This document shows, piece by piece, positions 1 to 64,000 of a DNA stretch of 64,000 nt. The notes below the pieces were generated by a model. It worked only from the letters and a program-made list of their open reading frames with translations, was not told the origin of the DNA and searched no databases. This stretch comes from Thermosipho affectus. GTDB lineage: Bacteria; Thermotogota; Thermotogae; Thermotogales; Fervidobacteriaceae. The DNA is taken from contig NZ_LBFC01000023.1 of the NCBI RefSeq assembly GCF_001990485.1, positions 1-64,000 on the forward strand. The letters are read 5' to 3'. The position numbers were made by a program, and so were the translations under genes. Each line of letters starts with the position of its first letter. The first letter of the stretch is position 1.

Positions 1-11
1 TTTTCCCTTTT

Positions 12-215
12 TTATACATTTTTATGTTGACTTTTACATAGTTCAACTGTCCCATGTGTAAGATAGTTGTTAATCCACAAACGAACTCTGCTTTGATCAA
101 TATCCAAAAGAGAAGCAATGGTTCGTTTCGGAAGTTGCTCTTCAAAGTAAAGTCTAATGACCTCTTCTTTTAGTTTAGAAGAATAGTTCTTAAATTTCTG
201 CCCTTTCTTTGCCAA
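12..215 (-). CDS. IS3-family transposase OrfA, N-terminal helix-turn-helix part
   Basis: A 67-residue product with the layout of an IS3 OrfA: a basic start, then a helix-turn-helix with the motif PKRTIASLLDIDQSRVRLWI at about residues 29-48, which would bind the element ends. OrfA proteins are usually about 90-170 residues, so this one is short. The decayed copy at 52.2 kb continues after the matching VEL into a basic segment (KRGRPKKK), whereas here the reading runs into a stop after CKSQHKNV. I therefore think it is truncated or frameshifted and probably inactive. Confidence 0.6.
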   Translation of the reverse strand: MAKKGQKFKNYSSKLKEEVIRLYFEEQLPKRTIASLLDIDQSRVRLWINNYLTHGTVELCKSQHKNV

Positions 216-222
216 GGAAAAA

Positions 223-268
223 CACCCCCTCGTTGGTTTTATTTTACCACTTCGGGGGTGCTTTTTTT
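223..268. terminator. Hairpin between fabD and the IS, probable bidirectional terminator
   Basis: CACCCCC pairs with GGGGGTG around an inner GTGGT/TTGGT-type pairing, followed by seven T on the plus strand and five T on the minus strand. It lies just downstream of fabD and just upstream of the transposase start. It could end the fab operon and also protect the transposase from read-through. The same hairpin, partly decayed, is present at about 52,372-52,420, so it belongs to the IS. Confidence 0.55.
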
Positions 269-308
269 ATTGTTTCATTTTTGGGGTTCAGTGCAAGACG
301 GGGGATTT

Positions 309-1193
309 TTATAACTTTACATTTTCAAATTCTCTAAAATGTTTTATATTTATTCTTTCTCTTTTTAACATATTTAATAATACATTCTTTGGCCCTATTT
401 CAATAAACTCGGTTACACCTAAAGCTAACATATATTTTATTGATTGATACCAATACACCGGGCCAGATATTTGCTCCAATAAATAATATTTTAACTCTTC
501 TGGATCAGTTGATGCTTTTCCTGTACTATTTAAGACAATAGGGACTTTTGGTTTATTAAATTTAACATGTTCTATTTCACCAATCAATTTTTCCCTTGCA
601 CTTTTTAAAAAAGGAGTATGAAATGGGCCTGAAACTACTAATTCTGCAACTCTAATTCCTTTTTCTTTGCAATCATTTATAAACTTGTCTAGAGATATTT
701 TTAATCCACTTATCACAGTTTGAGTTGACGAATTATAATTTGCAACATAAAGTCCTTCATAATTTTTCACTAATTCTTCAACTTGTGATGGGGAAATTCT
801 CAAGACAGCTGCCATACTACCTTTACCTGGTTCTATTGCTTCTGAAATATACTCTCCTCTCTTTCTTACCAAGTATATTCCAAAATCAAAATCATAAACC
901 CCTGCGGCAGCAAATGCTGTATATTCTCCCAAACTATGTCCAGCTGTAATATGATAGGTTACACCATTTTTCTCTAAAAATTTATATCCAACATAACTTG
1001 CCAAATATATTGCAGGTTGTGCATTCTCTGTAAGTTTCAATACTTCTTCATTACCATTCATTATATCAATCAAATTTAAGTTCAAAACTTCTTCTGCCCT
1101 TTTACTATAATAATTCCAATCTGGTAACACGGAAAAATCTTCAGCCATTCCGGAATATTGCGAACCTTGTCCTGGAAACAAAAACGCCCTCAT
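309..1193 (-). CDS. fabD: Malonyl-CoA:ACP transacylase
   Basis: Transfers malonyl from CoA to acyl carrier protein, supplying the extender unit for fatty acid synthesis in the cytosol. The 294-aa product has the family GQGSQ motif at residues 8-12, the nucleophile Ser87 in GHSLGEYTA, and the catalytic His192 in GPFHTPF. Length is normal for FabD. It is the last gene of the minus-strand fab operon and its start overlaps the bioY stop by four bases, so translation is probably coupled. No acyl carrier protein gene is found beside it in this window. Confidence 0.95.
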   Translation of the reverse strand: MRAFLFPGQGSQYSGMAEDFSVLPDWNYYSKRAEEVLNLNLIDIMNGNEEVLKLTENAQPAIYLASYVGYKFLEKNGVTYHITAGHSLGEYTAFAAAGVYDFDFGIYLVRKRGEYISEAIEPGKGSMAAVLRISPSQVEELVKNYEGLYVANYNSSTQTVISGLKISLDKFINDCKEKGIRVAELVVSGPFHTPFLKSAREKLIGEIEHVKFNKPKVPIVLNSTGKASTDPEELKYYLLEQISGPVYWYQSIKYMLALGVTEFIEIGPKNVLLNMLKRERINIKHFREFENVKL

Positions 1194-1693
1194 GCTTCCA
1201 CCACCTTCAAAACTCTTTTTGAAATAACAACTGCTAAAACCATCTTTACAAAATCAATTCCAATAAATGGAAGTACACCGACAAAAAACGCTTTTGAAAA
1301 ACTTTTCAAATGATATGCTAACACAGAAAAACCAAATAAATAAATTATAGCAAGTCCCAAAATTCCATAAATGAACATAGAAAAATAATCTTTTTTAGAA
1401 AAACCAACGATTAACGCCGCAACCGGAAAAGCCATTAAGTACCCTCCAGTAGGACCAAAAAGATGAACTATTCCTCCGGAAAATCCGGCGAAAACTGGTA
1501 ATCCAATTATACCTAAAGCCAAATATATTACCTGGACTAAAAATGCATAAAATGGTTTTAAAAAATATCCCGTTATAAAAATCATTAAAACCTGCAAAGT
1601 AATTGGTACTGTACCAATTGGAATACTTATTTGAGCCCCCACAATAGTTAGAGTAACAAAAAGTGCAACTAGTGCTAACTCTTTTGTTTTCAT
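1190..1693 (-). CDS. bioY: BioY biotin transporter, S component of ECF transporter
   Basis: A 167-residue integral membrane protein with about six hydrophobic segments and the BioY-like loop with PTGGYLMAFPVAA at about residues 85-97. BioY proteins bind and import biotin, usually with a shared ECF energising module, which is not in this window. It sits inside the fatty acid operon and shares one base with the fabK stop. The placement makes sense because biotin is the cofactor of acetyl-CoA carboxylase, which makes the malonyl-CoA used by FabD. Substrate is assigned from family resemblance. Confidence 0.88.
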   Translation of the reverse strand: MKTKELALVALFVTLTIVGAQISIPIGTVPITLQVLMIFITGYFLKPFYAFLVQVIYLALGIIGLPVFAGFSGGIVHLFGPTGGYLMAFPVAALIVGFSKKDYFSMFIYGILGLAIIYLFGFSVLAYHLKSFSKAFFVGVLPFIGIDFVKMVLAVVISKRVLKVVEA

Positions 1694-2622
1694 TAAAATT
1701 CCCCCTTTAACCCTAAAATTACCTCCTTATATTCACTTACAATTTCTCGAATAATTTCATCAACAGTCTTTACATCATCTATCAATCCTACAGATTGACC
1801 CGCCATAAAAGAACCTTCATCTGTATTACCATCAATAACTGCTTTTCTCAAACTACCAACAAGAATACTTTCTGCCTCTTGTGGACTTGAAACTTCCAAT
1901 TTACGAACTACCTTTGAAAATTTTGTCTTTACAACTCTCGCAGAATGTCCTAACGCAGCACCAGTTATTACGGTATCTCTAATTCCAGATTTTAATATTA
2001 ATTTTTTGAAATTTTCATGTACTTCTGCTTCTTTGGAAGCTATAAATCTTGTACCCATTTGTATTCCTTCTGCACCTAACGCGAATGCTGCAGCCATTCC
2101 TCTGCCATCAGATATCCCACCGGCAGCAATAACGGGAATTTTTACCTTTCTTGAAACTGCATTTATAAGAACAAAGGTCGTAACTTCACCAATATGCCCG
2201 CCTGATTCCATACCCTCAGCAATTACTGCATCTGCTCCACTTCTTTCTACCATTCTTGCAAGACTATCAGAAGCAACTACTGGAATTACTTTAATATTAT
2301 TCTCTTTTAATCTTTTTATGTATTTTGTAGGATTTCCTGCACCAAATGTAACAACTGGAACTTTCTTTTCAATAACTACATCTATTAATTCTTCCACATA
2401 TGGAGAAACCAAAATAATATTAATGCCGAAAGGTTTATCCGTTAAATTTCTTACTCTTTCAATTTCATTTTCCAAATCATCTGCCTTCATTGGACCTGCA
2501 CCAATAATTCCCAATCCACCAGCATTTGAAACAGCTGCAGCTAATTTTGCAGTTCCCGCCCAAGACATACCACCCATGAGGATGGGATATTTTATATCTA
2601 ATAGCTTACATATTCTATTCAT
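1693..2622 (-). CDS. fabK: Enoyl-ACP reductase II (FabK-type flavoprotein)
   Basis: The 309-aa product belongs to the nitronate monooxygenase/FabK TIM-barrel flavoprotein family: PILMGGMSWAGTAKLAAAVS near the N-terminus, EGMESGGHIG at about residue 136, and the phosphate-binding AAGGISDGRGMAAAFALGA near residues 166-184. FabK reduces enoyl-ACP with NAD(P)H and FMN in the last step of the elongation cycle. Operon position between fabZ and fabD makes FabK much more likely than a 2-nitropropane dioxygenase. No FabI-like gene is seen. Gap to fabZ is four bases. Confidence 0.9.
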   Translation of the reverse strand: MNRICKLLDIKYPILMGGMSWAGTAKLAAAVSNAGGLGIIGAGPMKADDLENEIERVRNLTDKPFGINIILVSPYVEELIDVVIEKKVPVVTFGAGNPTKYIKRLKENNIKVIPVVASDSLARMVERSGADAVIAEGMESGGHIGEVTTFVLINAVSRKVKIPVIAAGGISDGRGMAAAFALGAEGIQMGTRFIASKEAEVHENFKKLILKSGIRDTVITGAALGHSARVVKTKFSKVVRKLEVSSPQEAESILVGSLRKAVIDGNTDEGSFMAGQSVGLIDDVKTVDEIIREIVSEYKEVILGLKGEF

Positions 2623-2626
2623 TAAA

Positions 2627-3034
2627 TCACCTCTTCATTCCCAACATTAGTATTGCTTTAGCCACAACTTTGTTTTCCACGTATGCTTTTCCTTCAACAA
2701 ATACGATATTTGATTTAATATTCTTCAATTCAACTTCGTACCTCAATATACAATCCGGCCTTACTTCTTTTTTGAATCTTGCATTATCAATTCCAAGAAA
2801 TAAAGGAATATCATCACCTTTTAAAAGCATAATTCCAGCCGCCTGTGCCATCCCTTCTATTATATACACGCCAGGATATATCGGATAATCAGGAAAATGA
2901 CCTTTAAATATTTCAAGGGTTGATATAATATCTTTCTCTGCAATAATCTTTTTTTCTTCTTTTTTCAACACTCTATCAACTAAAAGAATTGGTTCTCTAT
3001 GCGGAAGTATTTTCATTATTTCGTTTTTATCCAT
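2627..3034 (-). CDS. fabZ: 3-hydroxyacyl-ACP dehydratase FabZ
   Basis: A 135-aa hot-dog-fold dehydratase. The catalytic His46 lies in KGHFPDYPIYPGV and the paired acidic residue is Glu60 in IIEGMAQAAG. The N-terminal ILPHREPILLVDRV motif is typical of FabZ. It removes water from 3-hydroxyacyl-ACP. The gene lies one base after fabF and four bases before fabK, so it is co-transcribed. Length matches the family. Confidence 0.93.
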   Translation of the reverse strand: MDKNEIMKILPHREPILLVDRVLKKEEKKIIAEKDIISTLEIFKGHFPDYPIYPGVYIIEGMAQAAGIMLLKGDDIPLFLGIDNARFKKEVRPDCILRYEVELKNIKSNIVFVEGKAYVENKVVAKAILMLGMKR

Positions 3035-3035
3035 G

Positions 3036-4259
3036 TTAATACCTCCCTACAACAATACACGCATTGTGTCCACCAAAACCAAAAGAATTTTTCAAAAAGT
3101 TATTTACCCTATAATTTACACTGTCCTTTACAATATTAATTTTTGATGAATTTTCATCTGGGTTTTCCAAATTTGGCATTCCATGAATAAATCCTTCTTT
3201 CATTTCAATCAAAGCAGCTATTGTTTCAACAGCTCCTGCCGCCCCCAAAAGATGACCTGTTAAAGCTTTAGTCGAATTAACAAATACATCTTTATCACCA
3301 AAAATATCCAGAATCGCTTTGGCTTCGAGTTCATCACCTACAGGAGTACTTGTCGCATGGCAACTTACCAAGTCTATGTTACTCGGCTCCATTTTAGCAT
3401 CGTTTAAAGCCATTTTCATTACAGCTTTTGAACCTGTTGCCTCAGGATGCGGCGCACTAAAATGATACGCATCGTCATTCATACCAAAACCTTTAACCTC
3501 CGCTAAAACTTCCGCATTCCTCTTTCTTGCAAAATCTTCAGATTCTAACACTAAGACTCCTGCACCCTCTGACATTACAAATCCGTCCCTGTCCTTGTCA
3601 AAAGGTCTTGAAGCTTTTTTTGGGTCATTATTTCTTGTTGAAAGAGCTTTCATTGCAGCAAATCCTGCTATTGGCAGTGGAGCAATTGTAGCTTCTGCAC
3701 CTCCTACTATAGCAACATCCACATATCCATGTCTTATTAACATCGTCCCTAAAGCAATTGCATGAATTGAACTTGCACATGCACTTACCACGGAAAAATT
3801 TGGACCTTTCAAACCATATACCATCGACACAACTCCACTGGCCATATTGGAAAGCAACATCGGTATCATAAATGGGCTTACTCTATTTGCTCCTCTTTTC
3901 TTAAACACTTCATTTTGATTATCTAAAGTTAAAAATCCTCCCATTCCACTTGCAATGATTACCGCAACTCTATCCTCTATCCCTTCAAAATTTATTCTAG
4001 ACGATTCAATCGCTTCTTTTGCTGCAACTAACGCAAATTGTGAATATCTATCAATTCTTTTGGATAATTTTCTGTCAATATATTCTTCTGGTTTGAAATT
4101 TTTTACTTCACCAGCAATTTGGACGGGCAAATCACTAGGATCAAAGCTAGAGATCTTATCTATTCCTACAACTGTATTTTTTAAGCTATTGGAAAATTCC
4201 TCTACGTTTTTTCCCAGCGGATTAATGGTCCCCATACCTGTAATTAAAACTCTTCTCAC
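3036..4259 (-). CDS. fabF: 3-oxoacyl-ACP synthase II
   Basis: The 407-aa condensing enzyme has the full Cys-His-His triad: Cys161 in VSACASSIHA, His301 in SCHATSTPVGD and His336 in KALTGHLLGAAG. It elongates acyl-ACP with malonyl-ACP. It is the first gene of the operon, preceded by a strong AAGGAGGGTGAT ribosome binding site and a good promoter. FabH and FabG are not encoded here and must lie elsewhere if present. Confidence 0.95.
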   Translation of the reverse strand: MRRVLITGMGTINPLGKNVEEFSNSLKNTVVGIDKISSFDPSDLPVQIAGEVKNFKPEEYIDRKLSKRIDRYSQFALVAAKEAIESSRINFEGIEDRVAVIIASGMGGFLTLDNQNEVFKKRGANRVSPFMIPMLLSNMASGVVSMVYGLKGPNFSVVSACASSIHAIALGTMLIRHGYVDVAIVGGAEATIAPLPIAGFAAMKALSTRNNDPKKASRPFDKDRDGFVMSEGAGVLVLESEDFARKRNAEVLAEVKGFGMNDDAYHFSAPHPEATGSKAVMKMALNDAKMEPSNIDLVSCHATSTPVGDELEAKAILDIFGDKDVFVNSTKALTGHLLGAAGAVETIAALIEMKEGFIHGMPNLENPDENSSKINIVKDSVNYRVNNFLKNSFGFGGHNACIVVGRY

Positions 4260-4290
4260 ATTATCACCCTCCTTTAAATCATCTGATAAA

Positions 4291-4319
4291 ATTATATCAA
4301 TTTAACTTTTTTAAGTCAA
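4291..4319 (-). promoter_or_regulatory. Promoter of the fab operon
   Basis: On the minus strand TTGACT and TATAAT are separated by exactly 17 bases, just upstream of fabF. The -35 box is part of an imperfect palindrome (TTGACTT...AAGTTAA), which might be an operator. No regulator can be named from this. Confidence 0.75.
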
Positions 4320-4400
4320 GCAAACTTATAATTACTTTTAAATATTATGCTTTTCACATATTCACAATTTTGTTTGTTGCAATAATTTAAATTTAAAATA

Positions 4401-4432
4401 AAAAAATCCGGAGGGAATTCTCCGGATTTTTA
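4401..4432 (-). terminator. Rho-independent terminator of the nad operon
   Basis: An 11-bp stem, AAAATCCGGAG paired with CTCCGGATTTT around GGAATT, followed on the minus strand by a T-rich run, directly after the nadC stop. It separates the nad operon from the fab promoter. Confidence 0.85.
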
Positions 4433-4444
4433 AAAATTTATTTA

Positions 4445-5254
4445 CTAGCAAATTTCCATTGAAATATCAATGTATTTTATTTCGCTTGTTAACCTTCCAA
4501 TTGAAATTACATCAACTCCATTTATCAAATAATCTTTCAGATTTTCTTCACAAATTCCACCTGAAACTTCTACTATTATGTTCTTTTTATTTTTTATTAA
4601 TTCTACAGCCTTTTTTGCATCTTTTGGATTAAAATTATCCAACATGACAATATCCACATCTAAATCTAATACTTCTTCTAATTCTTTAAAGTTTTCAATT
4701 TCTACTTCTATTTTAGAGGTAAAGGGCTTTATCTTTGAAATCTGATTAACTGCTTTCTTTATTGATCCGTATATTTTTTTGTGGTTATCTTTAATCATAA
4801 CAGTATCAGAAAGATTTAATCTGTGTGTGTTTCCTCCACCGTCTAATACTGCTAATTTTTCAAGATCTCCAATTAAAGGAATTATTTTTCTTGTAGCAGA
4901 TATTGTAATCCCAAAATCTTTAGCAATATCCACAAACTTTCTCACCTTTGTAGCTATTCCACTCATTAGTGATAAAATATTTAGAACAGTTCTCTCTATT
5001 ACTAAAATGTTGTATGCATTGCCGTTTAAAGTTAATAAAATGCTATCTTTTTTTACAAAATCGCCATCATGAAAATTTATTTTATATTCCAAATCATAAT
5101 GCTTAAAAATATGCTTTACAATCTTTATTCCCGATAACACTGCATCTTGTTTCAAAACTATTTCAGCCTCTACATATTTATTTTTCAAAGGATACGATGC
5201 AAAATCAATCAACCCTTCATCCTTTTCAATCCATTCAATAATTTTATTTATCAT
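4445..5254 (-). CDS. nadC: Nicotinate-nucleotide pyrophosphorylase (carboxylating)
   Basis: A 269-aa quinolinate phosphoribosyltransferase that converts quinolinate and PRPP to nicotinate mononucleotide with loss of CO2. The family motifs SATRKIIP (about residue 119), GGGNTHRLNLSD (about residue 138), KIEVEIEN and VSGGI are present. It is the last gene of nadX-nadA-nadC, with a one-base gap to nadA. Length is close to the usual 270-285. Confidence 0.95.
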   Translation of the reverse strand: MINKIIEWIEKDEGLIDFASYPLKNKYVEAEIVLKQDAVLSGIKIVKHIFKHYDLEYKINFHDGDFVKKDSILLTLNGNAYNILVIERTVLNILSLMSGIATKVRKFVDIAKDFGITISATRKIIPLIGDLEKLAVLDGGGNTHRLNLSDTVMIKDNHKKIYGSIKKAVNQISKIKPFTSKIEVEIENFKELEEVLDLDVDIVMLDNFNPKDAKKAVELIKNKKNIIVEVSGGICEENLKDYLINGVDVISIGRLTSEIKYIDISMEIC

Positions 5255-5255
5255 T

Positions 5256-6167
5256 TTATACCTCCATAAGTTTAAACATATTTTTTATTGGAATCTTTGC
5301 CTTTTCAGAGACTTCCAAAGGAACTTCTACTTCAAATTGTTCTTTTTCCAATGCCAATAAAATATTCTTTAAATTATTCTTTTTCATGTTATTACAAATT
5401 GCACCATCAATTTGTATAAACATCTTTTTTGGATAGATTTTTCTCAACTTAACAACCATATCTTTTTCTGTTACAACTATATATTTATTTCCTTTATCTA
5501 ATTTAGGAAACTTTTCCATTTGTGATGTACTTCCAATATAATCAGATATTTCTCTTATTTCTTTAGAAACCTCTGGATGCGATATAACTTTTGCCTTGGG
5601 ATACTTCTTTTTTAACTCCAAAACATCTTCTTTAGTTATATAGTTATGAACATAACAATAACCTGTTTCACCAGGAACAGGAATAATTTTCTTTCCGGTT
5701 TTTTCTGCTACATAACTTGCAAGATTCTTATCAGGTCCGAAAAGAACTGTATCACTATCTATTTTTTTTACTATTTCTACTGCGTTTGCTGAAGTACACG
5801 CAAAATCTGCATACATTTTTGATTGTGCTGTGCTATTGACATATATGACAAATGGAACATTATACTTTTTTTTCGCAGCTATTATAAGCTCTGATGTAAG
5901 GGAATTAGCCATAGGACAAGTAGCTGATCTCGCGGGAACTATAACTTTTTTATTAGGATTTAAAATCTTTATAGTTTCTGCCATAAAATCTACGCCTAAA
6001 AATAAGATTTTTTCGTCTTTAATTCTTGTAGCAAGCCTTGCAAGTTGCAAAGAATCCCCCAAATAATCCGCTATTTCCTGTATATCTCTACTTTGATAAT
6101 TATGTGCAAGAATTATATACCCTTTTTCCTTTGCTAATTTTTTTATCTTTTTTTTCAAGAGTTCCAT
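5256..6167 (-). CDS. nadA: Quinolinate synthase
   Basis: A 303-aa [4Fe-4S] enzyme that condenses iminoaspartate with dihydroxyacetone phosphate to form quinolinate. The three cluster cysteines are visible in TSANAV-adjacent FACTSA, in [10 protein letters not shown] and in [11 protein letters not shown]; the early [19 protein letters not shown] motif binds substrate. Short NadA proteins of about 300 residues are known in Thermotoga. It lies between nadX, which makes its substrate, and nadC, which uses its product. Confidence 0.95.
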
Positions 6168-6172
6168 AAATA

Positions 6173-6907
6173 TTAACCTCCTATCTTTATTTTTTCAAAA
6201 TTTTTTCTCAAAACCGCCGCTAAAGTTAGTGGAGCTAACAAACTTGTTTTAGGATTGGGAGATTGATTATTTTCAAAGGTAAATGTGTAATTTCCCACAC
6301 TTGAAATTGCTTCAATTTTATGTATATTCTTCTCAACATTTGGTTCTGAATAAATTTCCACCAATACTTTTTCAAAACTTCCAACTGCTAGCGACAAAGT
6401 GACGGAAACATTGGTATTTTTTGGAAATCTATTTATGGCATCTATTGCATTTCCACTAAAAATTAACTCCCTTTTTTTATCATTTCTTCCAAAAGAAATT
6501 GGTGGTTTGAAAGTTTTCAAAAATACTTTATCAATATATTTTCTAATTGAATAAATAACATCTAATCCTCCAATAGCCCCAGATGGTATATAAATGTTAG
6601 ATTTAGAATCTACAATTTTTTTCATAAAATTATTCCTAAAAGTTGAATCTGCAAATGCACCTGTACTTAAAATATAAAAATCTTTTCCTGAATCTAAAAT
6701 TTCTCTGTAATATTTTTTTACCGCTCCAACAGATGCACATTCTATAACCATATCACAATCTTCTGGAATAGAAAAATTTTCTAATCTAATCCCCAAGTCA
6801 CTTGTTATTTTTTTCTCATCATAGTAATAAAAATCATCAATAATATCTTTTAATTCTTTTAAAATTATCTTCGTTGAATTTCCAAATCCCAAAAACATTG
6901 GTTTCAT
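6173..6907 (-). CDS. nadX: L-aspartate dehydrogenase
   Basis: A 244-aa NAD(P)-dependent aspartate dehydrogenase that makes iminoaspartate in place of the flavoprotein NadB. An N-terminal Rossmann region with a GFGNSTK loop is followed by the family segment [12 protein letters not shown] at about residue 110 and the C-terminal domain with [13 protein letters not shown]-like sequence ([15 protein letters not shown]). T. maritima uses the same enzyme, so a nadX-nadA-nadC operon fits the suggested lineage. It is the first gene of the operon. Confidence 0.9.
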
Positions 6908-6927
6908 CTGTCTTCACCTCCGAAAAT

Positions 6928-6956
6928 ATTTTACATCTGATAATTACATTTGTCAA
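6928..6956 (-). promoter_or_regulatory. Promoter of the nad operon
   Basis: TTGACA and TAAAAT on the minus strand with a 17-base spacer, immediately upstream of nadX and its GGAGGTG ribosome binding site. A NiaR-type repressor site might be expected in this region, but I cannot identify one with confidence. Confidence 0.7.
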
Positions 6957-6967
6957 CTCAGTGACCA

Positions 6968-7000
6968 AAAAAACAAGGGTAAAGGTTACCCTTGTTTTTA
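6968..7000 (-). terminator. Terminator overlapping the methyltransferase stop
   Basis: A stem AAAACAAGGGTAA/TTACCCTTGTTTT around AGG, followed by T on the minus strand. The methyltransferase stop codon lies inside the 5' arm. The hairpin is symmetrical in A/T and could also work on the plus strand. Confidence 0.8.
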
Positions 7001-7696
7001 TAACTTTCTCAATGCAAAAAATATATGCTCTGCTTCTTTTACTAAATACGAGTTTTTTAATTCCTCAGATAATACTTTTGAAAGACCACATCCCCTTATA
7101 TCAATAACTTCAAATCCATACCTTTTGAGATTTAAAATATCCTCAACAGTAAAGCACCTAGATTTAAAAGTTCCATACTGCGATCCAACAGTGGTAATAT
7201 GCGTTCTATCAAAGTCTCTTAGTTCTTTTAAATTTCCATATTTTATTATCTGCCTTCTCATAAAATAGAAACTATCTACAGTTGCAAATATATATCCTTT
7301 ATTCTTAACTAAATTTTTCATTTTTTTCATTACAAAATCCAAATCTTCAATATAACTCAAAACGTCTCCTTGCAAGTTTAAGATGTCAAATCTGTCTTCA
7401 AATTCAAACTCTTCAATTTTCGTGTTGAAAAACTTTACCTTGTCTTTATACTTTCTTTTAGCTATTTCTAACATTTTTTTTGAAGGTTCAATGGCATACA
7501 CTTGAAAATTCTTTTTCAAAAAAAAATTCAGCCAATATCCTGTCCCAGTTCCCACATCCAATACTTTGCCACTTAATGAACCAATTACATTTTCTATATA
7601 AATTTGTACGGCCTGTCTTAAAATTGTCCATTCCTCATCTTCATACATTTGATCGTATAAGTGAGCTATTTTTTCATAATATTCATACGATTTCAC
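6998..7696 (-). CDS. Class I SAM-dependent methyltransferase
   Basis: A 232-aa protein with a class I methyltransferase fold. Motif I is VLDVGTGTGYWLNFF at about residues 43-57, followed by an acidic residue in VYAIEPS and DILNLQGDVLSYI as a motif IV-like strand. The substrate cannot be read from the sequence; the closest general look is of small-molecule or quinone-type methyltransferases. It starts eleven bases after the glycosidase stop and may share its transcript. Confidence 0.75.
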   Translation of the reverse strand: MKSYEYYEKIAHLYDQMYEDEEWTILRQAVQIYIENVIGSLSGKVLDVGTGTGYWLNFFLKKNFQVYAIEPSKKMLEIAKRKYKDKVKFFNTKIEEFEFEDRFDILNLQGDVLSYIEDLDFVMKKMKNLVKNKGYIFATVDSFYFMRRQIIKYGNLKELRDFDRTHITTVGSQYGTFKSRCFTVEDILNLKRYGFEVIDIRGCGLSKVLSEELKNSYLVKEAEHIFFALRKL

Positions 7697-7706
7697 AACT
7701 AACCTC

Positions 7707-9134
7707 CTAACTTATTCTTTTATATTGATCATAGTTGTTTACTATGGTATTTTTCAATTTTAAAATTCCAAAAGAACGTGGTGACATCCTTATCTGCAAT
7801 GTTCCACCTTTAACATAGTATTTTTCATCATTAAATAAATCAACATATTCAGTTCCGCTCAAGATTCTATTATCGGGTAAATTTACAATTAATTCATATG
7901 GTTTATCGTAGATATTTCCATATACAATCAGATTATCCAAAACCATAGGGGTTTTTCTCATAAATACGATTGGGTCATTATTTAACAATTCAAACCCTCC
8001 ATAACGCAAAGCTGGTTCTTTTCTTCTTAATTTAATAATTTTTTTATAAAAATCCCTTAATTCTATATCCCAATTATTTTCATTCCAATCCATTGTCTTT
8101 CTACACTCTGGATCAGGACCACCATCCATACCAATTTCTGTCCCATAATATATTACAGGTACACCGGGATAAGTAAACTGAAGAAATATTGCAAACATCC
8201 TCAAAAATTTATCCTCAATTATTGTAGCAAGTCTTTCCGTATCATGACTATCTAACATATTCCAGCATGTTAAAATATTACTTGTTTCTTTATACATTCT
8301 TTCAAGATAAAGTCCAAAATTTTTATTAGTCCCTTTAACGTAGGATATTATATTTTCTCTAAAATGGTAGTTCATTACTCCGTCAACCATATCCCATCCT
8401 GCAGGATACGTCCAAAGTTCACTTACCACATACTTTTCTGAAGAAAAACCTTTCACTTTTGAAGTTATATATCTACTAAACTCTGGGCCAAGATCCTGGC
8501 CACAATCTAATCTCCAACCATCAATTCCCAATTCAAGATATTTAATCAAAACATTGGTAATGTATTCTTTGACAGATATTTCTTCCAAAACAAGTTCTGG
8601 TAAACTCTTTGTTCCCCACCAACCCCTATAATGCTTCTCATAAAAAACAAACATATTTTTAAAAGACTTATTACCCTTTAAGGCCTTTTTAAAATATACA
8701 TTCTCTTTTCCAACATGATTAAAAACTCCATCTAAAATCAATTTCATGTTTCCCTTATGCAATTTTTTTAAAAGCTTCTTTAATGCTTTTATTCCTCCAA
8801 ATTGAGGATCAACTTTAAAATAATCGATGGCATCATACTTGTGATTGGAATTTGATAAAAATATCGGTGTTAAATAAATAACATTTACTCCCAATTCCTT
8901 TAAGTAACTAATTTTATCGGCAACCCCCCATAAATCTCCTCCGTAAAATACCTTTACGTGCTCGCTTCTCTCCTTTTTTTTTGGAGGAACATCCCAATTT
9001 TCTATTCTTCCTCCTCTTTTTTCGTAAAGATTTCTTTTCAACTCAACATTTGAACCGTTTCCAATAAAAAACCTATCTGGAAATATTTGATATATTACAG
9101 AATCGAATGCCCAAGATGGTATAGGAAATCTCAT
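7707..9134 (-). CDS. GH13 glycosidase, cyclomaltodextrinase/neopullulanase-like
   Basis: A 475-aa cytosolic alpha-glucan hydrolase. The four GH13 regions are present: DGVFNHVG, GWRLDCGQD (nucleophile Asp), VVSELW (acid/base Glu) and LDSHDTERLA. It probably opens cyclodextrins or short maltooligosaccharides; size and motifs are like T. maritima AglB. I start at 9134 because AGGAGGTG lies six bases before that ATG; the longer 491-aa frame would start inside the upstream terminator. No signal peptide is seen. Substrate specificity is inferred. Confidence 0.85.
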   Translation of the reverse strand: MRFPIPSWAFDSVIYQIFPDRFFIGNGSNVELKRNLYEKRGGRIENWDVPPKKKERSEHVKVFYGGDLWGVADKISYLKELGVNVIYLTPIFLSNSNHKYDAIDYFKVDPQFGGIKALKKLLKKLHKGNMKLILDGVFNHVGKENVYFKKALKGNKSFKNMFVFYEKHYRGWWGTKSLPELVLEEISVKEYITNVLIKYLELGIDGWRLDCGQDLGPEFSRYITSKVKGFSSEKYVVSELWTYPAGWDMVDGVMNYHFRENIISYVKGTNKNFGLYLERMYKETSNILTCWNMLDSHDTERLATIIEDKFLRMFAIFLQFTYPGVPVIYYGTEIGMDGGPDPECRKTMDWNENNWDIELRDFYKKIIKLRRKEPALRYGGFELLNNDPIVFMRKTPMVLDNLIVYGNIYDKPYELIVNLPDNRILSGTEYVDLFNDEKYYVKGGTLQIRMSPRSFGILKLKNTIVNNYDQYKRIS

Positions 9135-9173
9135 CAAAACACCTCCTGTTTCTGAAAAAAAGTATATCACAAA

Positions 9174-9200
9174 AAACTGCACTGGAAAACCAGTGCAGAT
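9174..9200 (-). terminator. Terminator of the chemoreceptor gene
   Basis: CTGCACTGG pairs with CCAGTGCAG around AAAA, with a T6 run following on the minus strand. It lies between the chemoreceptor stop and the glycosidase start, which argues for separate transcripts. Confidence 0.8.
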
Positions 9201-9217
9201 TCTTTATTAAAATACAC

Positions 9218-10915
9218 CTAAAATCTGAAACTATTTACTATTTTGTTTAAAACAGTAACTACTTTCTTTAAATCATTACTCATCGTATTTAATTTTGTTA
9301 TTCCCTTTTCAAGATCATCAAGCATATCCTTATTTAATTCAATCCTATGTACTTGTTCTGAGAGCGTTCTAGTTGTACTATCAACTGCACTAGACATTTC
9401 CTCTGCTGCTGCACTTTGCTCCTGAGCGGATGCAGCTGTATTATTAATCATATTCGTAATCCCAAATATTTCTTCTTCAATTTTTTCAAGTTTTACCTTA
9501 ACATCTTTTGAAAAATCTGCCGCATCTTTTATGCTTGTAACTGTATTTTTTGTATTTTCATTAACTATATTGGCATTTTCCCTTATTTTTTCTAAAATAT
9601 TTGCAATATTATTTGTCGCTTTTTTGCTTTCTTCCGCAAGTTTTCTAATTTCATCAGCAACCACTGCAAACCCTTTACCAGCTTCTCCTGCTCTTGCAGC
9701 CTCAATCGCAGCATTTAGTGCAAGTAAATTTGTTTGTTCAGAAATTCCATTAATTGTTTCTAATATTTCTTTAATATTTGCAGCAGACAAAGATAATTCG
9801 TCAACCATTTTAGCAGTATACAAAATTTCGTTATATCCTTTCTCGATTATTTCATATACTCTACTTACAGAGTTTGCTCCATCTTTTACGCTTTCAGAAA
9901 TTTCATTAGAACGTTCTGCTAATTCCATCGAAGCTTTAGAAACAGCTTGTGCACTTGCCGCAACTTCCTCAATGCTTGAATTTATCTCTTCAAGCGATGC
10001 CGAAATATTTTGCGAATCTGAAACAACTTTTCCAAATGTCTTCACTAAATTTTCGGCTACATCTTTTTCCTTATTTGAAATTTCATATAAACTTTGCGAT
10101 GACTCCTCTAAGTTTTTCGAATTTTTAGTAAGAGAAGAAACTATTGTTCTTAAACCATCAATCATATTGTTTAATGAATTTGCTATTTTACCTATTTCAT
10201 CTTTCCTATCTACTTGTACTTTCTCAGATAAAACTCCTTTAGAAACATTTTCAACAACTAAAGCAACTTTTTTTACATCTCTCTTTATACCTTTTCCTAT
10301 ATAAAGTACAACTATGAAAGTAATTCCGAGAACTATTAATATTGTAATCAAATTTTTAATGAAAAAACTATTTACTATTTTATTAATATCATCAATATAA
10401 ACTCCTGCTCCAATTATAAATTTGTATGGGGCAAACCACTTTGCATATGAAATTTTACCTACATCTTTTCCCAACGATGGTTTATTCCAAACATATTCAT
10501 ATATAAACTCACCGTTTCTTTTTGCACCATCTACTAAATCAACAAGTATTAACCTTCCTTTTGGATCTCTTATATTATTTGCTTTTTTGTTTTCCAAAGT
10601 CGGATGTACAATTCCAACATATTTTTCATTAAAAATAAATACGTAATTACTCCCATCAAATTTCATTGAAGAAATATATCTTTTCACAAAATCTATTGCC
10701 TTATTATGATCTATAATTCCATTTTTCTCCATTTTGTAGATATTTTCCACAATACCATATGCACTTTCAACCACACTTTTTACCTTATCTATTTTTTCAT
10801 ACCTTAACTCTTTATAAAAATTAACATAACTGAACCACAAGAAAAAAATAGAAACAAATATCACAGTACCAATAGTCAAAAACATTATCAAACTAGATAA
10901 ACTTTTCAACTTCAT
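9218..10915 (-). CDS. Methyl-accepting chemotaxis protein with Cache sensor domain
   Basis: A 565-aa membrane chemoreceptor. In order: a transmembrane helix at about residues 9-29; a periplasmic single-Cache domain ([20 protein letters not shown] and a second half ending in [12 protein letters not shown]); a second transmembrane helix near 188-206; a HAMP linker; and a long coiled-coil signalling domain. The signalling hairpin [20 protein letters not shown] for CheA/CheW contact is intact. Small-molecule ligands are usual for such Cache domains but the ligand is unknown. It is transcribed alone. Confidence 0.92.
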
Positions 10916-11052
10916 ATTCTCTCACCTACTTCATATATTTTTTATATCCTTAATTTAGATTGTACTACATATAAATTACAATGGTTATCTTTGATTTAAC
11001 AATGTTACTAATTAATTAAAACAAATGTATAAACATTTAATTAAAAATACAA

Positions 11053-11083
11053 AATAAATCCGGTATTAAATACCGGATTTATT
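11053..11083 (-). terminator. Terminator of guaB
   Basis: AAATAAATCCGGTATT pairs with AATACCGGATTTATT almost without a loop, next to the guaB stop, with T-rich sequence on the minus strand side. Confidence 0.75.
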
Positions 11084-11090
11084 ATTCAAC

Positions 11091-12554
<1,464 letters not shown>

Positions 12555-13493
12555 CTATTTTCTTAAAATGATTTGATATATGTAAATTATATAGATAGTT
12601 AAAAATACTATACCTTCTAATTTTCCTATCTTTTTCCTAAAAATCGCAAACAAGAATAACAAAATAGATAATAAATTCATTATAATAAGGTCTAAAGTAA
12701 AGCTTTTAACATCAATTCCCAAAGTACCTACCAAAGAACTAATCCCTAAAATAAATAAAATATTAAAAATATTACTTCCGACTATGTTTCCAACTAATAT
12801 ATCTTGTTCTTTTTTTAAAGTTGAAATTAAACTTACAACTATTTCTGGTAATGAAGTCCCTATAGCAACGATTGTCAATCCCACAAACGTTTCACTAAGA
12901 TGAAAATATTTTGCTATTTTCACTACATTATCTATTGTGAGCTCTCCACCTAACCAAATACCTAAAACACCTACACCTACAAGAAGAAAAGCTATATTTG
13001 TTTTGTAAACTTTTGCTTCAGATTCAAATTCTTTTTCTACCATTTCTTTGTCACTTTTAATTAAATAATAAAGATAAATAATTAAAAGTGAAACAAAAAC
13101 TACTCCGTAATTCCACATTAAAATTTTTTCTCTTAAAAAAAGTACCGTAAAAACTACTGTAGAGATAATCATAAAAGGTATTTCAACCATAGATGTATTT
13201 TTTTCTATCTTAATATTTGAAATTAAAGCTGCCAAAGCTAGAGCAATTGCAATATTGGCTATATTACTCCCCACGACGTTAGATATGGATACGCTACTAT
13301 GTCCTTTTACAACAGAAACCAACGAAGCAACCAATTCAGGCAGTGAAGTTCCAAATGCTACAACTGAAAGTCCTACGACAATTTTCGAAATTCCCAAACC
13401 CAGAGCAATTGAAACTGCCCCATCAACTAACCAATCTGCTCCCTTTATTAATAAAACAAATCCAATTATAAGGCCTAAAAGGTTTAAAATCAT
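12555..13493 (-). CDS. CaCA-family Na+/Ca2+ (cation) exchanger
   Basis: An integral membrane antiporter of about 312 residues with two inverted halves. Each half carries an alpha repeat, VVAFGTSLPELVASLVS and IVAIGTSLPEIVVSLIS, with the acidic residue that binds the cation, plus GNIVGSNIFNILFILG-type sequence. It resembles the YrbG group. I prefer the ATG at 13493 over a GTG nine bases upstream because AGGGAG is then eight bases away. Ion specificity (Ca2+ versus Na+/K+) is not decided by the sequence. Confidence 0.85.
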   Translation of the reverse strand: MILNLLGLIIGFVLLIKGADWLVDGAVSIALGLGISKIVVGLSVVAFGTSLPELVASLVSVVKGHSSVSISNVVGSNIANIAIALALAALISNIKIEKNTSMVEIPFMIISTVVFTVLFLREKILMWNYGVVFVSLLIIYLYYLIKSDKEMVEKEFESEAKVYKTNIAFLLVGVGVLGIWLGGELTIDNVVKIAKYFHLSETFVGLTIVAIGTSLPEIVVSLISTLKKEQDILVGNIVGSNIFNILFILGISSLVGTLGIDVKSFTLDLIIMNLLSILLFLFAIFRKKIGKLEGIVFLTIYIIYIYQIILRK

Positions 13494-13507
13494 ACATGCC
13501 ACTCCCT

Positions 13508-14776
13508 TTAAAAATATCTAATTTCTATGTAAACGATAGAAATAATCAAAGAGACCAAAGAAGGAATAACTGAAAACTTGAAAAAATCTTTAAATGAAAC
13601 GTTTTTCTTGGAATATTTTACAAGCATAGTAATTGCAACAATATTTGCAGATGCACCAATTGGAGTAAAGTTTCCACCATAGCAAACTCCCAATGATAGT
13701 GCCCACCAATACGGCATCAAATTTGAAAAAGATGAGTTTATTGACGGCAACATCTTTATTACCGGAATCATAGTTGCCGTAAACGGAATATTATCAAAAA
13801 ATCCACTCACAAAGAATGACATAACTATCAAACCCAAACCAAATAATCTGGGTGAATTTCCAAAATTTTCACTCAAAACCAAGGCAACTTGTTTTAAAAT
13901 TCCCGTATCTTCTAAAGCACCTGTAATAATAAACAAACCTATAAAGAAAAATATAGTACTCCACTCAATTTCTGCAAAATGTTTTTCCAAGTTTTTTGGA
14001 TCAATAACTAAAATAGAAACAAAACCCATACCAAAAGCTATAATAGAGCTGTGAATCTGTAATTTTTCTTGAAGGACAAAAAGCAATATTACAACTGAAA
14101 GCAAAATAAATGACTTTATCAAATTTTTCTTCGATATTGAAAGTTCATTAAAATTAAATTCTATTTTATTGGATAAAAACTTTTTATATTTAATCAAAAA
14201 TATAATCAACACAATTAATAGCGTTATAATTGTTGGGAATGCAGTATTTAAAATAAAATCATTAAATGTTAAACGTGCAGCATTACCTATTAAAATATTA
14301 GGTGGGTCTCCAATTAGTGTTGCAGTTCCTCCAATGTTTGAACTAAAAACCTCTGAAAGTACAAAAAAGGTAGGATCGATATTGGCTGCATCGGCAATTG
14401 CCAAAGTAATAGGTATAAAAATCATTACAGTAGTGACATTATCAATAAAAGCTGAAAACAGTGCAACAAAAAAATTAATAAGCAAAAAAATCTTTAGTAA
14501 AGAATTCTTTGAAAATTTTATTATCCAAAATGCAACGTATTCAAAAAATCCAACACTTTTAATTGTAGAAACTAAAAGCATCATTCCAATCAATAAAAAT
14601 ATAGTATCAAAATCCACATAATTTTTAAACAAATAATCTGGGTCTTCAAAAACTCCAAAAAATGTTAAAATAAAGGCTCCTAAAACAACAGCAATAGACC
14701 TATGTATCTTTTCTGAAATAATTAAGTAGTATACGATAACAAATATTATTAAAGCAATAATTGCATCTACACTCAA
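13508..14776 (-). CDS. Ion transporter superfamily permease (ArsB/NhaD-like)
   Basis: A 422-aa membrane protein with about ten to eleven hydrophobic segments and internal repeats marked by FIDNVTTVMIFIP and GFFDNIPFTATMIPV, plus GGTATLIGDPPNILIG and GGNFTPIGASANIVAI. These are signature loops of the ArsB/NhaD/CitM ion transporter superfamily. Na+/H+ antiport or anion export are both possible; no arsenic genes are near. The start is TTG with AGGGGTG six bases upstream. It heads the group permease-exchanger-guaB. Confidence 0.75.
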   Translation of the reverse strand: MSVDAIIALIIFVIVYYLIISEKIHRSIAVVLGAFILTFFGVFEDPDYLFKNYVDFDTIFLLIGMMLLVSTIKSVGFFEYVAFWIIKFSKNSLLKIFLLINFFVALFSAFIDNVTTVMIFIPITLAIADAANIDPTFFVLSEVFSSNIGGTATLIGDPPNILIGNAARLTFNDFILNTAFPTIITLLIVLIIFLIKYKKFLSNKIEFNFNELSISKKNLIKSFILLSVVILLFVLQEKLQIHSSIIAFGMGFVSILVIDPKNLEKHFAEIEWSTIFFFIGLFIITGALEDTGILKQVALVLSENFGNSPRLFGLGLIVMSFFVSGFFDNIPFTATMIPVIKMLPSINSSFSNLMPYWWALSLGVCYGGNFTPIGASANIVAITMLVKYSKKNVSFKDFFKFSVIPSLVSLIISIVYIEIRYF

Positions 14777-14805
14777 TTATTTCACCCCTGTTTTTAAATT
14801 AAAAA

Positions 14806-14827
14806 AAAAGGGCACATATGGCCCTGG
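14806..14827 (-). terminator. Terminator after tRNA-Gly
   Basis: AGGGC/GCCCT stem followed by a run of nine T on the minus strand, directly behind the CCA end of the tRNA and partly overlapping it. Confidence 0.7.
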
Positions 14828-14900
14828 AGCGGGCGACGGGATTCGAACCCGCGACCCTCAGCTTGGGAAGCTGATGCTCTACCAACTGAGCTACACCCGC
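14825..14900 (-). tRNA. tRNA-Gly (anticodon CCC)
   Basis: A complete cloverleaf on the minus strand: acceptor GCGGGTG/CGCCCGC with one G-T pair, D-arm TAGCTCAGTTGGTAGAGC, anticodon stem TCAGC/GCTGA around loop TTCCCAA giving anticodon CCC, and T-arm with GTTCGAATCC. The discriminator base is T, as expected for glycine, and the 3' CCA is encoded in the DNA. Confidence 0.95.
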
Positions 14901-14945
14901 TAATCTCAATAAATATTATATCAAAGGATGATAAAGTTTTCAAGT

Positions 14946-15521
14946 TCATATTTTTATCATACCTTGGAATCCCATAAAAGCCAGAGATAAGAGTGAAGCA
15001 GTTATTAAAGCCAAAGGTAATCCTTCAAAGGGTTTTGGAACATCGTATAACTCAAGCTTTTCCCTTATTGCGCTAAAAACAATTAACGCAAGCAAAAATC
15101 CCAAACCTGCTCCCAGTGCATTGAATATTGCTTCAAGTAAGTTGTAATTACTCATACTGTTAATAAGCGCTACACCAAGAATTATACAATTTGTAGTGAT
15201 AAGAGGAAGAAAAATTCCCAAAGCATCATATAAATTTGGATTATTTTTCTTCAAAAATAACTCAACAAATTGTACAAATGATGCTATTACAAGAATAAAA
15301 ACAATTGTTCTCAAAAATTCAAGTCCCAAACTTATTAACAATCTATCCAAAAACCAAGAAATCGTTGATGACATAACAAGCACAAAGGTGGCAGCAAGCC
15401 CCATTCCAAATGCTGTATCCATTTTTTTAGAAACACCTAAAAACGGACATATACCCAAAAATCTTATAAAAACATAATTATTAACAAGCATTGCAGAAAG
15501 TAAAATTAAAAATACCTTCAT
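14946..15521 (-). CDS. rnfA: Rnf complex subunit RnfA
   Basis: A 191-aa membrane subunit with six predicted helices and the RnfA/RnfE signature NYVFIRFLGICPFLGVSKK, including the conserved Cys that is thought to hold an iron centre with RnfE. The Rnf complex couples ferredoxin oxidation and NAD reduction to Na+ or H+ pumping. It overlaps rnfE by four bases and is the last gene of rnfCDGEA. RnfB would usually follow, but the tRNA gene comes next instead. Confidence 0.93.
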   Translation of the reverse strand: MKVFLILLSAMLVNNYVFIRFLGICPFLGVSKKMDTAFGMGLAATFVLVMSSTISWFLDRLLISLGLEFLRTIVFILVIASFVQFVELFLKKNNPNLYDALGIFLPLITTNCIILGVALINSMSNYNLLEAIFNALGAGLGFLLALIVFSAIREKLELYDVPKPFEGLPLALITASLLSLAFMGFQGMIKI

Positions 15522-16132
15522 TTAACCTTCCCCCTTTCTTTTCTTTTCATGCCAATAAAGGCAAATAAAGCTGCTAATAATCCCAATGTTAAATATGCAC
15601 CAGGGGGAAGTATCATTATAAACACATTAAACGCTTTACCCCAAATTTTTATATCGAATATCGTACCATTTCCCAATAATTCTCTTATAGCACCTAATAA
15701 AGTTAAACTTGCAGTAAAACCCAAACCCATTCCCAAACCATCAATTAATGAATACCAAACATTATTTTTTGATGCAAAAGCTTCAGCTCTTCCCATTATC
15801 AAACAATTAACAACTATTAATGGAATAAAAAGCCCCAATGTTTTCCAAAGATCATATACATATGCGTGCATCAACAAATCAACCATTGTCACAAATGATG
15901 CTATTATAGTTATAAAAATAGGTATTCTAATCTTTTCGGGCACTGCCTTTCTAAGAAGAGAAATGACTATATTGGATAAAACTAGAACTACAGTAGCAGC
16001 TATTCCCATTCCAAGTCCATTTTTTGCACTTGTAGTAGTTGCAAGAGTAGGACACATGCCTAAAGCTTGTACAAATGTGGGATTTTCAACAACAAATCCT
16101 TTAGAAAATTCCTTCCAAGTTCTACTGGCCAT
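15518..16132 (-). CDS. rnfE: Rnf complex subunit RnfE
   Basis: A 204-aa membrane protein homologous to RnfA, with NPTFVQALGMCPTLATTTSA near residues 17-36 and the conserved Cys in it. Six hydrophobic segments. It pairs with RnfA in inverted topology in the membrane part of the complex. The gene overlaps both rnfG upstream and rnfA downstream, consistent with tight co-translation. Confidence 0.93.
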   Translation of the reverse strand: MASRTWKEFSKGFVVENPTFVQALGMCPTLATTTSAKNGLGMGIAATVVLVLSNIVISLLRKAVPEKIRIPIFITIIASFVTMVDLLMHAYVYDLWKTLGLFIPLIVVNCLIMGRAEAFASKNNVWYSLIDGLGMGLGFTASLTLLGAIRELLGNGTIFDIKIWGKAFNVFIMILPPGAYLTLGLLAALFAFIGMKRKERGKVK

Positions 16133-16802
16133 TTCTTAGCACCTCCTTTTGCAAATACTCAAACATAGCGTTCAAAGTTGCTGCTACAGCTCGTGGAGTA
16201 ATAGTTGCCCCAGTCATAACATCACTAATTTTTACTATTCCTATCTTTTTTGCATCTTCAGGTGAGAGATTACTTTTACCCGCATCTTTATCAACTTTTA
16301 CACCATTTTTCAAACCCTCGTATGGTATTGGATAAAACCTCTTTTGCGAAACTTCTTCTGCTATCTTTGCACCTAATCCCGGTGTTTCCTGTGAATAATC
16401 TATTACCTTTATTGCCATTAAATCTATCCTATTTTCTTTTACTAAAAATGAAGCAACTGAAATTACTTTACCACCATATCCTATTCCGTATCCTTTTAAA
16501 ACGTAAACATTTCCTTTATTTGTTCTAAACTTAAAAACAGGAGAAACAACAACACTTGTTTCTGCCTTGAACAATTCTTCTTCTGGGTTATTTGAAGCGG
16601 ATACAACAGCATCTTTTATTTTATTTTCATCTACAATTAATTTTCCATCTTCTGTCAAAACAAATTTTACCGCATCAATAGTATTTTTTAATTCTGCAAT
16701 TTTTATTGCATCTTGCGTATAAACATAGACATATCCTAGTATTAACCCTGCAACCAGTGTATAAACCATTAAAATTATTCCCGTTTTAAACATTTCTTTC
16801 AT
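16122..16802 (-). CDS. rnfG: Rnf complex subunit RnfG
   Basis: A 226-aa subunit with one N-terminal transmembrane helix (residues about 8-28) and an FMN-binding domain outside the membrane. The motif DVMTGATITPRAV near residue 195 carries the threonine expected to be covalently flavinylated. It overlaps rnfD by four bases and rnfE by eleven. A flavin transferase (ApbE) would be needed; none is in this window. Confidence 0.92.
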   Translation of the reverse strand: MKEMFKTGIILMVYTLVAGLILGYVYVYTQDAIKIAELKNTIDAVKFVLTEDGKLIVDENKIKDAVVSASNNPEEELFKAETSVVVSPVFKFRTNKGNVYVLKGYGIGYGGKVISVASFLVKENRIDLMAIKVIDYSQETPGLGAKIAEEVSQKRFYPIPYEGLKNGVKVDKDAGKSNLSPEDAKKIGIVKISDVMTGATITPRAVAATLNAMFEYLQKEVLRNGQ

Positions 16803-17755
16803 GATTCCACCTCACCAAATATTCGTGGCATCGTATATTTATCAATTAACGGAACAAAAGCATTCATTAATAAAATAGAAAGTGAAACTCCTTCTGGATA
16901 TCCCGCAAAGTACCTTATAAGTAATGTCATAACACCAATACCAACTCCAAAAATTGCCTGGCCTTTGATTGTCATGGGACTTGTAACCATATCTGTAGCC
17001 ATAAACAAAGCACCAAGCATTAACCCACCACTTAAAATATGAAATAAAGGAGTTCCAAAAGAAGGATTTACAAAATAAAATACACTAGACATAACAAAAA
17101 CTGTAGAAATATACGAAATTGGGATCATAATCTTTATTCTCTTTCTTATCACAAGATATATAAATCCAACCAAAAGTAGTAAGACACTTGTTTCACCAAT
17201 TGAACCTCCACGATTTCCAATAAACAAATCCCAATAACCCACATTAACATTTCCAGTTTCTTTTAAAATTGCAAGTGGAGTTGCTGATGTTTGCACATCA
17301 ATCCATTTTGTAAAAGAAAGCACAGGTTTGTACCAAGTAGTCATTGCCACGGGAAATGAAACAAGCAAAAACGCCCTTCCAGCAAGTGCTGGATTAAAAA
17401 TATTCATTCCAAGCCCGCCAAATGCATGTTTGGCAATCCCTAATGCAAAAGCTAATCCTATCAAAAACACCCACCAAGGAGTTGCAGAACTTACATTCAT
17501 TGCAAGTAAAATTCCCGTTATGGCTGCACTTCCATTTGGAGTAAAACTTTTATCATTTCTAAGCACTCTCATTATAAACAATTCAAACAATTCACCAGTA
17601 ACTGCCCCAAGTAAGATTAAAAATAGTGCATAACCACCAAAAAAGTACCACGCTCCAATAATGGCAGGAATTAATGCTATAATAACATCCGTCATAACTT
17701 TTGAAGTAGTGTCATTTGCTCTTACATGTGGTGCATTTCCAGTTATTAACTTCAT
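16799..17755 (-). CDS. rnfD: Rnf complex subunit RnfD
   Basis: A 318-aa membrane subunit with about ten hydrophobic stretches and the VQTSATPLAIL segment near residues 160-170 with the presumed flavin-binding Thr. I start at the ATG at 17755, which shares one base with the rnfC stop (TAATG) and has GAGAGGGGGG upstream. The longer open frame only reads rnfC in another frame. GLGMNIFNPALAGRAF is a clear RnfD/NqrB signature. Confidence 0.92.
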   Translation of the reverse strand: MKLITGNAPHVRANDTTSKVMTDVIIALIPAIIGAWYFFGGYALFLILLGAVTGELFELFIMRVLRNDKSFTPNGSAAITGILLAMNVSSATPWWVFLIGLAFALGIAKHAFGGLGMNIFNPALAGRAFLLVSFPVAMTTWYKPVLSFTKWIDVQTSATPLAILKETGNVNVGYWDLFIGNRGGSIGETSVLLLLVGFIYLVIRKRIKIMIPISYISTVFVMSSVFYFVNPSFGTPLFHILSGGLMLGALFMATDMVTSPMTIKGQAIFGVGIGVMTLLIRYFAGYPEGVSLSILLMNAFVPLIDKYTMPRIFGEVES

Positions 17756-19071
17756 TATTTTTTCCCCCCTCTCAGGGCCTTGTATACTTTTTTGGCCAAT
17801 TTGATCGTTTTTACATGTTCTATTTTTGCAGGACAGATATATGTACAAGAACCACATTCAATACAATCTAACAAACCAATTTCGACTGCTTCATCATATC
17901 TTTTTTTCTTTCCTAATAAATCAAGTAAATAAGGTTGCAATCCCATTGGACAAACATTAACACAATATGAACATCTTATGCAAAATGTGCTTTTTTGTTC
18001 TTTAGGTATTAAAGTTGTAATACCATTGTTACCTTTTACCAAAGGCGTATCAATATTGTTTATAGGGATTCCCATCATTGGTCCACCCATTAGTACTTTT
18101 ACATTTTCAACATTTTCTTTAAAACCTCCTCCAAGGTTTTCGATTACCCAAGAAATAGGAGTGCCTATCCTAACCCACCAATTTCCTGGTTTATTAACTG
18201 CTTCGCCGGTAACAGTTAATCCTCTTTCGACTAAAGGTTTCCCATCTATTACCGCTTCTTTTATCGCATATAAAGTACTTACGTTCAACACTACAACCCC
18301 TACATCCATTGGAAGTTTTCCACGGGGTACTTTCCTACCAGTAGTTGCGTAGATAAGTTGTTTTTCTGCACCTTGAGGATATTTTGTTTTTAATGGAATA
18401 ACATTAATTTTTCCTTTCCATTTATTTTGAAGTAAATTTATTACATCCATCTTATTATCTTCAATGCCAATTGCCACATTTTTTATTCCCAATATTTTTT
18501 TCACTATCTCAATTCCAATCAAAATATCTTCTTGTCTTTCTAACATCATCCTATGATCAATTGTAAGATAAGGTTCACATTCTGCACCATTTATAACAAG
18601 ATAATCTATCTTCTTGTCTTTTGGAGGCATTAATTTAACATAAGTTGGAAACATGGCACCACCAAGCCCTACAATTCCAGCTTTCTTTATAATCTCAACT
18701 AACTCCTCGTTTGAAAAATCCTCATAATTACCATGTGGTAGTAACTCCCACTCATCTTCTCCCTCTCTTTGAATTTCCACTACTTCTACCGCTTTTCCAA
18801 AAATAACATTTGTAACCTTTTTAACATCAACTACAGTACCCGTAACAGGCGAATGGACATAAGAGGATATAAAACCCGTTGGTTCACCAATAACCTGCCC
18901 TGTTTTAACTTTATCACCCTTGTTTACAACTGATTTTGCGGGGCTTCCAGCATGTTGCTGCATAAAAACCAATACCTTTTCAGGTAGAGGTGCTTTCTTA
19001 ATTGGATAATCTTTTGATAAATGCTTATTTTCAGGAGGATGAACACCTCCCAAAAAGGTTGATAACTTCAA
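17755..19071 (-). CDS. rnfC: Rnf complex subunit RnfC
   Basis: A 438-aa soluble subunit that takes part in the NADH-side electron transfer. It has an N-terminal RnfC barrel-type region (GGVHPPENKHLSKDYPI), an FMN/NADH-binding Complex1-51K-like domain with GLGGAMFPTYVK, an SLBB region, and two [4Fe-4S] motifs at residues 364-374 (CIRCSYCVNVC) and 403-413 (CIECGSCTYIC). The start is TTG with GGGAGGTG upstream. It is the first gene of the operon. Confidence 0.93.
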   Translation of the reverse strand: MKLSTFLGGVHPPENKHLSKDYPIKKAPLPEKVLVFMQQHAGSPAKSVVNKGDKVKTGQVIGEPTGFISSYVHSPVTGTVVDVKKVTNVIFGKAVEVVEIQREGEDEWELLPHGNYEDFSNEELVEIIKKAGIVGLGGAMFPTYVKLMPPKDKKIDYLVINGAECEPYLTIDHRMMLERQEDILIGIEIVKKILGIKNVAIGIEDNKMDVINLLQNKWKGKINVIPLKTKYPQGAEKQLIYATTGRKVPRGKLPMDVGVVVLNVSTLYAIKEAVIDGKPLVERGLTVTGEAVNKPGNWWVRIGTPISWVIENLGGGFKENVENVKVLMGGPMMGIPINNIDTPLVKGNNGITTLIPKEQKSTFCIRCSYCVNVCPMGLQPYLLDLLGKKKRYDEAVEIGLLDCIECGSCTYICPAKIEHVKTIKLAKKVYKALRGGKK

Positions 19072-19117
19072 GACACCACACCTCCCAGAATAGACTTTTA
19101 TACCATCACCGAGAATG

Positions 19118-19168
19118 ATTATAACACAGTTTTTTTAGTTTTCACAAACAAATTTTATATGATATAAT
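19118..19168. promoter_or_regulatory. Divergent promoters of rnfC and the GGDEF-like gene sharing a -35 region
   Basis: Minus strand: TTGTGA (19142-19147) and TATAAT (19118-19123) with an 18-base spacer for rnfC. Plus strand: TTCACA (19141-19146) and TATAAT (19163-19168) with a 16-base spacer for the next gene. The two -35 boxes lie on the same bases, so polymerase can probably occupy only one promoter at a time. Confidence 0.55.
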
Positions 19169-19191
19169 TAAAAAAAACGGGAGGAAAAAGT

Positions 19192-19608
19192 ATGGAATAC
19201 CTATTAAATCTTTTTAATGGAAACTGGGTTGATGAAACTACAAGATTACCTAATAAAGACTTTTTTAACCATATCTATCCGCTAATCAAAGAATCAAAAA
19301 CACTGTTTTATCTAATATATTTAGATTTAGAATTTGAATCAACTGATATCAATGAAATTAACTTTGTTATAGCAAGAATTGCATCGATAATAAAACACAG
19401 CGTTAGAATACCAAAAGATTTTGTATGTCGTTCATCTGAAAAAAGCTTTGTATTAATCTTACACGGTATTAATGAAATAGTTGCCAAACAAATAGCAAAT
19501 AGAATAAAAGATTCTCTAGATTATTTACTCTTAAATTATGGAAATAAGAATATCAAAGTAGAGACAAAAATAAAAATCGAAGCTGTAGGAGGTGCTCCTA
19601 GTGAATAA
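19192..19608 (+). CDS. Degenerate GGDEF-domain-like protein
   Basis: A 138-aa protein with the outline of a GGDEF domain: DETTRLPNKDFFNHIYPLIK matches the domain's early D-LT-LPNR-F segment, and IYLDLEF the metal-site strand. Where GG(D/E)EF should be, it has CRSSEKSFVLIL, so it should not make cyclic di-GMP. It is short for a whole domain and has no sensor part. It overlaps the valS start and has AGGAGG just before its own end for valS. Its role is unknown; a ligand-binding or structural role is possible. Confidence 0.6.
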   Translation: MEYLLNLFNGNWVDETTRLPNKDFFNHIYPLIKESKTLFYLIYLDLEFESTDINEINFVIARIASIIKHSVRIPKDFVCRSSEKSFVLILHGINEIVAKQIANRIKDSLDYLLLNYGNKNIKVETKIKIEAVGGAPSE

Positions 19609-22195
19609 TGAGATAGGCACAAGATACGCCCCAAATAAAATTGAAAAAAAATTGTACAGCTTTTGGTTGGAAAAAGGATATTTTTCACCTAAAAAAGATG
19701 GGCCAAAATACTCTATTGTAATTCCTCCGCCAAATATAACGGGTAAAATCCACATGGGGCACGCTTTAAACATCACATTACAAGATATATTAGTCAGATT
19801 TAAAAGAATGAATGGATACAAAACGCTCTGGCTACCAGGTGAAGATCACGCGGGAATTGCAACTCAAACTGCTGTAGAAAAAAATTTAGAAAAGGAAGGA
19901 AAGAAAAGAGAGGAGCTTGGCAGGGAAAAATTTTTAGAAATTGTTTGGGAATGGGCAAATACATACAGAAAGACCATAAAAGATCAAATAAAAGCCATTG
20001 GAGCTTCTGTGGATTGGTCTAGAGAAAGATTTACTTTAGATGAAGGGTTATCAAAAGCCGTTAGGAAAGTGTTTGTATCATTATACAAAAAAGGATTAAT
20101 ATACAGGGGAAAATACATTGTAAACTGGTGTCCAAGGTGTAAAACTGTTTTATCTGACGAAGAAGTAGAACACAAAGAGCATGAAGGTAAGCTTTACTAT
20201 ATAAGGTATCCATTTGCTGATGGTACTGGAGAAATAGTTGTAGCCACCACTCGTCCAGAAACCATGCTAGGAGATACCGCTGTTGCTGTATCCCCTTCAG
20301 ATGAAAGATATAAGCACTTAGTTGGTAAAGAAGTAATTTTACCACTTATAGGAAGAAAATTAAAAATAATTGCAGATCCATATGTTGATCCAGAATTTGG
20401 TACAGGGGCTTTAAAAGTAACTCCTGCACATGATCCAAATGATTATCTTATTGGCCAAAGAAATAACCTCGAATTTATCAACATATTTAACGATGATACA
20501 ACACTGAATGAAAATGCGGGGAAATATCAAGGTCTTGGCAGAGATACAGCAAGGGAAAAGATTGTCGAAGACCTGGAAAAAGAAGGATATTTAGTAAAAG
20601 TTGAAACATTACAACATTCCGTAGGACATTGTTATAGATGTGACACTGTTATTGAACCTATGCTAATGGATCAATGGTTTGTTAAAATGGAACCACTTGC
20701 CAAAAGAGCAATAGAAGCTGTGGAAAATGGAGAAGTAAAGTTTTATCCAGACAGATGGAAGAAAGTGTATTTGAATTGGATGTATGAAATAAGAGATTGG
20801 TGTATAAGTAGACAACTTTGGTGGGGCCACAGAATACCAATTTGGTATTGTAAAGATTGTGGCCATATAAACGTATCTGAAGAAGAAGTACACGTTTGTG
20901 AAAAATGTGGAAGCACAAATTTACGTCAAGAAGAAGATGTGCTTGATACATGGTTCTCCTCTGCACTTTGGCCATTTAGTACCCTTGGTTGGCCAGATGA
21001 AACATCTGATTTAAAGGAATTTTATCCAACCAATGTATTAGTTACAGGATTTGATATTATATTCTTCTGGGTAGCAAGAATGATCATGATGGGATATGAA
21101 TTTATGGGTGAAAAACCGTTCTCGGATGTTTACATACATCAACTAGTACGTGATAAATTTGGAAGGAAAATGAGTAAATCACTTGGTAATGGAATAGATC
21201 CACTAGATGTAATTGAAGATTACGGAGCAGACCCCATGAGATTTTCACTTGCATTACTTGCTGCGCAAGGTAGAGATATAAAACTAGATTTAAAACACAT
21301 TGAAACAAGTAAAAAGTTTGCAAACAAAATTTGGAATGCAACAAGATTTGTGATTTTAAATTTAAAAGATTTCGAAAAAGAAGAATTGAATAATTTAAAC
21401 TTATCGGACAGATGGATTCTTTCAAAACTTCAAAAAACAATTAAAAATGTAACCAGCGCAATTGAATCATATGATTTTAATCTTGCGGCAAGGGAAATAT
21501 ACAATTTCTTCTGGGATGAACTTTGTGATTGGTATATCGAAGTTTCAAAACCACGACTTAATTCTGAAGACAAAACAGTTGTTCAAAATATATTGGTAAA
21601 AGTATTAGATAATAGCTTAAAACTTCTTCATCCATTCATGCCATTTATAACGGAGGAATTGTGGCAAAAATTACCAACTGATGGTGAATCTATAACTATT
21701 TCAGAATGGCCGAAAATTGATGATAACTTAATAGATGAAACTGCGGAAAAAAGATTTGAATTGTTAAAGAACATAATAAAAGGTATAAGGAACGTTAAAG
21801 CAGAAATTAATATACCTCAAAGCAAAAAAGTAAACATAGTTTCAACTATAAAATTTGATCAAGAGGAAGAACTTTACATAAAAACTCTAGCAAAAGTTGA
21901 AAATATAAGTTATTCAAACATGAAACCTGAAAAAGCAGCAAGTGCATATGTCGACAATGAAAACGAAATATTTGTAGAACTTGGCAATTTGATAGATATT
22001 GATACTGAAGTAAAAAGATTAACCAAGAAAATTGAAAAGCTAGAAAAGGATGCGGAGAAGTTCAGAAAAAAACTAAACAACAAAAAATTCCTGGAAGGAG
22101 CACCAGAAGAAATAATAGAAGAAACAAAGGAGAAACTCTCGAATATCGAAGGGCAAATTGAAAAGATCAAAAAAATTCTAAAATCACTAATGTGA
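19601..22195 (+). CDS. valS: Valyl-tRNA synthetase
   Basis: An 864-aa class I aminoacyl-tRNA synthetase. It has the HIGH-type motif HMGHALN, the KMSKSLGN signature, a CP1 editing domain with TTRPETMLGDTAVAV, two zinc-type Cys pairs (CPRCKTVLSDEEVE, CKDCGHINV...CEKCG), and a C-terminal coiled coil. I choose the GTG at 19601: AGGAGGT sits seven bases before it, whereas the upstream in-frame GTG at 19592 lies inside that site. It overlaps the previous gene by eight bases. Confidence 0.95.
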   Translation: MNNEIGTRYAPNKIEKKLYSFWLEKGYFSPKKDGPKYSIVIPPPNITGKIHMGHALNITLQDILVRFKRMNGYKTLWLPGEDHAGIATQTAVEKNLEKEGKKREELGREKFLEIVWEWANTYRKTIKDQIKAIGASVDWSRERFTLDEGLSKAVRKVFVSLYKKGLIYRGKYIVNWCPRCKTVLSDEEVEHKEHEGKLYYIRYPFADGTGEIVVATTRPETMLGDTAVAVSPSDERYKHLVGKEVILPLIGRKLKIIADPYVDPEFGTGALKVTPAHDPNDYLIGQRNNLEFINIFNDDTTLNENAGKYQGLGRDTAREKIVEDLEKEGYLVKVETLQHSVGHCYRCDTVIEPMLMDQWFVKMEPLAKRAIEAVENGEVKFYPDRWKKVYLNWMYEIRDWCISRQLWWGHRIPIWYCKDCGHINVSEEEVHVCEKCGSTNLRQEEDVLDTWFSSALWPFSTLGWPDETSDLKEFYPTNVLVTGFDIIFFWVARMIMMGYEFMGEKPFSDVYIHQLVRDKFGRKMSKSLGNGIDPLDVIEDYGADPMRFSLALLAAQGRDIKLDLKHIETSKKFANKIWNATRFVILNLKDFEKEELNNLNLSDRWILSKLQKTIKNVTSAIESYDFNLAAREIYNFFWDELCDWYIEVSKPRLNSEDKTVVQNILVKVLDNSLKLLHPFMPFITEELWQKLPTDGESITISEWPKIDDNLIDETAEKRFELLKNIIKGIRNVKAEINIPQSKKVNIVSTIKFDQEEELYIKTLAKVENISYSNMKPEKAASAYVDNENEIFVELGNLIDIDTEVKRLTKKIEKLEKDAEKFRKKLNNKKFLEGAPEEIIEETKEKLSNIEGQIEKIKKILKSLM

Positions 22196-22198
22196 GGG

Positions 22199-23506
22199 AT
22201 GACTGTGACTTATTTAGAAGCGCTAAAATATCTTTATTTCAACAGACCATTTGGTAAAATAAAGATAGGTCTATACAGAATAGAAGAACTTTTAAATATA
22301 CTTAACAATCCAGAAAAAACTTTCTCTTCTTTTCACGTAACTGGTTCAAATGGAAAAGGGAGTACCACAACGTTTTTGCATTACTTATCTAGATTTCATG
22401 GATTTAAAACGGGGGGATATTTTTCTCCCCATTTATCATCTATTTTGGAAAGGTATTTAATTAACGGAGAAAAAGTAAGTAAAAATACTTTTCTAAAATC
22501 CTTTGAAAAAATTAAAAATGCAGCAGAAGTCTTAGATAAAAAAGGTATAGATTATTCTCCTAGCTTTTTTGAATTTGCAACTGCTATTGCATTTGAGATA
22601 TTCAAAAACGAAAATGTAGAAATTTCAACAATTGAAGTAGGACTAGGTGGAAGATTTGATGCAACAAACGTTATTATTCCTAAAGTTTCTGTTATAACAA
22701 CTGTTAGTTTAGAGCATACAAAAATTTTAGGAAATTCAATAGAAAAAATAGCTTTTGAAAAGGCGGGAATAATAAAAGAGAATACTCCTGTTGTTATTGG
22801 AAGTATTCCAAATACTGCAAAAGAAGTTATTTATGAAATTGCAAATAAAAAAGGTGCAAAAGTTTACGAATTGGGAAAAGATTTTAATTTTGAAATAAAT
22901 AAATTGAGTTTCAATGAAAATTCAATTAATTATTACGGGGATAAAGACATAAAGGACATAAAAATATCACTAAATGGTACTCACCAACCTATAAACGCTG
23001 CAATTGCACTCAAAGCCTTTGAGATATTTAATCCATTAAATGAAAATGTGGTAAATGATGCCTTCAAAAGAGCTTTTATCCCAGGAAGATTTGAACTTTA
23101 TAAAAATATTCTTCTAGATGGTTCACACAACCCGCAAGCTGCTGAAAAATTCGTTGAGAACCTGGATATATACTTTAAAAACAAATCGAAAGTTGCGGTT
23201 TTTGGCATCCTTGATGACAAAGATAAGAGAAAAGTAATAGAAAAATTATCAAAAAAATTTGATCATATAATAGTTACTTGCCCACCTTCACATAGGGCAG
23301 TTAATTGTGAAGAGACGTTCTTGCTAACAAAAGAATACTGTAATTCGGTTGAATTTGTCAAAGACCCTCTAAAAGCATTGGAAAAACTTCAAAAGTACCG
23401 TTCTGAATTAAAGGTAGTAACTGGTTCTTTTTATCTTGTAGGTTATATAAGAAGTTATTTGGAAAATGGGTATATAGATGAAGAATTAAATTTAATGAGG
23501 AGGTGA
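22199..23506 (+). CDS. folC: Folylpolyglutamate synthase/dihydrofolate synthase
   Basis: A 435-aa Mur-ligase-type enzyme that adds glutamate to folates. The P-loop FHVTGSNGKGSTTTFL lies at about residues 43-58, followed by GGYFSPHLSSI, the second motif TIEVGLGGRFDATNVI near 145-160 and the LDGSHNPQAAEKF motif of the C-terminal domain. It begins three bases after valS. An alternative GTG six bases downstream has a better-spaced GAGGG, so the true N-terminus may be two residues shorter. Confidence 0.93.
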   Translation: MTVTYLEALKYLYFNRPFGKIKIGLYRIEELLNILNNPEKTFSSFHVTGSNGKGSTTTFLHYLSRFHGFKTGGYFSPHLSSILERYLINGEKVSKNTFLKSFEKIKNAAEVLDKKGIDYSPSFFEFATAIAFEIFKNENVEISTIEVGLGGRFDATNVIIPKVSVITTVSLEHTKILGNSIEKIAFEKAGIIKENTPVVIGSIPNTAKEVIYEIANKKGAKVYELGKDFNFEINKLSFNENSINYYGDKDIKDIKISLNGTHQPINAAIALKAFEIFNPLNENVVNDAFKRAFIPGRFELYKNILLDGSHNPQAAEKFVENLDIYFKNKSKVAVFGILDDKDKRKVIEKLSKKFDHIIVTCPPSHRAVNCEETFLLTKEYCNSVEFVKDPLKALEKLQKYRSELKVVTGSFYLVGYIRSYLENGYIDEELNLMRR

Positions 23507-23511
23507 CATTT

Positions 23512-23850
23512 TTGGAAATACTTGATTTAATTTGGAAAACATTGATTGAAAAAGAAGCAATAGATCCCGTTATATTAGACATGTCAAAAACAAATGTTCC
23601 AACTGAATTTTTTGTAATTTTAACTGCAAATAGTAATACACATATGAACAGTTTAAAAGAAGCTATTCTGGATTTACTCAAAGGTAACGGGATGGAGATT
23701 ATATATTATGATAAGGAAGAAAATCATGATTGGTTAATAATTGATGCAGATGAAATAGTTGTGCATATATTTAAAGATGATGCCAGAGAATTCTATGATT
23801 TAGAAGGCTTATGGATCGACGCCAAAAGAATAAAGGTGAGTAAAGAATGA
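23512..23850 (+). CDS. rsfS: Ribosomal silencing factor RsfS
   Basis: A 112-aa protein of the RsfS/Iojap family, which binds ribosomal protein L14 and blocks subunit joining during starvation. Family features are VILDMSKTNVPTEFFVILTA, the HDWLIIDADEIVVHIF segment and the closing YDLEGLWIDA. The probable start is TTG at 23512, six bases after AGGAGGTG. An in-frame GTG at 23503 overlaps the Shine-Dalgarno sequence. It overlaps folC at its ribosome site and the next gene by four bases. Confidence 0.9.
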   Translation: MEILDLIWKTLIEKEAIDPVILDMSKTNVPTEFFVILTANSNTHMNSLKEAILDLLKGNGMEIIYYDKEENHDWLIIDADEIVVHIFKDDAREFYDLEGLWIDAKRIKVSKE

Positions 23851-25088
23851 TCCTAAAAAACGCATATGTATTAAAAAGCTGGGAAAAAAATCCAGAAAAA
23901 TTAGATATAAAAGTCGAAAATGGAATAATAGTAGAGATAAAACACAATTTACAACAAGAAGATGATGAAATAATAGAGCTAAAGAACAAACTTATTATTC
24001 CCGGACTTGTAAATACACACACTCATGCGGCAATGTCAATTTTTAGAGGAATAGCTGAAGATGTATCATTTAATGATTGGTTATTTAAAACAATTATTCC
24101 ATTAGAAGAAAAACTGGACTACAAAACGGTATATTATTCTACATTAATTTCACTAATGGAAATGGCCCAAAATGGTATAGTTGCTTTTTGTGATATGTAT
24201 ATTTTCGAGGATGCAGTGGCACAAGCGGTAGCCGATTTTGGTATAAAGGCTTTGTTAACACGTGGATTAGTATCAGAAAATGACAAAATCGAAAAAACTA
24301 GACTAAACGAATCCCTTAAGTTATACAACAAATGGCACGGATATGATAATAGAATATTTATAGGTCTTGGGCCACATGCCCCTTATACTTGCTCTATACC
24401 AGCTTTAAAAGAAATCTCAAAAATTTCAGAAGAATTAGATATTCCAATAACCATACATCTTTTTGAAAACAAGTGGGAAAGAGAAAAATACAGTCTAAAA
24501 GAAATCCTTGATACAGGTATTGCTAATAATCATCTTTTGGCTGTACATTGCATCCATTTAGACGACAACGACATTCAATTATTAAAGAACTATAACGTCT
24601 ATATTTCACATAATCCATCAAGTAATTTGAAACTTGGGAACGGAATTGCACCTGTCACAAAATTTATCAATAATGATCTACCCGTTACATTAGGAACTGA
24701 CGGGCCTGCGAGTAATAACTCTATCGATATATTATTTGAAGCAAGACTTGCAACTCTTCTTCAAAAGAAAGACAATCCAAAAAATCTTTCAGTGGACAAA
24801 GCAATTAAAATGATCACATACGACGGATATAAAGCGTTGAATTTAAACGGAGGAACAATTGGAATTGGAAAACCTGCAGATTTTACTATTATAAATTTAA
24901 ATAACCCAAGCTTTTTCCCTGTTGATAATATGAAAAAACATATAATCCACTCAAAAACCAGTATATTTGCCACAATGGTTAACGGTAAATTTATATATTT
25001 CAATGGAAAATTCCCAACAATTGATGAAAAGGAGGTCTATAAACAATTTTCGAATTCCTACAAGAAGGTTATAGGTACAGAAAATTAA
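23847..25088 (+). CDS. mtaD: 5-methylthioadenosine/S-adenosylhomocysteine deaminase-like amidohydrolase
   Basis: A 413-aa metal-dependent amidohydrolase. Metal ligands are visible in NTHTHAAMSIFRG (about residue 55), HLFENKWEREKY, LLAVHCIHLDD and LGTDGPASNNS. The overall layout matches T. maritima TM0936, which deaminates MTA and SAH; related enzymes act on other amines, so substrate is inferred. It overlaps rsfS by four bases. Its own 3' end carries AAGGAGGT, which serves the next gene. Confidence 0.82.
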   Translation: MILKNAYVLKSWEKNPEKLDIKVENGIIVEIKHNLQQEDDEIIELKNKLIIPGLVNTHTHAAMSIFRGIAEDVSFNDWLFKTIIPLEEKLDYKTVYYSTLISLMEMAQNGIVAFCDMYIFEDAVAQAVADFGIKALLTRGLVSENDKIEKTRLNESLKLYNKWHGYDNRIFIGLGPHAPYTCSIPALKEISKISEELDIPITIHLFENKWEREKYSLKEILDTGIANNHLLAVHCIHLDDNDIQLLKNYNVYISHNPSSNLKLGNGIAPVTKFINNDLPVTLGTDGPASNNSIDILFEARLATLLQKKDNPKNLSVDKAIKMITYDGYKALNLNGGTIGIGKPADFTIINLNNPSFFPVDNMKKHIIHSKTSIFATMVNGKFIYFNGKFPTIDEKEVYKQFSNSYKKVIGTEN

Positions 25089-26035
25089 GTGTTGAATTAA
25101 AAAAAAGATATGGAACTAAAGTCTATAGATTACCTATAAATGCAGGATTTACTTGCCCAAATCGTGAAAACGGACAATTTGGTTGTCTATTTTGTGATGA
25201 AACAGGAAGCGGTTTTACAACTATTAAAGATATTGATATAAAATCCCAAATAAATGAAATGAAAAAAAGATATATAAACAAAGGTGCAAAAAAGTTTATA
25301 GCTTACTTTCAAAACTTCTCAAACACCTATGCTCCAATTGAAAAATTGAAAGATATTTATTATCAGGCTATAGAGAAAGACATAGTTCAAATTTCCATTT
25401 CAACAAGACCTGATTGTATTTCTGATGAAATACTCGATCTTCTTGAAGAACTTAAAGAAAAGATAGACGTATCTATTGAAATGGGACTTCAAACAGCAAA
25501 CTATCACACTCTTACAAAAATGAACAGAGGACATACACTTGCTGAGTATATAAATGCAACAATGAAGGTTAAAAATAGGGGATTTGAACTAGTCTCACAT
25601 GTGATATTGAATTTTCCCAATGATAACATACTCGATGTTATTGAAACTGCTAAAATATTATCTGTACTTGAAGTTGATGGTGTAAAAATTCATTCACTTT
25701 ATATTGTTAAAAACACTATTTTAGGTAAAATGTTTGAAGAAGGAAAGATAAAGATAGGTTCTCTTGAAGATTACGTCGAAAGGACTATTAGATTTTTAGA
25801 ATATCTTTCTCCAAAGATCGTTATACATAGATTAGTTGCAGATCCACCTAGAAAAGGAACAATATTTGGAAATTGGGAAAAACCTAAAATCCAAATTATA
25901 AACCTTATTGAAAGAAAGCTTGCCGAAAAAGAAACCTATCAAGGAAAAAATTTTTTAAGCTGGTATACTCCAAAAACTGAAAAATTTAAAAATATTCAAA
26001 ATGATTTACATAAGAACTTTTATGTGGAGTTATAA
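25046..26035 (+). CDS. Radical SAM protein, YhcC/TIGR01212 type, ATT start
   Basis: About 329 aa. The N-terminal part has the family's cluster region TCPNRENGQFGCLFCDETGS, with CxxC at the end, then STRPDCISDEILDLLEEL and SIEMGLQTANYHTL. The first ATG at 25259 would cut off the cluster cysteines. The frame is open back to 25043 with no ATG, GTG or TTG that keeps the full motif region; an ATT at 25046 lies nine bases after a strong AAGGAGGT. The gene overlaps mtaD by 43 bases. Function of the family is unknown. Confidence 0.8.
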   Translation: MFEFLQEGYRYRKLSVELKKRYGTKVYRLPINAGFTCPNRENGQFGCLFCDETGSGFTTIKDIDIKSQINEMKKRYINKGAKKFIAYFQNFSNTYAPIEKLKDIYYQAIEKDIVQISISTRPDCISDEILDLLEELKEKIDVSIEMGLQTANYHTLTKMNRGHTLAEYINATMKVKNRGFELVSHVILNFPNDNILDVIETAKILSVLEVDGVKIHSLYIVKNTILGKMFEEGKIKIGSLEDYVERTIRFLEYLSPKIVIHRLVADPPRKGTIFGNWEKPKIQIINLIERKLAEKETYQGKNFLSWYTPKTEKFKNIQNDLHKNFYVEL

Positions 26036-26235
26036 CCACTGAAAAAATAATATTTTACCCAGATTGCTGAAAATCATAAAAGATTTTTACTCCCAATAAG
26101 GAGGACATTAAGAAAGGTAAAATTATTTAAACTCAGCCATTCAATTTGGTCTAATGATAATTTAGCTTGTTCTAAGAAAATAAAGTTCATTTATTTTGAA
26201 TTTATATCGTATTTGTATTAATTACAAGTTTTTAT

Positions 26236-26931
26236 TCAAATGTAATTTAACAATATTTTTTCTATTTTGTTGTAATCATTAGTATTTATTTCGCCAATCT
26301 TTCTTCCTTTTTTTAAGACAATTATTTTGTGCATTTTTTTTAATTCTTCAATTTCGTGCGTTGCAAAAAAAATTATTTTATCTTTTCCTATAAGTTCTTC
26401 TACAATATTGTATATACTTTGACGAGTTTTAAGATCAACTCCGGCTGTAGGTTCATCAAAAATATATATTTCAGAATCTTTCATTATTGCCCTTGCTATA
26501 TCCAGTCTTCTTTTTAAACCTTTGGATAACTCCATATATTTTACCTTTTCAAAATCTTTTAAATCTGTTTCTTCAATAACTTTATCTATGACTATTTGCA
26601 ATTTTTCCCCATACAAACCATTAAGTCTTCCAAAAAACTCTAAATTTTGTCTAACGTTTAGTCTATAATAAAAACTCCTTTCAACCCCTGTTGATATTGA
26701 CACATTTTTTCTGGCATATTTTTCATGTTTAAGTAAATCAACACCATCTAACAAAACACTCCCGTTATCTGGGATTAAAAATGTTGCCACTATTTTTAGC
26801 AAAGTAGTTTTTCCAGCTCCATTTTCTCCAAAAAGTGCTATTTTTTCTCCTTTTCTAACAGTTACGTTTATATCTTGTAGTGCTATTGTTCCATTTTTAT
26901 ATTTTTTACTTACATTAATTACCTCAAGCAT
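26236..26931 (-). CDS. ABC transporter ATP-binding protein of the first peptide operon
   Basis: A 231-aa nucleotide-binding subunit of an ABC-2 type transporter: Walker A GENGAGKTTLLK at about residue 36, signature MELSKGLKRRLDIARAI, Walker B EIYIFDEPTAGVDLKTRQ and the switch His in FFATHEIEEL. It pairs with the permease nine bases upstream. As the last gene of an operon with two radical SAM enzymes and a Cys-rich peptide, it is likely to export the modified peptide or give self-protection. That role is inferred from context. Confidence 0.82.
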   Translation of the reverse strand: MLEVINVSKKYKNGTIALQDINVTVRKGEKIALFGENGAGKTTLLKIVATFLIPDNGSVLLDGVDLLKHEKYARKNVSISTGVERSFYYRLNVRQNLEFFGRLNGLYGEKLQIVIDKVIEETDLKDFEKVKYMELSKGLKRRLDIARAIMKDSEIYIFDEPTAGVDLKTRQSIYNIVEELIGKDKIIFFATHEIEELKKMHKIIVLKKGRKIGEINTNDYNKIEKILLNYI

Positions 26932-26940
26932 AAACCCTCC

Positions 26941-27765
26941 TCAATACCACGCAAGAGTCCCTTCCTTTCTTGCTTTATTAAATGATACTTTAAATAACCA
27001 AACACCAAATGGTATTAACACCAAACCCATTATTACCATAACAAGTAATCCCGTTCTTATTTGAACTACATTATAGCCCTTTAGTAAAGTTTTTCTTAAA
27101 AGATCCATACCATACGTTGATGGAAGAAGATACGAAATTCCTCTTATAAATTTCGGCATAATTTCTACTGGATAGTATATTCCTGAAAAAAGCCCTGTGA
27201 GTGTAAAATATATCCAACCCACTGGATCACCTCTTTTGGTTATAAGTATTATTGCAGCTGAAATTAGTCCAATTCCTATAAGCGGAAGCATTACAACAAG
27301 CAAAACCAAAAAAGATCCAAAAATATTTGGATTTATTTTTACTGAAAATAACCATACAAGTGCAGAAAATATAAATAAAATATTAAAAGTTGTAAACAAA
27401 AAGCCACTTAAAAAGTTGAATGTGAAAAGTTGCCAAAATGGCGTATCTGAAAGCAAGAAATATTCAAGTGTTCCCATTCTTTGTTCTCTTTGTATTGACG
27501 CTTTGAAAGTTGATAATGCAAGATTTGTATAAGACATGAATACTGATCCAGTTATAAAATATGCAAGAATGTCTCCACCATATTTTTCGATCAATGGAAA
27601 ATAATTACCACCAGCTATAAATTTCCCTATGAGCCCAAATTGTATTATTCCAACAAATCCACTTAAAAATCCCAAAATAAATTGTGTCCGGTACGAAAAC
27701 CAGATAATTACATCCCGTTTTATAAATCCAAATAATTTTACTGCAAATTTTATAAAATTTTCCAT
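26941..27765 (-). CDS. ABC-2 type transporter permease
   Basis: A 274-aa membrane protein with about six hydrophobic segments and the ABC-2 family motif SGIYYPVEIMPKFIRGISYLLP-like region near residues 190-211 followed by TYGMDLLRKTLL. It starts nine bases after the Cys-rich peptide gene and is followed by its ATPase. Probably exports the peptide made in this operon, or acts in immunity. Confidence 0.8.
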   Translation of the reverse strand: MENFIKFAVKLFGFIKRDVIIWFSYRTQFILGFLSGFVGIIQFGLIGKFIAGGNYFPLIEKYGGDILAYFITGSVFMSYTNLALSTFKASIQREQRMGTLEYFLLSDTPFWQLFTFNFLSGFLFTTFNILFIFSALVWLFSVKINPNIFGSFLVLLVVMLPLIGIGLISAAIILITKRGDPVGWIYFTLTGLFSGIYYPVEIMPKFIRGISYLLPSTYGMDLLRKTLLKGYNVVQIRTGLLVMVIMGLVLIPFGVWLFKVSFNKARKEGTLAWY

Positions 27766-27774
27766 TCTTTCACC

Positions 27775-27975
27775 TTATTTATTTTCCTCATAAAGCCAAG
27801 GAAATAACCAATCCCACCAATGCCTTTTTTTACAGCCTTCGTTACAAATGGCAACACAAGCTTCTTTGTTTGCACAACCGTCGCAATTTTTAACATCTCC
27901 ACAAAGTCCTCTTTCTCCATCACAAAAGGAAAGATATACTTTATCGTTTACAACCGGCTTGTTTAAAAATTCCAT
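27775..27975 (-). CDS. Candidate Cys-rich RiPP precursor peptide A1
   Basis: A 66-aa peptide with no similarity that I can name. A short N-terminal stretch (MEFLNKPVVNDK) is followed by seven cysteines at 18, 25, 31, 34, 40, 44 and 48, then a basic and aromatic tail KKRHWWDWLFPWLY with four Trp. It has a good ribosome site (GGGGGAAGA) and starts 21 bases after a radical SAM/SPASM gene. A near-identical paralogue is at 31,029-31,226 and a broken one at 38.8 kb. The gene context and composition suggest a radical-SAM-modified peptide substrate. Confidence 0.8.
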   Translation of the reverse strand: MEFLNKPVVNDKVYLSFCDGERGLCGDVKNCDGCANKEACVAICNEGCKKRHWWDWLFPWLYEENK

Positions 27976-27996
27976 GTTCTTCCCCCTTTTTAAATT

Positions 27997-29361
27997 TTAA
28001 ACACGGTTTGAGTAAGTTCTCAATTTTAATTGTTGATTTGCCACAACCTCAATAATATCCTTTATATTATATTTCATAGATATACACCTGTATGGTTTTT
28101 TAACTGGAGACCCGTGAAGTTTATCTACAACAACGGCATTAAACGTACACCCTCCCATACAAGCTGGAAATACTATACAACTTTGACATTCTTTATCTTC
28201 ATATGGTTCATAAACCAACCACTTGGTATACTTTTGATTCAATTTTATACCTTCATTTGTTAATTTTCCAGCAATAGTCACTTTATTTCCAACTTCTCCC
28301 CAACATTTGTGAATAGTTCCATCCACATCAATTACAAAACTGTTTAAACACAAAGCATCACAACGTGCAAATTTTAGATTTTTAAATGGATTAAATGAAT
28401 ATTCGGGTGAATATTTAAGAATTTCTTTGTAAAGTTCTACCTCTATTTTCGAAAATTCTTTGAGTGTTAGTGGTGTATCTTCAAATTTATTAGAAAATTC
28501 TTTAACAACTTCTATCATTTGAAAATCAAAGGTTACATTTAATCTCTTCTCAGATATAAAGCTTATTAACTTTTTTACAGAATTAACGCTCTCTTTAGAA
28601 ATATTTATCCTTAATTGTACTTGCATATCCTTGTGTATTTTTTCTATATTCTCAATCAATTTCGAAAAAGTTGGGCCACCATTTAAAAGTCTTCTATACT
28701 TATCGTGAATTTCTTCTGTACCATCTATCGTTATGATAACGGATCTTATACCAACCTTTATTAATTTTTCCACTGTTATTTTGTTTAACAAATAACCATT
28801 TGTTACTATGAATGGTCTGTACTCAACTTGATATTTTTTACTTAACTCTCTAAATTTTTCACTTATAAAAATTAACTTTTCCAACGATAATAACGGTTCT
28901 CCTCCATAAAATGTAACACTCAAAACTTTTGGTTTTTGGCTCTCAAATCTTCTTTTTGTTTCTTCTATTAATTGAATTATTTGCTCTTCCTGAATTTCAG
29001 AAGCCATCTTACCACTAACAGATTGTATTTGCTGTTGATAACAGTATACACAGTTAAAATTACACTTTTCAGTTAGCACTATTGTATACCTTAAATATCT
29101 ATCACTGTATCTGTATGCATTAAACCTAAGTTTTAAATATTCAACTTCATCAAAATCATCGTCAAGAATAAAAAATCCTTTTTTTAAAATTTCTATTTCA
29201 TCTGGCTCAAATTCACCTATTTTAACTTTTTTACTTTCACACATCTTTTTTATTTTATTTTTTTTAGATTGTTCAACGTAAAGCATCGCATTTGAGATTG
29301 TATTAAAAAGGATCAAGTACTTTCCTTTTTCTATTAATATATTGTATTTCGAAAGTTTCAC
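27997..29361 (-). CDS. Radical SAM/SPASM peptide maturase
   Basis: A 454-aa enzyme. The SAM-cluster motif CNFNCVYC is at residues 100-107, with VTFYGGEPLLSLEKL and IITIDGTEEIHDKYR following. The C-terminal SPASM domain contains CDALCLN, GTIHKCWGE and CQSCIVFPACMGGC (Cys 392, 395, 401, 405) plus a late Cys at 426. SPASM enzymes usually bind two extra [4Fe-4S] clusters and modify ribosomal peptides. It overlaps the previous maturase by four bases and precedes peptide A1. Confidence 0.88.
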   Translation of the reverse strand: MKLSKYNILIEKGKYLILFNTISNAMLYVEQSKKNKIKKMCESKKVKIGEFEPDEIEILKKGFFILDDDFDEVEYLKLRFNAYRYSDRYLRYTIVLTEKCNFNCVYCYQQQIQSVSGKMASEIQEEQIIQLIEETKRRFESQKPKVLSVTFYGGEPLLSLEKLIFISEKFRELSKKYQVEYRPFIVTNGYLLNKITVEKLIKVGIRSVIITIDGTEEIHDKYRRLLNGGPTFSKLIENIEKIHKDMQVQLRINISKESVNSVKKLISFISEKRLNVTFDFQMIEVVKEFSNKFEDTPLTLKEFSKIEVELYKEILKYSPEYSFNPFKNLKFARCDALCLNSFVIDVDGTIHKCWGEVGNKVTIAGKLTNEGIKLNQKYTKWLVYEPYEDKECQSCIVFPACMGGCTFNAVVVDKLHGSPVKKPYRCISMKYNIKDIIEVVANQQLKLRTYSNRV

Positions 29362-30695
29362 TTTTCCACCTCACAAATTTTACACTTATTTTCGAGAGTT
29401 TTGGTAAAGTACCAAACCTTTGCAAAGTGTTCAACATCACGTTTTTCTTCGGGACATCCTTTGCTTCCTTGTAATCTTGCATTTCTGCATCCTCCCATAC
29501 AAATTGGAAGAATTTTGCAATTTTTACATTCTTCATCCTCAAAGGCATCTGGTTTATGCCAGTATAAATACTTTTCTTTTTCATATTCAATGCCATTTTT
29601 TGTTACTTTTCCAAATACTGCTCCCTTTGCTATTGCAACTGTACACGGATATATTTCTCCTTTAGGACCTATCACAGTGGATGATACGCTATCATACTCG
29701 CAATATCTATTTTGAGTAAGTATTGGGAAAAATACTTTAAATCCTTTTTTTGCAGCTTCTATATAAAATTTCGAGATTTTTTTGAATGAATTTAATCCTT
29801 TAAATTCATGAAGTTTTGCGTAAAATTCCCTATTATCTTCACTTGCTTGGAAAATCCATCTAAAATAAATTCGTATCCTTTCTTTTGGAAAATCATCAAA
29901 CATTTCGAGAAGTTCTGGAATTTTGTCATAATTTTCCACGCCAACGTTTACCCTTAACGAAATGTGAGTTTCTTTGGTCATTTCTAACAATCTTTTTGTA
30001 TTGTTATAAATGGTCTCAAATGTTCCTTTCCCCCCTTTTAAAGGTCTGTATTTGTTGTGATATTGGGGAGGTCCATCAAATGTTATCTGAACATTTTTTA
30101 TATCAAGTTCATCAAAATATTTAGCTTTATCTTCATCAAGTAAATACCCATTCGTAGATATAGATGAAACAAAATCTGTGTGATATTTATCACATGTTTC
30201 AATCACATTTCTATTAATAAGTTTTATAACATCAAAATTTACTAACGGTTCTCCACCAAACCATCCTATACTTATCTTTCTTTTTTTCGTTGCAATTTCA
30301 CATAAATAATCGGATATTTCCTGGGCAGTTTCTTGCGTCATGGAAGGTCCTTCTTTGGATTCATAACAATAAACACAGTCAAAGTTACATTGCAACGTTG
30401 ATAATATGGTAAATACTGGGCTACTTGTATCATATCTTGATATATAATTTAACATTTTTAAATGTTGAAGTTCATCAAAGTATTTGTTAACAAGGTATCC
30501 ACCATAAATTAAATCATCTTTTAATTTTTTATACTCTTCCTTCCATTCTCTATTTGGCTCTCTTAGAATCTCCTTTATCATTTCTGCTTTTTCTTTATCC
30601 ACAGTTGCAATTGCACGCGTTAAATAATTCACAAATATTACTTTATTATCTTCCTCAAAAGACACATTATATTTAGATTTTTTGTATTTATTCAT
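29358..30695 (-). CDS. Radical SAM/SPASM peptide maturase, first gene of the A1 operon
   Basis: A 445-aa enzyme starting at ATG 30695, which follows AAGGGGGAAG; the longer frame to 30734 lies in the leader. CNFDCVYC is at residues 103-110, with SIGWFGGEPLVNFDVI and VQITFDGPPQYHNKYR. The SPASM part has CEYDSVS, GEIYPCTVAI and CKNCKILPICMGGC, and a terminal CKICEVEK. The product is about a quarter identical by eye to its neighbour. Two different maturases in tandem suggest two modification types on one peptide, or heteromeric action; this is inference. Confidence 0.87.
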   Translation of the reverse strand: MNKYKKSKYNVSFEEDNKVIFVNYLTRAIATVDKEKAEMIKEILREPNREWKEEYKKLKDDLIYGGYLVNKYFDELQHLKMLNYISRYDTSSPVFTILSTLQCNFDCVYCYESKEGPSMTQETAQEISDYLCEIATKKRKISIGWFGGEPLVNFDVIKLINRNVIETCDKYHTDFVSSISTNGYLLDEDKAKYFDELDIKNVQITFDGPPQYHNKYRPLKGGKGTFETIYNNTKRLLEMTKETHISLRVNVGVENYDKIPELLEMFDDFPKERIRIYFRWIFQASEDNREFYAKLHEFKGLNSFKKISKFYIEAAKKGFKVFFPILTQNRYCEYDSVSSTVIGPKGEIYPCTVAIAKGAVFGKVTKNGIEYEKEKYLYWHKPDAFEDEECKNCKILPICMGGCRNARLQGSKGCPEEKRDVEHFAKVWYFTKTLENKCKICEVEK

Positions 30696-30715
30696 TATAC
30701 TTCCCCCTTGAGTAT

Positions 30716-30823
30716 TTAAATTGATGCTACGCAATTATCACAATTTGGATTTGGTTCAAAACATACCAAACATTCACATAAACAATTATAGCAACCCTCA
30801 TTTCGACAATCACAATTTGGATT
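30716..30823 (-). pseudogene. Orphan Cys-rich reading frame without start codon
   Basis: In the leader of the maturase operon, 35 sense codons encode nine cysteines (NPNCDCRNEGCYNCLCECLV, then CFEPNPNCDNCVASI and a stop). The frame begins right after a TAG and has no ATG or GTG, only an internal TTG, so it has probably lost its N-terminal leader. The loss point coincides with the edge of the promoter repeat at 30,832. It looks like the core of another Cys-rich precursor decapitated by recombination. Such Cys density is very unlikely by chance. Confidence 0.6.
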
Positions 30824-30831
30824 CTATAATG

Positions 30832-30980
30832 TATTATATAAATCACATGAAAATATAACAACCTCGAAAAATTTCAATTATAAGTTTTTTTTTTTTTTTT
30901 TTTTAACCATAATTATTTACAAAATGCTTTTTATTTTAAAATATTTCTAATTTATTTAAAATATATTAACGAATAATGTA
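30832..30980 (-). repeat. Promoter-bearing repeat R1, copy 1
   Basis: 149 bases nearly identical to 38,623-38,769. It contains a minus-strand promoter, TTGTTA (30856-30861) and TATAAT (30833-30838) with a 17-base spacer, and a T20 run at 30885-30904 (A20 upstream of the promoter when read on the transcribed strand). The two copies differ in the length of this run (20 versus 18) and at one base elsewhere. It drives the A1 maturase operon. Confidence 0.85.
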
Positions 30981-31028
30981 TATTTACGTATTAAAGTTTT
31001 ATGATTTAAAATTTATTGTTCGATTATC

Positions 31029-31226
31029 TTACTCATAAAGCCAAGGAAATAACCAATTCCACCAATGCCTTTTTTTACAGCCTTCATTACAAGAAACATT
31101 TGGTGAACATTCCTCTTTGTTTGCACAACCGTCGCAATTTTTAACATCTCCACAAAGTCCTCTTTCTCCATCACAAAAGGAAAGATATGCTTTATCGTTT
31201 ACAACCGGCTTGTTTAAAAATTCCAT
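31029..31226 (-). CDS. Candidate Cys-rich RiPP precursor peptide A2
   Basis: A 65-aa paralogue of peptide A1 that starts at ATG 31226 behind GGGAGGG. The first 38 residues differ from A1 at one position and the KKRHWWNWLFPWLY tail at one. Seven cysteines are kept (18, 25, 31, 34, 40, 45, 49), but the segment between the fifth and sixth is changed and longer (SPNVS instead of VAI). It has its own promoter and is transcribed toward the A1 operon. The pattern of constant flanks with one variable loop is typical of a modified peptide family. Confidence 0.8.
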   Translation of the reverse strand: MEFLNKPVVNDKAYLSFCDGERGLCGDVKNCDGCANKEECSPNVSCNEGCKKRHWWNWLFPWLYE

Positions 31227-31283
31227 ATAATTCCCTCCCTTTTTAATAAAGTTTTTGATTAATTTTTTGAATATTTCAGTAAA

Positions 31284-31312
31284 ATTATACAAAATCTACG
31301 TTTAAATTACAA
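31284..31312 (-). promoter_or_regulatory. Promoter of peptide A2
   Basis: TTGTAA and TATAAT on the minus strand with exactly 17 bases between them, about 60 bases upstream of the peptide A2 start. Confidence 0.7.
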
Positions 31313-31519
31313 GTATAATAATTTTATGTTTTTATATATTAACATCATCTATATAACTATAGTTTAGTAAAACATATGTACATTTAATTAGCATTACTAC
31401 ATATAGTTTTGTAGTTCCTATACTGATAAATCAAATAAAAATATGTTAAAAAATATATAAAAATATTGGGTTAGGAAAAATATTTAATTGCTATGCTTAT
31501 CAAAAAAATTTCCTAAATT
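31313..31519. other. AT-rich intergenic stretch, nothing recognised
   Basis: About 200 bases between the divergent peptide A2 promoter and repeat R2. Very AT-rich with stops in all frames; I see no gene, hairpin or repeat of note. Confidence 0.5.
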
Positions 31520-32039
31520 GTAAAAGTTAAATTTTATAATAAACAAATGAAAAAATATTTTTGTTAGAAATAGGAAAATTAACAAATAACAACACATTTT
31601 TATGGTCTTGTGCAATGTTAATAATAAAACCTTCTTATTTTAGATATTATATTATAAAGCATAAATCAAATTATTCGTAATAATTATGCAAAATAATAAG
31701 AAACATTTTAAAATTTCAAGTATTTTTGCTATAATTACATTTAAAAAAAAAAAAAAAAACGCACTATATGAAAATTTTTAGAGTTTGATAGGCGCTTATA
31801 TATCTTATAAAATAGAATTGTAATTTGTTTAAAAAAATATTTTTCGTTAGTGAAAAAAATATCAAAAGGAACGATATATTATGAATGAAATTTTCAAGGA
31901 TGCGTCTTTTGTTTTTTTGGATAAAAATCTTAAAATCACACATGAAAGTACAAATTTTACAAAATTTAAGTCGTATTACGTCGTTGATTTACCCGAGTAT
32001 AATGTGTACTTACCTGTGCAACTTGAAAAGCACAAAATT
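31520..32039 (+). repeat. Direct repeat R2, copy 1 (promoter plus gene start)
   Basis: About 520 bases that recur at 38,907-39,423 with only a few substitutions and a shorter A run (17 here, 14 there). It holds the plus-strand promoter and the first 52 codons of the unknown gene that is complete in the other copy. Downstream of 32,039 the two copies are unrelated, so the gene here was cut by recombination. Confidence 0.88.
31707..31759 (+). promoter_or_regulatory. Extended -10 promoter with A17 at the start of transcription
   Basis: TTTAAA (31707-31712), a 17-base spacer, then TGCTATAAT, an extended -10. The expected start lies at about 31,742, at the edge of a run of 17 A (31743-31759). Reiterative initiation or slippage is therefore possible. 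The second copy has TATAAT at 39117-39122 and A14 at 39130-39143. Confidence 0.6.
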
Positions 32040-32108
32040 AGAAATCTTAATGGAAAGTTTATATGTGATCCGTTTACTATAGTAAAACAAAGATTTTATA
32101 ACAACTAA
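31881..32108 (+). pseudogene. Truncated copy of the 204-aa unknown gene
   Basis: 75 codons whose first 52 equal the N-terminus of the product encoded at 39,265-39,879 (MNEIFKDASFVFLDKNL and on); after that the sequence changes and stops. It has a ribosome site (AAAGGAACG) and could still be translated as a leader peptide in front of the 35-aa precursor, but I regard it as a duplication remnant. No function can be named. Confidence 0.65.
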
Positions 32109-32175
32109 TAATATAATTTAAAATACATCATGAATCCCGGGCCGGGATTATCTTAAAAGAAAAGGAGGGGATAAC

Positions 32176-32283
32176 ATGAAAAAAGTTGTTATTTCTTCAA
32201 AAAATTTTGATAAAGTTTTGAATGCAGGATGTACGGGTTATTTTCTTTGTGGTAGTTGTAAAGAAGGCAAACTAACACCATAA
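32176..32283 (+). CDS. Candidate 35-aa RiPP precursor peptide B
   Basis: A 35-residue peptide, MKKVVISSKNFDKVLNAG then CTGYFLCGSCKEGKLTP, with cysteines at 19, 25 and 28. It is too short for usual gene callers, but AAAGGAGGGG lies five bases before the ATG. A 12-bp hairpin follows its stop, and a radical SAM/SPASM gene and an ABC exporter come next. This is the classic order of a RiPP locus: basic leader, Cys/Gly core, attenuating hairpin, maturase, exporter. Modification chemistry is unknown. Confidence 0.78.
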   Translation: MKKVVISSKNFDKVLNAGCTGYFLCGSCKEGKLTP

Positions 32284-32293
32284 CTTTAAAATT

Positions 32294-32324
32294 GTCCTCC
32301 ACCTTATTAAACAAGGTGGAGGAC
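32294..32324 (+). terminator. Attenuator hairpin between precursor B and its maturase
   Basis: A perfect 12-bp stem, GTCCTCCACCTT/AAGGTGGAGGAC around ATTAAAC, eleven bases after the precursor stop. The T-run behind it is weak (GTTTAT), so it is likely to be a partial terminator or a 3' stabiliser that keeps precursor mRNA in excess over maturase mRNA. Confidence 0.75.
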
Positions 32325-32402
32325 GTTTATAAATAGTAATTCTTAAAATTTGTGAGGGACTACTTTTATTCAGAATTTTAGCCAATATATAGGGGTGAAA
32401 TA

Positions 32403-33596
32403 ATGAAAGAGCTTGAATTCATTTTTAAACATTTGGAAAACATAAAAAGTAATTTTAAGCTTTTTTATCGTAAAAATGATAAAGGTTTATTATTACATAA
32501 ACCTACTCTAACATTATATGTTCTAGATAAACAAAATTTTCAATTTTTCAAAGAACTCTTAAACAAAAATGAAGCACAACTAAGAGAAAAATTTAAAAAA
32601 AAGGATTTTGAGCTGAAAGATTTAAAAAATACAATTGAAGAAATTAAAAAGCTTGTTCAATATAACAGTCAAAAAGATAAAAAAACAAAAAAATTAGAAA
32701 GATTAGCACTTTTTATTGCGCAAGAATGTCCGCTAGAATGTGTTTATTGTTATGGGAAAGGAGGAACATATGGAAAATCAGAAATAATGAGTTTGGATAT
32801 TTTAGAAAAATCGATTAACGTATTTTATTCACTCTATGACAAAATTGAAACTATTCAATTTTTTGGTGGAGAACCATTAGTAAACATAGAAGGAATATGT
32901 AAGACAATCGAAATTTTAAATAAAAAAATAATGAGACAACAAATAATTTATATGCCGAAAATTAATATAATAACTGGGCTGGGAGTTTCAAAAAAAGTAG
33001 TTGAGAAATTGATATTATTACTTAAGAAAAATAATCATTTTAATTATGAAATAATTGTGAGCTTTGATGGTCCAAAAAAGATACAGAATCTATTACGACC
33101 TTTTAAAAAAGGATTACCATCATATGATAGGATAGTTGAAAATCTTAATATTTTAAAAGAAATAAATCAACCAAAAGCAATAGAAGTTACTTATACAAAG
33201 CAACATTTAATATTTGGAATTAGTCACGAAGATTTAAAAGAATTTTTTAAGAATGAATTTGATATTGAAGATATTTTAATTAGACCTGTAATGAGCTGCG
33301 ATGAGAATTTAATTATAGAAAATGATAATACTTTAAAGGAAATAGAAAAAATATTAGAAAGACCTTATGATTTGGAATATAAACTGAAAGAATATATAAG
33401 TATTTTGATCAATTCCAAACCTACAGAATATTATTGTAATGCTGGAATATCCAGTGTTGCTATATCAGCTTCTGGCGATATATATCCTTGTCAATTAGTT
33501 GTTGGAGATTCCAAATTTGCTTTTGGTAGTATTCAAGCTCCAATAAAAAAAATAAAAGAAAATCTAAAAAAATGGAAAGTAAATATAAAATTTTAA
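32403..33596 (+). CDS. Radical SAM/SPASM peptide maturase, 0-frame part (frameshifted)
   Basis: A 397-aa reading frame with the cluster motif CPLECVYC at residues 109-116, TIQFFGGEPLVNIEGI and VSFDGPKKIQNLLRPF. The SPASM domain begins (YCNAG, GDIYPCQLVVGD) but the frame ends before the last Cys group. That group (CKECFLTFFCEGC) lies in the -1 frame immediately downstream. Joined by a -1 shift at AAAAAAA (33566-33572), the product would be 454 aa, matching its sibling maturases. It lies between precursor B and an exporter gene. Confidence 0.82.
   Translation: MKELEFIFKHLENIKSNFKLFYRKNDKGLLLHKPTLTLYVLDKQNFQFFKELLNKNEAQLREKFKKKDFELKDLKNTIEEIKKLVQYNSQKDKKTKKLERLALFIAQECPLECVYCYGKGGTYGKSEIMSLDILEKSINVFYSLYDKIETIQFFGGEPLVNIEGICKTIEILNKKIMRQQIIYMPKINIITGLGVSKKVVEKLILLLKKNNHFNYEIIVSFDGPKKIQNLLRPFKKGLPSYDRIVENLNILKEINQPKAIEVTYTKQHLIFGISHEDLKEFFKNEFDIEDILIRPVMSCDENLIIENDNTLKEIEKILERPYDLEYKLKEYISILINSKPTEYYCNAGISSVAISASGDIYPCQLVVGDSKFAFGSIQAPIKKIKENLKKWKVNIKF
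33566..33572 (+). promoter_or_regulatory. A7 slippery site for -1 frameshift
   Basis: In the maturase frame the bases read CTA AAA AAA TGG, so the heptamer is A AAA AAA, a canonical -1 slippery sequence. A -1 slip leads into ATG GAA AGT and restores the SPASM Cys motifs. Transcriptional slippage or a sequencing/homopolymer error would look the same. Confidence 0.55.
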
Positions 33597-33766
33597 ACTC
33601 AAAACTTCTTGACAAAAATTGCAAAGAGTGTTTTTTAACTTTTTTTTGTGAAGGTTGCGTTTTTAAGCAATATTATTTTGAAAAATCATCCGATGCATCT
33701 ATTCCACATAATAACTGTGAAATTGTAAAAACGTTGACTGAACGTTTATTTTTAAGTATAAATTAA
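33572..33766 (+). CDS. SPASM C-terminal segment of the maturase, -1 frame
   Basis: A 64-codon frame carrying NCKECFLTFFCEGCVFKQYY and a later Cys, exactly the auxiliary cluster tail that the upstream frame lacks. No ribosome binding site precedes its ATG, which overlaps the A7 run, so independent translation is unlikely. It is best read as the 3' part of the preceding gene. Confidence 0.72.
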   Translation: MESKYKILNSKLLDKNCKECFLTFFCEGCVFKQYYFEKSSDASIPHNNCEIVKTLTERLFLSIN

Positions 33767-33829
33767 CAACAAAATGTATTACTCAATATCAACAGAATGA
33801 TAGAAAATTAAAAAATAAGGAGGAATACA

Positions 33830-35551
33830 ATGAAACTTTTTTCGATTTTATCAAATAAAGAAGTGAAAGAACTTTTAGATTACACAAAGAAGTATGTAAG
33901 TTATCAAAAAACTATTTTTATATTAGCTCCGATTTTACTTATTGTTGGTTCAATTAGTCCGTTTCTTGTCAGATTTTTGTTTGATAATATAATCCAAAAT
34001 GCGTATTTTTCAAAACTTCCATTATTTGTATTATTATTCATTTTTGTAAAAGGAGCGGAGAGATTTCTTTCAGTTATTGTGAATTATAATTTTAGAAAAT
34101 GTGGAAATCTAATAGTTAGAGATGAACAAACAAGTTTTGTTAAAAAAATTCTTCGCTTACCAGTTCGAACTATCTCTGGAAATAATACAGGTGATATACT
34201 TTCAAGAGCAACTTCAGATATTCCTGTTTTTTCTCAGGTAGTAAGTACAGCTATGCCAGGTATTGTTTTAAATGTCATATCACTGGTTGTTTTTAGTGGA
34301 ATACTTATTTATTTGAGCTGGCAACTTGCAATAGTTGTATTTGCAACTATACCTTTTTATAACCTATCTATCAATAGTTTTAACAGGCTTTTAAAAAATT
34401 TTTCTAAGTTGGAACGCGAAAAGAATAGTGAGGTTATAGAAGGAATACGTGAAAGAATAGAAGGAGCATTAACCATAAAACGCTTTGGTAAATTTGATTA
34501 TTTTGTAAGCAGCTTAAAAGAGAAAATAGACGATTGGGTAAAAATAAGTAATAAATATAATTTGTTTATGCAATCAATAGAAGATTTTTTAGTGTTTATA
34601 AAAGATATATGTCCAATAATAGTATTAAGTTTTGGTGGATATCTAGTTATGAAAGGAAATATAACTCTTGGTACTTTGGTAGGTTTTTATAGTTTCATGA
34701 ACTGGATTTATGAACCAATAAGAGTTTTAAGTCACTTCTTTGTTTCACTTCAAAGTTCAACACCAGTTTTTAAAAGAATAAAAGAAGTATACGAAATGAA
34801 AGAAGAAACAAGCGGAAAAGAAACAATTAAAAATGTAGATGAGATCGAATTTAAAGGAGTTGACTTCTCATATAACAGCAATTATGTGTTAAAAAAATTG
34901 AATTTTAAAGTAACATCGGGTGAACGAGTTGCCATTGCTGGTTTAAGTGGTAGTGGAAAAAGTACGATGTTAAGTCTTATGACAAGATTTTATGAACCAA
35001 CTAATGGGAGTATATTAATAAATAAAAAAGATATAAAAAGGTATACACTTGAATCTCTCAGAAAGAATATTATAGTAGTAAAACAAAACGATTTTCTTTT
35101 TAACATGAGTGTAAAAGAGAATATAATACTTGATGGTAATTTTAGTGAAGAAGAGTTCATAAAAGCAGTGAAAATAGCACGCGTGGATAAGTTTGTAAAT
35201 GAACTTGAAAATGGATATAAAACATTGATTGGAGAACGTGGGAAAAAGTTATCAGATGGTCAAAGACAAAGAATAGCGATAGCAAGGGCAATAATTAGAA
35301 AACCACAAGTTCTTGTACTTGATGAAGCAACATCTGGAATAGATTCTAAAACTGAAGAAGAAATATTTGAAAATCTTTTCAAACTTGATATGACAATAGT
35401 AATTGTTTCCCATAGATTATCCACAATTAAAAAAGCAGGGAAAATATTTATCATAGAAAATGGACAATTTATATGTGATGGAACTCATGAGGAACTACTT
35501 AATAAATGCTCAAAGTATAAACAAATCATTCAAGCTCAACTTATTGGTTAA
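33830..35551 (+). CDS. ABC exporter, fused membrane and ATPase domains
   Basis: A 573-aa half-transporter: six transmembrane helices in the first 310 residues, then a nucleotide-binding domain with Walker A GLSGSGKST, signature KKLSDGQRQRIAIARAI, Walker B QVLVLDEATSGID and the H-loop VSHRLST. There is no N-terminal C39 peptidase domain, so leader removal would need another protease. AAGGAGG precedes the start. Position directly after precursor B and its maturase suggests export of the finished peptide. Confidence 0.88.
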   Translation: MKLFSILSNKEVKELLDYTKKYVSYQKTIFILAPILLIVGSISPFLVRFLFDNIIQNAYFSKLPLFVLLFIFVKGAERFLSVIVNYNFRKCGNLIVRDEQTSFVKKILRLPVRTISGNNTGDILSRATSDIPVFSQVVSTAMPGIVLNVISLVVFSGILIYLSWQLAIVVFATIPFYNLSINSFNRLLKNFSKLEREKNSEVIEGIRERIEGALTIKRFGKFDYFVSSLKEKIDDWVKISNKYNLFMQSIEDFLVFIKDICPIIVLSFGGYLVMKGNITLGTLVGFYSFMNWIYEPIRVLSHFFVSLQSSTPVFKRIKEVYEMKEETSGKETIKNVDEIEFKGVDFSYNSNYVLKKLNFKVTSGERVAIAGLSGSGKSTMLSLMTRFYEPTNGSILINKKDIKRYTLESLRKNIIVVKQNDFLFNMSVKENIILDGNFSEEEFIKAVKIARVDKFVNELENGYKTLIGERGKKLSDGQRQRIAIARAIIRKPQVLVLDEATSGIDSKTEEEIFENLFKLDMTIVIVSHRLSTIKKAGKIFIIENGQFICDGTHEELLNKCSKYKQIIQAQLIG

Positions 35552-35753
35552 AAATAATTGAATTGTAAAATATCAAAAAAATATTAAAAACAACTATTTT
35601 TATATTTATCATCTTACTTACATTATTATTTAATAGCGGATACATTTTATAAACTATTTTTTGATTTTACCAAATGAAAATAAACTCCTTGCGTAAATTG
35701 ATTAGTAATAATATAAATATAACATAGTTGTAACTCCAGCTTTATAAAAGATA

Positions 35754-35933
35754 CTAAGGAACATTTGGGTTGTCCCAAGTACATTCAATAGGTAAATCAA
35801 AGAAACACCCACCGGGTGCTGGCCCACATGGTCCACTTCCTCCTTCGCATAATTGTGCAATCATTTCACAGCCATTTTCCGTTTCCAAATCTTCTGGTGG
35901 TATTATGGGATTTAGTATTTTTACTTTCATCAT
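35754..35933 (-). CDS. Candidate 59-aa Cys-rich RiPP precursor C1
   Basis: A 59-aa peptide on the minus strand, missed by the length and overlap habits of gene callers. A leader-like MMKVKILNPIIPPEDLETEN is followed by a Cys/Gly/Pro-rich part with cysteines at 22, 29, 36, 43 and 51, four of them spaced by exactly seven residues. AAGGAGGAGGGG lies just upstream and the ATGATGA start overlaps the protease stop, so the two are coupled. A second locus with the same gene order has a 59-aa peptide with the same MKxKxLN start. Confidence 0.8.
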   Translation of the reverse strand: MMKVKILNPIIPPEDLETENGCEMIAQLCEGGSGPCGPAPGGCFFDLPIECTWDNPNVP

Positions 35934-37267
35934 TTTTCCCCTCCTCCTTTTGTGTTTTTATTTATAATTTCAAAAGCATAATCTAACATTACATCATTTT
36001 CTCCAAGCAAATAATCTATTTCTTCCTCTTCGGTTAATTCTTTTTCATAATCCACCTCTATTTTTGGGTTGTCTGTAACTTTGTAATATCCACCTGGTAT
36101 AAGTACTAATATTTTCGTATTTGGTAAAATATATTTTCCCAGTGCAGCACCAAGAGAATTAACAGGTTCCCTTGGTCTTTTGCCTATTATTTTTCCTACG
36201 TTTAGCTTTTTAAAAAAGTATGTAGCTACAACTGCCGCTGAAAACATTCTATTATTTACAAGAAGCCATATCTTTCCGTTGAAATTGTGTCTTGCAGGAA
36301 GTATTTTTGGATTTAATTCGTATTTTTCTAAGGTTCTTTTTATTTTTCCGTTACTTAACGGTATATTCTTGCAGGTGTACCCTACTAAGTATATTTGTAA
36401 AGGATTTTGGGTTAAATATTTGAAAAGCTCCCACACATTGTCTAAAAATCCCCCAGAATTTCCTCTTAAATCTATTATTAAATCTGATAAGTCTTCATTT
36501 TCACTGAATGTTTTGTTCAAAAATTCTTTGTAATATGTTAACCATCTATAACTATACATAAACGTACTTATTTTTAATATTCCAATATCTCTTCTTCTTT
36601 CAAACGATAATTTTCTTTTTTTCCATTCCTCTGGATATAATTCTTTTTTCTTTTTAATTGCCTCTTCAAATTTAATGGCATTTACTTTTATTACTTTTTT
36701 TATATCATTGGTTTTTATCAACACTTTGAAATTATTTTTATCTTCAATTTCTGGAAAGAGTTTAATTAAATCCTCCAAATGTTTGAAAAGTACATCTGAG
36801 GAAATTTTTGGTAAAAACAGTTTCAAATCATTAATTATTTCTTCTACATTCCTATCATCGATTTTCAAGATCTCTACCTTATTTTCTAACTCAGTCACAA
36901 GTGAATTTTTCACAAATAATCTATTACCTACCACCACTGGTTCAAATGGCATTACTAATATATCTGGTGTAATATTGAAAAATACCCCATAATGTCCATC
37001 GCTAAAAATATGTATTATAGGAGCAACAGTTTTAAAAAACTCGCCTTTTGTCATAGGCTTGTTAAGTTGTCCCTTTATTCTGTTAACTTCTGAATAAAAC
37101 TTTTCCTGAGATACAAATTCAAATGGATCAATCCCTGATTTTAGTATGTAGTTTATATAAATTTCAAAATCTTTTTGTAATTCTTCAGGAGAAAATAATT
37201 GTTGATTAAAACTTATCATAGCAAACAGTAATAATAAGATTGAAATCCATTTTTGTATATTTTTCAT
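35930..37267 (-). CDS. Secreted S41-family serine protease, locus C1
   Basis: A 445-aa protein with an N-terminal signal or anchor segment (KWISILLLLFAMISF). The S41 core has SDLIIDLRGNSGGFLD at residues 261-276, the likely nucleophile Ser343 in NNRMFSAAVV and a His91 in SDGHYG. No PDZ domain is evident. S41 enzymes cut exported proteins near C-termini. Placed between a radical SAM maturase (three-base gap) and a Cys-rich peptide, it is a good candidate for processing that peptide outside the cytoplasm. Paralogous to 44,190-45,533. Confidence 0.83.
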   Translation of the reverse strand: MKNIQKWISILLLLFAMISFNQQLFSPEELQKDFEIYINYILKSGIDPFEFVSQEKFYSEVNRIKGQLNKPMTKGEFFKTVAPIIHIFSDGHYGVFFNITPDILVMPFEPVVVGNRLFVKNSLVTELENKVEILKIDDRNVEEIINDLKLFLPKISSDVLFKHLEDLIKLFPEIEDKNNFKVLIKTNDIKKVIKVNAIKFEEAIKKKKELYPEEWKKRKLSFERRRDIGILKISTFMYSYRWLTYYKEFLNKTFSENEDLSDLIIDLRGNSGGFLDNVWELFKYLTQNPLQIYLVGYTCKNIPLSNGKIKRTLEKYELNPKILPARHNFNGKIWLLVNNRMFSAAVVATYFFKKLNVGKIIGKRPREPVNSLGAALGKYILPNTKILVLIPGGYYKVTDNPKIEVDYEKELTEEEEIDYLLGENDVMLDYAFEIINKNTKGGGEK

Positions 37268-37270
37268 AAA

Positions 37271-38581
37271 TTATCTTCTCCTTTGAATTAGAATTTTTTT
37301 CAGCTTTTCGGGAATGTATGAGTATAAGGCAATAGATGTTTCAACAAGTTTTCGAACAAACCTACAATAATCTTTGTTTAATTTATAATTCTTTTTATCA
37401 ATTATTCCAGATTCGTAATAACATTGACCTCCACAAATATATCTTGCAAAGCAACTTTGACATTCTTTTAAAATATCTACCTTTTTAATTTTTTCCATGA
37501 TTGTTTCTTCAATAATTTTAAAAATCTTTATTTTATTGTCTTTTAACACGTTCCCAACTTTGCCAGTAAAAGTTCCATCAAACCTATGACAAACATAAAC
37601 ATCTCCTTTAGGATTCACTACTACAACTTTTCTACCTGCTCCACATGGGTAATACCTTTTTTGCCTAGTATGTAAAATTTTTAAAAACATCCAGATTATA
37701 TTTGGTAACTTTTTTTGAAATTTATCAAAATTTCTTTCTTTTAAAAGTTTTATCATTTTATCTGTATAAATATCTATGCTATTTAACAGTTCATCTATTC
37801 TCGGTTTTAATTTATTATCATTTGTTGAAACTAAGAAAACAGTAAATGGAATTGTTAACGTAGAAAAAAACTCCATTAAGTTAGTAAAATCATCATTTTT
37901 TGATGTTAAAGTGGCCCGAAGCAATATTTTTTTAAATATGTCGTTTTTATATGACGAATGTAAAATTTCAATTGCTTTTATAATATCTTCATAGGTTCCT
38001 TTCTTGTTCTTTTTTAGTCTCAATTTATCGTTCAATTTTTGGTTTCCATCCAGACTTAATGTAATTGAAAAGTTATTTTTTCTAAAAAACGTAGCTATTT
38101 CCGGTGTAATGATAGTGCCATTCGTTGTTATAGCAAATCTAATATTTTTTCCTAAATAACTGTTTGCAAAATTTACAACTTTCTTGATAACACTAAAATT
38201 AATGAGCGGTTCTCCTCCAAAAAAAGAGATTCCAACGTTTGATTGCCCTTTTTCATAAAACATTTCTATAGCTTTCTTAGCTGTTTCCAGATTCATTAAA
38301 CCTTTAGAATGATAAGTTCCTTCTTCTGCATAGCAATAAACGCATTTAAGATTACACATATGTGAAACTGTTAACACTAATAACTGTGGTTTAAAATTAA
38401 TACTATTAAAGCTGCATATCTTATTATCTATAAACGGTTTAACTACACTAACTATATTTGGTGGTAAAAAATCGTTATCTTTTATTTGATGGCTAATTTC
38501 TTCATCAATTTCAAGTAGTAATAAGTTTTCTGGCAGAAAAAGAAGATATTTTCCAAAATGATTTATAAGTTTGAACTCCAT
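37271..38581 (-). CDS. Radical SAM/SPASM peptide maturase, locus C1
   Basis: A 436-aa enzyme with CNLKCVYC at residues 76-83, VGISFFGGEPLINFSVIKK and a SPASM region with YPCGAGRK, DVYVCHRFDG and CQSCFARYICGGQC. The N-terminal MEFKLINHFGKYLLFLPENL is shared with the maturase at 45,562-46,890, so the two form a subfamily that differs from the A and B maturases. It is transcribed from repeat R1 copy 2 and followed by the S41 protease and precursor C1. Confidence 0.88.
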   Translation of the reverse strand: MEFKLINHFGKYLLFLPENLLLLEIDEEISHQIKDNDFLPPNIVSVVKPFIDNKICSFNSINFKPQLLVLTVSHMCNLKCVYCYAEEGTYHSKGLMNLETAKKAIEMFYEKGQSNVGISFFGGEPLINFSVIKKVVNFANSYLGKNIRFAITTNGTIITPEIATFFRKNNFSITLSLDGNQKLNDKLRLKKNKKGTYEDIIKAIEILHSSYKNDIFKKILLRATLTSKNDDFTNLMEFFSTLTIPFTVFLVSTNDNKLKPRIDELLNSIDIYTDKMIKLLKERNFDKFQKKLPNIIWMFLKILHTRQKRYYPCGAGRKVVVVNPKGDVYVCHRFDGTFTGKVGNVLKDNKIKIFKIIEETIMEKIKKVDILKECQSCFARYICGGQCYYESGIIDKKNYKLNKDYCRFVRKLVETSIALYSYIPEKLKKILIQRRR

Positions 38582-38622
38582 ATTTTCACTCTTCCTTATT
38601 AATTTATTCCACTTCTACAATT

Positions 38623-38769
38623 TATTATATAAATCACATGAAAATATAACAACCTCGAAAAATTTCAATTATAAGTTTTTTTTTTTTTTTTTTAACCATA
38701 ATTATTTGCAAAATGCTTTTTATTTTAAAATATTTCTAATTTATTTAAAATATATTAACGAATAATGTA
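38623..38769 (-). repeat. Promoter-bearing repeat R1, copy 2
   Basis: 147 bases matching 30,832-30,980. It has the same promoter (TTGTTA at 38647-38652, TATAAT at 38624-38629, 17-base spacer) and a T18 run at 38676-38693. Here it drives the C1 maturase-protease-precursor operon, so two different peptide operons share one control region. Confidence 0.85.
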
Positions 38770-38814
38770 AAGCATTTTTTATGTACTAAAACTATTTTTA
38801 TAGTTTAAAAAATT

Positions 38815-38905
38815 GTTTTATTTATTTTCCTTATAAAGCCAAGGAAATAACCAATTCCACTAATGCCTTTTTTACAGCCTTCGTTACAAATGCCAACACA
38901 AGAGT
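38815..38905 (-). pseudogene. Broken third copy of Cys-rich peptide A
   Basis: The 3' half of a peptide A gene, closest to A1: it encodes SCVGICNEGCKK, then one A is missing from the A7 run and the Trp tail is out of frame, with TGG also changed to TAG. The 5' half is gone; the sequence jumps directly into repeat R2. This marks a deletion between the two repeats relative to the 31 kb copy. Confidence 0.8.
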
Positions 38906-38906
38906 C

Positions 38907-39423
38907 GTAAAAGTTAAATTTTATAATAAACAAATGAAAAAATATTTTTGTCAGAAATAGGGAAATTAACAAATAACAACACATTTTTATGGTCTTGTGC
39001 AATGTTAATAATAAAACCTTCTTATTTTAGATATTATATTATAAAGCATAAATCAAATTATTCGTAATAATTATGCAAAATAATAAGAAACATTTTAAAA
39101 TTTCAAGTATTTTTGCTATAATTACATTTAAAAAAAAAAAAAACGCACTATATGAAAATTTTTAGAGTTTGATAGGCGCTTATATATCTTATAAAATAGA
39201 ATTGTAATTTGTTTAAAAAAATATTTTTCGTTAGTGAAAAAAATATCAAAAGGAACGATATATTATGAATGAAATTTTCAAGGATGCGTCTTTTGTTTTT
39301 TTGGATAAAAATCTTAAAATCACACATGAAAGTACAAATTTCACAAAATTTAAGTCGTATTACGTCGTTGATTTACCCGAGTATAATGTGTACTTGCCTG
39401 TGCAACTTGAAAAACATAAAATT
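38907..39423 (+). repeat. Direct repeat R2, copy 2
   Basis: Matches 31,520-32,039. It carries an extended -10 promoter (TATAAT 39117-39122), an A14 run at 39130-39143 at the expected transcription start, and the start of the complete 204-aa gene. Confidence 0.88.
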
Positions 39424-39879
39424 GTAAAAGTTAGAGAAAAGTTTGTGTGTGATCCTTTTAATAAAATAAACCAAAAAGTAGAGATTCTAAGTTCTCTAAT
39501 AACAAATAAAAATGGTAAAAACGTATCTAAAATCTTTTATGTTTCACATGTAAATACTGAAGTTGAAATAAAAGTCAAATTTTACGTTAAACTTGTACCT
39601 GAAGAATTTCGTTCTTTTATTATAGTGCTAAGGGATAAAGAAGACGTTGAAAAAATTTATATAAGGATATTCAGCTTGATAGAAAAAAGTGGAGAAATGG
39701 TATTTTACCTAAAATTTGATGGAAGAAAAATAGTAGGGAAAAAATATTTAGAACTTTATAGTTGTGGAGAAAGATTGTGGTCTGAAAATATTGAAATTAT
39801 TAAAAACACATATGGGGGGGTGAATTATGGTAAGACCTTATTCATTAACAGCGAACGATGGTACTGGAAGAATGCATGA
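39265..39879 (+). CDS. Unknown 204-aa protein, first gene of the small-protein array
   Basis: No family recognised. The product is hydrophilic, rich in beta-type sequence (KSYYVVDLPEYNVYLPVQLE) and has no signal peptide. A partial second copy at 40.75-40.96 kb ends at NTYGGC, while here a different G run (seven G instead of six plus TGT) lets the frame read on for about 13 residues and overlap the next gene by 53 bases. The ancestral protein was therefore probably about 191 aa. Being promoter-proximal to Gly/Ala-rich small proteins, it may assist or regulate them. Confidence 0.6.
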   Translation: MNEIFKDASFVFLDKNLKITHESTNFTKFKSYYVVDLPEYNVYLPVQLEKHKIVKVREKFVCDPFNKINQKVEILSSLITNKNGKNVSKIFYVSHVNTEVEIKVKFYVKLVPEEFRSFIIVLRDKEDVEKIYIRIFSLIEKSGEMVFYLKFDGRKIVGKKYLELYSCGERLWSENIEIIKNTYGGVNYGKTLFINSERWYWKNA

Positions 39880-40120
39880 TGGATACTACAACAAAGAAGT
39901 AGCAAGAAAAATCGATGAAATAACCACCAAAGCTTGGCAGGCAGATAGAAAAGTAGTGCAAAGTCCATTATTTGAAATTGGATTAGCTGGTATTATAGCT
40001 TTAGCAGGCGGACCTACTTCTATGCTGGGGAGATTTGTAACGGGAGCTGCTAGTGGAGCTGCTTCAATTGGTATTAAAAATTTTATTCTTAAAGCGGTAG
40101 ATTATGCACATGGGCGATAG
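39827..40120 (+). CDS. Bacteriocin-like Gly/Ala-rich small protein, copy 1
   Basis: A 97-aa protein. The first 50 residues (MVRPYSLTANDGTGRMHDGY and on to VVQSPLF) are polar and almost identical in the copy at 40,965. The second half is a Gly/Ala-rich hydrophobic stretch (IGLAGIIALAGG, FVTGAASGAASIGI) ending in KAVDYAHGR. A constant leader-like half and a divergent membrane-active-looking half, followed by a small membrane protein gene, recall bacteriocin and immunity pairs. GGGGGGGTG precedes the ATG. Function is inferred only. Confidence 0.6.
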   Translation: MVRPYSLTANDGTGRMHDGYYNKEVARKIDEITTKAWQADRKVVQSPLFEIGLAGIIALAGGPTSMLGRFVTGAASGAASIGIKNFILKAVDYAHGR

Positions 40121-40174
40121 TAACTTTACAAAACATAAAACTTTATATAGTATTTATCACAAAGGTGGGTGATT

Positions 40175-40678
40175 ATGGATACAAAAAATAATATATTCAT
40201 TAAATTAAAAACTTGGCTTATTAAAGAATACGTAGAAATAAATATCATACCAATTTTTGCAATTATTCTTTCTATATTTGATATGTATTTATTGCTTTCA
40301 AAAGCAAACATTCCACCTTTATCTGATACAGGAGATTTTCGTTGGTGGTTCAAGCTTTACTGGATAGTAATATTAAGTTTCCCATCAATAGCAATATTGA
40401 ATTTTCTCTCAAACATAATATTTAAAACTTGCAAGAGAGAAAAGATTAGTAAAGTCAAAGTTAAAGGTTGGTGGGTGTCATTTTACTTTGAATATGTTAA
40501 CATAACAATGGTGCTATGGTCTGTGATACTTTACATATTTTGCGGAACCAGGGATGTACTTAACAAAGGGCTAAAATGGATAATAATATATTTACTAATA
40601 CTTGTATTAGTACATCCGCTGAATAAAAAGAATATAATTTTTGTTATGATGAAAAATAAAAAAAGACGTTACTTTTGA
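40175..40678 (+). CDS. Small membrane protein, possible immunity protein 1
   Basis: A 167-aa protein with four hydrophobic segments (about residues 20-40, 60-80, 110-130 and 135-150) and a basic C-terminus MMKNKKRRYF. I start at ATG 40175 behind AAAGGTGGG. It lies 54 bases after a bacteriocin-like gene. Its last 60 residues are nearly identical to those of the product at 41,793-42,272 although the first halves differ greatly, which suggests recombination between copies. Confidence 0.6.
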   Translation: MDTKNNIFIKLKTWLIKEYVEINIIPIFAIILSIFDMYLLLSKANIPPLSDTGDFRWWFKLYWIVILSFPSIAILNFLSNIIFKTCKREKISKVKVKGWWVSFYFEYVNITMVLWSVILYIFCGTRDVLNKGLKWIIIYLLILVLVHPLNKKNIIFVMMKNKKRRYF

Positions 40679-40737
40679 AAGTTTTGTAAAAATATAAGAA
40701 AGTAGGCTTTTTCGAAGAAAAACTTGATATGTTCAAA
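40511..40737 (+). repeat. Direct repeat R4, copy 1
   Basis: 227 bases matching 42,105-42,331 with about five changes. It covers the 3' end of the membrane protein gene and 60 bases beyond. Confidence 0.85.
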
Positions 40738-40754
40738 TCACGTGAATTACCAAT

Positions 40755-40961
40755 ATTATAGTGCTAAGGGATAAAGAAGACGTTGAAAAAATTTATATAA
40801 GGATATTCAGCTTGATAGAAAAAAGTGGAGAAATGGTATTTTACCTAAAATTTGATGGAAGAAAAATAGTAGGGAAAAAATATTTAGAACTTTATAGTTG
40901 TGGAGAAAGATTGTGGTCTGAAAATATTGAAATTATTAAAAACACATATGGGGGGTGTTGA
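40755..40961 (+). pseudogene. 5'-truncated copy of the 204-aa gene
   Basis: Holds only the last third of the gene (from the bases matching 39,619 onward), with no start region. It ends in NTYGGC and a stop four bases before the next bacteriocin-like gene. The duplication joined at 40,755 to repeat R4. Confidence 0.8.
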
Positions 40962-40964
40962 ATT

Positions 40965-41267
40965 ATGGTAAGACCTTATTCATTAACAGCGAACGATGGC
41001 ACTGGAAGAATGCATGATGGATACTACAACAAAGAAGTAGCAAGAAAAATCGATGAAATAACCACCAAAGCTTGGCAGGCGGATAGGAAAGTAGTGCAGA
41101 GTCCTCTATTTCAGATTGGGCTATCTGGTATTTTGACTGTGGCAACTGGTGGACTGTCTGCAACTAAAACAATAACTAAGTTTGCAATAGGAGCGGCAAG
41201 TGGCGCTTCAGGTATTGGCATCACGAACTTTCTCCTAAAAGCTGTAGACTATGCTCATGGAAGGTGA
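40965..41267 (+). CDS. Bacteriocin-like Gly/Ala-rich small protein, copy 2
   Basis: A 100-aa paralogue of the product at 39,827. The N-terminal half is the same, while the hydrophobic half is changed (ILTVATGGLSATKTITKF, then AIGAASGASGIGITNF) with the KAVDYAHGR end kept. GGGGGGTG lies upstream. The stop overlaps the following membrane protein frame, so the pair is probably coupled. Confidence 0.6.
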   Translation: MVRPYSLTANDGTGRMHDGYYNKEVARKIDEITTKAWQADRKVVQSPLFQIGLSGILTVATGGLSATKTITKFAIGAASGASGIGITNFLLKAVDYAHGR

Positions 41268-41719
41268 TATGGTTGAGGAAAATTCTTAGACTTGTATTAA
41301 ATCACGCAAGATTTTTCTTCGATACTTTTATCGATGTAGAAAACAAAATATGGACATACTTATTGTTTACATTGTTTGATGTTATTTACCTTTATAAATT
41401 CACTAACATGTACCCTATTTTCGGATATGATATACCACATTTGAATATTTATCAAAAAATCCTGCTTATTATTATTTGGATATTGTACATCGGTTATCCG
41501 ATGGATATTTACATAGAGAAAAAGAATATTAGTAAAAAAAGAGCCATATTTTTCTCCGTGATTTTTATATATGAGATTCCAAATTTCACAAATATTCAGC
41601 TCTTTCTCTTTGCAGGTAAGGGAGATGTTGTATATAGAGTCATAATATACTTTCTTTTCATGGCAATTGTTATACTAATTCATCCATTAAACAAAAAAAG
41701 GATTTTATTTAGGAAATAG
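41264..41719 (+). CDS. Small membrane protein, possible immunity protein 2
   Basis: A 151-aa protein with about four hydrophobic segments, ending in IHPLNKKRILFRK, which resembles VHPLNKKNIIFVM in the other two members. The start is either GTG 41264, overlapping the upstream stop, or TTG 41273 with GGAAGGTGA well spaced. The rest diverges from the other copies, as would be expected if each protects against its own partner peptide. Confidence 0.55.
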   Translation: MIWLRKILRLVLNHARFFFDTFIDVENKIWTYLLFTLFDVIYLYKFTNMYPIFGYDIPHLNIYQKILLIIIWILYIGYPMDIYIEKKNISKKRAIFFSVIFIYEIPNFTNIQLFLFAGKGDVVYRVIIYFLFMAIVILIHPLNKKRILFRK

Positions 41720-41770
41720 TGTATTGGAGGGATAGTGCGAAAACTAATGCTTGACGATCGTTTAGAAAGT

Positions 41771-41809
41771 TTTGTGACGAAGGCGGTAGATTATGCGCAT
41801 GGAAAATAA
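41771..41809 (+). pseudogene. Tail of a further bacteriocin-like gene
   Basis: Thirteen codons encode FVTKAVDYAHGK and a stop, the conserved end of the 97/100-aa family, with no gene body upstream. It overlaps the start of the next membrane protein gene just as intact copies adjoin theirs. Confidence 0.65.
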
Positions 41810-42272
41810 TTTGCTTTTCAAACCTTCTATTTGGTTTGTTGAAAAATGTTTGAATTTCAAAGGTACATCTATTTTTGCAGTAATTCTTTCTCTGTTTGAT
41901 ATGTATTTGATAATTGAAAAAGCAAATTTACCTACCGCATCTCCTGATGGAAATGCTCCTTTGTGGATAAAAATTGTTTGGACTATAATGTTAATTTACT
42001 TAGCTACTGGCATAGAGGTTATCTTCAAGAATGAAAAAATGAATAGAAGTAGGGGAGCTGGTTGGATATTTGCAATTTTCATCGAATACATTTGTATAAC
42101 GACAGTGCTATGGTCTGTGATACTTTACATATTTTACGGAAACAGGGATGTACTTAACAAAGGGCTAAAATGGATAATAATATATTTACTAATACTTGTA
42201 TTAGTACATCCGCTGAATAAAAAGAATATAATTTTTGTTATGATGAAAAATAAAAAAAGACGTTACTTTTGA
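41793..42272 (+). CDS. Small membrane protein, possible immunity protein 3
   Basis: A 159-aa protein with four hydrophobic segments, homologous to the product at 40,175 along its length and almost identical in the last 60 residues. ATG at 41793 or 41799 can start it. Its partner peptide gene is reduced to a 13-codon tail, so this may be an orphan immunity gene. Confidence 0.55.
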   Translation: MRMENNLLFKPSIWFVEKCLNFKGTSIFAVILSLFDMYLIIEKANLPTASPDGNAPLWIKIVWTIMLIYLATGIEVIFKNEKMNRSRGAGWIFAIFIEYICITTVLWSVILYIFYGNRDVLNKGLKWIIIYLLILVLVHPLNKKNIIFVMMKNKKRRYF

Positions 42273-42331
42273 AAGTTTTGTAAAAATATAAGAAAGTAAG
42301 CTTTTTCAAAGAAAAACTTGATATGTTCAAA
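42105..42331 (+). repeat. Direct repeat R4, copy 2
   Basis: See copy 1 at 40,511-40,737; same extent and orientation. Confidence 0.85.
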
Positions 42332-42486
42332 GAAAAAGAAGAAATTTAATATACACAACAAATCCAATAAAGACTTTGAATAACTGTTTATGGATCTCAC
42401 ACAAAAAAATTAAAATACAAGTATCTAAAAGTGCATTGGAAAAATATTACTAAATCCACAATAGGTAAATTTACCCATCGATTTAT

Positions 42487-43093
42487 TTAGAATTTATACA
42501 TTTTTACATAGTTTCTAAAAAAGTCTTTTATTTTGTTCCAACTATTTTCAACTTTCTGAAAGTCTTTATTTTTTTCAGCATCGTCAAAATACGTAAGTGA
42601 TTTTAAAAAGACTGCTAAATTGTATTTAAGATATTTTTTTGTATCATGTCTAACAAATTGTTGATGCACCATTTATGAATCTTTATCAATGTCCAGAGGT
42701 CAAAAAAATCTTTTTTTAGACCTCTTTTACTTATGGCATCTGCCTTCATACAAGCTATATCTTCATCACTTGCCACTGGTACATTTTTTATTTTCTCAAT
42801 TTCTTTTATAAGAGGATATGGATACTCAAATAAAGAAACCTTTACCCCATTAAGTACAAAAATAAGAGTTTGAGTATCTCTATACACAAATTTAAGTTCT
42901 TAAGTAACTCTTTTTCATATAGTTCAAGTTTGAATTTTTCGGTTGGAAAAAGATAAAAATCGAAATCCAAGGGTGGTCTATGATTATATTTTAAAAGAAG
43001 AGAAGTACCACCTGCAAGATAAAACTCATGGAAAATGTCTAATTCCAGTATTTTTTCTAAAACATTCTCTTTCTCTAAAATTAATTTGTGCAT
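42487..43093 (-). pseudogene. AbiEii-like nucleotidyltransferase toxin, frameshifted
   Basis: Three overlapping frames together give one AbiEii/DUF1814-type protein: FYLAGGTSLLLKYNHRPPLD with LDFDFYLF (the GGT and DxDxF nucleotidyltransferase site), then TLIFVLNGVKVSLFEYPYPL, ASDEDIACMKADAISKRGLK and KKDFFDLW, and a C-terminal helix part (YNLAVFLKSLTYFDDAEK). At least two frameshifts (near 42,870 and 42,650) break it. In intact systems such proteins are toxins of abortive-infection type IV modules. Confidence 0.75.
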
Positions 43094-43295
43094 CAGAAAC
43101 CTCCAAAATCAGCTGCCAATAGCTTTTATCCCTACCCTGAAACCTGTGGAAATTATCCAAAAAAACTTTTCTCAGGTTGCTTTTTCCATATACTTTTAAA
43201 AGCTCTTTTATATCTTCAATATCTCCAAATATCATTTTTCTTATTATAGTCTCATTTCCTCTACAACTATCCCACACAAAATTCATACTAATCAT
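43026..43295 (-). CDS. Probable antitoxin partner of the AbiEii-like gene
   Basis: An 89-aa frame upstream of and overlapping the broken toxin gene. NFVWDSCRGNETIIRKMIFG, YGKSNLRKVF and SYWQLIL recall the small proteins (DUF6922-like) that often precede AbiEii-type nucleotidyltransferases. The last 20 residues overlap the toxin start and may reflect a lost stop. Assignment is from memory of gene neighbourhoods and is tentative. Confidence 0.4.
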   Translation of the reverse strand: MISMNFVWDSCRGNETIIRKMIFGDIEDIKELLKVYGKSNLRKVFLDNFHRFQGRDKSYWQLILEVSDAQINFRERECFRKNTGIRHFP

Positions 43296-43334
43296 CTCCC
43301 ATTAATATTATATCATGTGCTGTTTCAAAAATCC

Positions 43335-43470
43335 AAACAATTAAGATCCTTCGTCGCTTTGCTCCTCAGGATGACGTTCCCTTCGGTGCTTCGCACCTCA
43401 GAATGACAGGAAGAGGAGATATCATTCAAGATTCTTCGCACATATTGCTCAGAATGACAAAAAATGAGAA
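43335..43470. repeat. Dispersed 'cctcAgaatgac' repeat (REP/MITE-like)
   Basis: Contains CTTCG(T/C)...GCTCCTCAGGATGAC, then TTCGCACCTCAGAATGAC, then TTCGCACATATTGCTCAGAATG: three tandem, partly degenerate units. Weaker related sequence is seen near 48,220-48,310 and 54,300-54,420. Non-coding, and GC-rich against its surroundings. Confidence 0.6.
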
Positions 43471-43611
43471 AAGTTTATATTTTTATTTTTGAAACAGCTC
43501 CCGCTTTCCTTGATTATTCTGTCTTTTCGTATCGGATCAACTCAATAGAAAATTTTTGATGCTTGCAATGTTAATGCTATTATTGATGTTTCTCACATAA
43601 CAATAACAGAA

Positions 43612-43862
43612 GGTAGGAGCAGCAAGTGGTGTTTGAGGTATTTTTGTTACGAATTTTCTCTTAAAGAATGTAAATAATGCTCAAGGAAGGTAATATAGTT
43701 AAGAAAACTTTTTAGATTCGTCATAAATTTTGCAAAATTTACAACTCTCTTGATAACATCAAGATTGATGAGTAGTTCTCCGCCAAAAAAAGAGATTCCA
43801 ACATTTGATTGCCATTTTTCATAAATCACTTTTAGAGCTTTCTTAATTGTTTGCAGATTCAT
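43612..43862. pseudogene. Fused remnants: bacteriocin-like gene tail (+) and radical SAM fragment (-)
   Basis: At 43,612-43,705 the plus strand reads GAASGV, a stop, then TNFLLKNV, a degraded end of the 97/100-aa family and the start of its membrane partner. From about 43,710 to 43,862 the minus strand encodes NVGISFFGGELLINLDVIKR, an internal piece of the C-type maturase matching about 38,150-38,290. Both are duplication debris joined head to tail. Confidence 0.75.
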
Positions 43863-43958
43863 TAAACCTAAACTTCGTTATATGATTTATACAATTTATA
43901 TTTGTTTTGGAACATGAAAGAAGGGGAGTTGTTTTTTATTTTGGTTTTTCATCAAGAA

Positions 43959-44138
43959 TTAATACATAATTGGAGGATTACCATAACTGCACAGATCAAA
44001 AATACAAGGAATTTCACATATCATATCGCATATAACTGTATCTTCACCGCCACAAAGTCCGTCTCCATCTCCGGGTGTAAGACAAGCTTCTATTTGTTCT
44101 TCGCTCTTAGGTCCAGTATTTAACAATTTTATTTTCAA
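43959..44138 (-). CDS. Candidate 59-aa Cys-rich RiPP precursor C2
   Basis: A 59-aa peptide with a TTG start behind AAAGGAGTG. The leader-like MKIKLLNTGPKSEEQIEA is followed by cysteines at 19, 29, 37, 41, 45 and 50 in a Gly/Asp-rich part (CLTPGDGDGLCGG) and ends with GNPPIMY. It has the same length, the same MKxKxLN opening and the same position after an S41 protease and a radical SAM gene as precursor C1. It lies 51 bases after the protease stop. The rare start codon and size explain why it is easily missed. Confidence 0.78.
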   Translation of the reverse strand: MKIKLLNTGPKSEEQIEACLTPGDGDGLCGGEDTVICDMICEIPCIFDLCSYGNPPIMY

Positions 44139-44189
44139 CTTTTCACTCCTTTCCTTAATCCCCTTCTTTCATGTTGATTATTCAAAACA

Positions 44190-45533
44190 TTATTTATTCT
44201 TAATTATTTTTATTACTTTTTCAAGAACAAGATCAGAAACTCCTGTCAACCACTCAAGTCTCTCTTCCGTTGTCATTGTAAGTTCGTAATCTGGTATTAC
44301 TCTGTTAGGTGAGGAGTAAGATGTGATTGCAGCTGGAATGTAAACATAAATTTTCATATTTGGCAAATAATGATTAATACCACCCATTGTAAAATGTGAG
44401 GAATAAATTGGTCTTTCTCCTATTATTCTTCCTATTCCATAACTTTGAACAATACTGGCAAAAGTTATTGCAGCTGAAGCTATACCGTTATCGACAAGTA
44501 CCCATACTTTTCCATTAAATACAGGACTTCTTGGAGTTATAATCCACGAATAAGTTGTTTCAATTACTCTTCCATCGGTGTTTGTATCATAACGAACTCC
44601 TATTCCTGCCAAAGCTTGTATGTTGTACTTGGAGTTTTTAACTTTAACTCTACGTTTCACAGAAAGTTCTTTATTTACGAAATGGCCTAATACTTCAATT
44701 ACGCTTTGTGGTTTACCACCGAAGTTTCTTCTTATATCTACAACCAGATCTGTCATGTCTTTATTTTCTCTAAAAACTGTGTTCAGAAATTCTCTGAAAT
44801 CGACAAATAAATTGCCTTTGATGCTAAAACTCCCTATTCTTAATATCCCTATATTTCCTTTTCTTTCAAATTCGTAGGGTAATTTTGATTTCTTAGATTC
44901 TTGAACTTTTCTTCTATATTCTTTCATTGTTATAGCCTTTATATTTTTTCTTTTTATAGAGCCGTTATATTCAAATTCTATTTCCGCACTTTTTTTATTC
45001 CAAAAACTCGGTATCAAGTTGATATATCGGGAAATTTCATGTTCTTTCCGAGAAGAGTTATCTTTTGTAATGGTGTACTGCTCAAACTCCTTTATTATTT
45101 GTGCTGATGGGATGCCATCAATCGCCAAAACTTTTGATTTTATTGGTATATTCTCGATCAATGAAAAAACAACGTAGATATTATTATCTATAACATAAAG
45201 AGTCATTGGAAAGATTTGAGAATCATTCGAAATGGGAAGTTCAATACTACAATGGTAATCATTCAGGTAATGGAAAATAGGAGAAACCGCTTTAAAAAAT
45301 TCAAAACTATCCATAGGTTTGTTAAGTTTTCTTCTTACATCATCAACGATCTCTGCAAATTCTGGGCTTTTAACCAGTCCATTTGGATCAATGTACGCTT
45401 CTTTTAGAAGGGCAATAATAAATTCAAAATCTCTTTGAAGTTTTTCTGGTTCAATTTTGGCTGCAAATATCGAGGAAATAAAAACAACACTTGTTAAAAA
45501 AAGAACTATTAACACTTTCAAAGATTTTTTCAT
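44190..45533 (-). CDS. Secreted S41-family serine protease, locus C2
   Basis: A 447-aa paralogue of the C1 protease with a clear signal peptide (VLIVLFLTSVVFISSIFAA). TDLVVDIRRNFGGKPQ, the probable nucleophile Ser353 in VDNGIASAAITF and His94 in NDYHCS mark the S41 core. It lies 28 bases after the maturase and before precursor C2. The repeated maturase-protease-peptide order argues that the protease acts on the peptide. Confidence 0.83.
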   Translation of the reverse strand: MKKSLKVLIVLFLTSVVFISSIFAAKIEPEKLQRDFEFIIALLKEAYIDPNGLVKSPEFAEIVDDVRRKLNKPMDSFEFFKAVSPIFHYLNDYHCSIELPISNDSQIFPMTLYVIDNNIYVVFSLIENIPIKSKVLAIDGIPSAQIIKEFEQYTITKDNSSRKEHEISRYINLIPSFWNKKSAEIEFEYNGSIKRKNIKAITMKEYRRKVQESKKSKLPYEFERKGNIGILRIGSFSIKGNLFVDFREFLNTVFRENKDMTDLVVDIRRNFGGKPQSVIEVLGHFVNKELSVKRRVKVKNSKYNIQALAGIGVRYDTNTDGRVIETTYSWIITPRSPVFNGKVWVLVDNGIASAAITFASIVQSYGIGRIIGERPIYSSHFTMGGINHYLPNMKIYVYIPAAITSYSSPNRVIPDYELTMTTEERLEWLTGVSDLVLEKVIKIIKNK

Positions 45534-45561
45534 AAAATCCCTCCTTTTTTAAAACAGTTTA

Positions 45562-46890
45562 TTATGAAACTACTTCTGATTTGTTTGCTTTTGAAAAATT
45601 ATCTTTTAATTTATCAGGTAAATAAGCATATATTACTAATCCCAATTCAAACAATTTTTTCTTAAAATGGCAACTGAGCTTATCAACGGTATTCCATTCA
45701 TTAGCCGTAATCAGTGATTCATGATAACATCTACCACCACAAATATATTTTGCCCAGCAGTTAGAACAATCTTGTAAGTGATCCACAGTATAGAGCTTCT
45801 CTGAAAATAATCTTCTTGTATTTTCAATAATGTCCTTACGAGTATCTTCAAATATATTTCCAACCTTGCCGTTATTGTTTCCATCCATTCTATGGCAAAT
45901 GTAAACATCACCCATTGGATTTACAACCAAAACTTTTCTACCACCGCCACACGGATAAAATCTTTTATTTTTACCATGAACAACAGTTATTGCAAGGTTC
46001 ATCCATCCAAATGTCTTTTTAAAAGCTTGTTTGTAATTTCTATCTCTAACCAGATCTGTAATATATTTTCCAAAATCATTAATTTTCGAAGATAATTCTT
46101 CGAAAGTTGGTCTTAAATTTTCATCATTTGTTGTAACTAATTGAATTGTGAATGGTAAATCTAAAGAAGAAAAGTATCCAACTAATTCAATCAAATCGTT
46201 ATTTATAGAAGTTAACGTAGCACGAATACTAACTCTACCATTTGTGTTATACAATAATAATTTTTTAATACTATTTAAGATAGTATTATGTGTGCCTTTA
46301 CCAGCTTTTGTGTAACGCAATTTATCATTGTAAAATTGATCTCCATCTAAGCTTATCAGAACACTAAAATCATTATTTGTCAGAAAACATGCAACATCAT
46401 CTTTTATCAAAATTCCATTGGTTGTCATTCCAAATTTTACATTTCTTCCAATATATTCTTTTGCAAATTTCGTAACTTGTTTTATAAGTTTAAAGTTCAG
46501 CAGAGGTTCTCCTCCGAAAAATGTAATTCCCACATTTGATTGACCCTTATCAAAAAAAGTTTCAATTGCTCTTTTAGCAGTTTCAAAATCCATGACTCCT
46601 GGATTACCATAAGTTCCGTTGTTTCCATAACAATATTTGCAATTTAAATTACATTCATGAGATACTGTTAGAACTATTGCATTAATATCATACTTTTCTT
46701 CAACCGTTTTCGTCAACTCATTTTTTTGTTTAATTGGTAAGTATTTAAATATTTCCTTTTTTATAGATTCTGGCAAAGTACTTTTGTTTTCAAAAAATGA
46801 AAATAACTCTTCATCAATCTCAAACAACAACAAATGCTCAGGCAAAAAAAGAAGATGTTTTCCAAAGCGACTTATGAGTTTAAATTCCAT
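45562..46890 (-). CDS. Radical SAM/SPASM peptide maturase, locus C2
   Basis: A 442-aa enzyme with CNLNCKYC at residues 80-87, VGITFFGGEPLLNFKLIK, FYPCGGGRK, DVYICHRMDG and the SPASM group CSNCWAKYICGGRC. The N-terminal MEFKLISRFGKHLLFLPEHL aligns with the C1 maturase. The start has GGGGGAGAAGGGG. First gene of the second C-type operon. Confidence 0.88.
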   Translation of the reverse strand: MEFKLISRFGKHLLFLPEHLLLFEIDEELFSFFENKSTLPESIKKEIFKYLPIKQKNELTKTVEEKYDINAIVLTVSHECNLNCKYCYGNNGTYGNPGVMDFETAKRAIETFFDKGQSNVGITFFGGEPLLNFKLIKQVTKFAKEYIGRNVKFGMTTNGILIKDDVACFLTNNDFSVLISLDGDQFYNDKLRYTKAGKGTHNTILNSIKKLLLYNTNGRVSIRATLTSINNDLIELVGYFSSLDLPFTIQLVTTNDENLRPTFEELSSKINDFGKYITDLVRDRNYKQAFKKTFGWMNLAITVVHGKNKRFYPCGGGRKVLVVNPMGDVYICHRMDGNNNGKVGNIFEDTRKDIIENTRRLFSEKLYTVDHLQDCSNCWAKYICGGRCYHESLITANEWNTVDKLSCHFKKKLFELGLVIYAYLPDKLKDNFSKANKSEVVS

Positions 46891-46993
46891 ATTACCCCTT
46901 CTCCCCCGTTAGTTTGTTTATTTAAATGAATGTGAGAAAAAATTCACTTGTTAAATAAAATACTTAAATTTTTTTATATTCCATCCAAATTGC

Positions 46994-47023
46994 ATTATAC
47001 AATTTATAAATTCACTCGTACAA
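46994..47023 (-). promoter_or_regulatory. Promoter of the C2 operon, with upstream T15 run
   Basis: TTGTAC and TATAAT on the minus strand with an 18-base spacer. A T15 run lies 24 bases further upstream (47047-47061), the same layout as repeat R1 although the surrounding sequence has diverged. Confidence 0.65.
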
Positions 47024-47154
47024 CCTTCAAAAAAATTCATTTTGCCTTTTTTTTTTTTTTTATGACAAATTATTAAAAAAATACTTTGTGTTTTAAATGA
47101 TTACTAATTTATTGTTTGTGTGTTAACACATTATTTTTTTAATATTACAACGAA

Positions 47155-47960
47155 TTTGAAGATTCTGTCGAGAAATTGCTATAAAAAACACTCACCAAAA
47201 CAGATTAATAACCCATATCAGAGGAAAAGCTCACCAAAATACTTTCTGAGACACTTGAAATTTGTAAAAAATTTGATTTTGAAAATTTAAATGTTGATAA
47301 CTATGCAGAATATGTAACATTTAGAAATAAAGGAAAATTATATGGAATTTTAGGGGGGCTTAGATAAAATGTATATATGATCACAACATGATGTGCAGTT
47401 TTGCACACCATATTATTTTATTGCAGTAATCAAAAATAATTTAGATAAAGTCACATGCCCTGTACTTATCACTGGAAGTTTAAAAATAATTTAATAAATG
47501 ATATTGATAAAAAATTGCTTGAGGTTGCAAAGAAAATAGAAACATCATTGACAATATTTAAATATAACGGAAATCACCCCATTATAAAAAGGAATTTTTC
47601 AAAAATATATCTATAAGATTTTTAAATGGGAATTTGTAATTTGAATTAAATAAGTTTTTAATGTATTATATAATTGTTGACAAAATTGATATAAGGAATA
47701 GAGACGGCTTTTGTACATGCAAAAATGGATAGGGTAATTAAGTTAGAAATGAGCATAGATGTTTATTTCAGGCGTTTTTATAATGGTTCAGCTGAGCAAT
47801 TAATTAAGATATTGAAGAAACTTCACCAAAAATACGCTCCAGAAGTAAACTTTATACCTGAATTGTAATTCAGTTTCCGAAGATCTTCTAATTGAATGGT
47901 TTGAACCTTATCTTTACTTTGACTACTTTAAATCTGTTGATTTATGCAATTAAATCAAAA
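47155..47960 (+). pseudogene. Decayed gene, possibly an M20-family dipeptidase
   Basis: Fragments in several frames: EEKLTKILSETLEICKKF followed by NVDNYAEYVTFRNKGKLYGI at about 47,225-47,360, which resembles the N-terminus of PepV-like M20 dipeptidases, and FVHAKMDRVIKLEMSIDVYF plus KILKKLHQKYAPEVNFIPEL at about 47,710-47,868. The parts between contain stops, and a further stretch to 47,960 is unassigned. Function is lost. The family call rests on short motifs. Confidence 0.4.
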
Positions 47961-48375
47961 TCTGTTATGAGTTTTTTTGCAAAAAAATAACATCTAGCCG
48001 AATATTTACCAAACAAGTAATTATATGTTAAACTGGATAGATAGTATAAAAAAGCACCCGAAAATTATTTGGTGATGGTATAAAGGTAACTGTGAATACA
48101 GATGATGCTATAGCGTGGAATTTTTTCAACAGAAAAGTTTAATATAATTAGAATAATCGGAAAGGTTGTCAAGTGTTAGCGATGTTGGATAGGTTAAAGA
48201 GTTAGTGAAAAAATAAGATTTTTCATCGTTTCGCTCCTAAGAATGGAGGTAGGAAAGACTTAAAATGACAAAAAAGAATATTCCACAGAATGATTAAAAA
48301 ATGAGAAGAGTTTATATTTTTTACTTTTTAAACAGGTTCAAAAAAAGCTTGACTTTGCATAAAATTGTTTGTTTT
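47961..48375. other. Non-coding stretch with weak dispersed repeat
   Basis: No gene seen. Bases 48,215-48,310 resemble the dispersed repeat at 43.3 kb (TTTCGCTCCTAAGAATGG, then AAAATGAC). Confidence 0.4.
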
Positions 48376-48404
48376 TTGTTCAGTTCCTAGAAGAGTATTA
48401 TAAG
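48376..48404 (+). promoter_or_regulatory. Promoter of the metallopeptidase gene
   Basis: TTGTTC and TATAAG with 17 bases between them, 26 bases upstream of the GTG start. Confidence 0.5.
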
Positions 48405-48429
48405 AAAAAAGCTATTATGGGGGATTTAA

Positions 48430-49293
48430 GTGATAAAAATTATTGATACATTTCAAGAATTTAGAAAAGTTTTTTGTAATAAATTAGATTTATCTGTGAA
48501 TGAAAAAGTTGAACTGTGGGACAAAAAGTATATATCCAAATATCCTGAACTTGAGAGAAAAATAAAAGAAGATTACGAATTAAATGGGTATAATTGGCAA
48601 GAAATAGCAAAAAAACTTGTTTTTAACAATATTGAGAAAAATTACAAAAAAATGATTCAAGCATATCAGAATATAGTGCAAATAATTAATAAAACAAGTA
48701 AGAAAAGTTTTGAGATGTTTAATCTAAATTTAGAATTGAATGTAGTACTATATTGCGGACTTGGTAATAGTGCTGGCTGGGTGAATAAATATGAAGGAAA
48801 AAGGGCAATATTGTTTGGAATTGAAAAAATTGCTGAACTTAAATGGCATACGTTAGAAAAATTAGAACCACTTGTAGCCCATGAATTATGTCATGTAATA
48901 CATTTTGAGTTGAGAGGGGAAGATGATTTACCAAGAGGGATTAAAAAAACTAAATACAATTTGGGAATTTGGAGAATATATGAAGAAGGATTTGCACAAT
49001 TTTATCAAAACAAATTATTAGGAAAAAACGTAGATTCTCGTGGTAAAAAGTGGATGGAACAATGTAATGAAAAAAGGAGAACTTTAAAAAAGTTATACAA
49101 AGAAGCCTTGGAAGTGGGAAACACACAAAACTTTTTTGGAGATCGGTTTGAAGTTTTAGGTATCAGTGATGCTGGTTATTTTTTAGGAGCTGAGTTAATA
49201 AAGAAATTAGATCAAAAATACTGTATAGAAGACTTGGCTCGATTAAATTTTGAGATAATAAAAAAAGAAGTATTAACTTATTTATCTGAGTAA
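48430..49293 (+). CDS. HExxH putative zinc metallopeptidase
   Basis: A 287-aa cytosolic protein starting at GTG behind GGGGGATT. VAHELCHVIHF at about residues 155-165 holds the HExxH zinc site, and the Glu in RIYEEGFAQFY some 28 residues later is a likely third ligand, as in gluzincins. It resembles predicted Zn-dependent proteases of the DUF2268 type. The next genes are broken, so it may be the last working gene of an older operon. Substrate unknown. Confidence 0.65.
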   Translation: MIKIIDTFQEFRKVFCNKLDLSVNEKVELWDKKYISKYPELERKIKEDYELNGYNWQEIAKKLVFNNIEKNYKKMIQAYQNIVQIINKTSKKSFEMFNLNLELNVVLYCGLGNSAGWVNKYEGKRAILFGIEKIAELKWHTLEKLEPLVAHELCHVIHFELRGEDDLPRGIKKTKYNLGIWRIYEEGFAQFYQNKLLGKNVDSRGKKWMEQCNEKRRTLKKLYKEALEVGNTQNFFGDRFEVLGISDAGYFLGAELIKKLDQKYCIEDLARLNFEIIKKEVLTYLSE

Positions 49294-49300
49294 AGATATA

Positions 49301-49773
49301 ATGTATGATTTATCACATATAAAAAGAATTCTTAAAATGGTCAAAAGGTTAGCAACACATTGTGAAAACGAAATAGATATGGATTTAATTATATATGGTG
49401 CTTATTTTCATGGAATCCTTTATAAAAAAGAAAAACAAATATTGAAAATTCTTAAAACTAAAGAATTGTCAAAGGAAAAAATTAATAAGATAATTCAGGT
49501 TTCCTGGAAATCTCAAAAGAAAAAAACTCCTGTAACATTAGAAGGGAAAACCCTTCATTGGGCTCACTTAATTGAAGGAGGTAAGACTTTCATAATTTGA
49601 AATCCTTAATTGCTGGTACTTTAAGAGGTCAAGTATTAGAAGAAACAATAGAGTATATTGAAAAAAACATACTTGGAAAATTCAAGCCTTACCTTTCAGA
49701 AACACAGAATCTCTATATCGATAAAGAAGAATTTGCAAGGAAGTTTTTAAAAGAGTTAAAAGAAAATTTATGA
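49301..49773 (+). pseudogene. HD-domain protein, frameshifted
   Basis: The first frame (99 codons, to 49,600) begins like HD phosphohydrolases (DLSHIKRILKMVKRLA, then IYGAYFHGI where the family has AAxxHDI, so the HD pair is already altered). A -1 shift near 49,597 continues with KSLIAGTLRGQVLEETIEYI and FARKFLKELKENL to a stop at 49,773. Together this is one decayed gene. Confidence 0.65.
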
Positions 49774-49795
49774 TTGCTGAAAAGAAGGAATTTGT

Positions 49796-50089
49796 ATGAA
49801 AAAAGGTGATAGATTGTTCGTTAGAATAGATTATAGAATTAAAGATATTAAATTTGGACCAACAGATTTTGAAGATCGTTTAAAATAGTTAAACGATGTC
49901 GCAGCTAAGAGGTATTTTATTGGTGGAGGTTTCTTAAATGAAGATGACGGAATGCTTATTTTTGAAGCAACAGATTTAGATGAAGCTACTGAAATTGCAA
50001 ACAATTATCCTATAATAAAAAGAAAATTGTATACTTATAAACTGTTTGAGTGGGAGTTAGTTGTTCTTTCTAATAAAAACGGTTATTGA
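49796..50089 (+). pseudogene. YCII-related domain protein with internal stop
   Basis: A 97-codon frame interrupted by TAG at codon 31 (49,886). MKKGDRLFVRIDYRIKD, RYFIGGGFLNEDDGMLIFEA and ATEIANNYPI are typical of YCII/DGPF-like small proteins of unknown role. Otherwise undamaged. Confidence 0.65.
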
Positions 50090-50097
50090 TACTTTTT

Positions 50098-50355
50098 TCA
50101 TGGTTTTTTATCTATAATTTTTATAAGTCTCTCTATTTGTGGATCTTTTTTATTCAGTATATCTTCCATTGTTGTATAAACTTCGATATCAGGGTATAGG
50201 CGTCCTCCGGATCGTTATTAATGTTAGGCCTCATCCATTTTTTGGGGATACATAAAATTTAAATCCTGGAATTGGTAGTTGAAATCTTAAAATATCTCCA
50301 TAGCTGGATGGTTGATTTCCTGTTGGAGTGCCTATTATCGTTCCTAAAAATGTAA
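50098..50355 (-). pseudogene. C-terminal fragment of an S41-family peptidase
   Basis: The minus strand reads GTIIGTPTGNQPSSYGDILR, FKFYVSPKKWMRP and, after a one-base shift near 50,200, LYPDIEVYTTMEDIL to a stop. This is the characteristic tail of a different S41 peptidase from the two intact ones at 36 and 45 kb. The rest of the gene is missing. Confidence 0.65.
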
Positions 50356-50384
50356 AAAAAAGGATTATTATTGTTGGTTAGATA

Positions 50385-50925
50385 TTACTGTTTAGAAGAA
50401 TTAGAGAAAAATTCAAGTTTTTCCTTTAATCTATAAGATTTTCCTTTAATTAAGATTACGTGGGAATGGTGTAATAGTCTATCTAATATTGCTTGAGCTA
50501 ATACAGGAGAACCAAATATCTCGCTCCATTCTGAGAACGGAGTATTGGTAGTTATTATTGTTGAATGTTTTTCATATCTTTTTGAGATTAGTTGGAAGAA
50601 TATATTTGCTCCATCTCTATCTATTGGTAAATATTCTATTTCATCTATTATTAATACTTTGTATTTTACAAAGTGTTTAAGTCTTACTTCTAATCTGTTT
50701 TCTTTTAGAGCTTTTTTTCAATTGAGCTATTAATTCTTGGAAATGTATAAAATATGTTGAATATCTATATTTTTCTATTCTTAATGAAACTGCAAGATGC
50801 GTTTTACCAAATCCTGAAGTACCTACAAATAATATATTTTCATTATTTTCTATAAATATTAAGCTTTTTAAATCTAAAAGTAGTTTTCATTAATTTTTAG
50901 ATTAACTATTTTTCCTATGTATTCT
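50385..50925 (-). pseudogene. istB: IS21 ATPase IstB, frameshifted
   Basis: Pieces of the DnaA-like helper ATPase: LFVGTSGFGKTHLAVSLRIE with the Walker A motif, YFIHFQELIAQLKK, then in another frame VLIIDEIEYLPIDRDGANIF, STIITTNTPFSEWSEIF and LLDRLLHHSHVILIKGKSYR. A frameshift near 50,715 and another near 50,890 break it. Confidence 0.75.
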
Positions 50926-50940
50926 GTTGGAAAGGAGTAT

Positions 50941-51930
50941 TTATTCCCTTTGTAGTATATTGTAGTATATTAATGAATCTTTAACCTTAACAGAGTGGTC
51001 TACATATGATTCGATATGTCTTCTTGGCAAGTGGGATAAATACTCTTTTTCTTTTTGAAACAACAATAATGGCGGAACATTTGTTGCTTGGCTTATTTGT
51101 GTGTTGACTTTTTTATTTATTCTTCTGATTATATCTTTTAGTTCTTCCTCACTTTCAAAAGCGTAATCATATGCTAATAACCAATTTAAAAATTTATTTG
51201 CTGACTCTACTTTCCCTTTGGTATACGAGTGTCTTGGTTTACACACTTTAATTTTAAATCCAAAATCTCTCGCAAAAGCTTTCATCTTGTTGTTTATTTT
51301 TCTACCACTTTCAGTGATGTCAACAACAGATTTCATATTGTCAAATAATATCTCTTGAGGAACACCACCTGTAGTTTTAAATGCATTGATTAAACATTCA
51401 AAAATATCTTGTTGTGTCTTGCTTTGTCTGTATTCAAAGTAACAGTATCTTGAATATCCCAATTTGTAATTAAATACATTTACCACAAATTCTTCTCCAT
51501 CCTTTGAATGTAACCTCATATTTTCTTTCCAATCTACTTGAGCTTGAATACCAGGTAAAGTTTCAAATCTTGGATGCCCTTTAGTTTTTTTCTCTGGTCT
51601 CAACCCCTTCCTTTTTACATATTTCCTAAAGTTTGAATATGTCCCTACCACTCCCCCTTCTTCATCTCTTAACCTTTCATATGCTGCTCTAATCGTGATC
51701 CCCTTAATTGACATTAACATCGATATCTTTTCAAAATATTTATCTAACTTGCTAGATTTGTTCATTTCCAATATTTCTTTACTGTCCTTCTGTCTATCCT
51801 GTATATCCTGGCTAATTCAGAAAAGTTCGGCCTCAAATCCATTCCCCTTAACATTTCCAAATGTTGTTTGATTTTTTCTGGTATCCCTCTTTCCTTTGGA
51901 AGGATACCATTTATGTACATTTTTGTGCAT
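50941..51930 (-). pseudogene. istA: IS21 transposase IstA, frameshifted at the N-terminus
   Basis: A 276-codon frame (50,941-51,771) covers the RNase-H catalytic domain (QAQVDWKENMRL with the first Asp, EILFDNMKSVV with the second, HSYTKGKVESANKFL with the Glu). The N-terminal helix-turn-helix (NFSELARIYRIDRRTVKKYW) lies upstream in another frame, separated by one shift at about 51,770. Probably inactive unless frameshifting occurs. Confidence 0.8.
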
Positions 51931-51956
51931 TTTTATTTTCCTCTTCTTGGCCATTT

Positions 51957-52435
51957 GTATTTTACCATTTACATCTTTGGTTTTTGCGTAATATTCGGTA
52001 ATATGTGCTTCTTGAAATCCATACTATTTTACACAATATTTTAATGCTGAATTCTTTGTTTAGTTGGTTTATTACTTCAATCTTTGTTTTTTATTTCTTT
52101 TTCTTCAAGTATCTTTTTCATAGAGAGTTTCAAATATGCATTCTCAGCTCTCAACTTTTCATTTCTTATTCTAAAGTTTTCTTCTTTGGCCTACCTCTTT
52201 TTAGTTCAACAGTAAGATAGTTGCTAATCTACAAACGAACTCTGCTTTGATCAATACCCAAAAGAGAAGAAATGGTTCTTTTTGGAAGTTTCTCTTCAAA
52301 GTGAAGTCTAATGACTTCTTGTCTTAGTTTAGAATAATATTTCTTAAATTTCTGCCCTTTTTTGTCAAAAAAATACACCCCCTCGTTGGTTTTATTTTAC
52401 CACTTCGAGGTGCTTTTTTTATTGTTTCATTTTTC
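51957..52435 (-). mobile_element. Decayed IS3-family element, second copy of the one at position 1
   Basis: Bases 52,195-52,435 match 40-280 of the window with scattered changes. Beyond OrfA, the minus strand has KRGRPKKK and then an OrfB start (IEVINQLNKEFSIKILC, STYYRILRKNQ) cut off by the IS21 element. The outer terminus is lost. Confidence 0.75.
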
Positions 52436-52440
52436 ATAAT

Positions 52441-53178
52441 ATGATTAAAAGCTATTTTAATTTTTCTTTTTTTACATTATTAAAAATTACGGGCTTATTT
52501 TTGATTATAAAGTAGATTAATGTTAATCTTTGTTTTTCATCAATGACCAAATAAGTTGGCTCTTTTTTTCATTAGGGGTTATAGCTTTGTTTTTGGATTG
52601 TTGATTGGATTTAGCTATTTTCTATAGTATTATGATTCTTACAGATAGACCTTTGTATGGAGAAACTAATAAATCTCTAACTTTTGTTTTATTCTAAACA
52701 AAAGGTCTTTGAATGTCGAATAATGCTATATCTTCAGTGTCAATTAAAGATAGCAAGTTACATATTTGTCAATGCGTTAGAACAAATAGCATATTTACAT
52801 TGGTGTTGTTTTGCACTGTAATCTTCCTATACATAAATAATTAAATATAAAATATAATTTGTATGTTATGTTTTGTAACGCTTCTACTATGATATTATAC
52901 ATTAATTAAGTTGTTTGAAAAAAGTTTTTAATAAAAAATAAGTATATTACAAAGTTGATTTTCTTTCGGAGAAATATTTTTTTGAAGTTACAGCTATATA
53001 TAAATATAATCAAGCAGAAATACCATTTAAAAAGTATTTAAGTGGTGTATTTATATTGCGTTTAACGATATTGTTACGTTGTTGAAATTGAAAAAATATT
53101 GATTCTTTGTTATTATGAAGTAGTGTAGCTTTTTTATAAAAGCTTTGTCACAATTATTTTAAATAGGAGGTATAAAGT
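52441..53178. other. 740-base AT-rich gap, no gene recognised
   Basis: Stops in all frames and no family motifs. Bases 53,130-53,148 (AGCTTTTTTATAAAAGCT) form a short palindrome about 30 bases before the next start, possibly part of its promoter. Confidence 0.4.
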
Positions 53179-54201
53179 ATGAACAAATTATTTAAAGTAC
53201 GGGTAGTAGCTTTATTAGTTCTTCTTGTTTTCACCACGGGTTTGTATTTTGGTGAAAACGTTTCTTTGAAAAATTATGTGCTTGTAACTGTAAATTCGAA
53301 AGTTAAAATTATGGATTTTAGTGATCCAATGTATCCAGAAGAAGTTAGCCAATTTTATGCAAAAACTGCTAATAGATCATACGTTAATGGAAATTATGTA
53401 TATGTTACAGCTAAAAAAAATGGTCTTATGATATTTGATATATCTGATTTAACAAATCCAAAACAAGTTGCAACTGTTAACACTAATGGTGAAACATATG
53501 CTCTATATATAAGAGATAATTATGCCTATGTTGTAAATAAAAAAAGATTTTTTGTAGTATTTGACATATCTAATCCTGAAAGTCCAAAGCAGATTAGTCA
53601 GCTTGAGTTATTAAGTAATACTAATTCATCTATAAGGATGGCGGATATATGGGTTGAAGGAAAGTATGCATATGTAGCTTGTAAAGGTGATGGTTTTGCG
53701 GTAATTGATGTATCAAATCCTAAAAGTCCAAAATTAGTTAGAATAATTAATAATAAAGAGTTCTTTGATAATGACAGCGACTCGTTTGCAGTAACAGTCG
53801 GAATATATGCAAAAAAAGATTATCTCTATATGATAGATTGGAGATTTGAATTAGTAGTATATAAAATATCTAAGCCTACAAAACCAAGACCAGTTACAAA
53901 TCTTGAACTTGGAGAAGGCTCTGTTAATGATATATTTGTGAAAGGAAAGTATGCGTATATTTCACTTAATAAAGGTGTTGCAGTAGTTGATATATCTAAC
54001 CCTAAAAAACCAAAGAAAATTGTAATGTACAAGACTAATGATTCTGTGCCAGGAAAAGTATATGTCTTAGGAAATTATGCATATGTTCCAGTGGGGTATA
54101 AATTAGAAATAGTTGACATATCCAATATAAAAAGACCGAAGAAAGTTAAAACTCTTAAATTAGATGGATATGGACCGCGCGTAACTGGTTTAGGTGAATA
54201 A
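53179..54201 (+). CDS. Secreted LVIVD-repeat (beta-propeller-like) protein
   Basis: A 340-aa protein with a signal peptide (VVALLVLLVFTTGLYF). The body consists of about six repeats of roughly 42-55 residues, each with a YVYVT/YAYV strand and a ...VxDISNPKxPK turn, for example GLMIFDISDLTNPKQV, FAVIDVSNPKSPKLV and VAVVDISNPKKPKKI. This is the LVIVD repeat family of cell-surface propellers, whose ligands are not known. AGGAGGT lies upstream and a terminator follows, so it is a single-gene unit surrounded by pseudogenes. Confidence 0.82.
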   Translation: MNKLFKVRVVALLVLLVFTTGLYFGENVSLKNYVLVTVNSKVKIMDFSDPMYPEEVSQFYAKTANRSYVNGNYVYVTAKKNGLMIFDISDLTNPKQVATVNTNGETYALYIRDNYAYVVNKKRFFVVFDISNPESPKQISQLELLSNTNSSIRMADIWVEGKYAYVACKGDGFAVIDVSNPKSPKLVRIINNKEFFDNDSDSFAVTVGIYAKKDYLYMIDWRFELVVYKISKPTKPRPVTNLELGEGSVNDIFVKGKYAYISLNKGVAVVDISNPKKPKKIVMYKTNDSVPGKVYVLGNYAYVPVGYKLEIVDISNIKRPKKVKTLKLDGYGPRVTGLGE

Positions 54202-54223
54202 TAAAAATAAATATAAATATTTC

Positions 54224-54262
54224 AAAAAAATGGCTTCGGTGAAGTTTCGAAGCCATTTTTTT
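54224..54262 (+). terminator. Terminator of the LVIVD gene
   Basis: AAAAAATGGCTTCG pairs with CGAAGCCATTTTTT, followed by T. It can work in both directions. Confidence 0.85.
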
Positions 54263-54435
54263 AATAATATGATTTATTTATTAAGTGCGTAGTTAAAAGG
54301 GGTTAAATCTTTCACATGTATGTGTTTAGAATGACAAGAAAAGGAAATACATCTTAAAATAACAAAAGATCAGGGTGTATTTTAGAATGATGGGAGGATC
54401 TAGCGAACTTTAGAATAAGAAAAGAATAATCTTCC

Positions 54436-55250
54436 TTTAAACGAGCAGTCAATCTTGGCAAAAGTATGGCTAGGACTGTTGGTCTTGTGCTTCTGTCAAC
54501 ATCAGCTTCATTTTATATGGAAATAATTAGTGGAGTGGAAGATATTCTTTCTGCTAATAACTATTATAGCTTTTTATGACATTTGAAACTTTAAATGATA
54601 AAGAAACAATTTGTAAAAAAATCGTTTATTATTAGAAAAAAAAGCAAGTGGATGAACTTATCGTTTTTGATCTAGAAGCGAGTGAGGCTTTTGTACATCA
54701 AATGTCAGAAATTAAGAAACCGTGTGTATATCTTGAAAAAAATTTAAAAGTTCTAATATATACGGCCTCATTTGATAATGAATTTTGAAGTTTGCTTACT
54801 ATGCAGCACCTCTTGGAAGCTCATGGCTTCGAAAAAATAGTTTTTGTTATGAGTCTTTTTGATAGTTATCATGTTTTGTAGAGATTAGAAAGTTATAGAA
54901 GAAAACTTTTAGAATAGTGGAATAAAGTATGATGAGTCGTTTGTTTTTTTGGATAATTTTACAAAAGAAGACATGGAAAAAGTGAGTGAGGCTATTTTTT
55001 TAATCGACCCTGAAGCGATTTTTGCTTCAAACGATGAAATAGCTTTGGGATTTGGTTACAGGGCAAAACAGCTTGGCCATTTACCTACTGAGATACATGC
55101 TATAGTAGGTTTTGATGATGATCGTTGAGCAGAATCTTTCTCTTACAACAGTGTGACAACCAAAAATGCCAATAAAAGTTAAATTTCATACAAACGTTCT
55201 TGTAAGAAAATCTTGTGGTTGTTGTTTTAAGAGTGATTTTTAAACAACGT
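54436..55250 (+). pseudogene. LacI-type sensor/regulator remnant
   Basis: Multiply frameshifted. Recognisable pieces are KSMARTVGLVLLSTSASFYM and EIISGVEDILSANNYYSFL, then FASNDEIALGFGYRAKQLG and HAIVGFDDD, the ends of a periplasmic-binding-protein-like sensor domain, and VRKSCGCC further on, which is common in LacI-like sensors fused to signalling domains. The DNA-binding N-terminus is not visible. Confidence 0.6.
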
Positions 55251-55872
55251 GTATGTAACCATAGTTTGTTTTATAAAAAGGCATAGATATATTTTGGATA
55301 CGAATACTTTTTTGATGATTGTTGTGAATACATAATAAAACGCCAAAAACACCATGCCCTTGGATAAATTTTATTTCTAATGGGAATTAGCAATTTCAAA
55401 ATTGAATAGAATAGCAAGATGGTGCCTATTATAAAAGATGATTAGAGGAAATATATTTACATTTGTGATGTTGTTATCGACGATATTCGGTTTCCTTTTT
55501 TCATGATTAAAGATATTTGTTTCAGGAGAAAACCTAGTTGAAATTTGGATTTTCGCTTTAAAAAATGAGAAAGAAGTTGAAAGAAAACTTATTTGAGTCT
55601 TTTTAAAAAATAAAGAGATATAATTGTTATGTGAAAAATTAAATAAAAAACTATTTGGATAACTCTATTAAATTGTACAACACAAATTTTGCATATCATG
55701 TGTTCTAGGTATTTTCGTGGTTTACCTTTCTTTTTAGAATATTGCAAAATAAATTCGTAAAATTCTTTGTTGAATTTATAACTTCATCTTTCCCTTTTTT
55801 CCTTTTTTGAACAGGCTTGCTTGAAAAATTGACTTAAGTAAAAAATTTTATTATACTTATGAGTAGGAAGGG
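55251..55872. other. Gap with decayed sequence, no gene recognised
   Basis: Possibly the continuing tail of the sensor pseudogene (EIWIFALKNEKEVERKLI near 55,540-55,595), but no family can be named. Stops occur in all frames. Confidence 0.35.
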
Positions 55873-56310
55873 ATGAGATATGTGGTAATTTCATATTATA
55901 TGTATGTGGGATTTTCGATACTTTCAAATATTTTATATTTTTTCTATAAAGAGCTTGCAGAAGTTTTTTTGGGACTTTCATCAATCTCTTTTTTGATTTT
56001 TTTGTATGTAATAGGCTTAAAAATTAAAAGAGAATTAAAGATAAATGTTTTATCCATTTATTATATTGTTTTAAGTCTTGTAATTTTTTCCTTTTTTCCG
56101 CTTTATTTGACATCTTCTATTTTTACGTATTTCTTTTCGCAAACTCTTGCTTTACTGTTTGTGCTTTTATACTTAAAATTGATTTTGAGCGTTTTAAAGT
56201 CAAGACTATCTATTTTTAATTTAATTTTGTTTTCTATATTAACATTTGGAATATATTCTTATGTGTTTTTTTATAAATTAATAAAAGAAATTGAGAAAAG
56301 TTTGACCTGA
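55873..56310 (+). CDS. Small integral membrane protein of unknown function
   Basis: A 145-aa protein that is almost entirely hydrophobic, with about five membrane segments and short basic loops (KIKRELKI, KSRLS). It begins at ATG after AGGAAGG and ends 40 bases before the TPP riboswitch. No family recognised. It may be unrelated to thiamine, since the riboswitch with its own terminator starts a new unit. Confidence 0.55.
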   Translation: MRYVVISYYMYVGFSILSNILYFFYKELAEVFLGLSSISFLIFLYVIGLKIKRELKINVLSIYYIVLSLVIFSFFPLYLTSSIFTYFFSQTLALLFVLLYLKLILSVLKSRLSIFNLILFSILTFGIYSYVFFYKLIKEIEKSLT

Positions 56311-56349
56311 TAAAATAATTGAGTTAAAATATACATGTAAAGTGAATAA

Positions 56350-56449
56350 TTTCCCGAGGGGAGCTCCATATTCCGGAGCTGAGAGGAAGGTGGAAACCTT
56401 CGACCCTTAGAACCTGAACCGGGTAATACCGGCGGAGGGACTGGGGAAG
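56350..56449 (+). ncRNA. TPP (THI-element) riboswitch
   Basis: Contains the conserved core: GGGGAGCTCC, GGAGCTGAGAGGAAGG, ACCCTTAGAACCTGAACCGG and GTAATACCGGCGGAGGGA, closed by a P1 stem TTTCCC/GGGGAA. It senses thiamine pyrophosphate and should turn off the thi genes by favouring the terminator just downstream. Confidence 0.95.
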
Positions 56450-56460
56450 AGAAAAAAATG

Positions 56461-56495
56461 AAATTTTGCCCTCCGGTGGAGGGCAAAATTTTTTT
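56461..56495 (+). terminator. Riboswitch-controlled terminator
   Basis: A 14-bp stem AAATTTTGCCCTCC/GGAGGGCAAAATTT with a GGT loop and a T run, eleven bases after the riboswitch P1 stem and just before the thi4 ribosome site. Typical expression platform. Confidence 0.9.
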
Positions 56496-56510
56496 AAGGA
56501 GGGATTTAAG

Positions 56511-57287
56511 ATGTGGGATTTAGAAATTTCAAAAATTATAGTAGAAGAATTTACCGAGAAATTAAAAAAAAGTTTAGATGTAGATGTAGCAATTGTTGGA
56601 GGGGGGCCTAGTGCGTTAGCCGCTTCATATGTTTTATCGAAAAATGGGTTTAATGTGATAATTTTTGAAGAAAAAAATGAACCAGGAGGTGGGACATGGG
56701 GCGGAGGGATGTTATTTAATGAATTAGTTGTAGAGGAAGATGTTGAGTGGTTTTTAGAAGAGCTAGATATGAAATACAAGAAAACTAAAGGGTTTATTTC
56801 TATTGATTCCGTACATTTTGCTTCAGCTTTGTTGTACAATTCAACAAAAGTGGGTACAAAAATATTTAATAATGTTTTTGTAGAAGACGTTCTAATGAGC
56901 AAAGAGAGAATAAACGGTGTGGTAATTAATTGGGCACCTGTTATAAGGCAAAGGTTACATGTTGATCCTATAACAGTAAAGGCAAAATATGTTATTGATG
57001 GTACTGGACATCCTGCAAGTGTAGTTAATATGGTTATAGATAGAAATTTATCAATTGACTTACCTCTAGGAAAAATAAGGGAGTTTCCTATGAATGCAAA
57101 AGAAGGTGAAAAATTTGTTCTTGAAAATACTAAAGAAATTTTACCGGGGTTACTTGTAATGGGAATGGCCGCGGTATCTGTTGGGGGTGGTCCAAGAATG
57201 GGGCCAATATTCGGTGGTATGTTAAAGTCTGGAATTAAAATTGCAAATATTATTATCGAGAATATTGATGTTGAGGTGAAAGGATGA
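56511..57287 (+). CDS. thi4: Thi4-type thiazole synthase (sulfide-dependent form)
   Basis: A 258-aa flavin-type protein that makes the thiazole of thiamine from NAD and glycine. VAIVGGGPSALAASYVLSKN with the dinucleotide site lies near residue 22, followed by GGGTWGGGMLFN. Where yeast THI4 has its suicidal sulfur-donor Cys, this protein has His in RLHVDP, as in archaeal enzymes that use free sulfide catalytically. ATG 56511 follows AAGGAGGG. First gene under the riboswitch; overlaps thiC by four bases. Confidence 0.9.
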   Translation: MWDLEISKIIVEEFTEKLKKSLDVDVAIVGGGPSALAASYVLSKNGFNVIIFEEKNEPGGGTWGGGMLFNELVVEEDVEWFLEELDMKYKKTKGFISIDSVHFASALLYNSTKVGTKIFNNVFVEDVLMSKERINGVVINWAPVIRQRLHVDPITVKAKYVIDGTGHPASVVNMVIDRNLSIDLPLGKIREFPMNAKEGEKFVLENTKEILPGLLVMGMAAVSVGGGPRMGPIFGGMLKSGIKIANIIIENIDVEVKG

Positions 57288-58561
57288 CAATAATAGATGA
57301 AATAAAAAGTGGTAAGGTTCCTTCAATTCTTAATGAAATATCAAAAAAAGAAGGAAGAAGTATTGATTATCTTGTAAAAGGATTATTAGATGGGACAATA
57401 GTTATACCAAAAAATAATAATCATGTTTCTTTGAAAAATCCAATGGGGATAGGAAAAGGTTTAAAAATAAAAGTTAATGCAAATATTGGTACTTCTTTTG
57501 GATATGATGATTTTGAATATGAGTTAGAAAAGTATAGGACATCAAGAAAATATGGAGCAGATAGTGTAATGTTTCTTTCTACATGGGGAGATTTGGATTT
57601 TCAGAGAAAAGAGTTATTAACAATTTCGGATATTCCCGTAGGTACTGTTCCAATTTACGATGCAGCGGTCGTAGCATATAAGGAAAATAGGAATGTTGTA
57701 GATTTTTCGGAAAAAGATTTTTTGAAAATATTTGAAAAACATGCAAAACAAGGTGTAGATTTTGTTACTTTGCATGTTAGTATTACAAAAGATATTGTAA
57801 AAAAACTAAAAAAATCTAATAGAATAATGAAAATAGTAAGTCGTGGCGGTTCTATTATTGCAGGTTGGATAATTAAAAATGGATTTGAAAATCCGTTTTA
57901 TAGATACTTTGATGAAGTTTTAGATATTGCTAGAGAATATGATGTTACACTGAGTTTAGGAGATTCTTTAAGGCCCGGGAATTTATTTGATTCGTTGGAT
58001 AGGTTACAATTAGAAGAGTGGTTTATATTTGAAGAGTTAGTTGAAAAAGCTCGAAGTAAGAATGTTCAAGTAATACTGGAGGGGCCTGGGCATGTTCCAA
58101 TTGATCAAATAGAGTCTACTGTTGAATTAATGAAAAAGTATGGGAAAAATGCTCCAGTGTTTTTACTTGGGCCAATAGTTTTAGATGTTGCACCTGGATA
58201 TGATCATATTACCTCATCGATTGGATCGGCAATTGCCGCAAAAAGTGGAGCGGATTTTATTTGTTATGTAACTCCCTCGGAACATTTATCATTGCCTTCT
58301 GTTGAAGATGTAAAATTAGGGGTTATTTCTTCTAAAATTGCGGCAATGGCTGTAGATTTTTCAAGAGGAAAATTTATTGAGGAAAATTATAAAGTAGCTA
58401 TTTCAAGAAAAACCTTAAATTTTGAAAACATAAAAAAAGTTGTTTTAGACAAGGAGATAGTTGATAAATATTTAAAGAATAGACCGTTTCACGGGAAAGG
58501 TTGTTCAATGTGTGGACCATTTTGTTCATTAAAAATTGTAGAGGAGTATTTGAAAGAATGA
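57284..58561 (+). CDS. thiC: Phosphomethylpyrimidine synthase ThiC
   Basis: A 425-aa radical SAM enzyme that rearranges aminoimidazole ribotide to HMP phosphate. The C-terminal cluster motif CSMCGPFC near residue 409 is intact, and GDSLRPG, EGPGHVPIDQIE and APGYDHITSSIG are ThiC signatures. The cluster is at the C-terminus as usual for this family. It overlaps both neighbours. Confidence 0.95.
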   Translation: MTIIDEIKSGKVPSILNEISKKEGRSIDYLVKGLLDGTIVIPKNNNHVSLKNPMGIGKGLKIKVNANIGTSFGYDDFEYELEKYRTSRKYGADSVMFLSTWGDLDFQRKELLTISDIPVGTVPIYDAAVVAYKENRNVVDFSEKDFLKIFEKHAKQGVDFVTLHVSITKDIVKKLKKSNRIMKIVSRGGSIIAGWIIKNGFENPFYRYFDEVLDIAREYDVTLSLGDSLRPGNLFDSLDRLQLEEWFIFEELVEKARSKNVQVILEGPGHVPIDQIESTVELMKKYGKNAPVFLLGPIVLDVAPGYDHITSSIGSAIAAKSGADFICYVTPSEHLSLPSVEDVKLGVISSKIAAMAVDFSRGKFIEENYKVAISRKTLNFENIKKVVLDKEIVDKYLKNRPFHGKGCSMCGPFCSLKIVEEYLKE

Positions 58562-59268
58562 AAATAGGAGTTTCAACGAGTGTTATAAGGAGTGATTTTA
58601 GATTTTTGAAGTATTTTTTGGAAAAATTCGAAGATTTAGATTTTTATGAATTAGGATTTTTGAGTCCCTTATTTGTGAATAACTTGTTTAATTTGAAAAA
58701 GTCATTTGGAATACATGCTCCATTTATATTTAAGATGGATTTTCATCCTAAATTAACGTGCAATGATTATCATGAAACATTTAGGAAGATTAGGCAAAGT
58801 GCTTTTATGGCCAAGTATTTATCTGCCAAATATTTAATAGTACATTATCCAGATACATTACAATTGCAAGATTGGAAAGATAATTTTAAATTATTGGATG
58901 AATTAAAAGGTATTATTAAGATTAGGATTGAAAATACATTTGGGAATAAATATTTTTATGCGGCAAAAGATTACAAATTTTTATGTGAAGAATTGGGGTT
59001 GACTATGTGTGTTGATATTGGACATCTTTTACTTGATGAAAGGATAAATCCATTTGATTTTATAGAAGAATTGTCAGATTTTGTAGAAGAATTTCATGTG
59101 TATTACGCAGATGATAAGACTTATAAAAAATGTCATCATTTACCGTGGTCTGATAATGAAAAATACATAAATTTGTTAAATTTTATAAAAGAATTTGATG
59201 TGGATATAGTAATTGAAGCAACACCAGACTGCAAAGGGTTAGATAGACTTTTGAATTTCTGGAGGTGA
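58558..59268 (+). CDS. TIM-barrel sugar isomerase/AP-endonuclease-like protein in the thiamine operon
   Basis: A 236-aa protein from ATG 58558, which overlaps the thiC stop. The sequence has the outline of the xylose isomerase-like barrel: FGIHAPFIFKMDF, KYLIVHYPDT, IRIENTFGNKYF, MCVDIGHLLLDE and EEFHVYYADD, where His and acidic residues could bind a metal. No enzyme of standard thiamine synthesis matches it. Its place between thiC and thiDN under one riboswitch suggests a thiamine-related role, such as precursor salvage or repair. Confidence 0.65.
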   Translation: MKIGVSTSVIRSDFRFLKYFLEKFEDLDFYELGFLSPLFVNNLFNLKKSFGIHAPFIFKMDFHPKLTCNDYHETFRKIRQSAFMAKYLSAKYLIVHYPDTLQLQDWKDNFKLLDELKGIIKIRIENTFGNKYFYAAKDYKFLCEELGLTMCVDIGHLLLDERINPFDFIEELSDFVEEFHVYYADDKTYKKCHHLPWSDNEKYINLLNFIKEFDVDIVIEATPDCKGLDRLLNFWR

Positions 59269-59271
59269 ATT

Positions 59272-60471
59272 ATGAAAAAATTATTAATAATTTCAGGATT
59301 TGATCCTTCGTCAGGTGCTGGTTTAATACAAGATGTTGGTATTGCTACTGCTATGGGGATGAGTGTATATTCAGCAGTCAGTGCATTTACCAAACAAACG
59401 CTCGAAAAGACATATAATGTAAAATTTAGAGAGATTTCAGAAATTTTAGATGAGATAGAGTTATTAGAAGATGTAAGTGTGGTAAAAGTTGGAGTAGCAC
59501 AACCTAAAATAATAAAGGAATTGAGAAATCTTTTTAAAAATTCAACAATTGTTTGGAATCCAGCTTTGGAATCTTCAAGCGGATTTAAATTTTTAGATGA
59601 GGAAGAAGTAAAAAGATATATGAAATTTGCAGATTATATTGTTGTTAATAGCGTTGAAGCAAAGAAAGTTGGAATATTTGATAATATGGTTATTACAGGT
59701 GGACATGAAAATACGGAGATGATAGAAATAAAATATAAAGGTAAGGTTTTTCAACATGAAAGGATAAGAGGTAATTTTAGGGGGACAGGTTGTGTGTTTT
59801 CAACATTGTTTTCTTCGCTTTTGGTTTTAGGATATACTCCTGAAGAGTCAATCAAAAGGGCATCGGAAATTTTAGTTAGAGTTTTGAAGAGATCTAAAGA
59901 CAGAGTGCAGGTTGAATTATTAACAAGAGAATGGCAAAAAGTTGAAGTCTTAGATGAATTAAATAGTATAGTAATGGATATTATGGAAATAGGTCATTTG
60001 ACTATTCCAGAAGTTGGACAAAATGTTTCGTATGCATTACCTTGGGCGGAAAGTGAAGAGGAAGTGGCAAAGTTTCCCGGAAGAATAAGGTTGGTTTTTG
60101 GCAAGCCTCATTTTTTAGGTGATGCAACTTATAAGGGGAAATCTCATACTGCAAGGATGACACTGGAAATGATGAAAAAATTCCCTTATATAAGGTGTAC
60201 GACAAATATAAAATTTAATGAAAAATACGTAGAAAAAGCAAATAAAATAGGTCTAAAAGTGTATGAGCATTTAAGATATTTGGAGCCTAAAATGGTAAAA
60301 GAAAAAGAAGGACAGTCTTTGAGATGGGGAATTGCAAACATTATACAAGATTTAGATAAATCACCTGATATAATATATGATAAAGGTTTTTGGGGAAAAG
60401 AAGCAATGATAAGAGTTTTTGGAAGAAATCCTAGAGAGGTTATTGAAAAGGTAAAAAGTGTAATTTTCTAA
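59272..60471 (+). CDS. thiDN: ThiD-ThiN fusion: HMP(-P) kinase and thiamine phosphate synthase
   Basis: A 399-aa bifunctional protein. Residues 1-210 are the ribokinase-type ThiD (ISGFDPSSGAGLIQD, VWNPALESSSG, RGNFRGTGCVFST); the rest is ThiN (MEIGHLTIPEVGQNVSYALP, RIRLVFGKPHFLGD, KSHTARMTLEMMKKFP, EGQSLRWGIANII). ThiN replaces ThiE for joining HMP-PP and thiazole phosphate. With Thi4 and ThiC this covers both branches and their coupling. AGGTGAAT is the ribosome site. Confidence 0.92.
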   Translation: MKKLLIISGFDPSSGAGLIQDVGIATAMGMSVYSAVSAFTKQTLEKTYNVKFREISEILDEIELLEDVSVVKVGVAQPKIIKELRNLFKNSTIVWNPALESSSGFKFLDEEEVKRYMKFADYIVVNSVEAKKVGIFDNMVITGGHENTEMIEIKYKGKVFQHERIRGNFRGTGCVFSTLFSSLLVLGYTPEESIKRASEILVRVLKRSKDRVQVELLTREWQKVEVLDELNSIVMDIMEIGHLTIPEVGQNVSYALPWAESEEEVAKFPGRIRLVFGKPHFLGDATYKGKSHTARMTLEMMKKFPYIRCTTNIKFNEKYVEKANKIGLKVYEHLRYLEPKMVKEKEGQSLRWGIANIIQDLDKSPDIIYDKGFWGKEAMIRVFGRNPREVIEKVKSVIF

Positions 60472-60514
60472 AAAAGACTCCTTTATAGTTAAATATTGTT
60501 TTTTATTTATTGAA

Positions 60515-60550
60515 TTTGCCTTATTTTGTGGTATTATATATTTAGGCAAA
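60515..60550 (+). promoter_or_regulatory. Inverted repeat around the pfkA promoter
   Basis: TTTGCCT and AGGCAAA, 22 bases apart, enclose the likely -10 region (TATTATATA). It could be an operator or an RNA hairpin at the 5' end of the pfkA transcript. Confidence 0.4.
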
Positions 60551-60570
60551 CTAGAAAAAGGAGGATTTCT

Positions 60571-61530
60571 ATGAAAAAAATTGCAGTTATGACTAGCGGT
60601 GGAGATGCTCCAGGAATGAATGCTGCTGTACGTGCTGTTGTTCGTTATGCTGTAAAAAATGATATAAAGGTTTTAGGTATTCAAAGAGGTTATGCTGGGT
60701 TATTGGATGAAGATTTTATAGAAATGGATTTTGCATCTGTTGGGGGAATAATGGAAAAAGGAGGGACTATCCTAAGAAGTAGTAGATGCCCTGAATTTGT
60801 AAGAAAAGAGACTAGAAGGGAAGCAGCATCAATTCTTGCAAAGCATGGAGTAGAAGGATTAATTGTAATTGGTGGAGAAGGTAGTTTACACGGTGCGATG
60901 TTTTTAGAAGAGGAACAAAAGGTGCCAGTTGTAGGAATTCCAGGAACGATAGATAACGATATTGCAATGACTGATATGAGCATTGGAGTAGATACATGCT
61001 TAAACACTGTTGTTGATGCTATACAAAAATTAAAAGATACTGCATCATCGCATGAAAGAGCATTTATTGTAGAAGTTATGGGGCGTTCATCTGGTTACAT
61101 TGCTACAGTGGCTGGGTTAGTTACTGGAGCAGAAGCTATAGTAATTCCAGAAATACCCGTTAATTATGAAGCTCTTGGAAATAAGATCCTGAAGGAAAGA
61201 GAAAGGGGAAAAATTAATTGTATAGTTGTAGTGGCAGAAGGTGCGGCAAGTGCTTATACAGTTGCAAGACATCTTGAACATAGAATAGGATATGAGACTA
61301 GAATAACAATATTAGGACACATTCAACGTGGAGGTTCCCCTACTGCTTTTGATAGATTGTTGGCATCTAGAATGGGAGTTGCAGCTGTTGAGTTTTTAAA
61401 AAGGGGTCAAAGTTATGTTATGATGGCTTTACAGGGAGGAAAAATTGTTCCAGTAAAGCTCGATGAAGTATTAAAACAAAAGAAGTCATTGAATATGGAA
61501 TTAGTGGAATTAACGGCTTTATTGTCATGA
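60571..61530 (+). CDS. pfkA: 6-phosphofructokinase
   Basis: A 319-aa glycolytic enzyme. [19 protein letters not shown] binds [21 protein letters not shown] holds the catalytic Asp, and MGRSSGYIA and [14 protein letters not shown] contact fructose-6-phosphate. GGDAPGMN (rather than a GGDxPG-D variant) points to the ATP-dependent form. I use ATG 60571 after AAAGGAGG, not an upstream in-frame start. The stop overlaps the next gene (ATGA). Confidence 0.95.
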
Positions 61531-62828
61531 TGGTAGTAAAGTTTAGCAATGGGTATGTTTGGAAAGATGGTAACTTTGTAAAAAAGGACTTTTTTGTAGA
61601 AGGAAACAAATTTGTTTATCCAAAAAAATTTGATAAAGAAGTTAACCTGGAAGGGAAATATATTCTTCCGGGTTTTTCTGATTCACATGCACATATTTTA
61701 GGTGTAGGAATAAAAAAATTAACTTTAGATTTAAGTGATGAAAATTTTGAAAAAATTCTAGATATAGATAGTGATATAATTTTAGGAAGAGGCTGGGAAA
61801 AGATAGATAATAAAGATTTTTTTGATACAGTTAAATCTCCAGTTATTTTGATTAGAAAGTGTGGTCATGTTGCATTTCTAAATAGGAAAGCGCAAAGGCT
61901 TTTGAAAATTAACAATTATTATATTTTCGAAGATGAAATAGAAAAAATATGGGAATACATCCCTTCTGAATTTTTGGTAAGGGCTTTTAAAGAGGGGATA
62001 AATGAGTTTTTAAAACATGGGATTACGAGTGTACATTCAGATGATTTACATGGGATTTCATTTGAATTGTTAAAGAGACTTTTGAAAGAGAGTAAATTAC
62101 GTGTATATGAAAAATTATGTACAAAAAATCCATGGGAATTTGAGTTTGGTAGCTATGGAATATCAAAAATTTTTGGTATAAAGCTTTTTGCAGATGGTTC
62201 ATTAGGTGGTAAAACAGCATTTTTATCTAAAACGTATAAAAATAATAGTGGTTTTGGTATTTTTACTTTGCCGGATAATTTTAGTGATATAGTGGAATTT
62301 GCAGAGAAAAATAACTTGCAAGTATGTGTTCATACAATAGGTGATGAGGCACTAAGTAGAACTATTGAGGCATTTGGAAAGAAAACAGGTCATAGAATTA
62401 TTCATGCACAATTTGTAAAAAAAAGGGACTTTGAAAAGCTATCTTCCTTTAGTTTTTCTGTACAACCTCATTTTTTCTTTGAAGATTTGAATTTAATATC
62501 TAGTGTTGATTTTAGTAATATACTTTTATATCCTTTTAGAAATATGTATGAAAATAATATTTTGATTTCTTTTTCAAGTGATGGACCAGTTTCACCAATT
62601 TCCCCTTTATATGTAATTCAAGCTGCTTTAAAATTGGGCTTTTCCTTTAGCGAGTCAATCTCATTGTATACTGAATTTTCTGGAAAACTAATTAAAGAAA
62701 ATATTGGGGTTATAAAACCCCAATATCTGGCTGATTTTATTATTTTTAAAGATAAAACGTTAAGAAATTTAGAAAAAGTTTTTGTAAACGGTGAACTTGT
62801 TTATGATACCTTAACTCTGAATCCATAA
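61527..62828 (+). CDS. YtcJ-like metal-dependent amidohydrolase
   Basis: A 433-aa protein. [15 protein letters not shown] near residue 50 has the paired metal His, [16 protein letters not shown] is a YtcJ-family signature, and [31 protein letters not shown] and [16 protein letters not shown] complete the site. It should hydrolyse an N-acyl or amide compound; the family's natural substrates are mostly unknown. Translation is coupled to pfkA. It runs into the convergent hydE 3' end with a 28-base overlap. Confidence 0.8.
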
Positions 62829-63826
62829 GTTTGTCCTACTTTCCTTTTTAGATCTTTTATCATACCTTTAACACATTCAATACAACTTGTATCTACTTCA
62901 AATAGACAAATTTTATTTGGGTACAGTGTATAGTGTGGTCTGTATGGATTAGGGGTTAGATTTGGCATTATTACATTTGCCCCAGACTTAAGAGCCATTT
63001 GTCTTCCAAATGGATGAAGACTTCCCATAGCAGTGGTTGCAGGAATATTTGCAGTGGGAATTAATATTCTGGCAAGCGCTATTATTTTTAAGGTTAGTTT
63101 TAAATCACCACCTTTTGCATTTTTCAAAGGAGTATTTGGATTTGGAATAAATGGACCAATACCTATCATGTCTGAATCAAGTTCTTTTAAAAAGAGTAGA
63201 TCTTTTGCTAATTCTCTAGCTCCTTGCCCGGGTAATCCAACCATGCACCCCGCTCCAACTTCATAGCCTAATTCTTTTAACTTAAAAAGGTGTTTTTTTC
63301 TATTTTCAAAAGTATCATGTGGATGAAGGTTATTGTATAATTCTTCATCTGCCGTTTCGTGTCTCATTAGGTATCTATCGGCACCGGCATCTTTCCAAAT
63401 TTTATATTCTTTAAAATCTCTTTCGCCAATGCTTAGAGTTATAGCAACGTTAAGTGATTTTATTCTTTTTATTAGCTTTTCAATTATTTCAGTGGTATAG
63501 TAAGGATCTTCACCTGACTGTAAAACTATTGTTTTTATGTTTTTTTCTGATATTAATTTAGCTCTTCTAAAAATTTCATCGGGGCTCATTCTGTATCTTT
63601 TTATTTTATTATTTGGGGCCCTTAATCCGCAATATAGACAATCCATTTTACAGTAGTTAGAAAATTCTATAATTGCTCTTATGTGTATTTCATCACCTAC
63701 GTATTTTTTCCTAATTTCATCAGCAAATGATAAGATTTCATTGTCGTATTTGTTGGTAGATATTAGATATTCAAGTACTTCAAGTGTAACATTATCTTTT
63801 TGAATTTTTTTCAGCATTTCTAGCAT
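62801..63826 (-). CDS. hydE: [FeFe]-hydrogenase maturase HydE
   Basis: A 341-aa radical SAM enzyme with CKMDCLYCGLRAPN near residue 60 and KRYRMSPDEI directly after it, both hallmarks of HydE. QSGEDPYYTTEIIEKLIKRI and GCMVGLPGQG follow. HydE acts with HydF and HydG to build the di-iron centre; those genes are not here. PylB or BioB-like relatives are less likely given the CGLR motif. The start overlaps the upstream gene by 35 bases. Confidence 0.88.
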   Translation of the reverse strand: MLEMLKKIQKDNVTLEVLEYLISTNKYDNEILSFADEIRKKYVGDEIHIRAIIEFSNYCKMDCLYCGLRAPNNKIKRYRMSPDEIFRRAKLISEKNIKTIVLQSGEDPYYTTEIIEKLIKRIKSLNVAITLSIGERDFKEYKIWKDAGADRYLMRHETADEELYNNLHPHDTFENRKKHLFKLKELGYEVGAGCMVGLPGQGARELAKDLLFLKELDSDMIGIGPFIPNPNTPLKNAKGGDLKLTLKIIALARILIPTANIPATTAMGSLHPFGRQMALKSGANVIMPNLTPNPYRPHYTLYPNKICLFEVDTSCIECVKGMIKDLKRKVGQTYGFRVKVS

Positions 63827-64000
63827 ATTTTATCACCTCTAAAAGTAGTTTTCTTAAATATTCATCATCTTTGGAATGGATATTTTCACAGAAAATAATA
63901 TATTCACTATCTTCATAAAGTACTTCCGGTGGGAGATAATATTCATTTCCCGCTTTTTCTATGAAACTTATTCTTTTACCAATTTTTTTGTTTATCCATA
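63792..64000 (-). CDS. 3' end of an unidentified gene upstream of hydE
   Basis: An open frame enters from the right edge and ends at 63,792 inside the hydE start. About 68 codons are visible, including GKRISFIEKAGNEYYLPPEV, DDEYLRKLLLEVIKYARNAE and a basic end. No family recognised from this piece. The overlap suggests coupled translation with hydE. Confidence 0.55.
   Translation of the reverse strand, partial: WINKKIGKRISFIEKAGNEYYLPPEVLYEDSEYIIFCENIHSKDDEYLRKLLLEVIKYARNAEKNSKR

Follow-up and report, generated by a model that had tools for sequence, protein, structure and literature searches.

Two old paralogous loci of Thermosipho affectus as probable RiPP modules, each with a cysteine-rich precursor, a radical SAM/SPASM maturase and its own exported S41 peptidase

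Introduction

Peptide-based competition in thermophiles is little studied, and short precursor genes, some of them started by a TTG codon, tend to escape annotation. In the 64,000 nucleotides of Thermosipho affectus DNA analysed here (contig NZ_LBFC01000023.1, positions 1 to 64,000, hereafter the window), a gene for a radical SAM/SPASM enzyme and a gene for an exported S41 peptidase are followed by a frame encoding 59 amino acids only. The same arrangement occurs twice in this genome of 1.77 Mb, at the loci C1 and C2. Is this short frame a gene and, if so, what would a peptide, a maturase and a peptidase do together? We consider it probable that C1 and C2 represent a pair of paralogous RiPP modules of old origin, i.e., a precursor, its radical SAM maturase, an export step and an S41 peptidase specific for the product.

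Results

The C1 and C2 loci

The three C2 genes lie on the minus strand in the order maturase, S41 protease, peptide. The maturase (45562..46890, 442 aa) carries a predicted RRE-like N-terminus (residues 4-59), a CxxxCxxC motif at residue 80 and SPASM cysteines between residues 314 and 408. It is followed by the exported S41 peptidase (44190..45533, 447 aa) and by the candidate precursor peptide (43959..44138, 59 aa, TTG start, MKIKLLNTGPKSEEQIEACLTPGDGDGLCGGEDTVICDMICEIPCIFDLCSYGNPPIMY), whose six cysteines occupy positions 19, 29, 37, 41, 45 and 50. This gene order, with its coordinates, strand, TTG codon and peptide length, had been proposed by a first-pass annotation and was entirely borne out when we read the sequence again. 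A promoter-like block, TTGTAC-18-TATAAT (46992..47023, minus strand), lies upstream of the maturase gene, and a relic of a further C-type maturase (43725..43868, minus strand), matching residues 98-145 at 52%, lies directly downstream of the peptide gene. Rfam gave no structured RNA match around the C2 peptide. The TTG is the sole usual start codon of the window frame, and both the TTG and the ribosome-binding stretch are conserved in the two copies of genome G003. A longer start, at an ATG 12 codons upstream in one of them (G003b), was rejected as a general solution: the window frame is shifted there by one base.

C1 (35754-38581, minus strand) shows the same three-gene order, as the annotation had claimed, with a maturase (37271..38581, 436 aa), an exported S41 peptidase (35930..37267, 445 aa) and a candidate precursor peptide (35754..35933) whose gene overlaps the S41 stop codon by ATGA. 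The two peptides had also been described as exactly equal in length; this holds (59 aa in both) when C1 is read from its first ATG, whereas the second ATG gives 58 aa, so that the equality depends on the choice of start. Identity between the two loci amounts to 46% for the maturases and to 30-31% for the proteases, so that the duplication is old and neither locus is a recent copy. In C1-type cores, a cysteine stands about every seventh position (gaps of 7, 7, 7, 8 at 35754-35933 and of 7, 7, 8, 8 at 10283-10465 of L058), and the C2-type cores differ.

The short peptide as a gene

A profile built from six peptides and searched against 103 Thermotogota genomes found these six only, with E values from 1e-14 to 1e-31, the next match having an E value of 0.01. 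The six copies, two each in the Thermosipho-type genomes G000, G003 and G030, all (6/6) stand directly behind an S41 gene. Pairwise dN/dS between the peptide homologues is 0.23-0.37, a rough estimate over 58 codons. One G003 locus (G003a) has its maturase, protease and peptide intact. In the other (G003b), residues 1-165 are missing from the maturase and a frameshift interrupts the signal-peptide region of the protease, whereas the peptide is whole. A leader pattern combined with at least five cysteines selects only these genes among the 1980 small open reading frames of all the loci read, the pattern itself being derived from the genes that it selects.

The frame is short, that of C2 starts with TTG, and none of the peptides has a Pfam match or a meaningful NCBIfam match, all of which a chance open reading frame could also display. 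On the contrary, such a frame would hardly have six in-register homologues in three genomes, with E values down to 1e-31, a conserved start codon and dN/dS between 0.2 and 0.4. Conservation and dN/dS thus led us to reject chance, the least credible of all the explanations considered, and the claim that both the C1 and the C2 peptides are real genes stands.

A conserved opening and a variable core

We used the C2 maturase as a query to find more distant loci. The genome labels given here (Kosmotoga-like, Marinitoga-like and T. melanesiensis-like) are our own tentative readings. In the Kosmotoga- and Marinitoga-like genomes, the peptides open with K-[IL]-[IL]-x-LN-x-P and their cysteine part is different. 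G063 encodes two peptides (57 and 54 aa) that begin with MDYKIIPLNGP or MDYRIIPLNEP. Each has its own S41 gene behind it; a single maturase comes next, and an ABC-2 exporter lies upstream. G083 has two peptides opening with MSFKII[GS]LNEPG, an exported 850-aa protein after each, and, following these, an ABC-2 exporter of the same family. In the one 850-aa protein that is fully translated, we recognised by eye HEIVHAIDF...EGLANWF, a putative gluzincin-type zinc protease motif; Pfam gives only propeller-like repeats for this protein. In L098, a cysteine-rich peptide is paired with an exported propeller-like protein in which no protease motif is visible. The G063 and G083 loci thus point to an opening conserved across genera, a variable cysteine part and, for each peptide, an exported and usually protease-like partner, in a 1:1 ratio (an S41 enzyme or a putative HExxH metalloprotease).

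The annotation had proposed to look for a leader kept across genomes beside varying cores, and this is what three groups of genomes show. The MKxKxLN opening that it named is present locally; across genera it broadens to M-x-[IVLYF]-[KR]-[ILV]-[IL]-(0-2)-N-(0-4)-P. The two Kosmotoga-like peptides of G063 (L095, 12935-13099 and 14666-14839) differ mostly in the core, their first third being 82% identical, and have a dN of 0.20 vs a dS of 0.15, i.e., a dN/dS of 1.33 that rests on few sites. Acidic residues are in excess at Cys+1 (13 vs 7.2 expected, p 0.01) and, less clearly, at Cys+3 (11 vs 7.3, p 0.08), so that the spacing of cysteines and acids is weakly non-random, too weakly to carry weight. 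A PapB-like Cys-X3-acid rule or regular array was looked for in the peptides and is absent.

The maturase and the class of the system

All five C-type enzymes checked (5/5) carry CxxxCxxC and a full SPASM pattern. The two best NCBIfam models for the C maturases are PapB and the nif11 maturases, both scoring well under their cut-offs: PapB (NF047865) gives 216-237 bits for a cut-off of 340, and the SCIFF model (TIGR03974) gives 217 bits for a cut-off of 425. An AlphaFold model of the C2 maturase, of moderate confidence (mean pLDDT 70), places a beta-beta-beta-alpha-alpha-alpha fold at the N-terminus, as in an RRE. The known structure closest to this model is CteB (5why/5wgg, TM about 0.7); our models rest on 4-5 sequences. 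This modelled RRE-like fold could read the opening of the peptide. Thioether formation is the expected chemistry of the maturase on the peptide, since its nearest relatives are the PapB/nif11 models and the CteB structure. A plasmid search with the maturase gave matches at about 30% identity only. C1 and C2 have an encoded precursor with a conserved leader and a variable core beside the maturase, as expected of a RiPP with a radical SAM/SPASM enzyme, and this supports a system of the ranthipeptide/sactipeptide kind; thioethers to a beta or gamma carbon would place it among the ranthipeptides, those to an alpha carbon among the sactipeptides.

The exported S41 peptidase

The annotation had left the protease unexplained, and we count it as the most informative part of the locus. 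Both proteases belong to the S41 family, with PF03572 scores of 69 and 59 bits for a gathering score of 24 (C2, E=4e-19), and that of C2 begins with a signal-peptide-like stretch. Its closest relatives bearing titles come from Thermosipho MAGs, and distant single S41 homologues (25-30%) are widespread in the bacterial family. In an alignment of 12 homologues, D92-x-H94, S353 and E424 of the C2 protease are invariant. In its AlphaFold model, H94 follows helix 76-91 and S353 opens helix 353-364; the nisin resistance protein (NSR) is reported to be built likewise, and the C2 protease may work in a similar way. The proteases diverge faster than the maturases, with identities of 31 vs 46%, 50 vs 62% and 73 vs 84%.

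Losses and orphan proteases

Four loci (two in G026, one in G027 and one in G028) have an S41 gene without a maturase, and none of them (0/4) has an intact peptide. A maturase stub, made of the last 20-33 codons, precedes the S41 gene in G027 and in the C1 locus of G026, where one can still read the opening of the peptide (VKIKILNSNN) but its core is broken. In the C2 locus of G026, 94% homology to the window runs from beside the maturase stop codon to the outer edge of an inverted repeat (see below), and a block matching 46992-47023 (TTGTAC...TATAAT), which we take for the ancestral promoter, lies directly before the orphan protease. The orphan proteases are under purifying selection, with a dN/dS of 0.23 between G026 and G027 and of 0.40 between G026 and the window. 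The annotation had named homologous loci devoid of a cysteine-rich frame as evidence against the peptide. Such loci exist in G026, G027 and G028, yet they do not refute it, because they have also lost the maturase.

G030 is an exception. This genome holds two intact peptide-S41 pairs, with peptides of the C1 type, and its C-type maturase persists only as a stub (67% over 21 codons); the pairs adjoin an A-type maturase pair. The link between maturase and leader is hence not absolute.

An inverted repeat around the C2 peptide gene

The C2 peptide gene is enclosed by two exactly complementary arms of 17 bp, one upstream (44159..44175, minus strand, AACATGAAAGAAGGGGA) and one downstream (43911..43927, TCCCCTTCTTTCATGTT on the minus strand). 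The repeat occurs at the same places in G003a (13 contiguous pairs) and G003b (16 bp) (L020, L021), and two positions vary on both sides and still pair, i.e., the changes are compensatory. When these flanks were shuffled by mononucleotide, no score was ever as high as those of the repeats. Among the longer genes of the loci read, 1/160 scores at least 14, and this gene is transposase-like with terminal repeats, as judged by sequence. A perfect 14-bp pair surrounds the peptide gene of the Marinitoga-like L098 (around 13802-14011), and no enclosing repeat was seen at the C1, D and B peptide genes. The predicted folds of the C2-type RNAs (3/3) close on the stem; only in G003b does the fold as a whole clearly surpass those of shuffled sequences. 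Around the precursor cistron, the inverted repeat may serve as an RNA stem for processing or stability, or it may be an element of the DNA. The arms might also be the terminal inverted repeats of a mobile cassette: the G026 homology stops where the upstream arm has its outer edge, but neither an empty site nor a target duplication was found.

A candidate exporter and neighbouring loci

Within the window, no exporter stands next to C1 or C2. A candidate for their peptides is the ABC-2 exporter at 26236..27765 (minus strand; ATPase 26236-26931, permease 26941-27765); in G003a, G063 and G083, members of its permease family (55-84% identity) are encoded within the C loci themselves. This exporter belongs to the A locus (26236-31229, minus strand), with two radical SAM enzymes (27997-29361 and 29358-30734) and two near-identical, cysteine-rich D peptides (27775-27975 and 31029-31229, MEFLNKPVVNDK...) that have no Pfam or NCBIfam match. 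The A-locus set is also found in L098 and L099, and in L058 D peptides stand behind C1-type peptides.

The D peptides also open with LN-x-P (MEF[LV]N[EK]P); they are served by other maturases and by the same family of ABC-2 exporter. Because of this, the exporter may read the LN-x-P opening, besides or in place of the C maturase. No protease lies alongside the D peptides in the window or in L099. Since these peptides share the exporter family and the LN-x-P opening, the S41 enzyme does not look like a general leader peptidase.

The B locus (32176-35551, plus strand) comprises a 35-aa frame with three cysteines (MKKVVISSKNFDKVLNAGCTGYFLCGSCKEGKLTP), a radical SAM enzyme whose C-terminus is short, and an ABC exporter that lacks a peptidase domain; G063 has homologues of the enzyme (47%) and of the exporter (62%). 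Between C1 and C2 (39265-42272, plus strand), a protein of 97-100 aa that contains a hydrophobic, Gly/Ala-rich stretch occurs as a near-repeat (39827-40120 and 40965-41267), beside membrane proteins of 151-169 aa at 40169, 41264 and 41793 (plus strand) that match no family. They may represent additional peptide-immunity pairs. One protein start (MNEIFKDASFVFLDKNLKITHEST...), for which we found no convincing family, is present twice on the plus strand, in full at 39265-39879 and cut short at 31881-32108. Finally, a relic at 38805-39002 (minus strand) has a frame end that resembles a shifted reading of a D peptide. Together with the maturase relic at 43725-43868, it tells of duplication and decay in the history of the region.

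Discussion

We propose that the 59-aa peptide would be a precursor, with a leader of residues 1 to about 15 and a cysteine- and acid-rich core beyond. The maturase would bind the leader through its RRE-like N-terminus and cross-link the core cysteines by thioethers to neighbouring residues, which might be acidic as they are with PapB. Export of the product would then proceed through an ABC-2 exporter and the product would, outside the cytoplasm, meet its own S41 peptidase, which would act on that product and not on the common leader. The module reading has to accommodate several observations, i.e., the G030 pairs left with just a stub of a C-type maturase, maturase family scores that all stay under their cut-offs, peptides that match no family at all, the propeller-like partner of L098, the G063 dN/dS of 1.33, the weak spacing of cysteines and acids and the lack of an exporter adjoining C1 and C2.

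Could these peptides rather be metal-binding, cluster-binding or disulphide peptides, the radical SAM enzyme acting elsewhere? Many cysteines in a short chain and the persistence of the peptides in G030 would suit such a role. However, in the other genomes peptide and maturase vanish together, the maturase is nearest to thioether-forming peptide maturases, and the number and spacing of the cysteines differ between copies, which is not expected of a fixed metal site; we hold this role to be quite improbable. Improbable too, if somewhat less so, is a peptide that, once matured by the radical SAM enzyme, would regulate or inhibit the S41 protease, the latter being the main player and the peptide having no antibiotic role. 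The tight 1:1 pairing, the survival of the protease alone, the wide occurrence of distant single S41 homologues and the retention of peptide and protease in G030 all agree with it, but it leaves unexplained why the loss of the peptide goes with that of the maturase at four loci, as well as the shared exporter and the variable cysteine cores.

A far stronger contender keeps the same RiPP module and makes the S41 enzyme a maturation protease, removing the leader or trimming the C-terminus after export. This enzyme is the only protease of the module and is encoded between maturase and precursor, the exporter has no peptidase domain, and G083 substitutes an exported protein with a metalloprotease motif, as if any protease would do. 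On the other hand, there is one protease per peptide despite leaders in common, orphan proteases are selected without peptide or maturase, and the related D loci have no protease. With these points on both sides, we rate a maturation protease as quite possible, somewhat below even. The 1:1 pairing and the protease kept under selection after the loss of peptide and maturase make self-protection at least as likely as leader removal. Self-protection, in which the enzyme would cut the active peptide of its own producer in the manner of the nisin resistance protein, seems slightly more likely than final trimming; it is favoured by the one protease per peptide despite the shared leaders of G063, by the faster divergence and by the retention after loss. 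A more detailed picture, in which a thioether-type Thermotogota RiPP has an extracytoplasmic S41 immunity protein for each precursor, retained as an orphan resistance gene once production is lost, and a C2 cistron looped out by an RNA stem, is speculative and, taken as a whole, rather doubtful. Such a stem, if true, would set the expression of the C2 precursor apart from that of the enzyme genes.

With these loci, one can test whether a peptidase is dedicated to self-protection against a radical SAM peptide. The decayed loci, with a maturase stub, a broken peptide and an intact protease, provide natural controls, and sufficient stability for biochemical work is to be expected of the enzymes.

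Comparison with known systems

A Thermosipho locus of this kind is not new: Tmel_0409 of Thermosipho melanesiensis BI429 was listed in 2014, as a table entry, among putative sactipeptide clusters for its radical SAM gene (PMC4289311), and judging by gene position it is probably our G003a locus. The text accompanying this entry describes no precursor, protease pairing or second paralogue. In the literature that we searched, we found no description of the peptide family, the pairing, the losses or the inverted repeat and, subscription papers being outside its scope, nothing relevant on an S41 enzyme in radical SAM RiPP loci.

The PapA/PapB ranthipeptides (freyrasin type) resemble C1 and C2 in having a radical SAM/SPASM maturase beside a cysteine- and acid-rich precursor. 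PapB forms its links between cysteines and Asp/Glu and tolerates Cys-Xn-Asp spacings of n=0-6 (PMC9413430). Here, however, no regular Cys-X3-Asp/Glu array is present, and the exported S41 partner is no part of the PapA/PapB system as described. SCIFF/CteB is approached by the C2 maturase, with its model matching CteB and its RRE-like N-terminus, but the precursor has no NCBIfam match and is not SCIFF.

On the protease side, the best Foldseek matches of the S41 model are 4ghn and CPAF, the latter being also the best NCBIfam match of the C1 protease; yet the identity is 13-16%, the rmsd is large and the NCBIfam score is 36 bits for a cut-off of 250, and CPAF is a chlamydial protease with another role. 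NSR, like the C proteases, is an exported S41 peptidase, with the arrangement of histidine and serine modelled for C2, and its substrate is a thioether-ringed peptide that it cuts outside the cell (PMC4698656). Unlike NSR, the C proteases lack the TASSAEM motif, reading IASAAI in C2 and MFSAAV in C1, and a PDB search detects no sequence relation. They are thus not members of the NSR family and would, at most, work like NSR.
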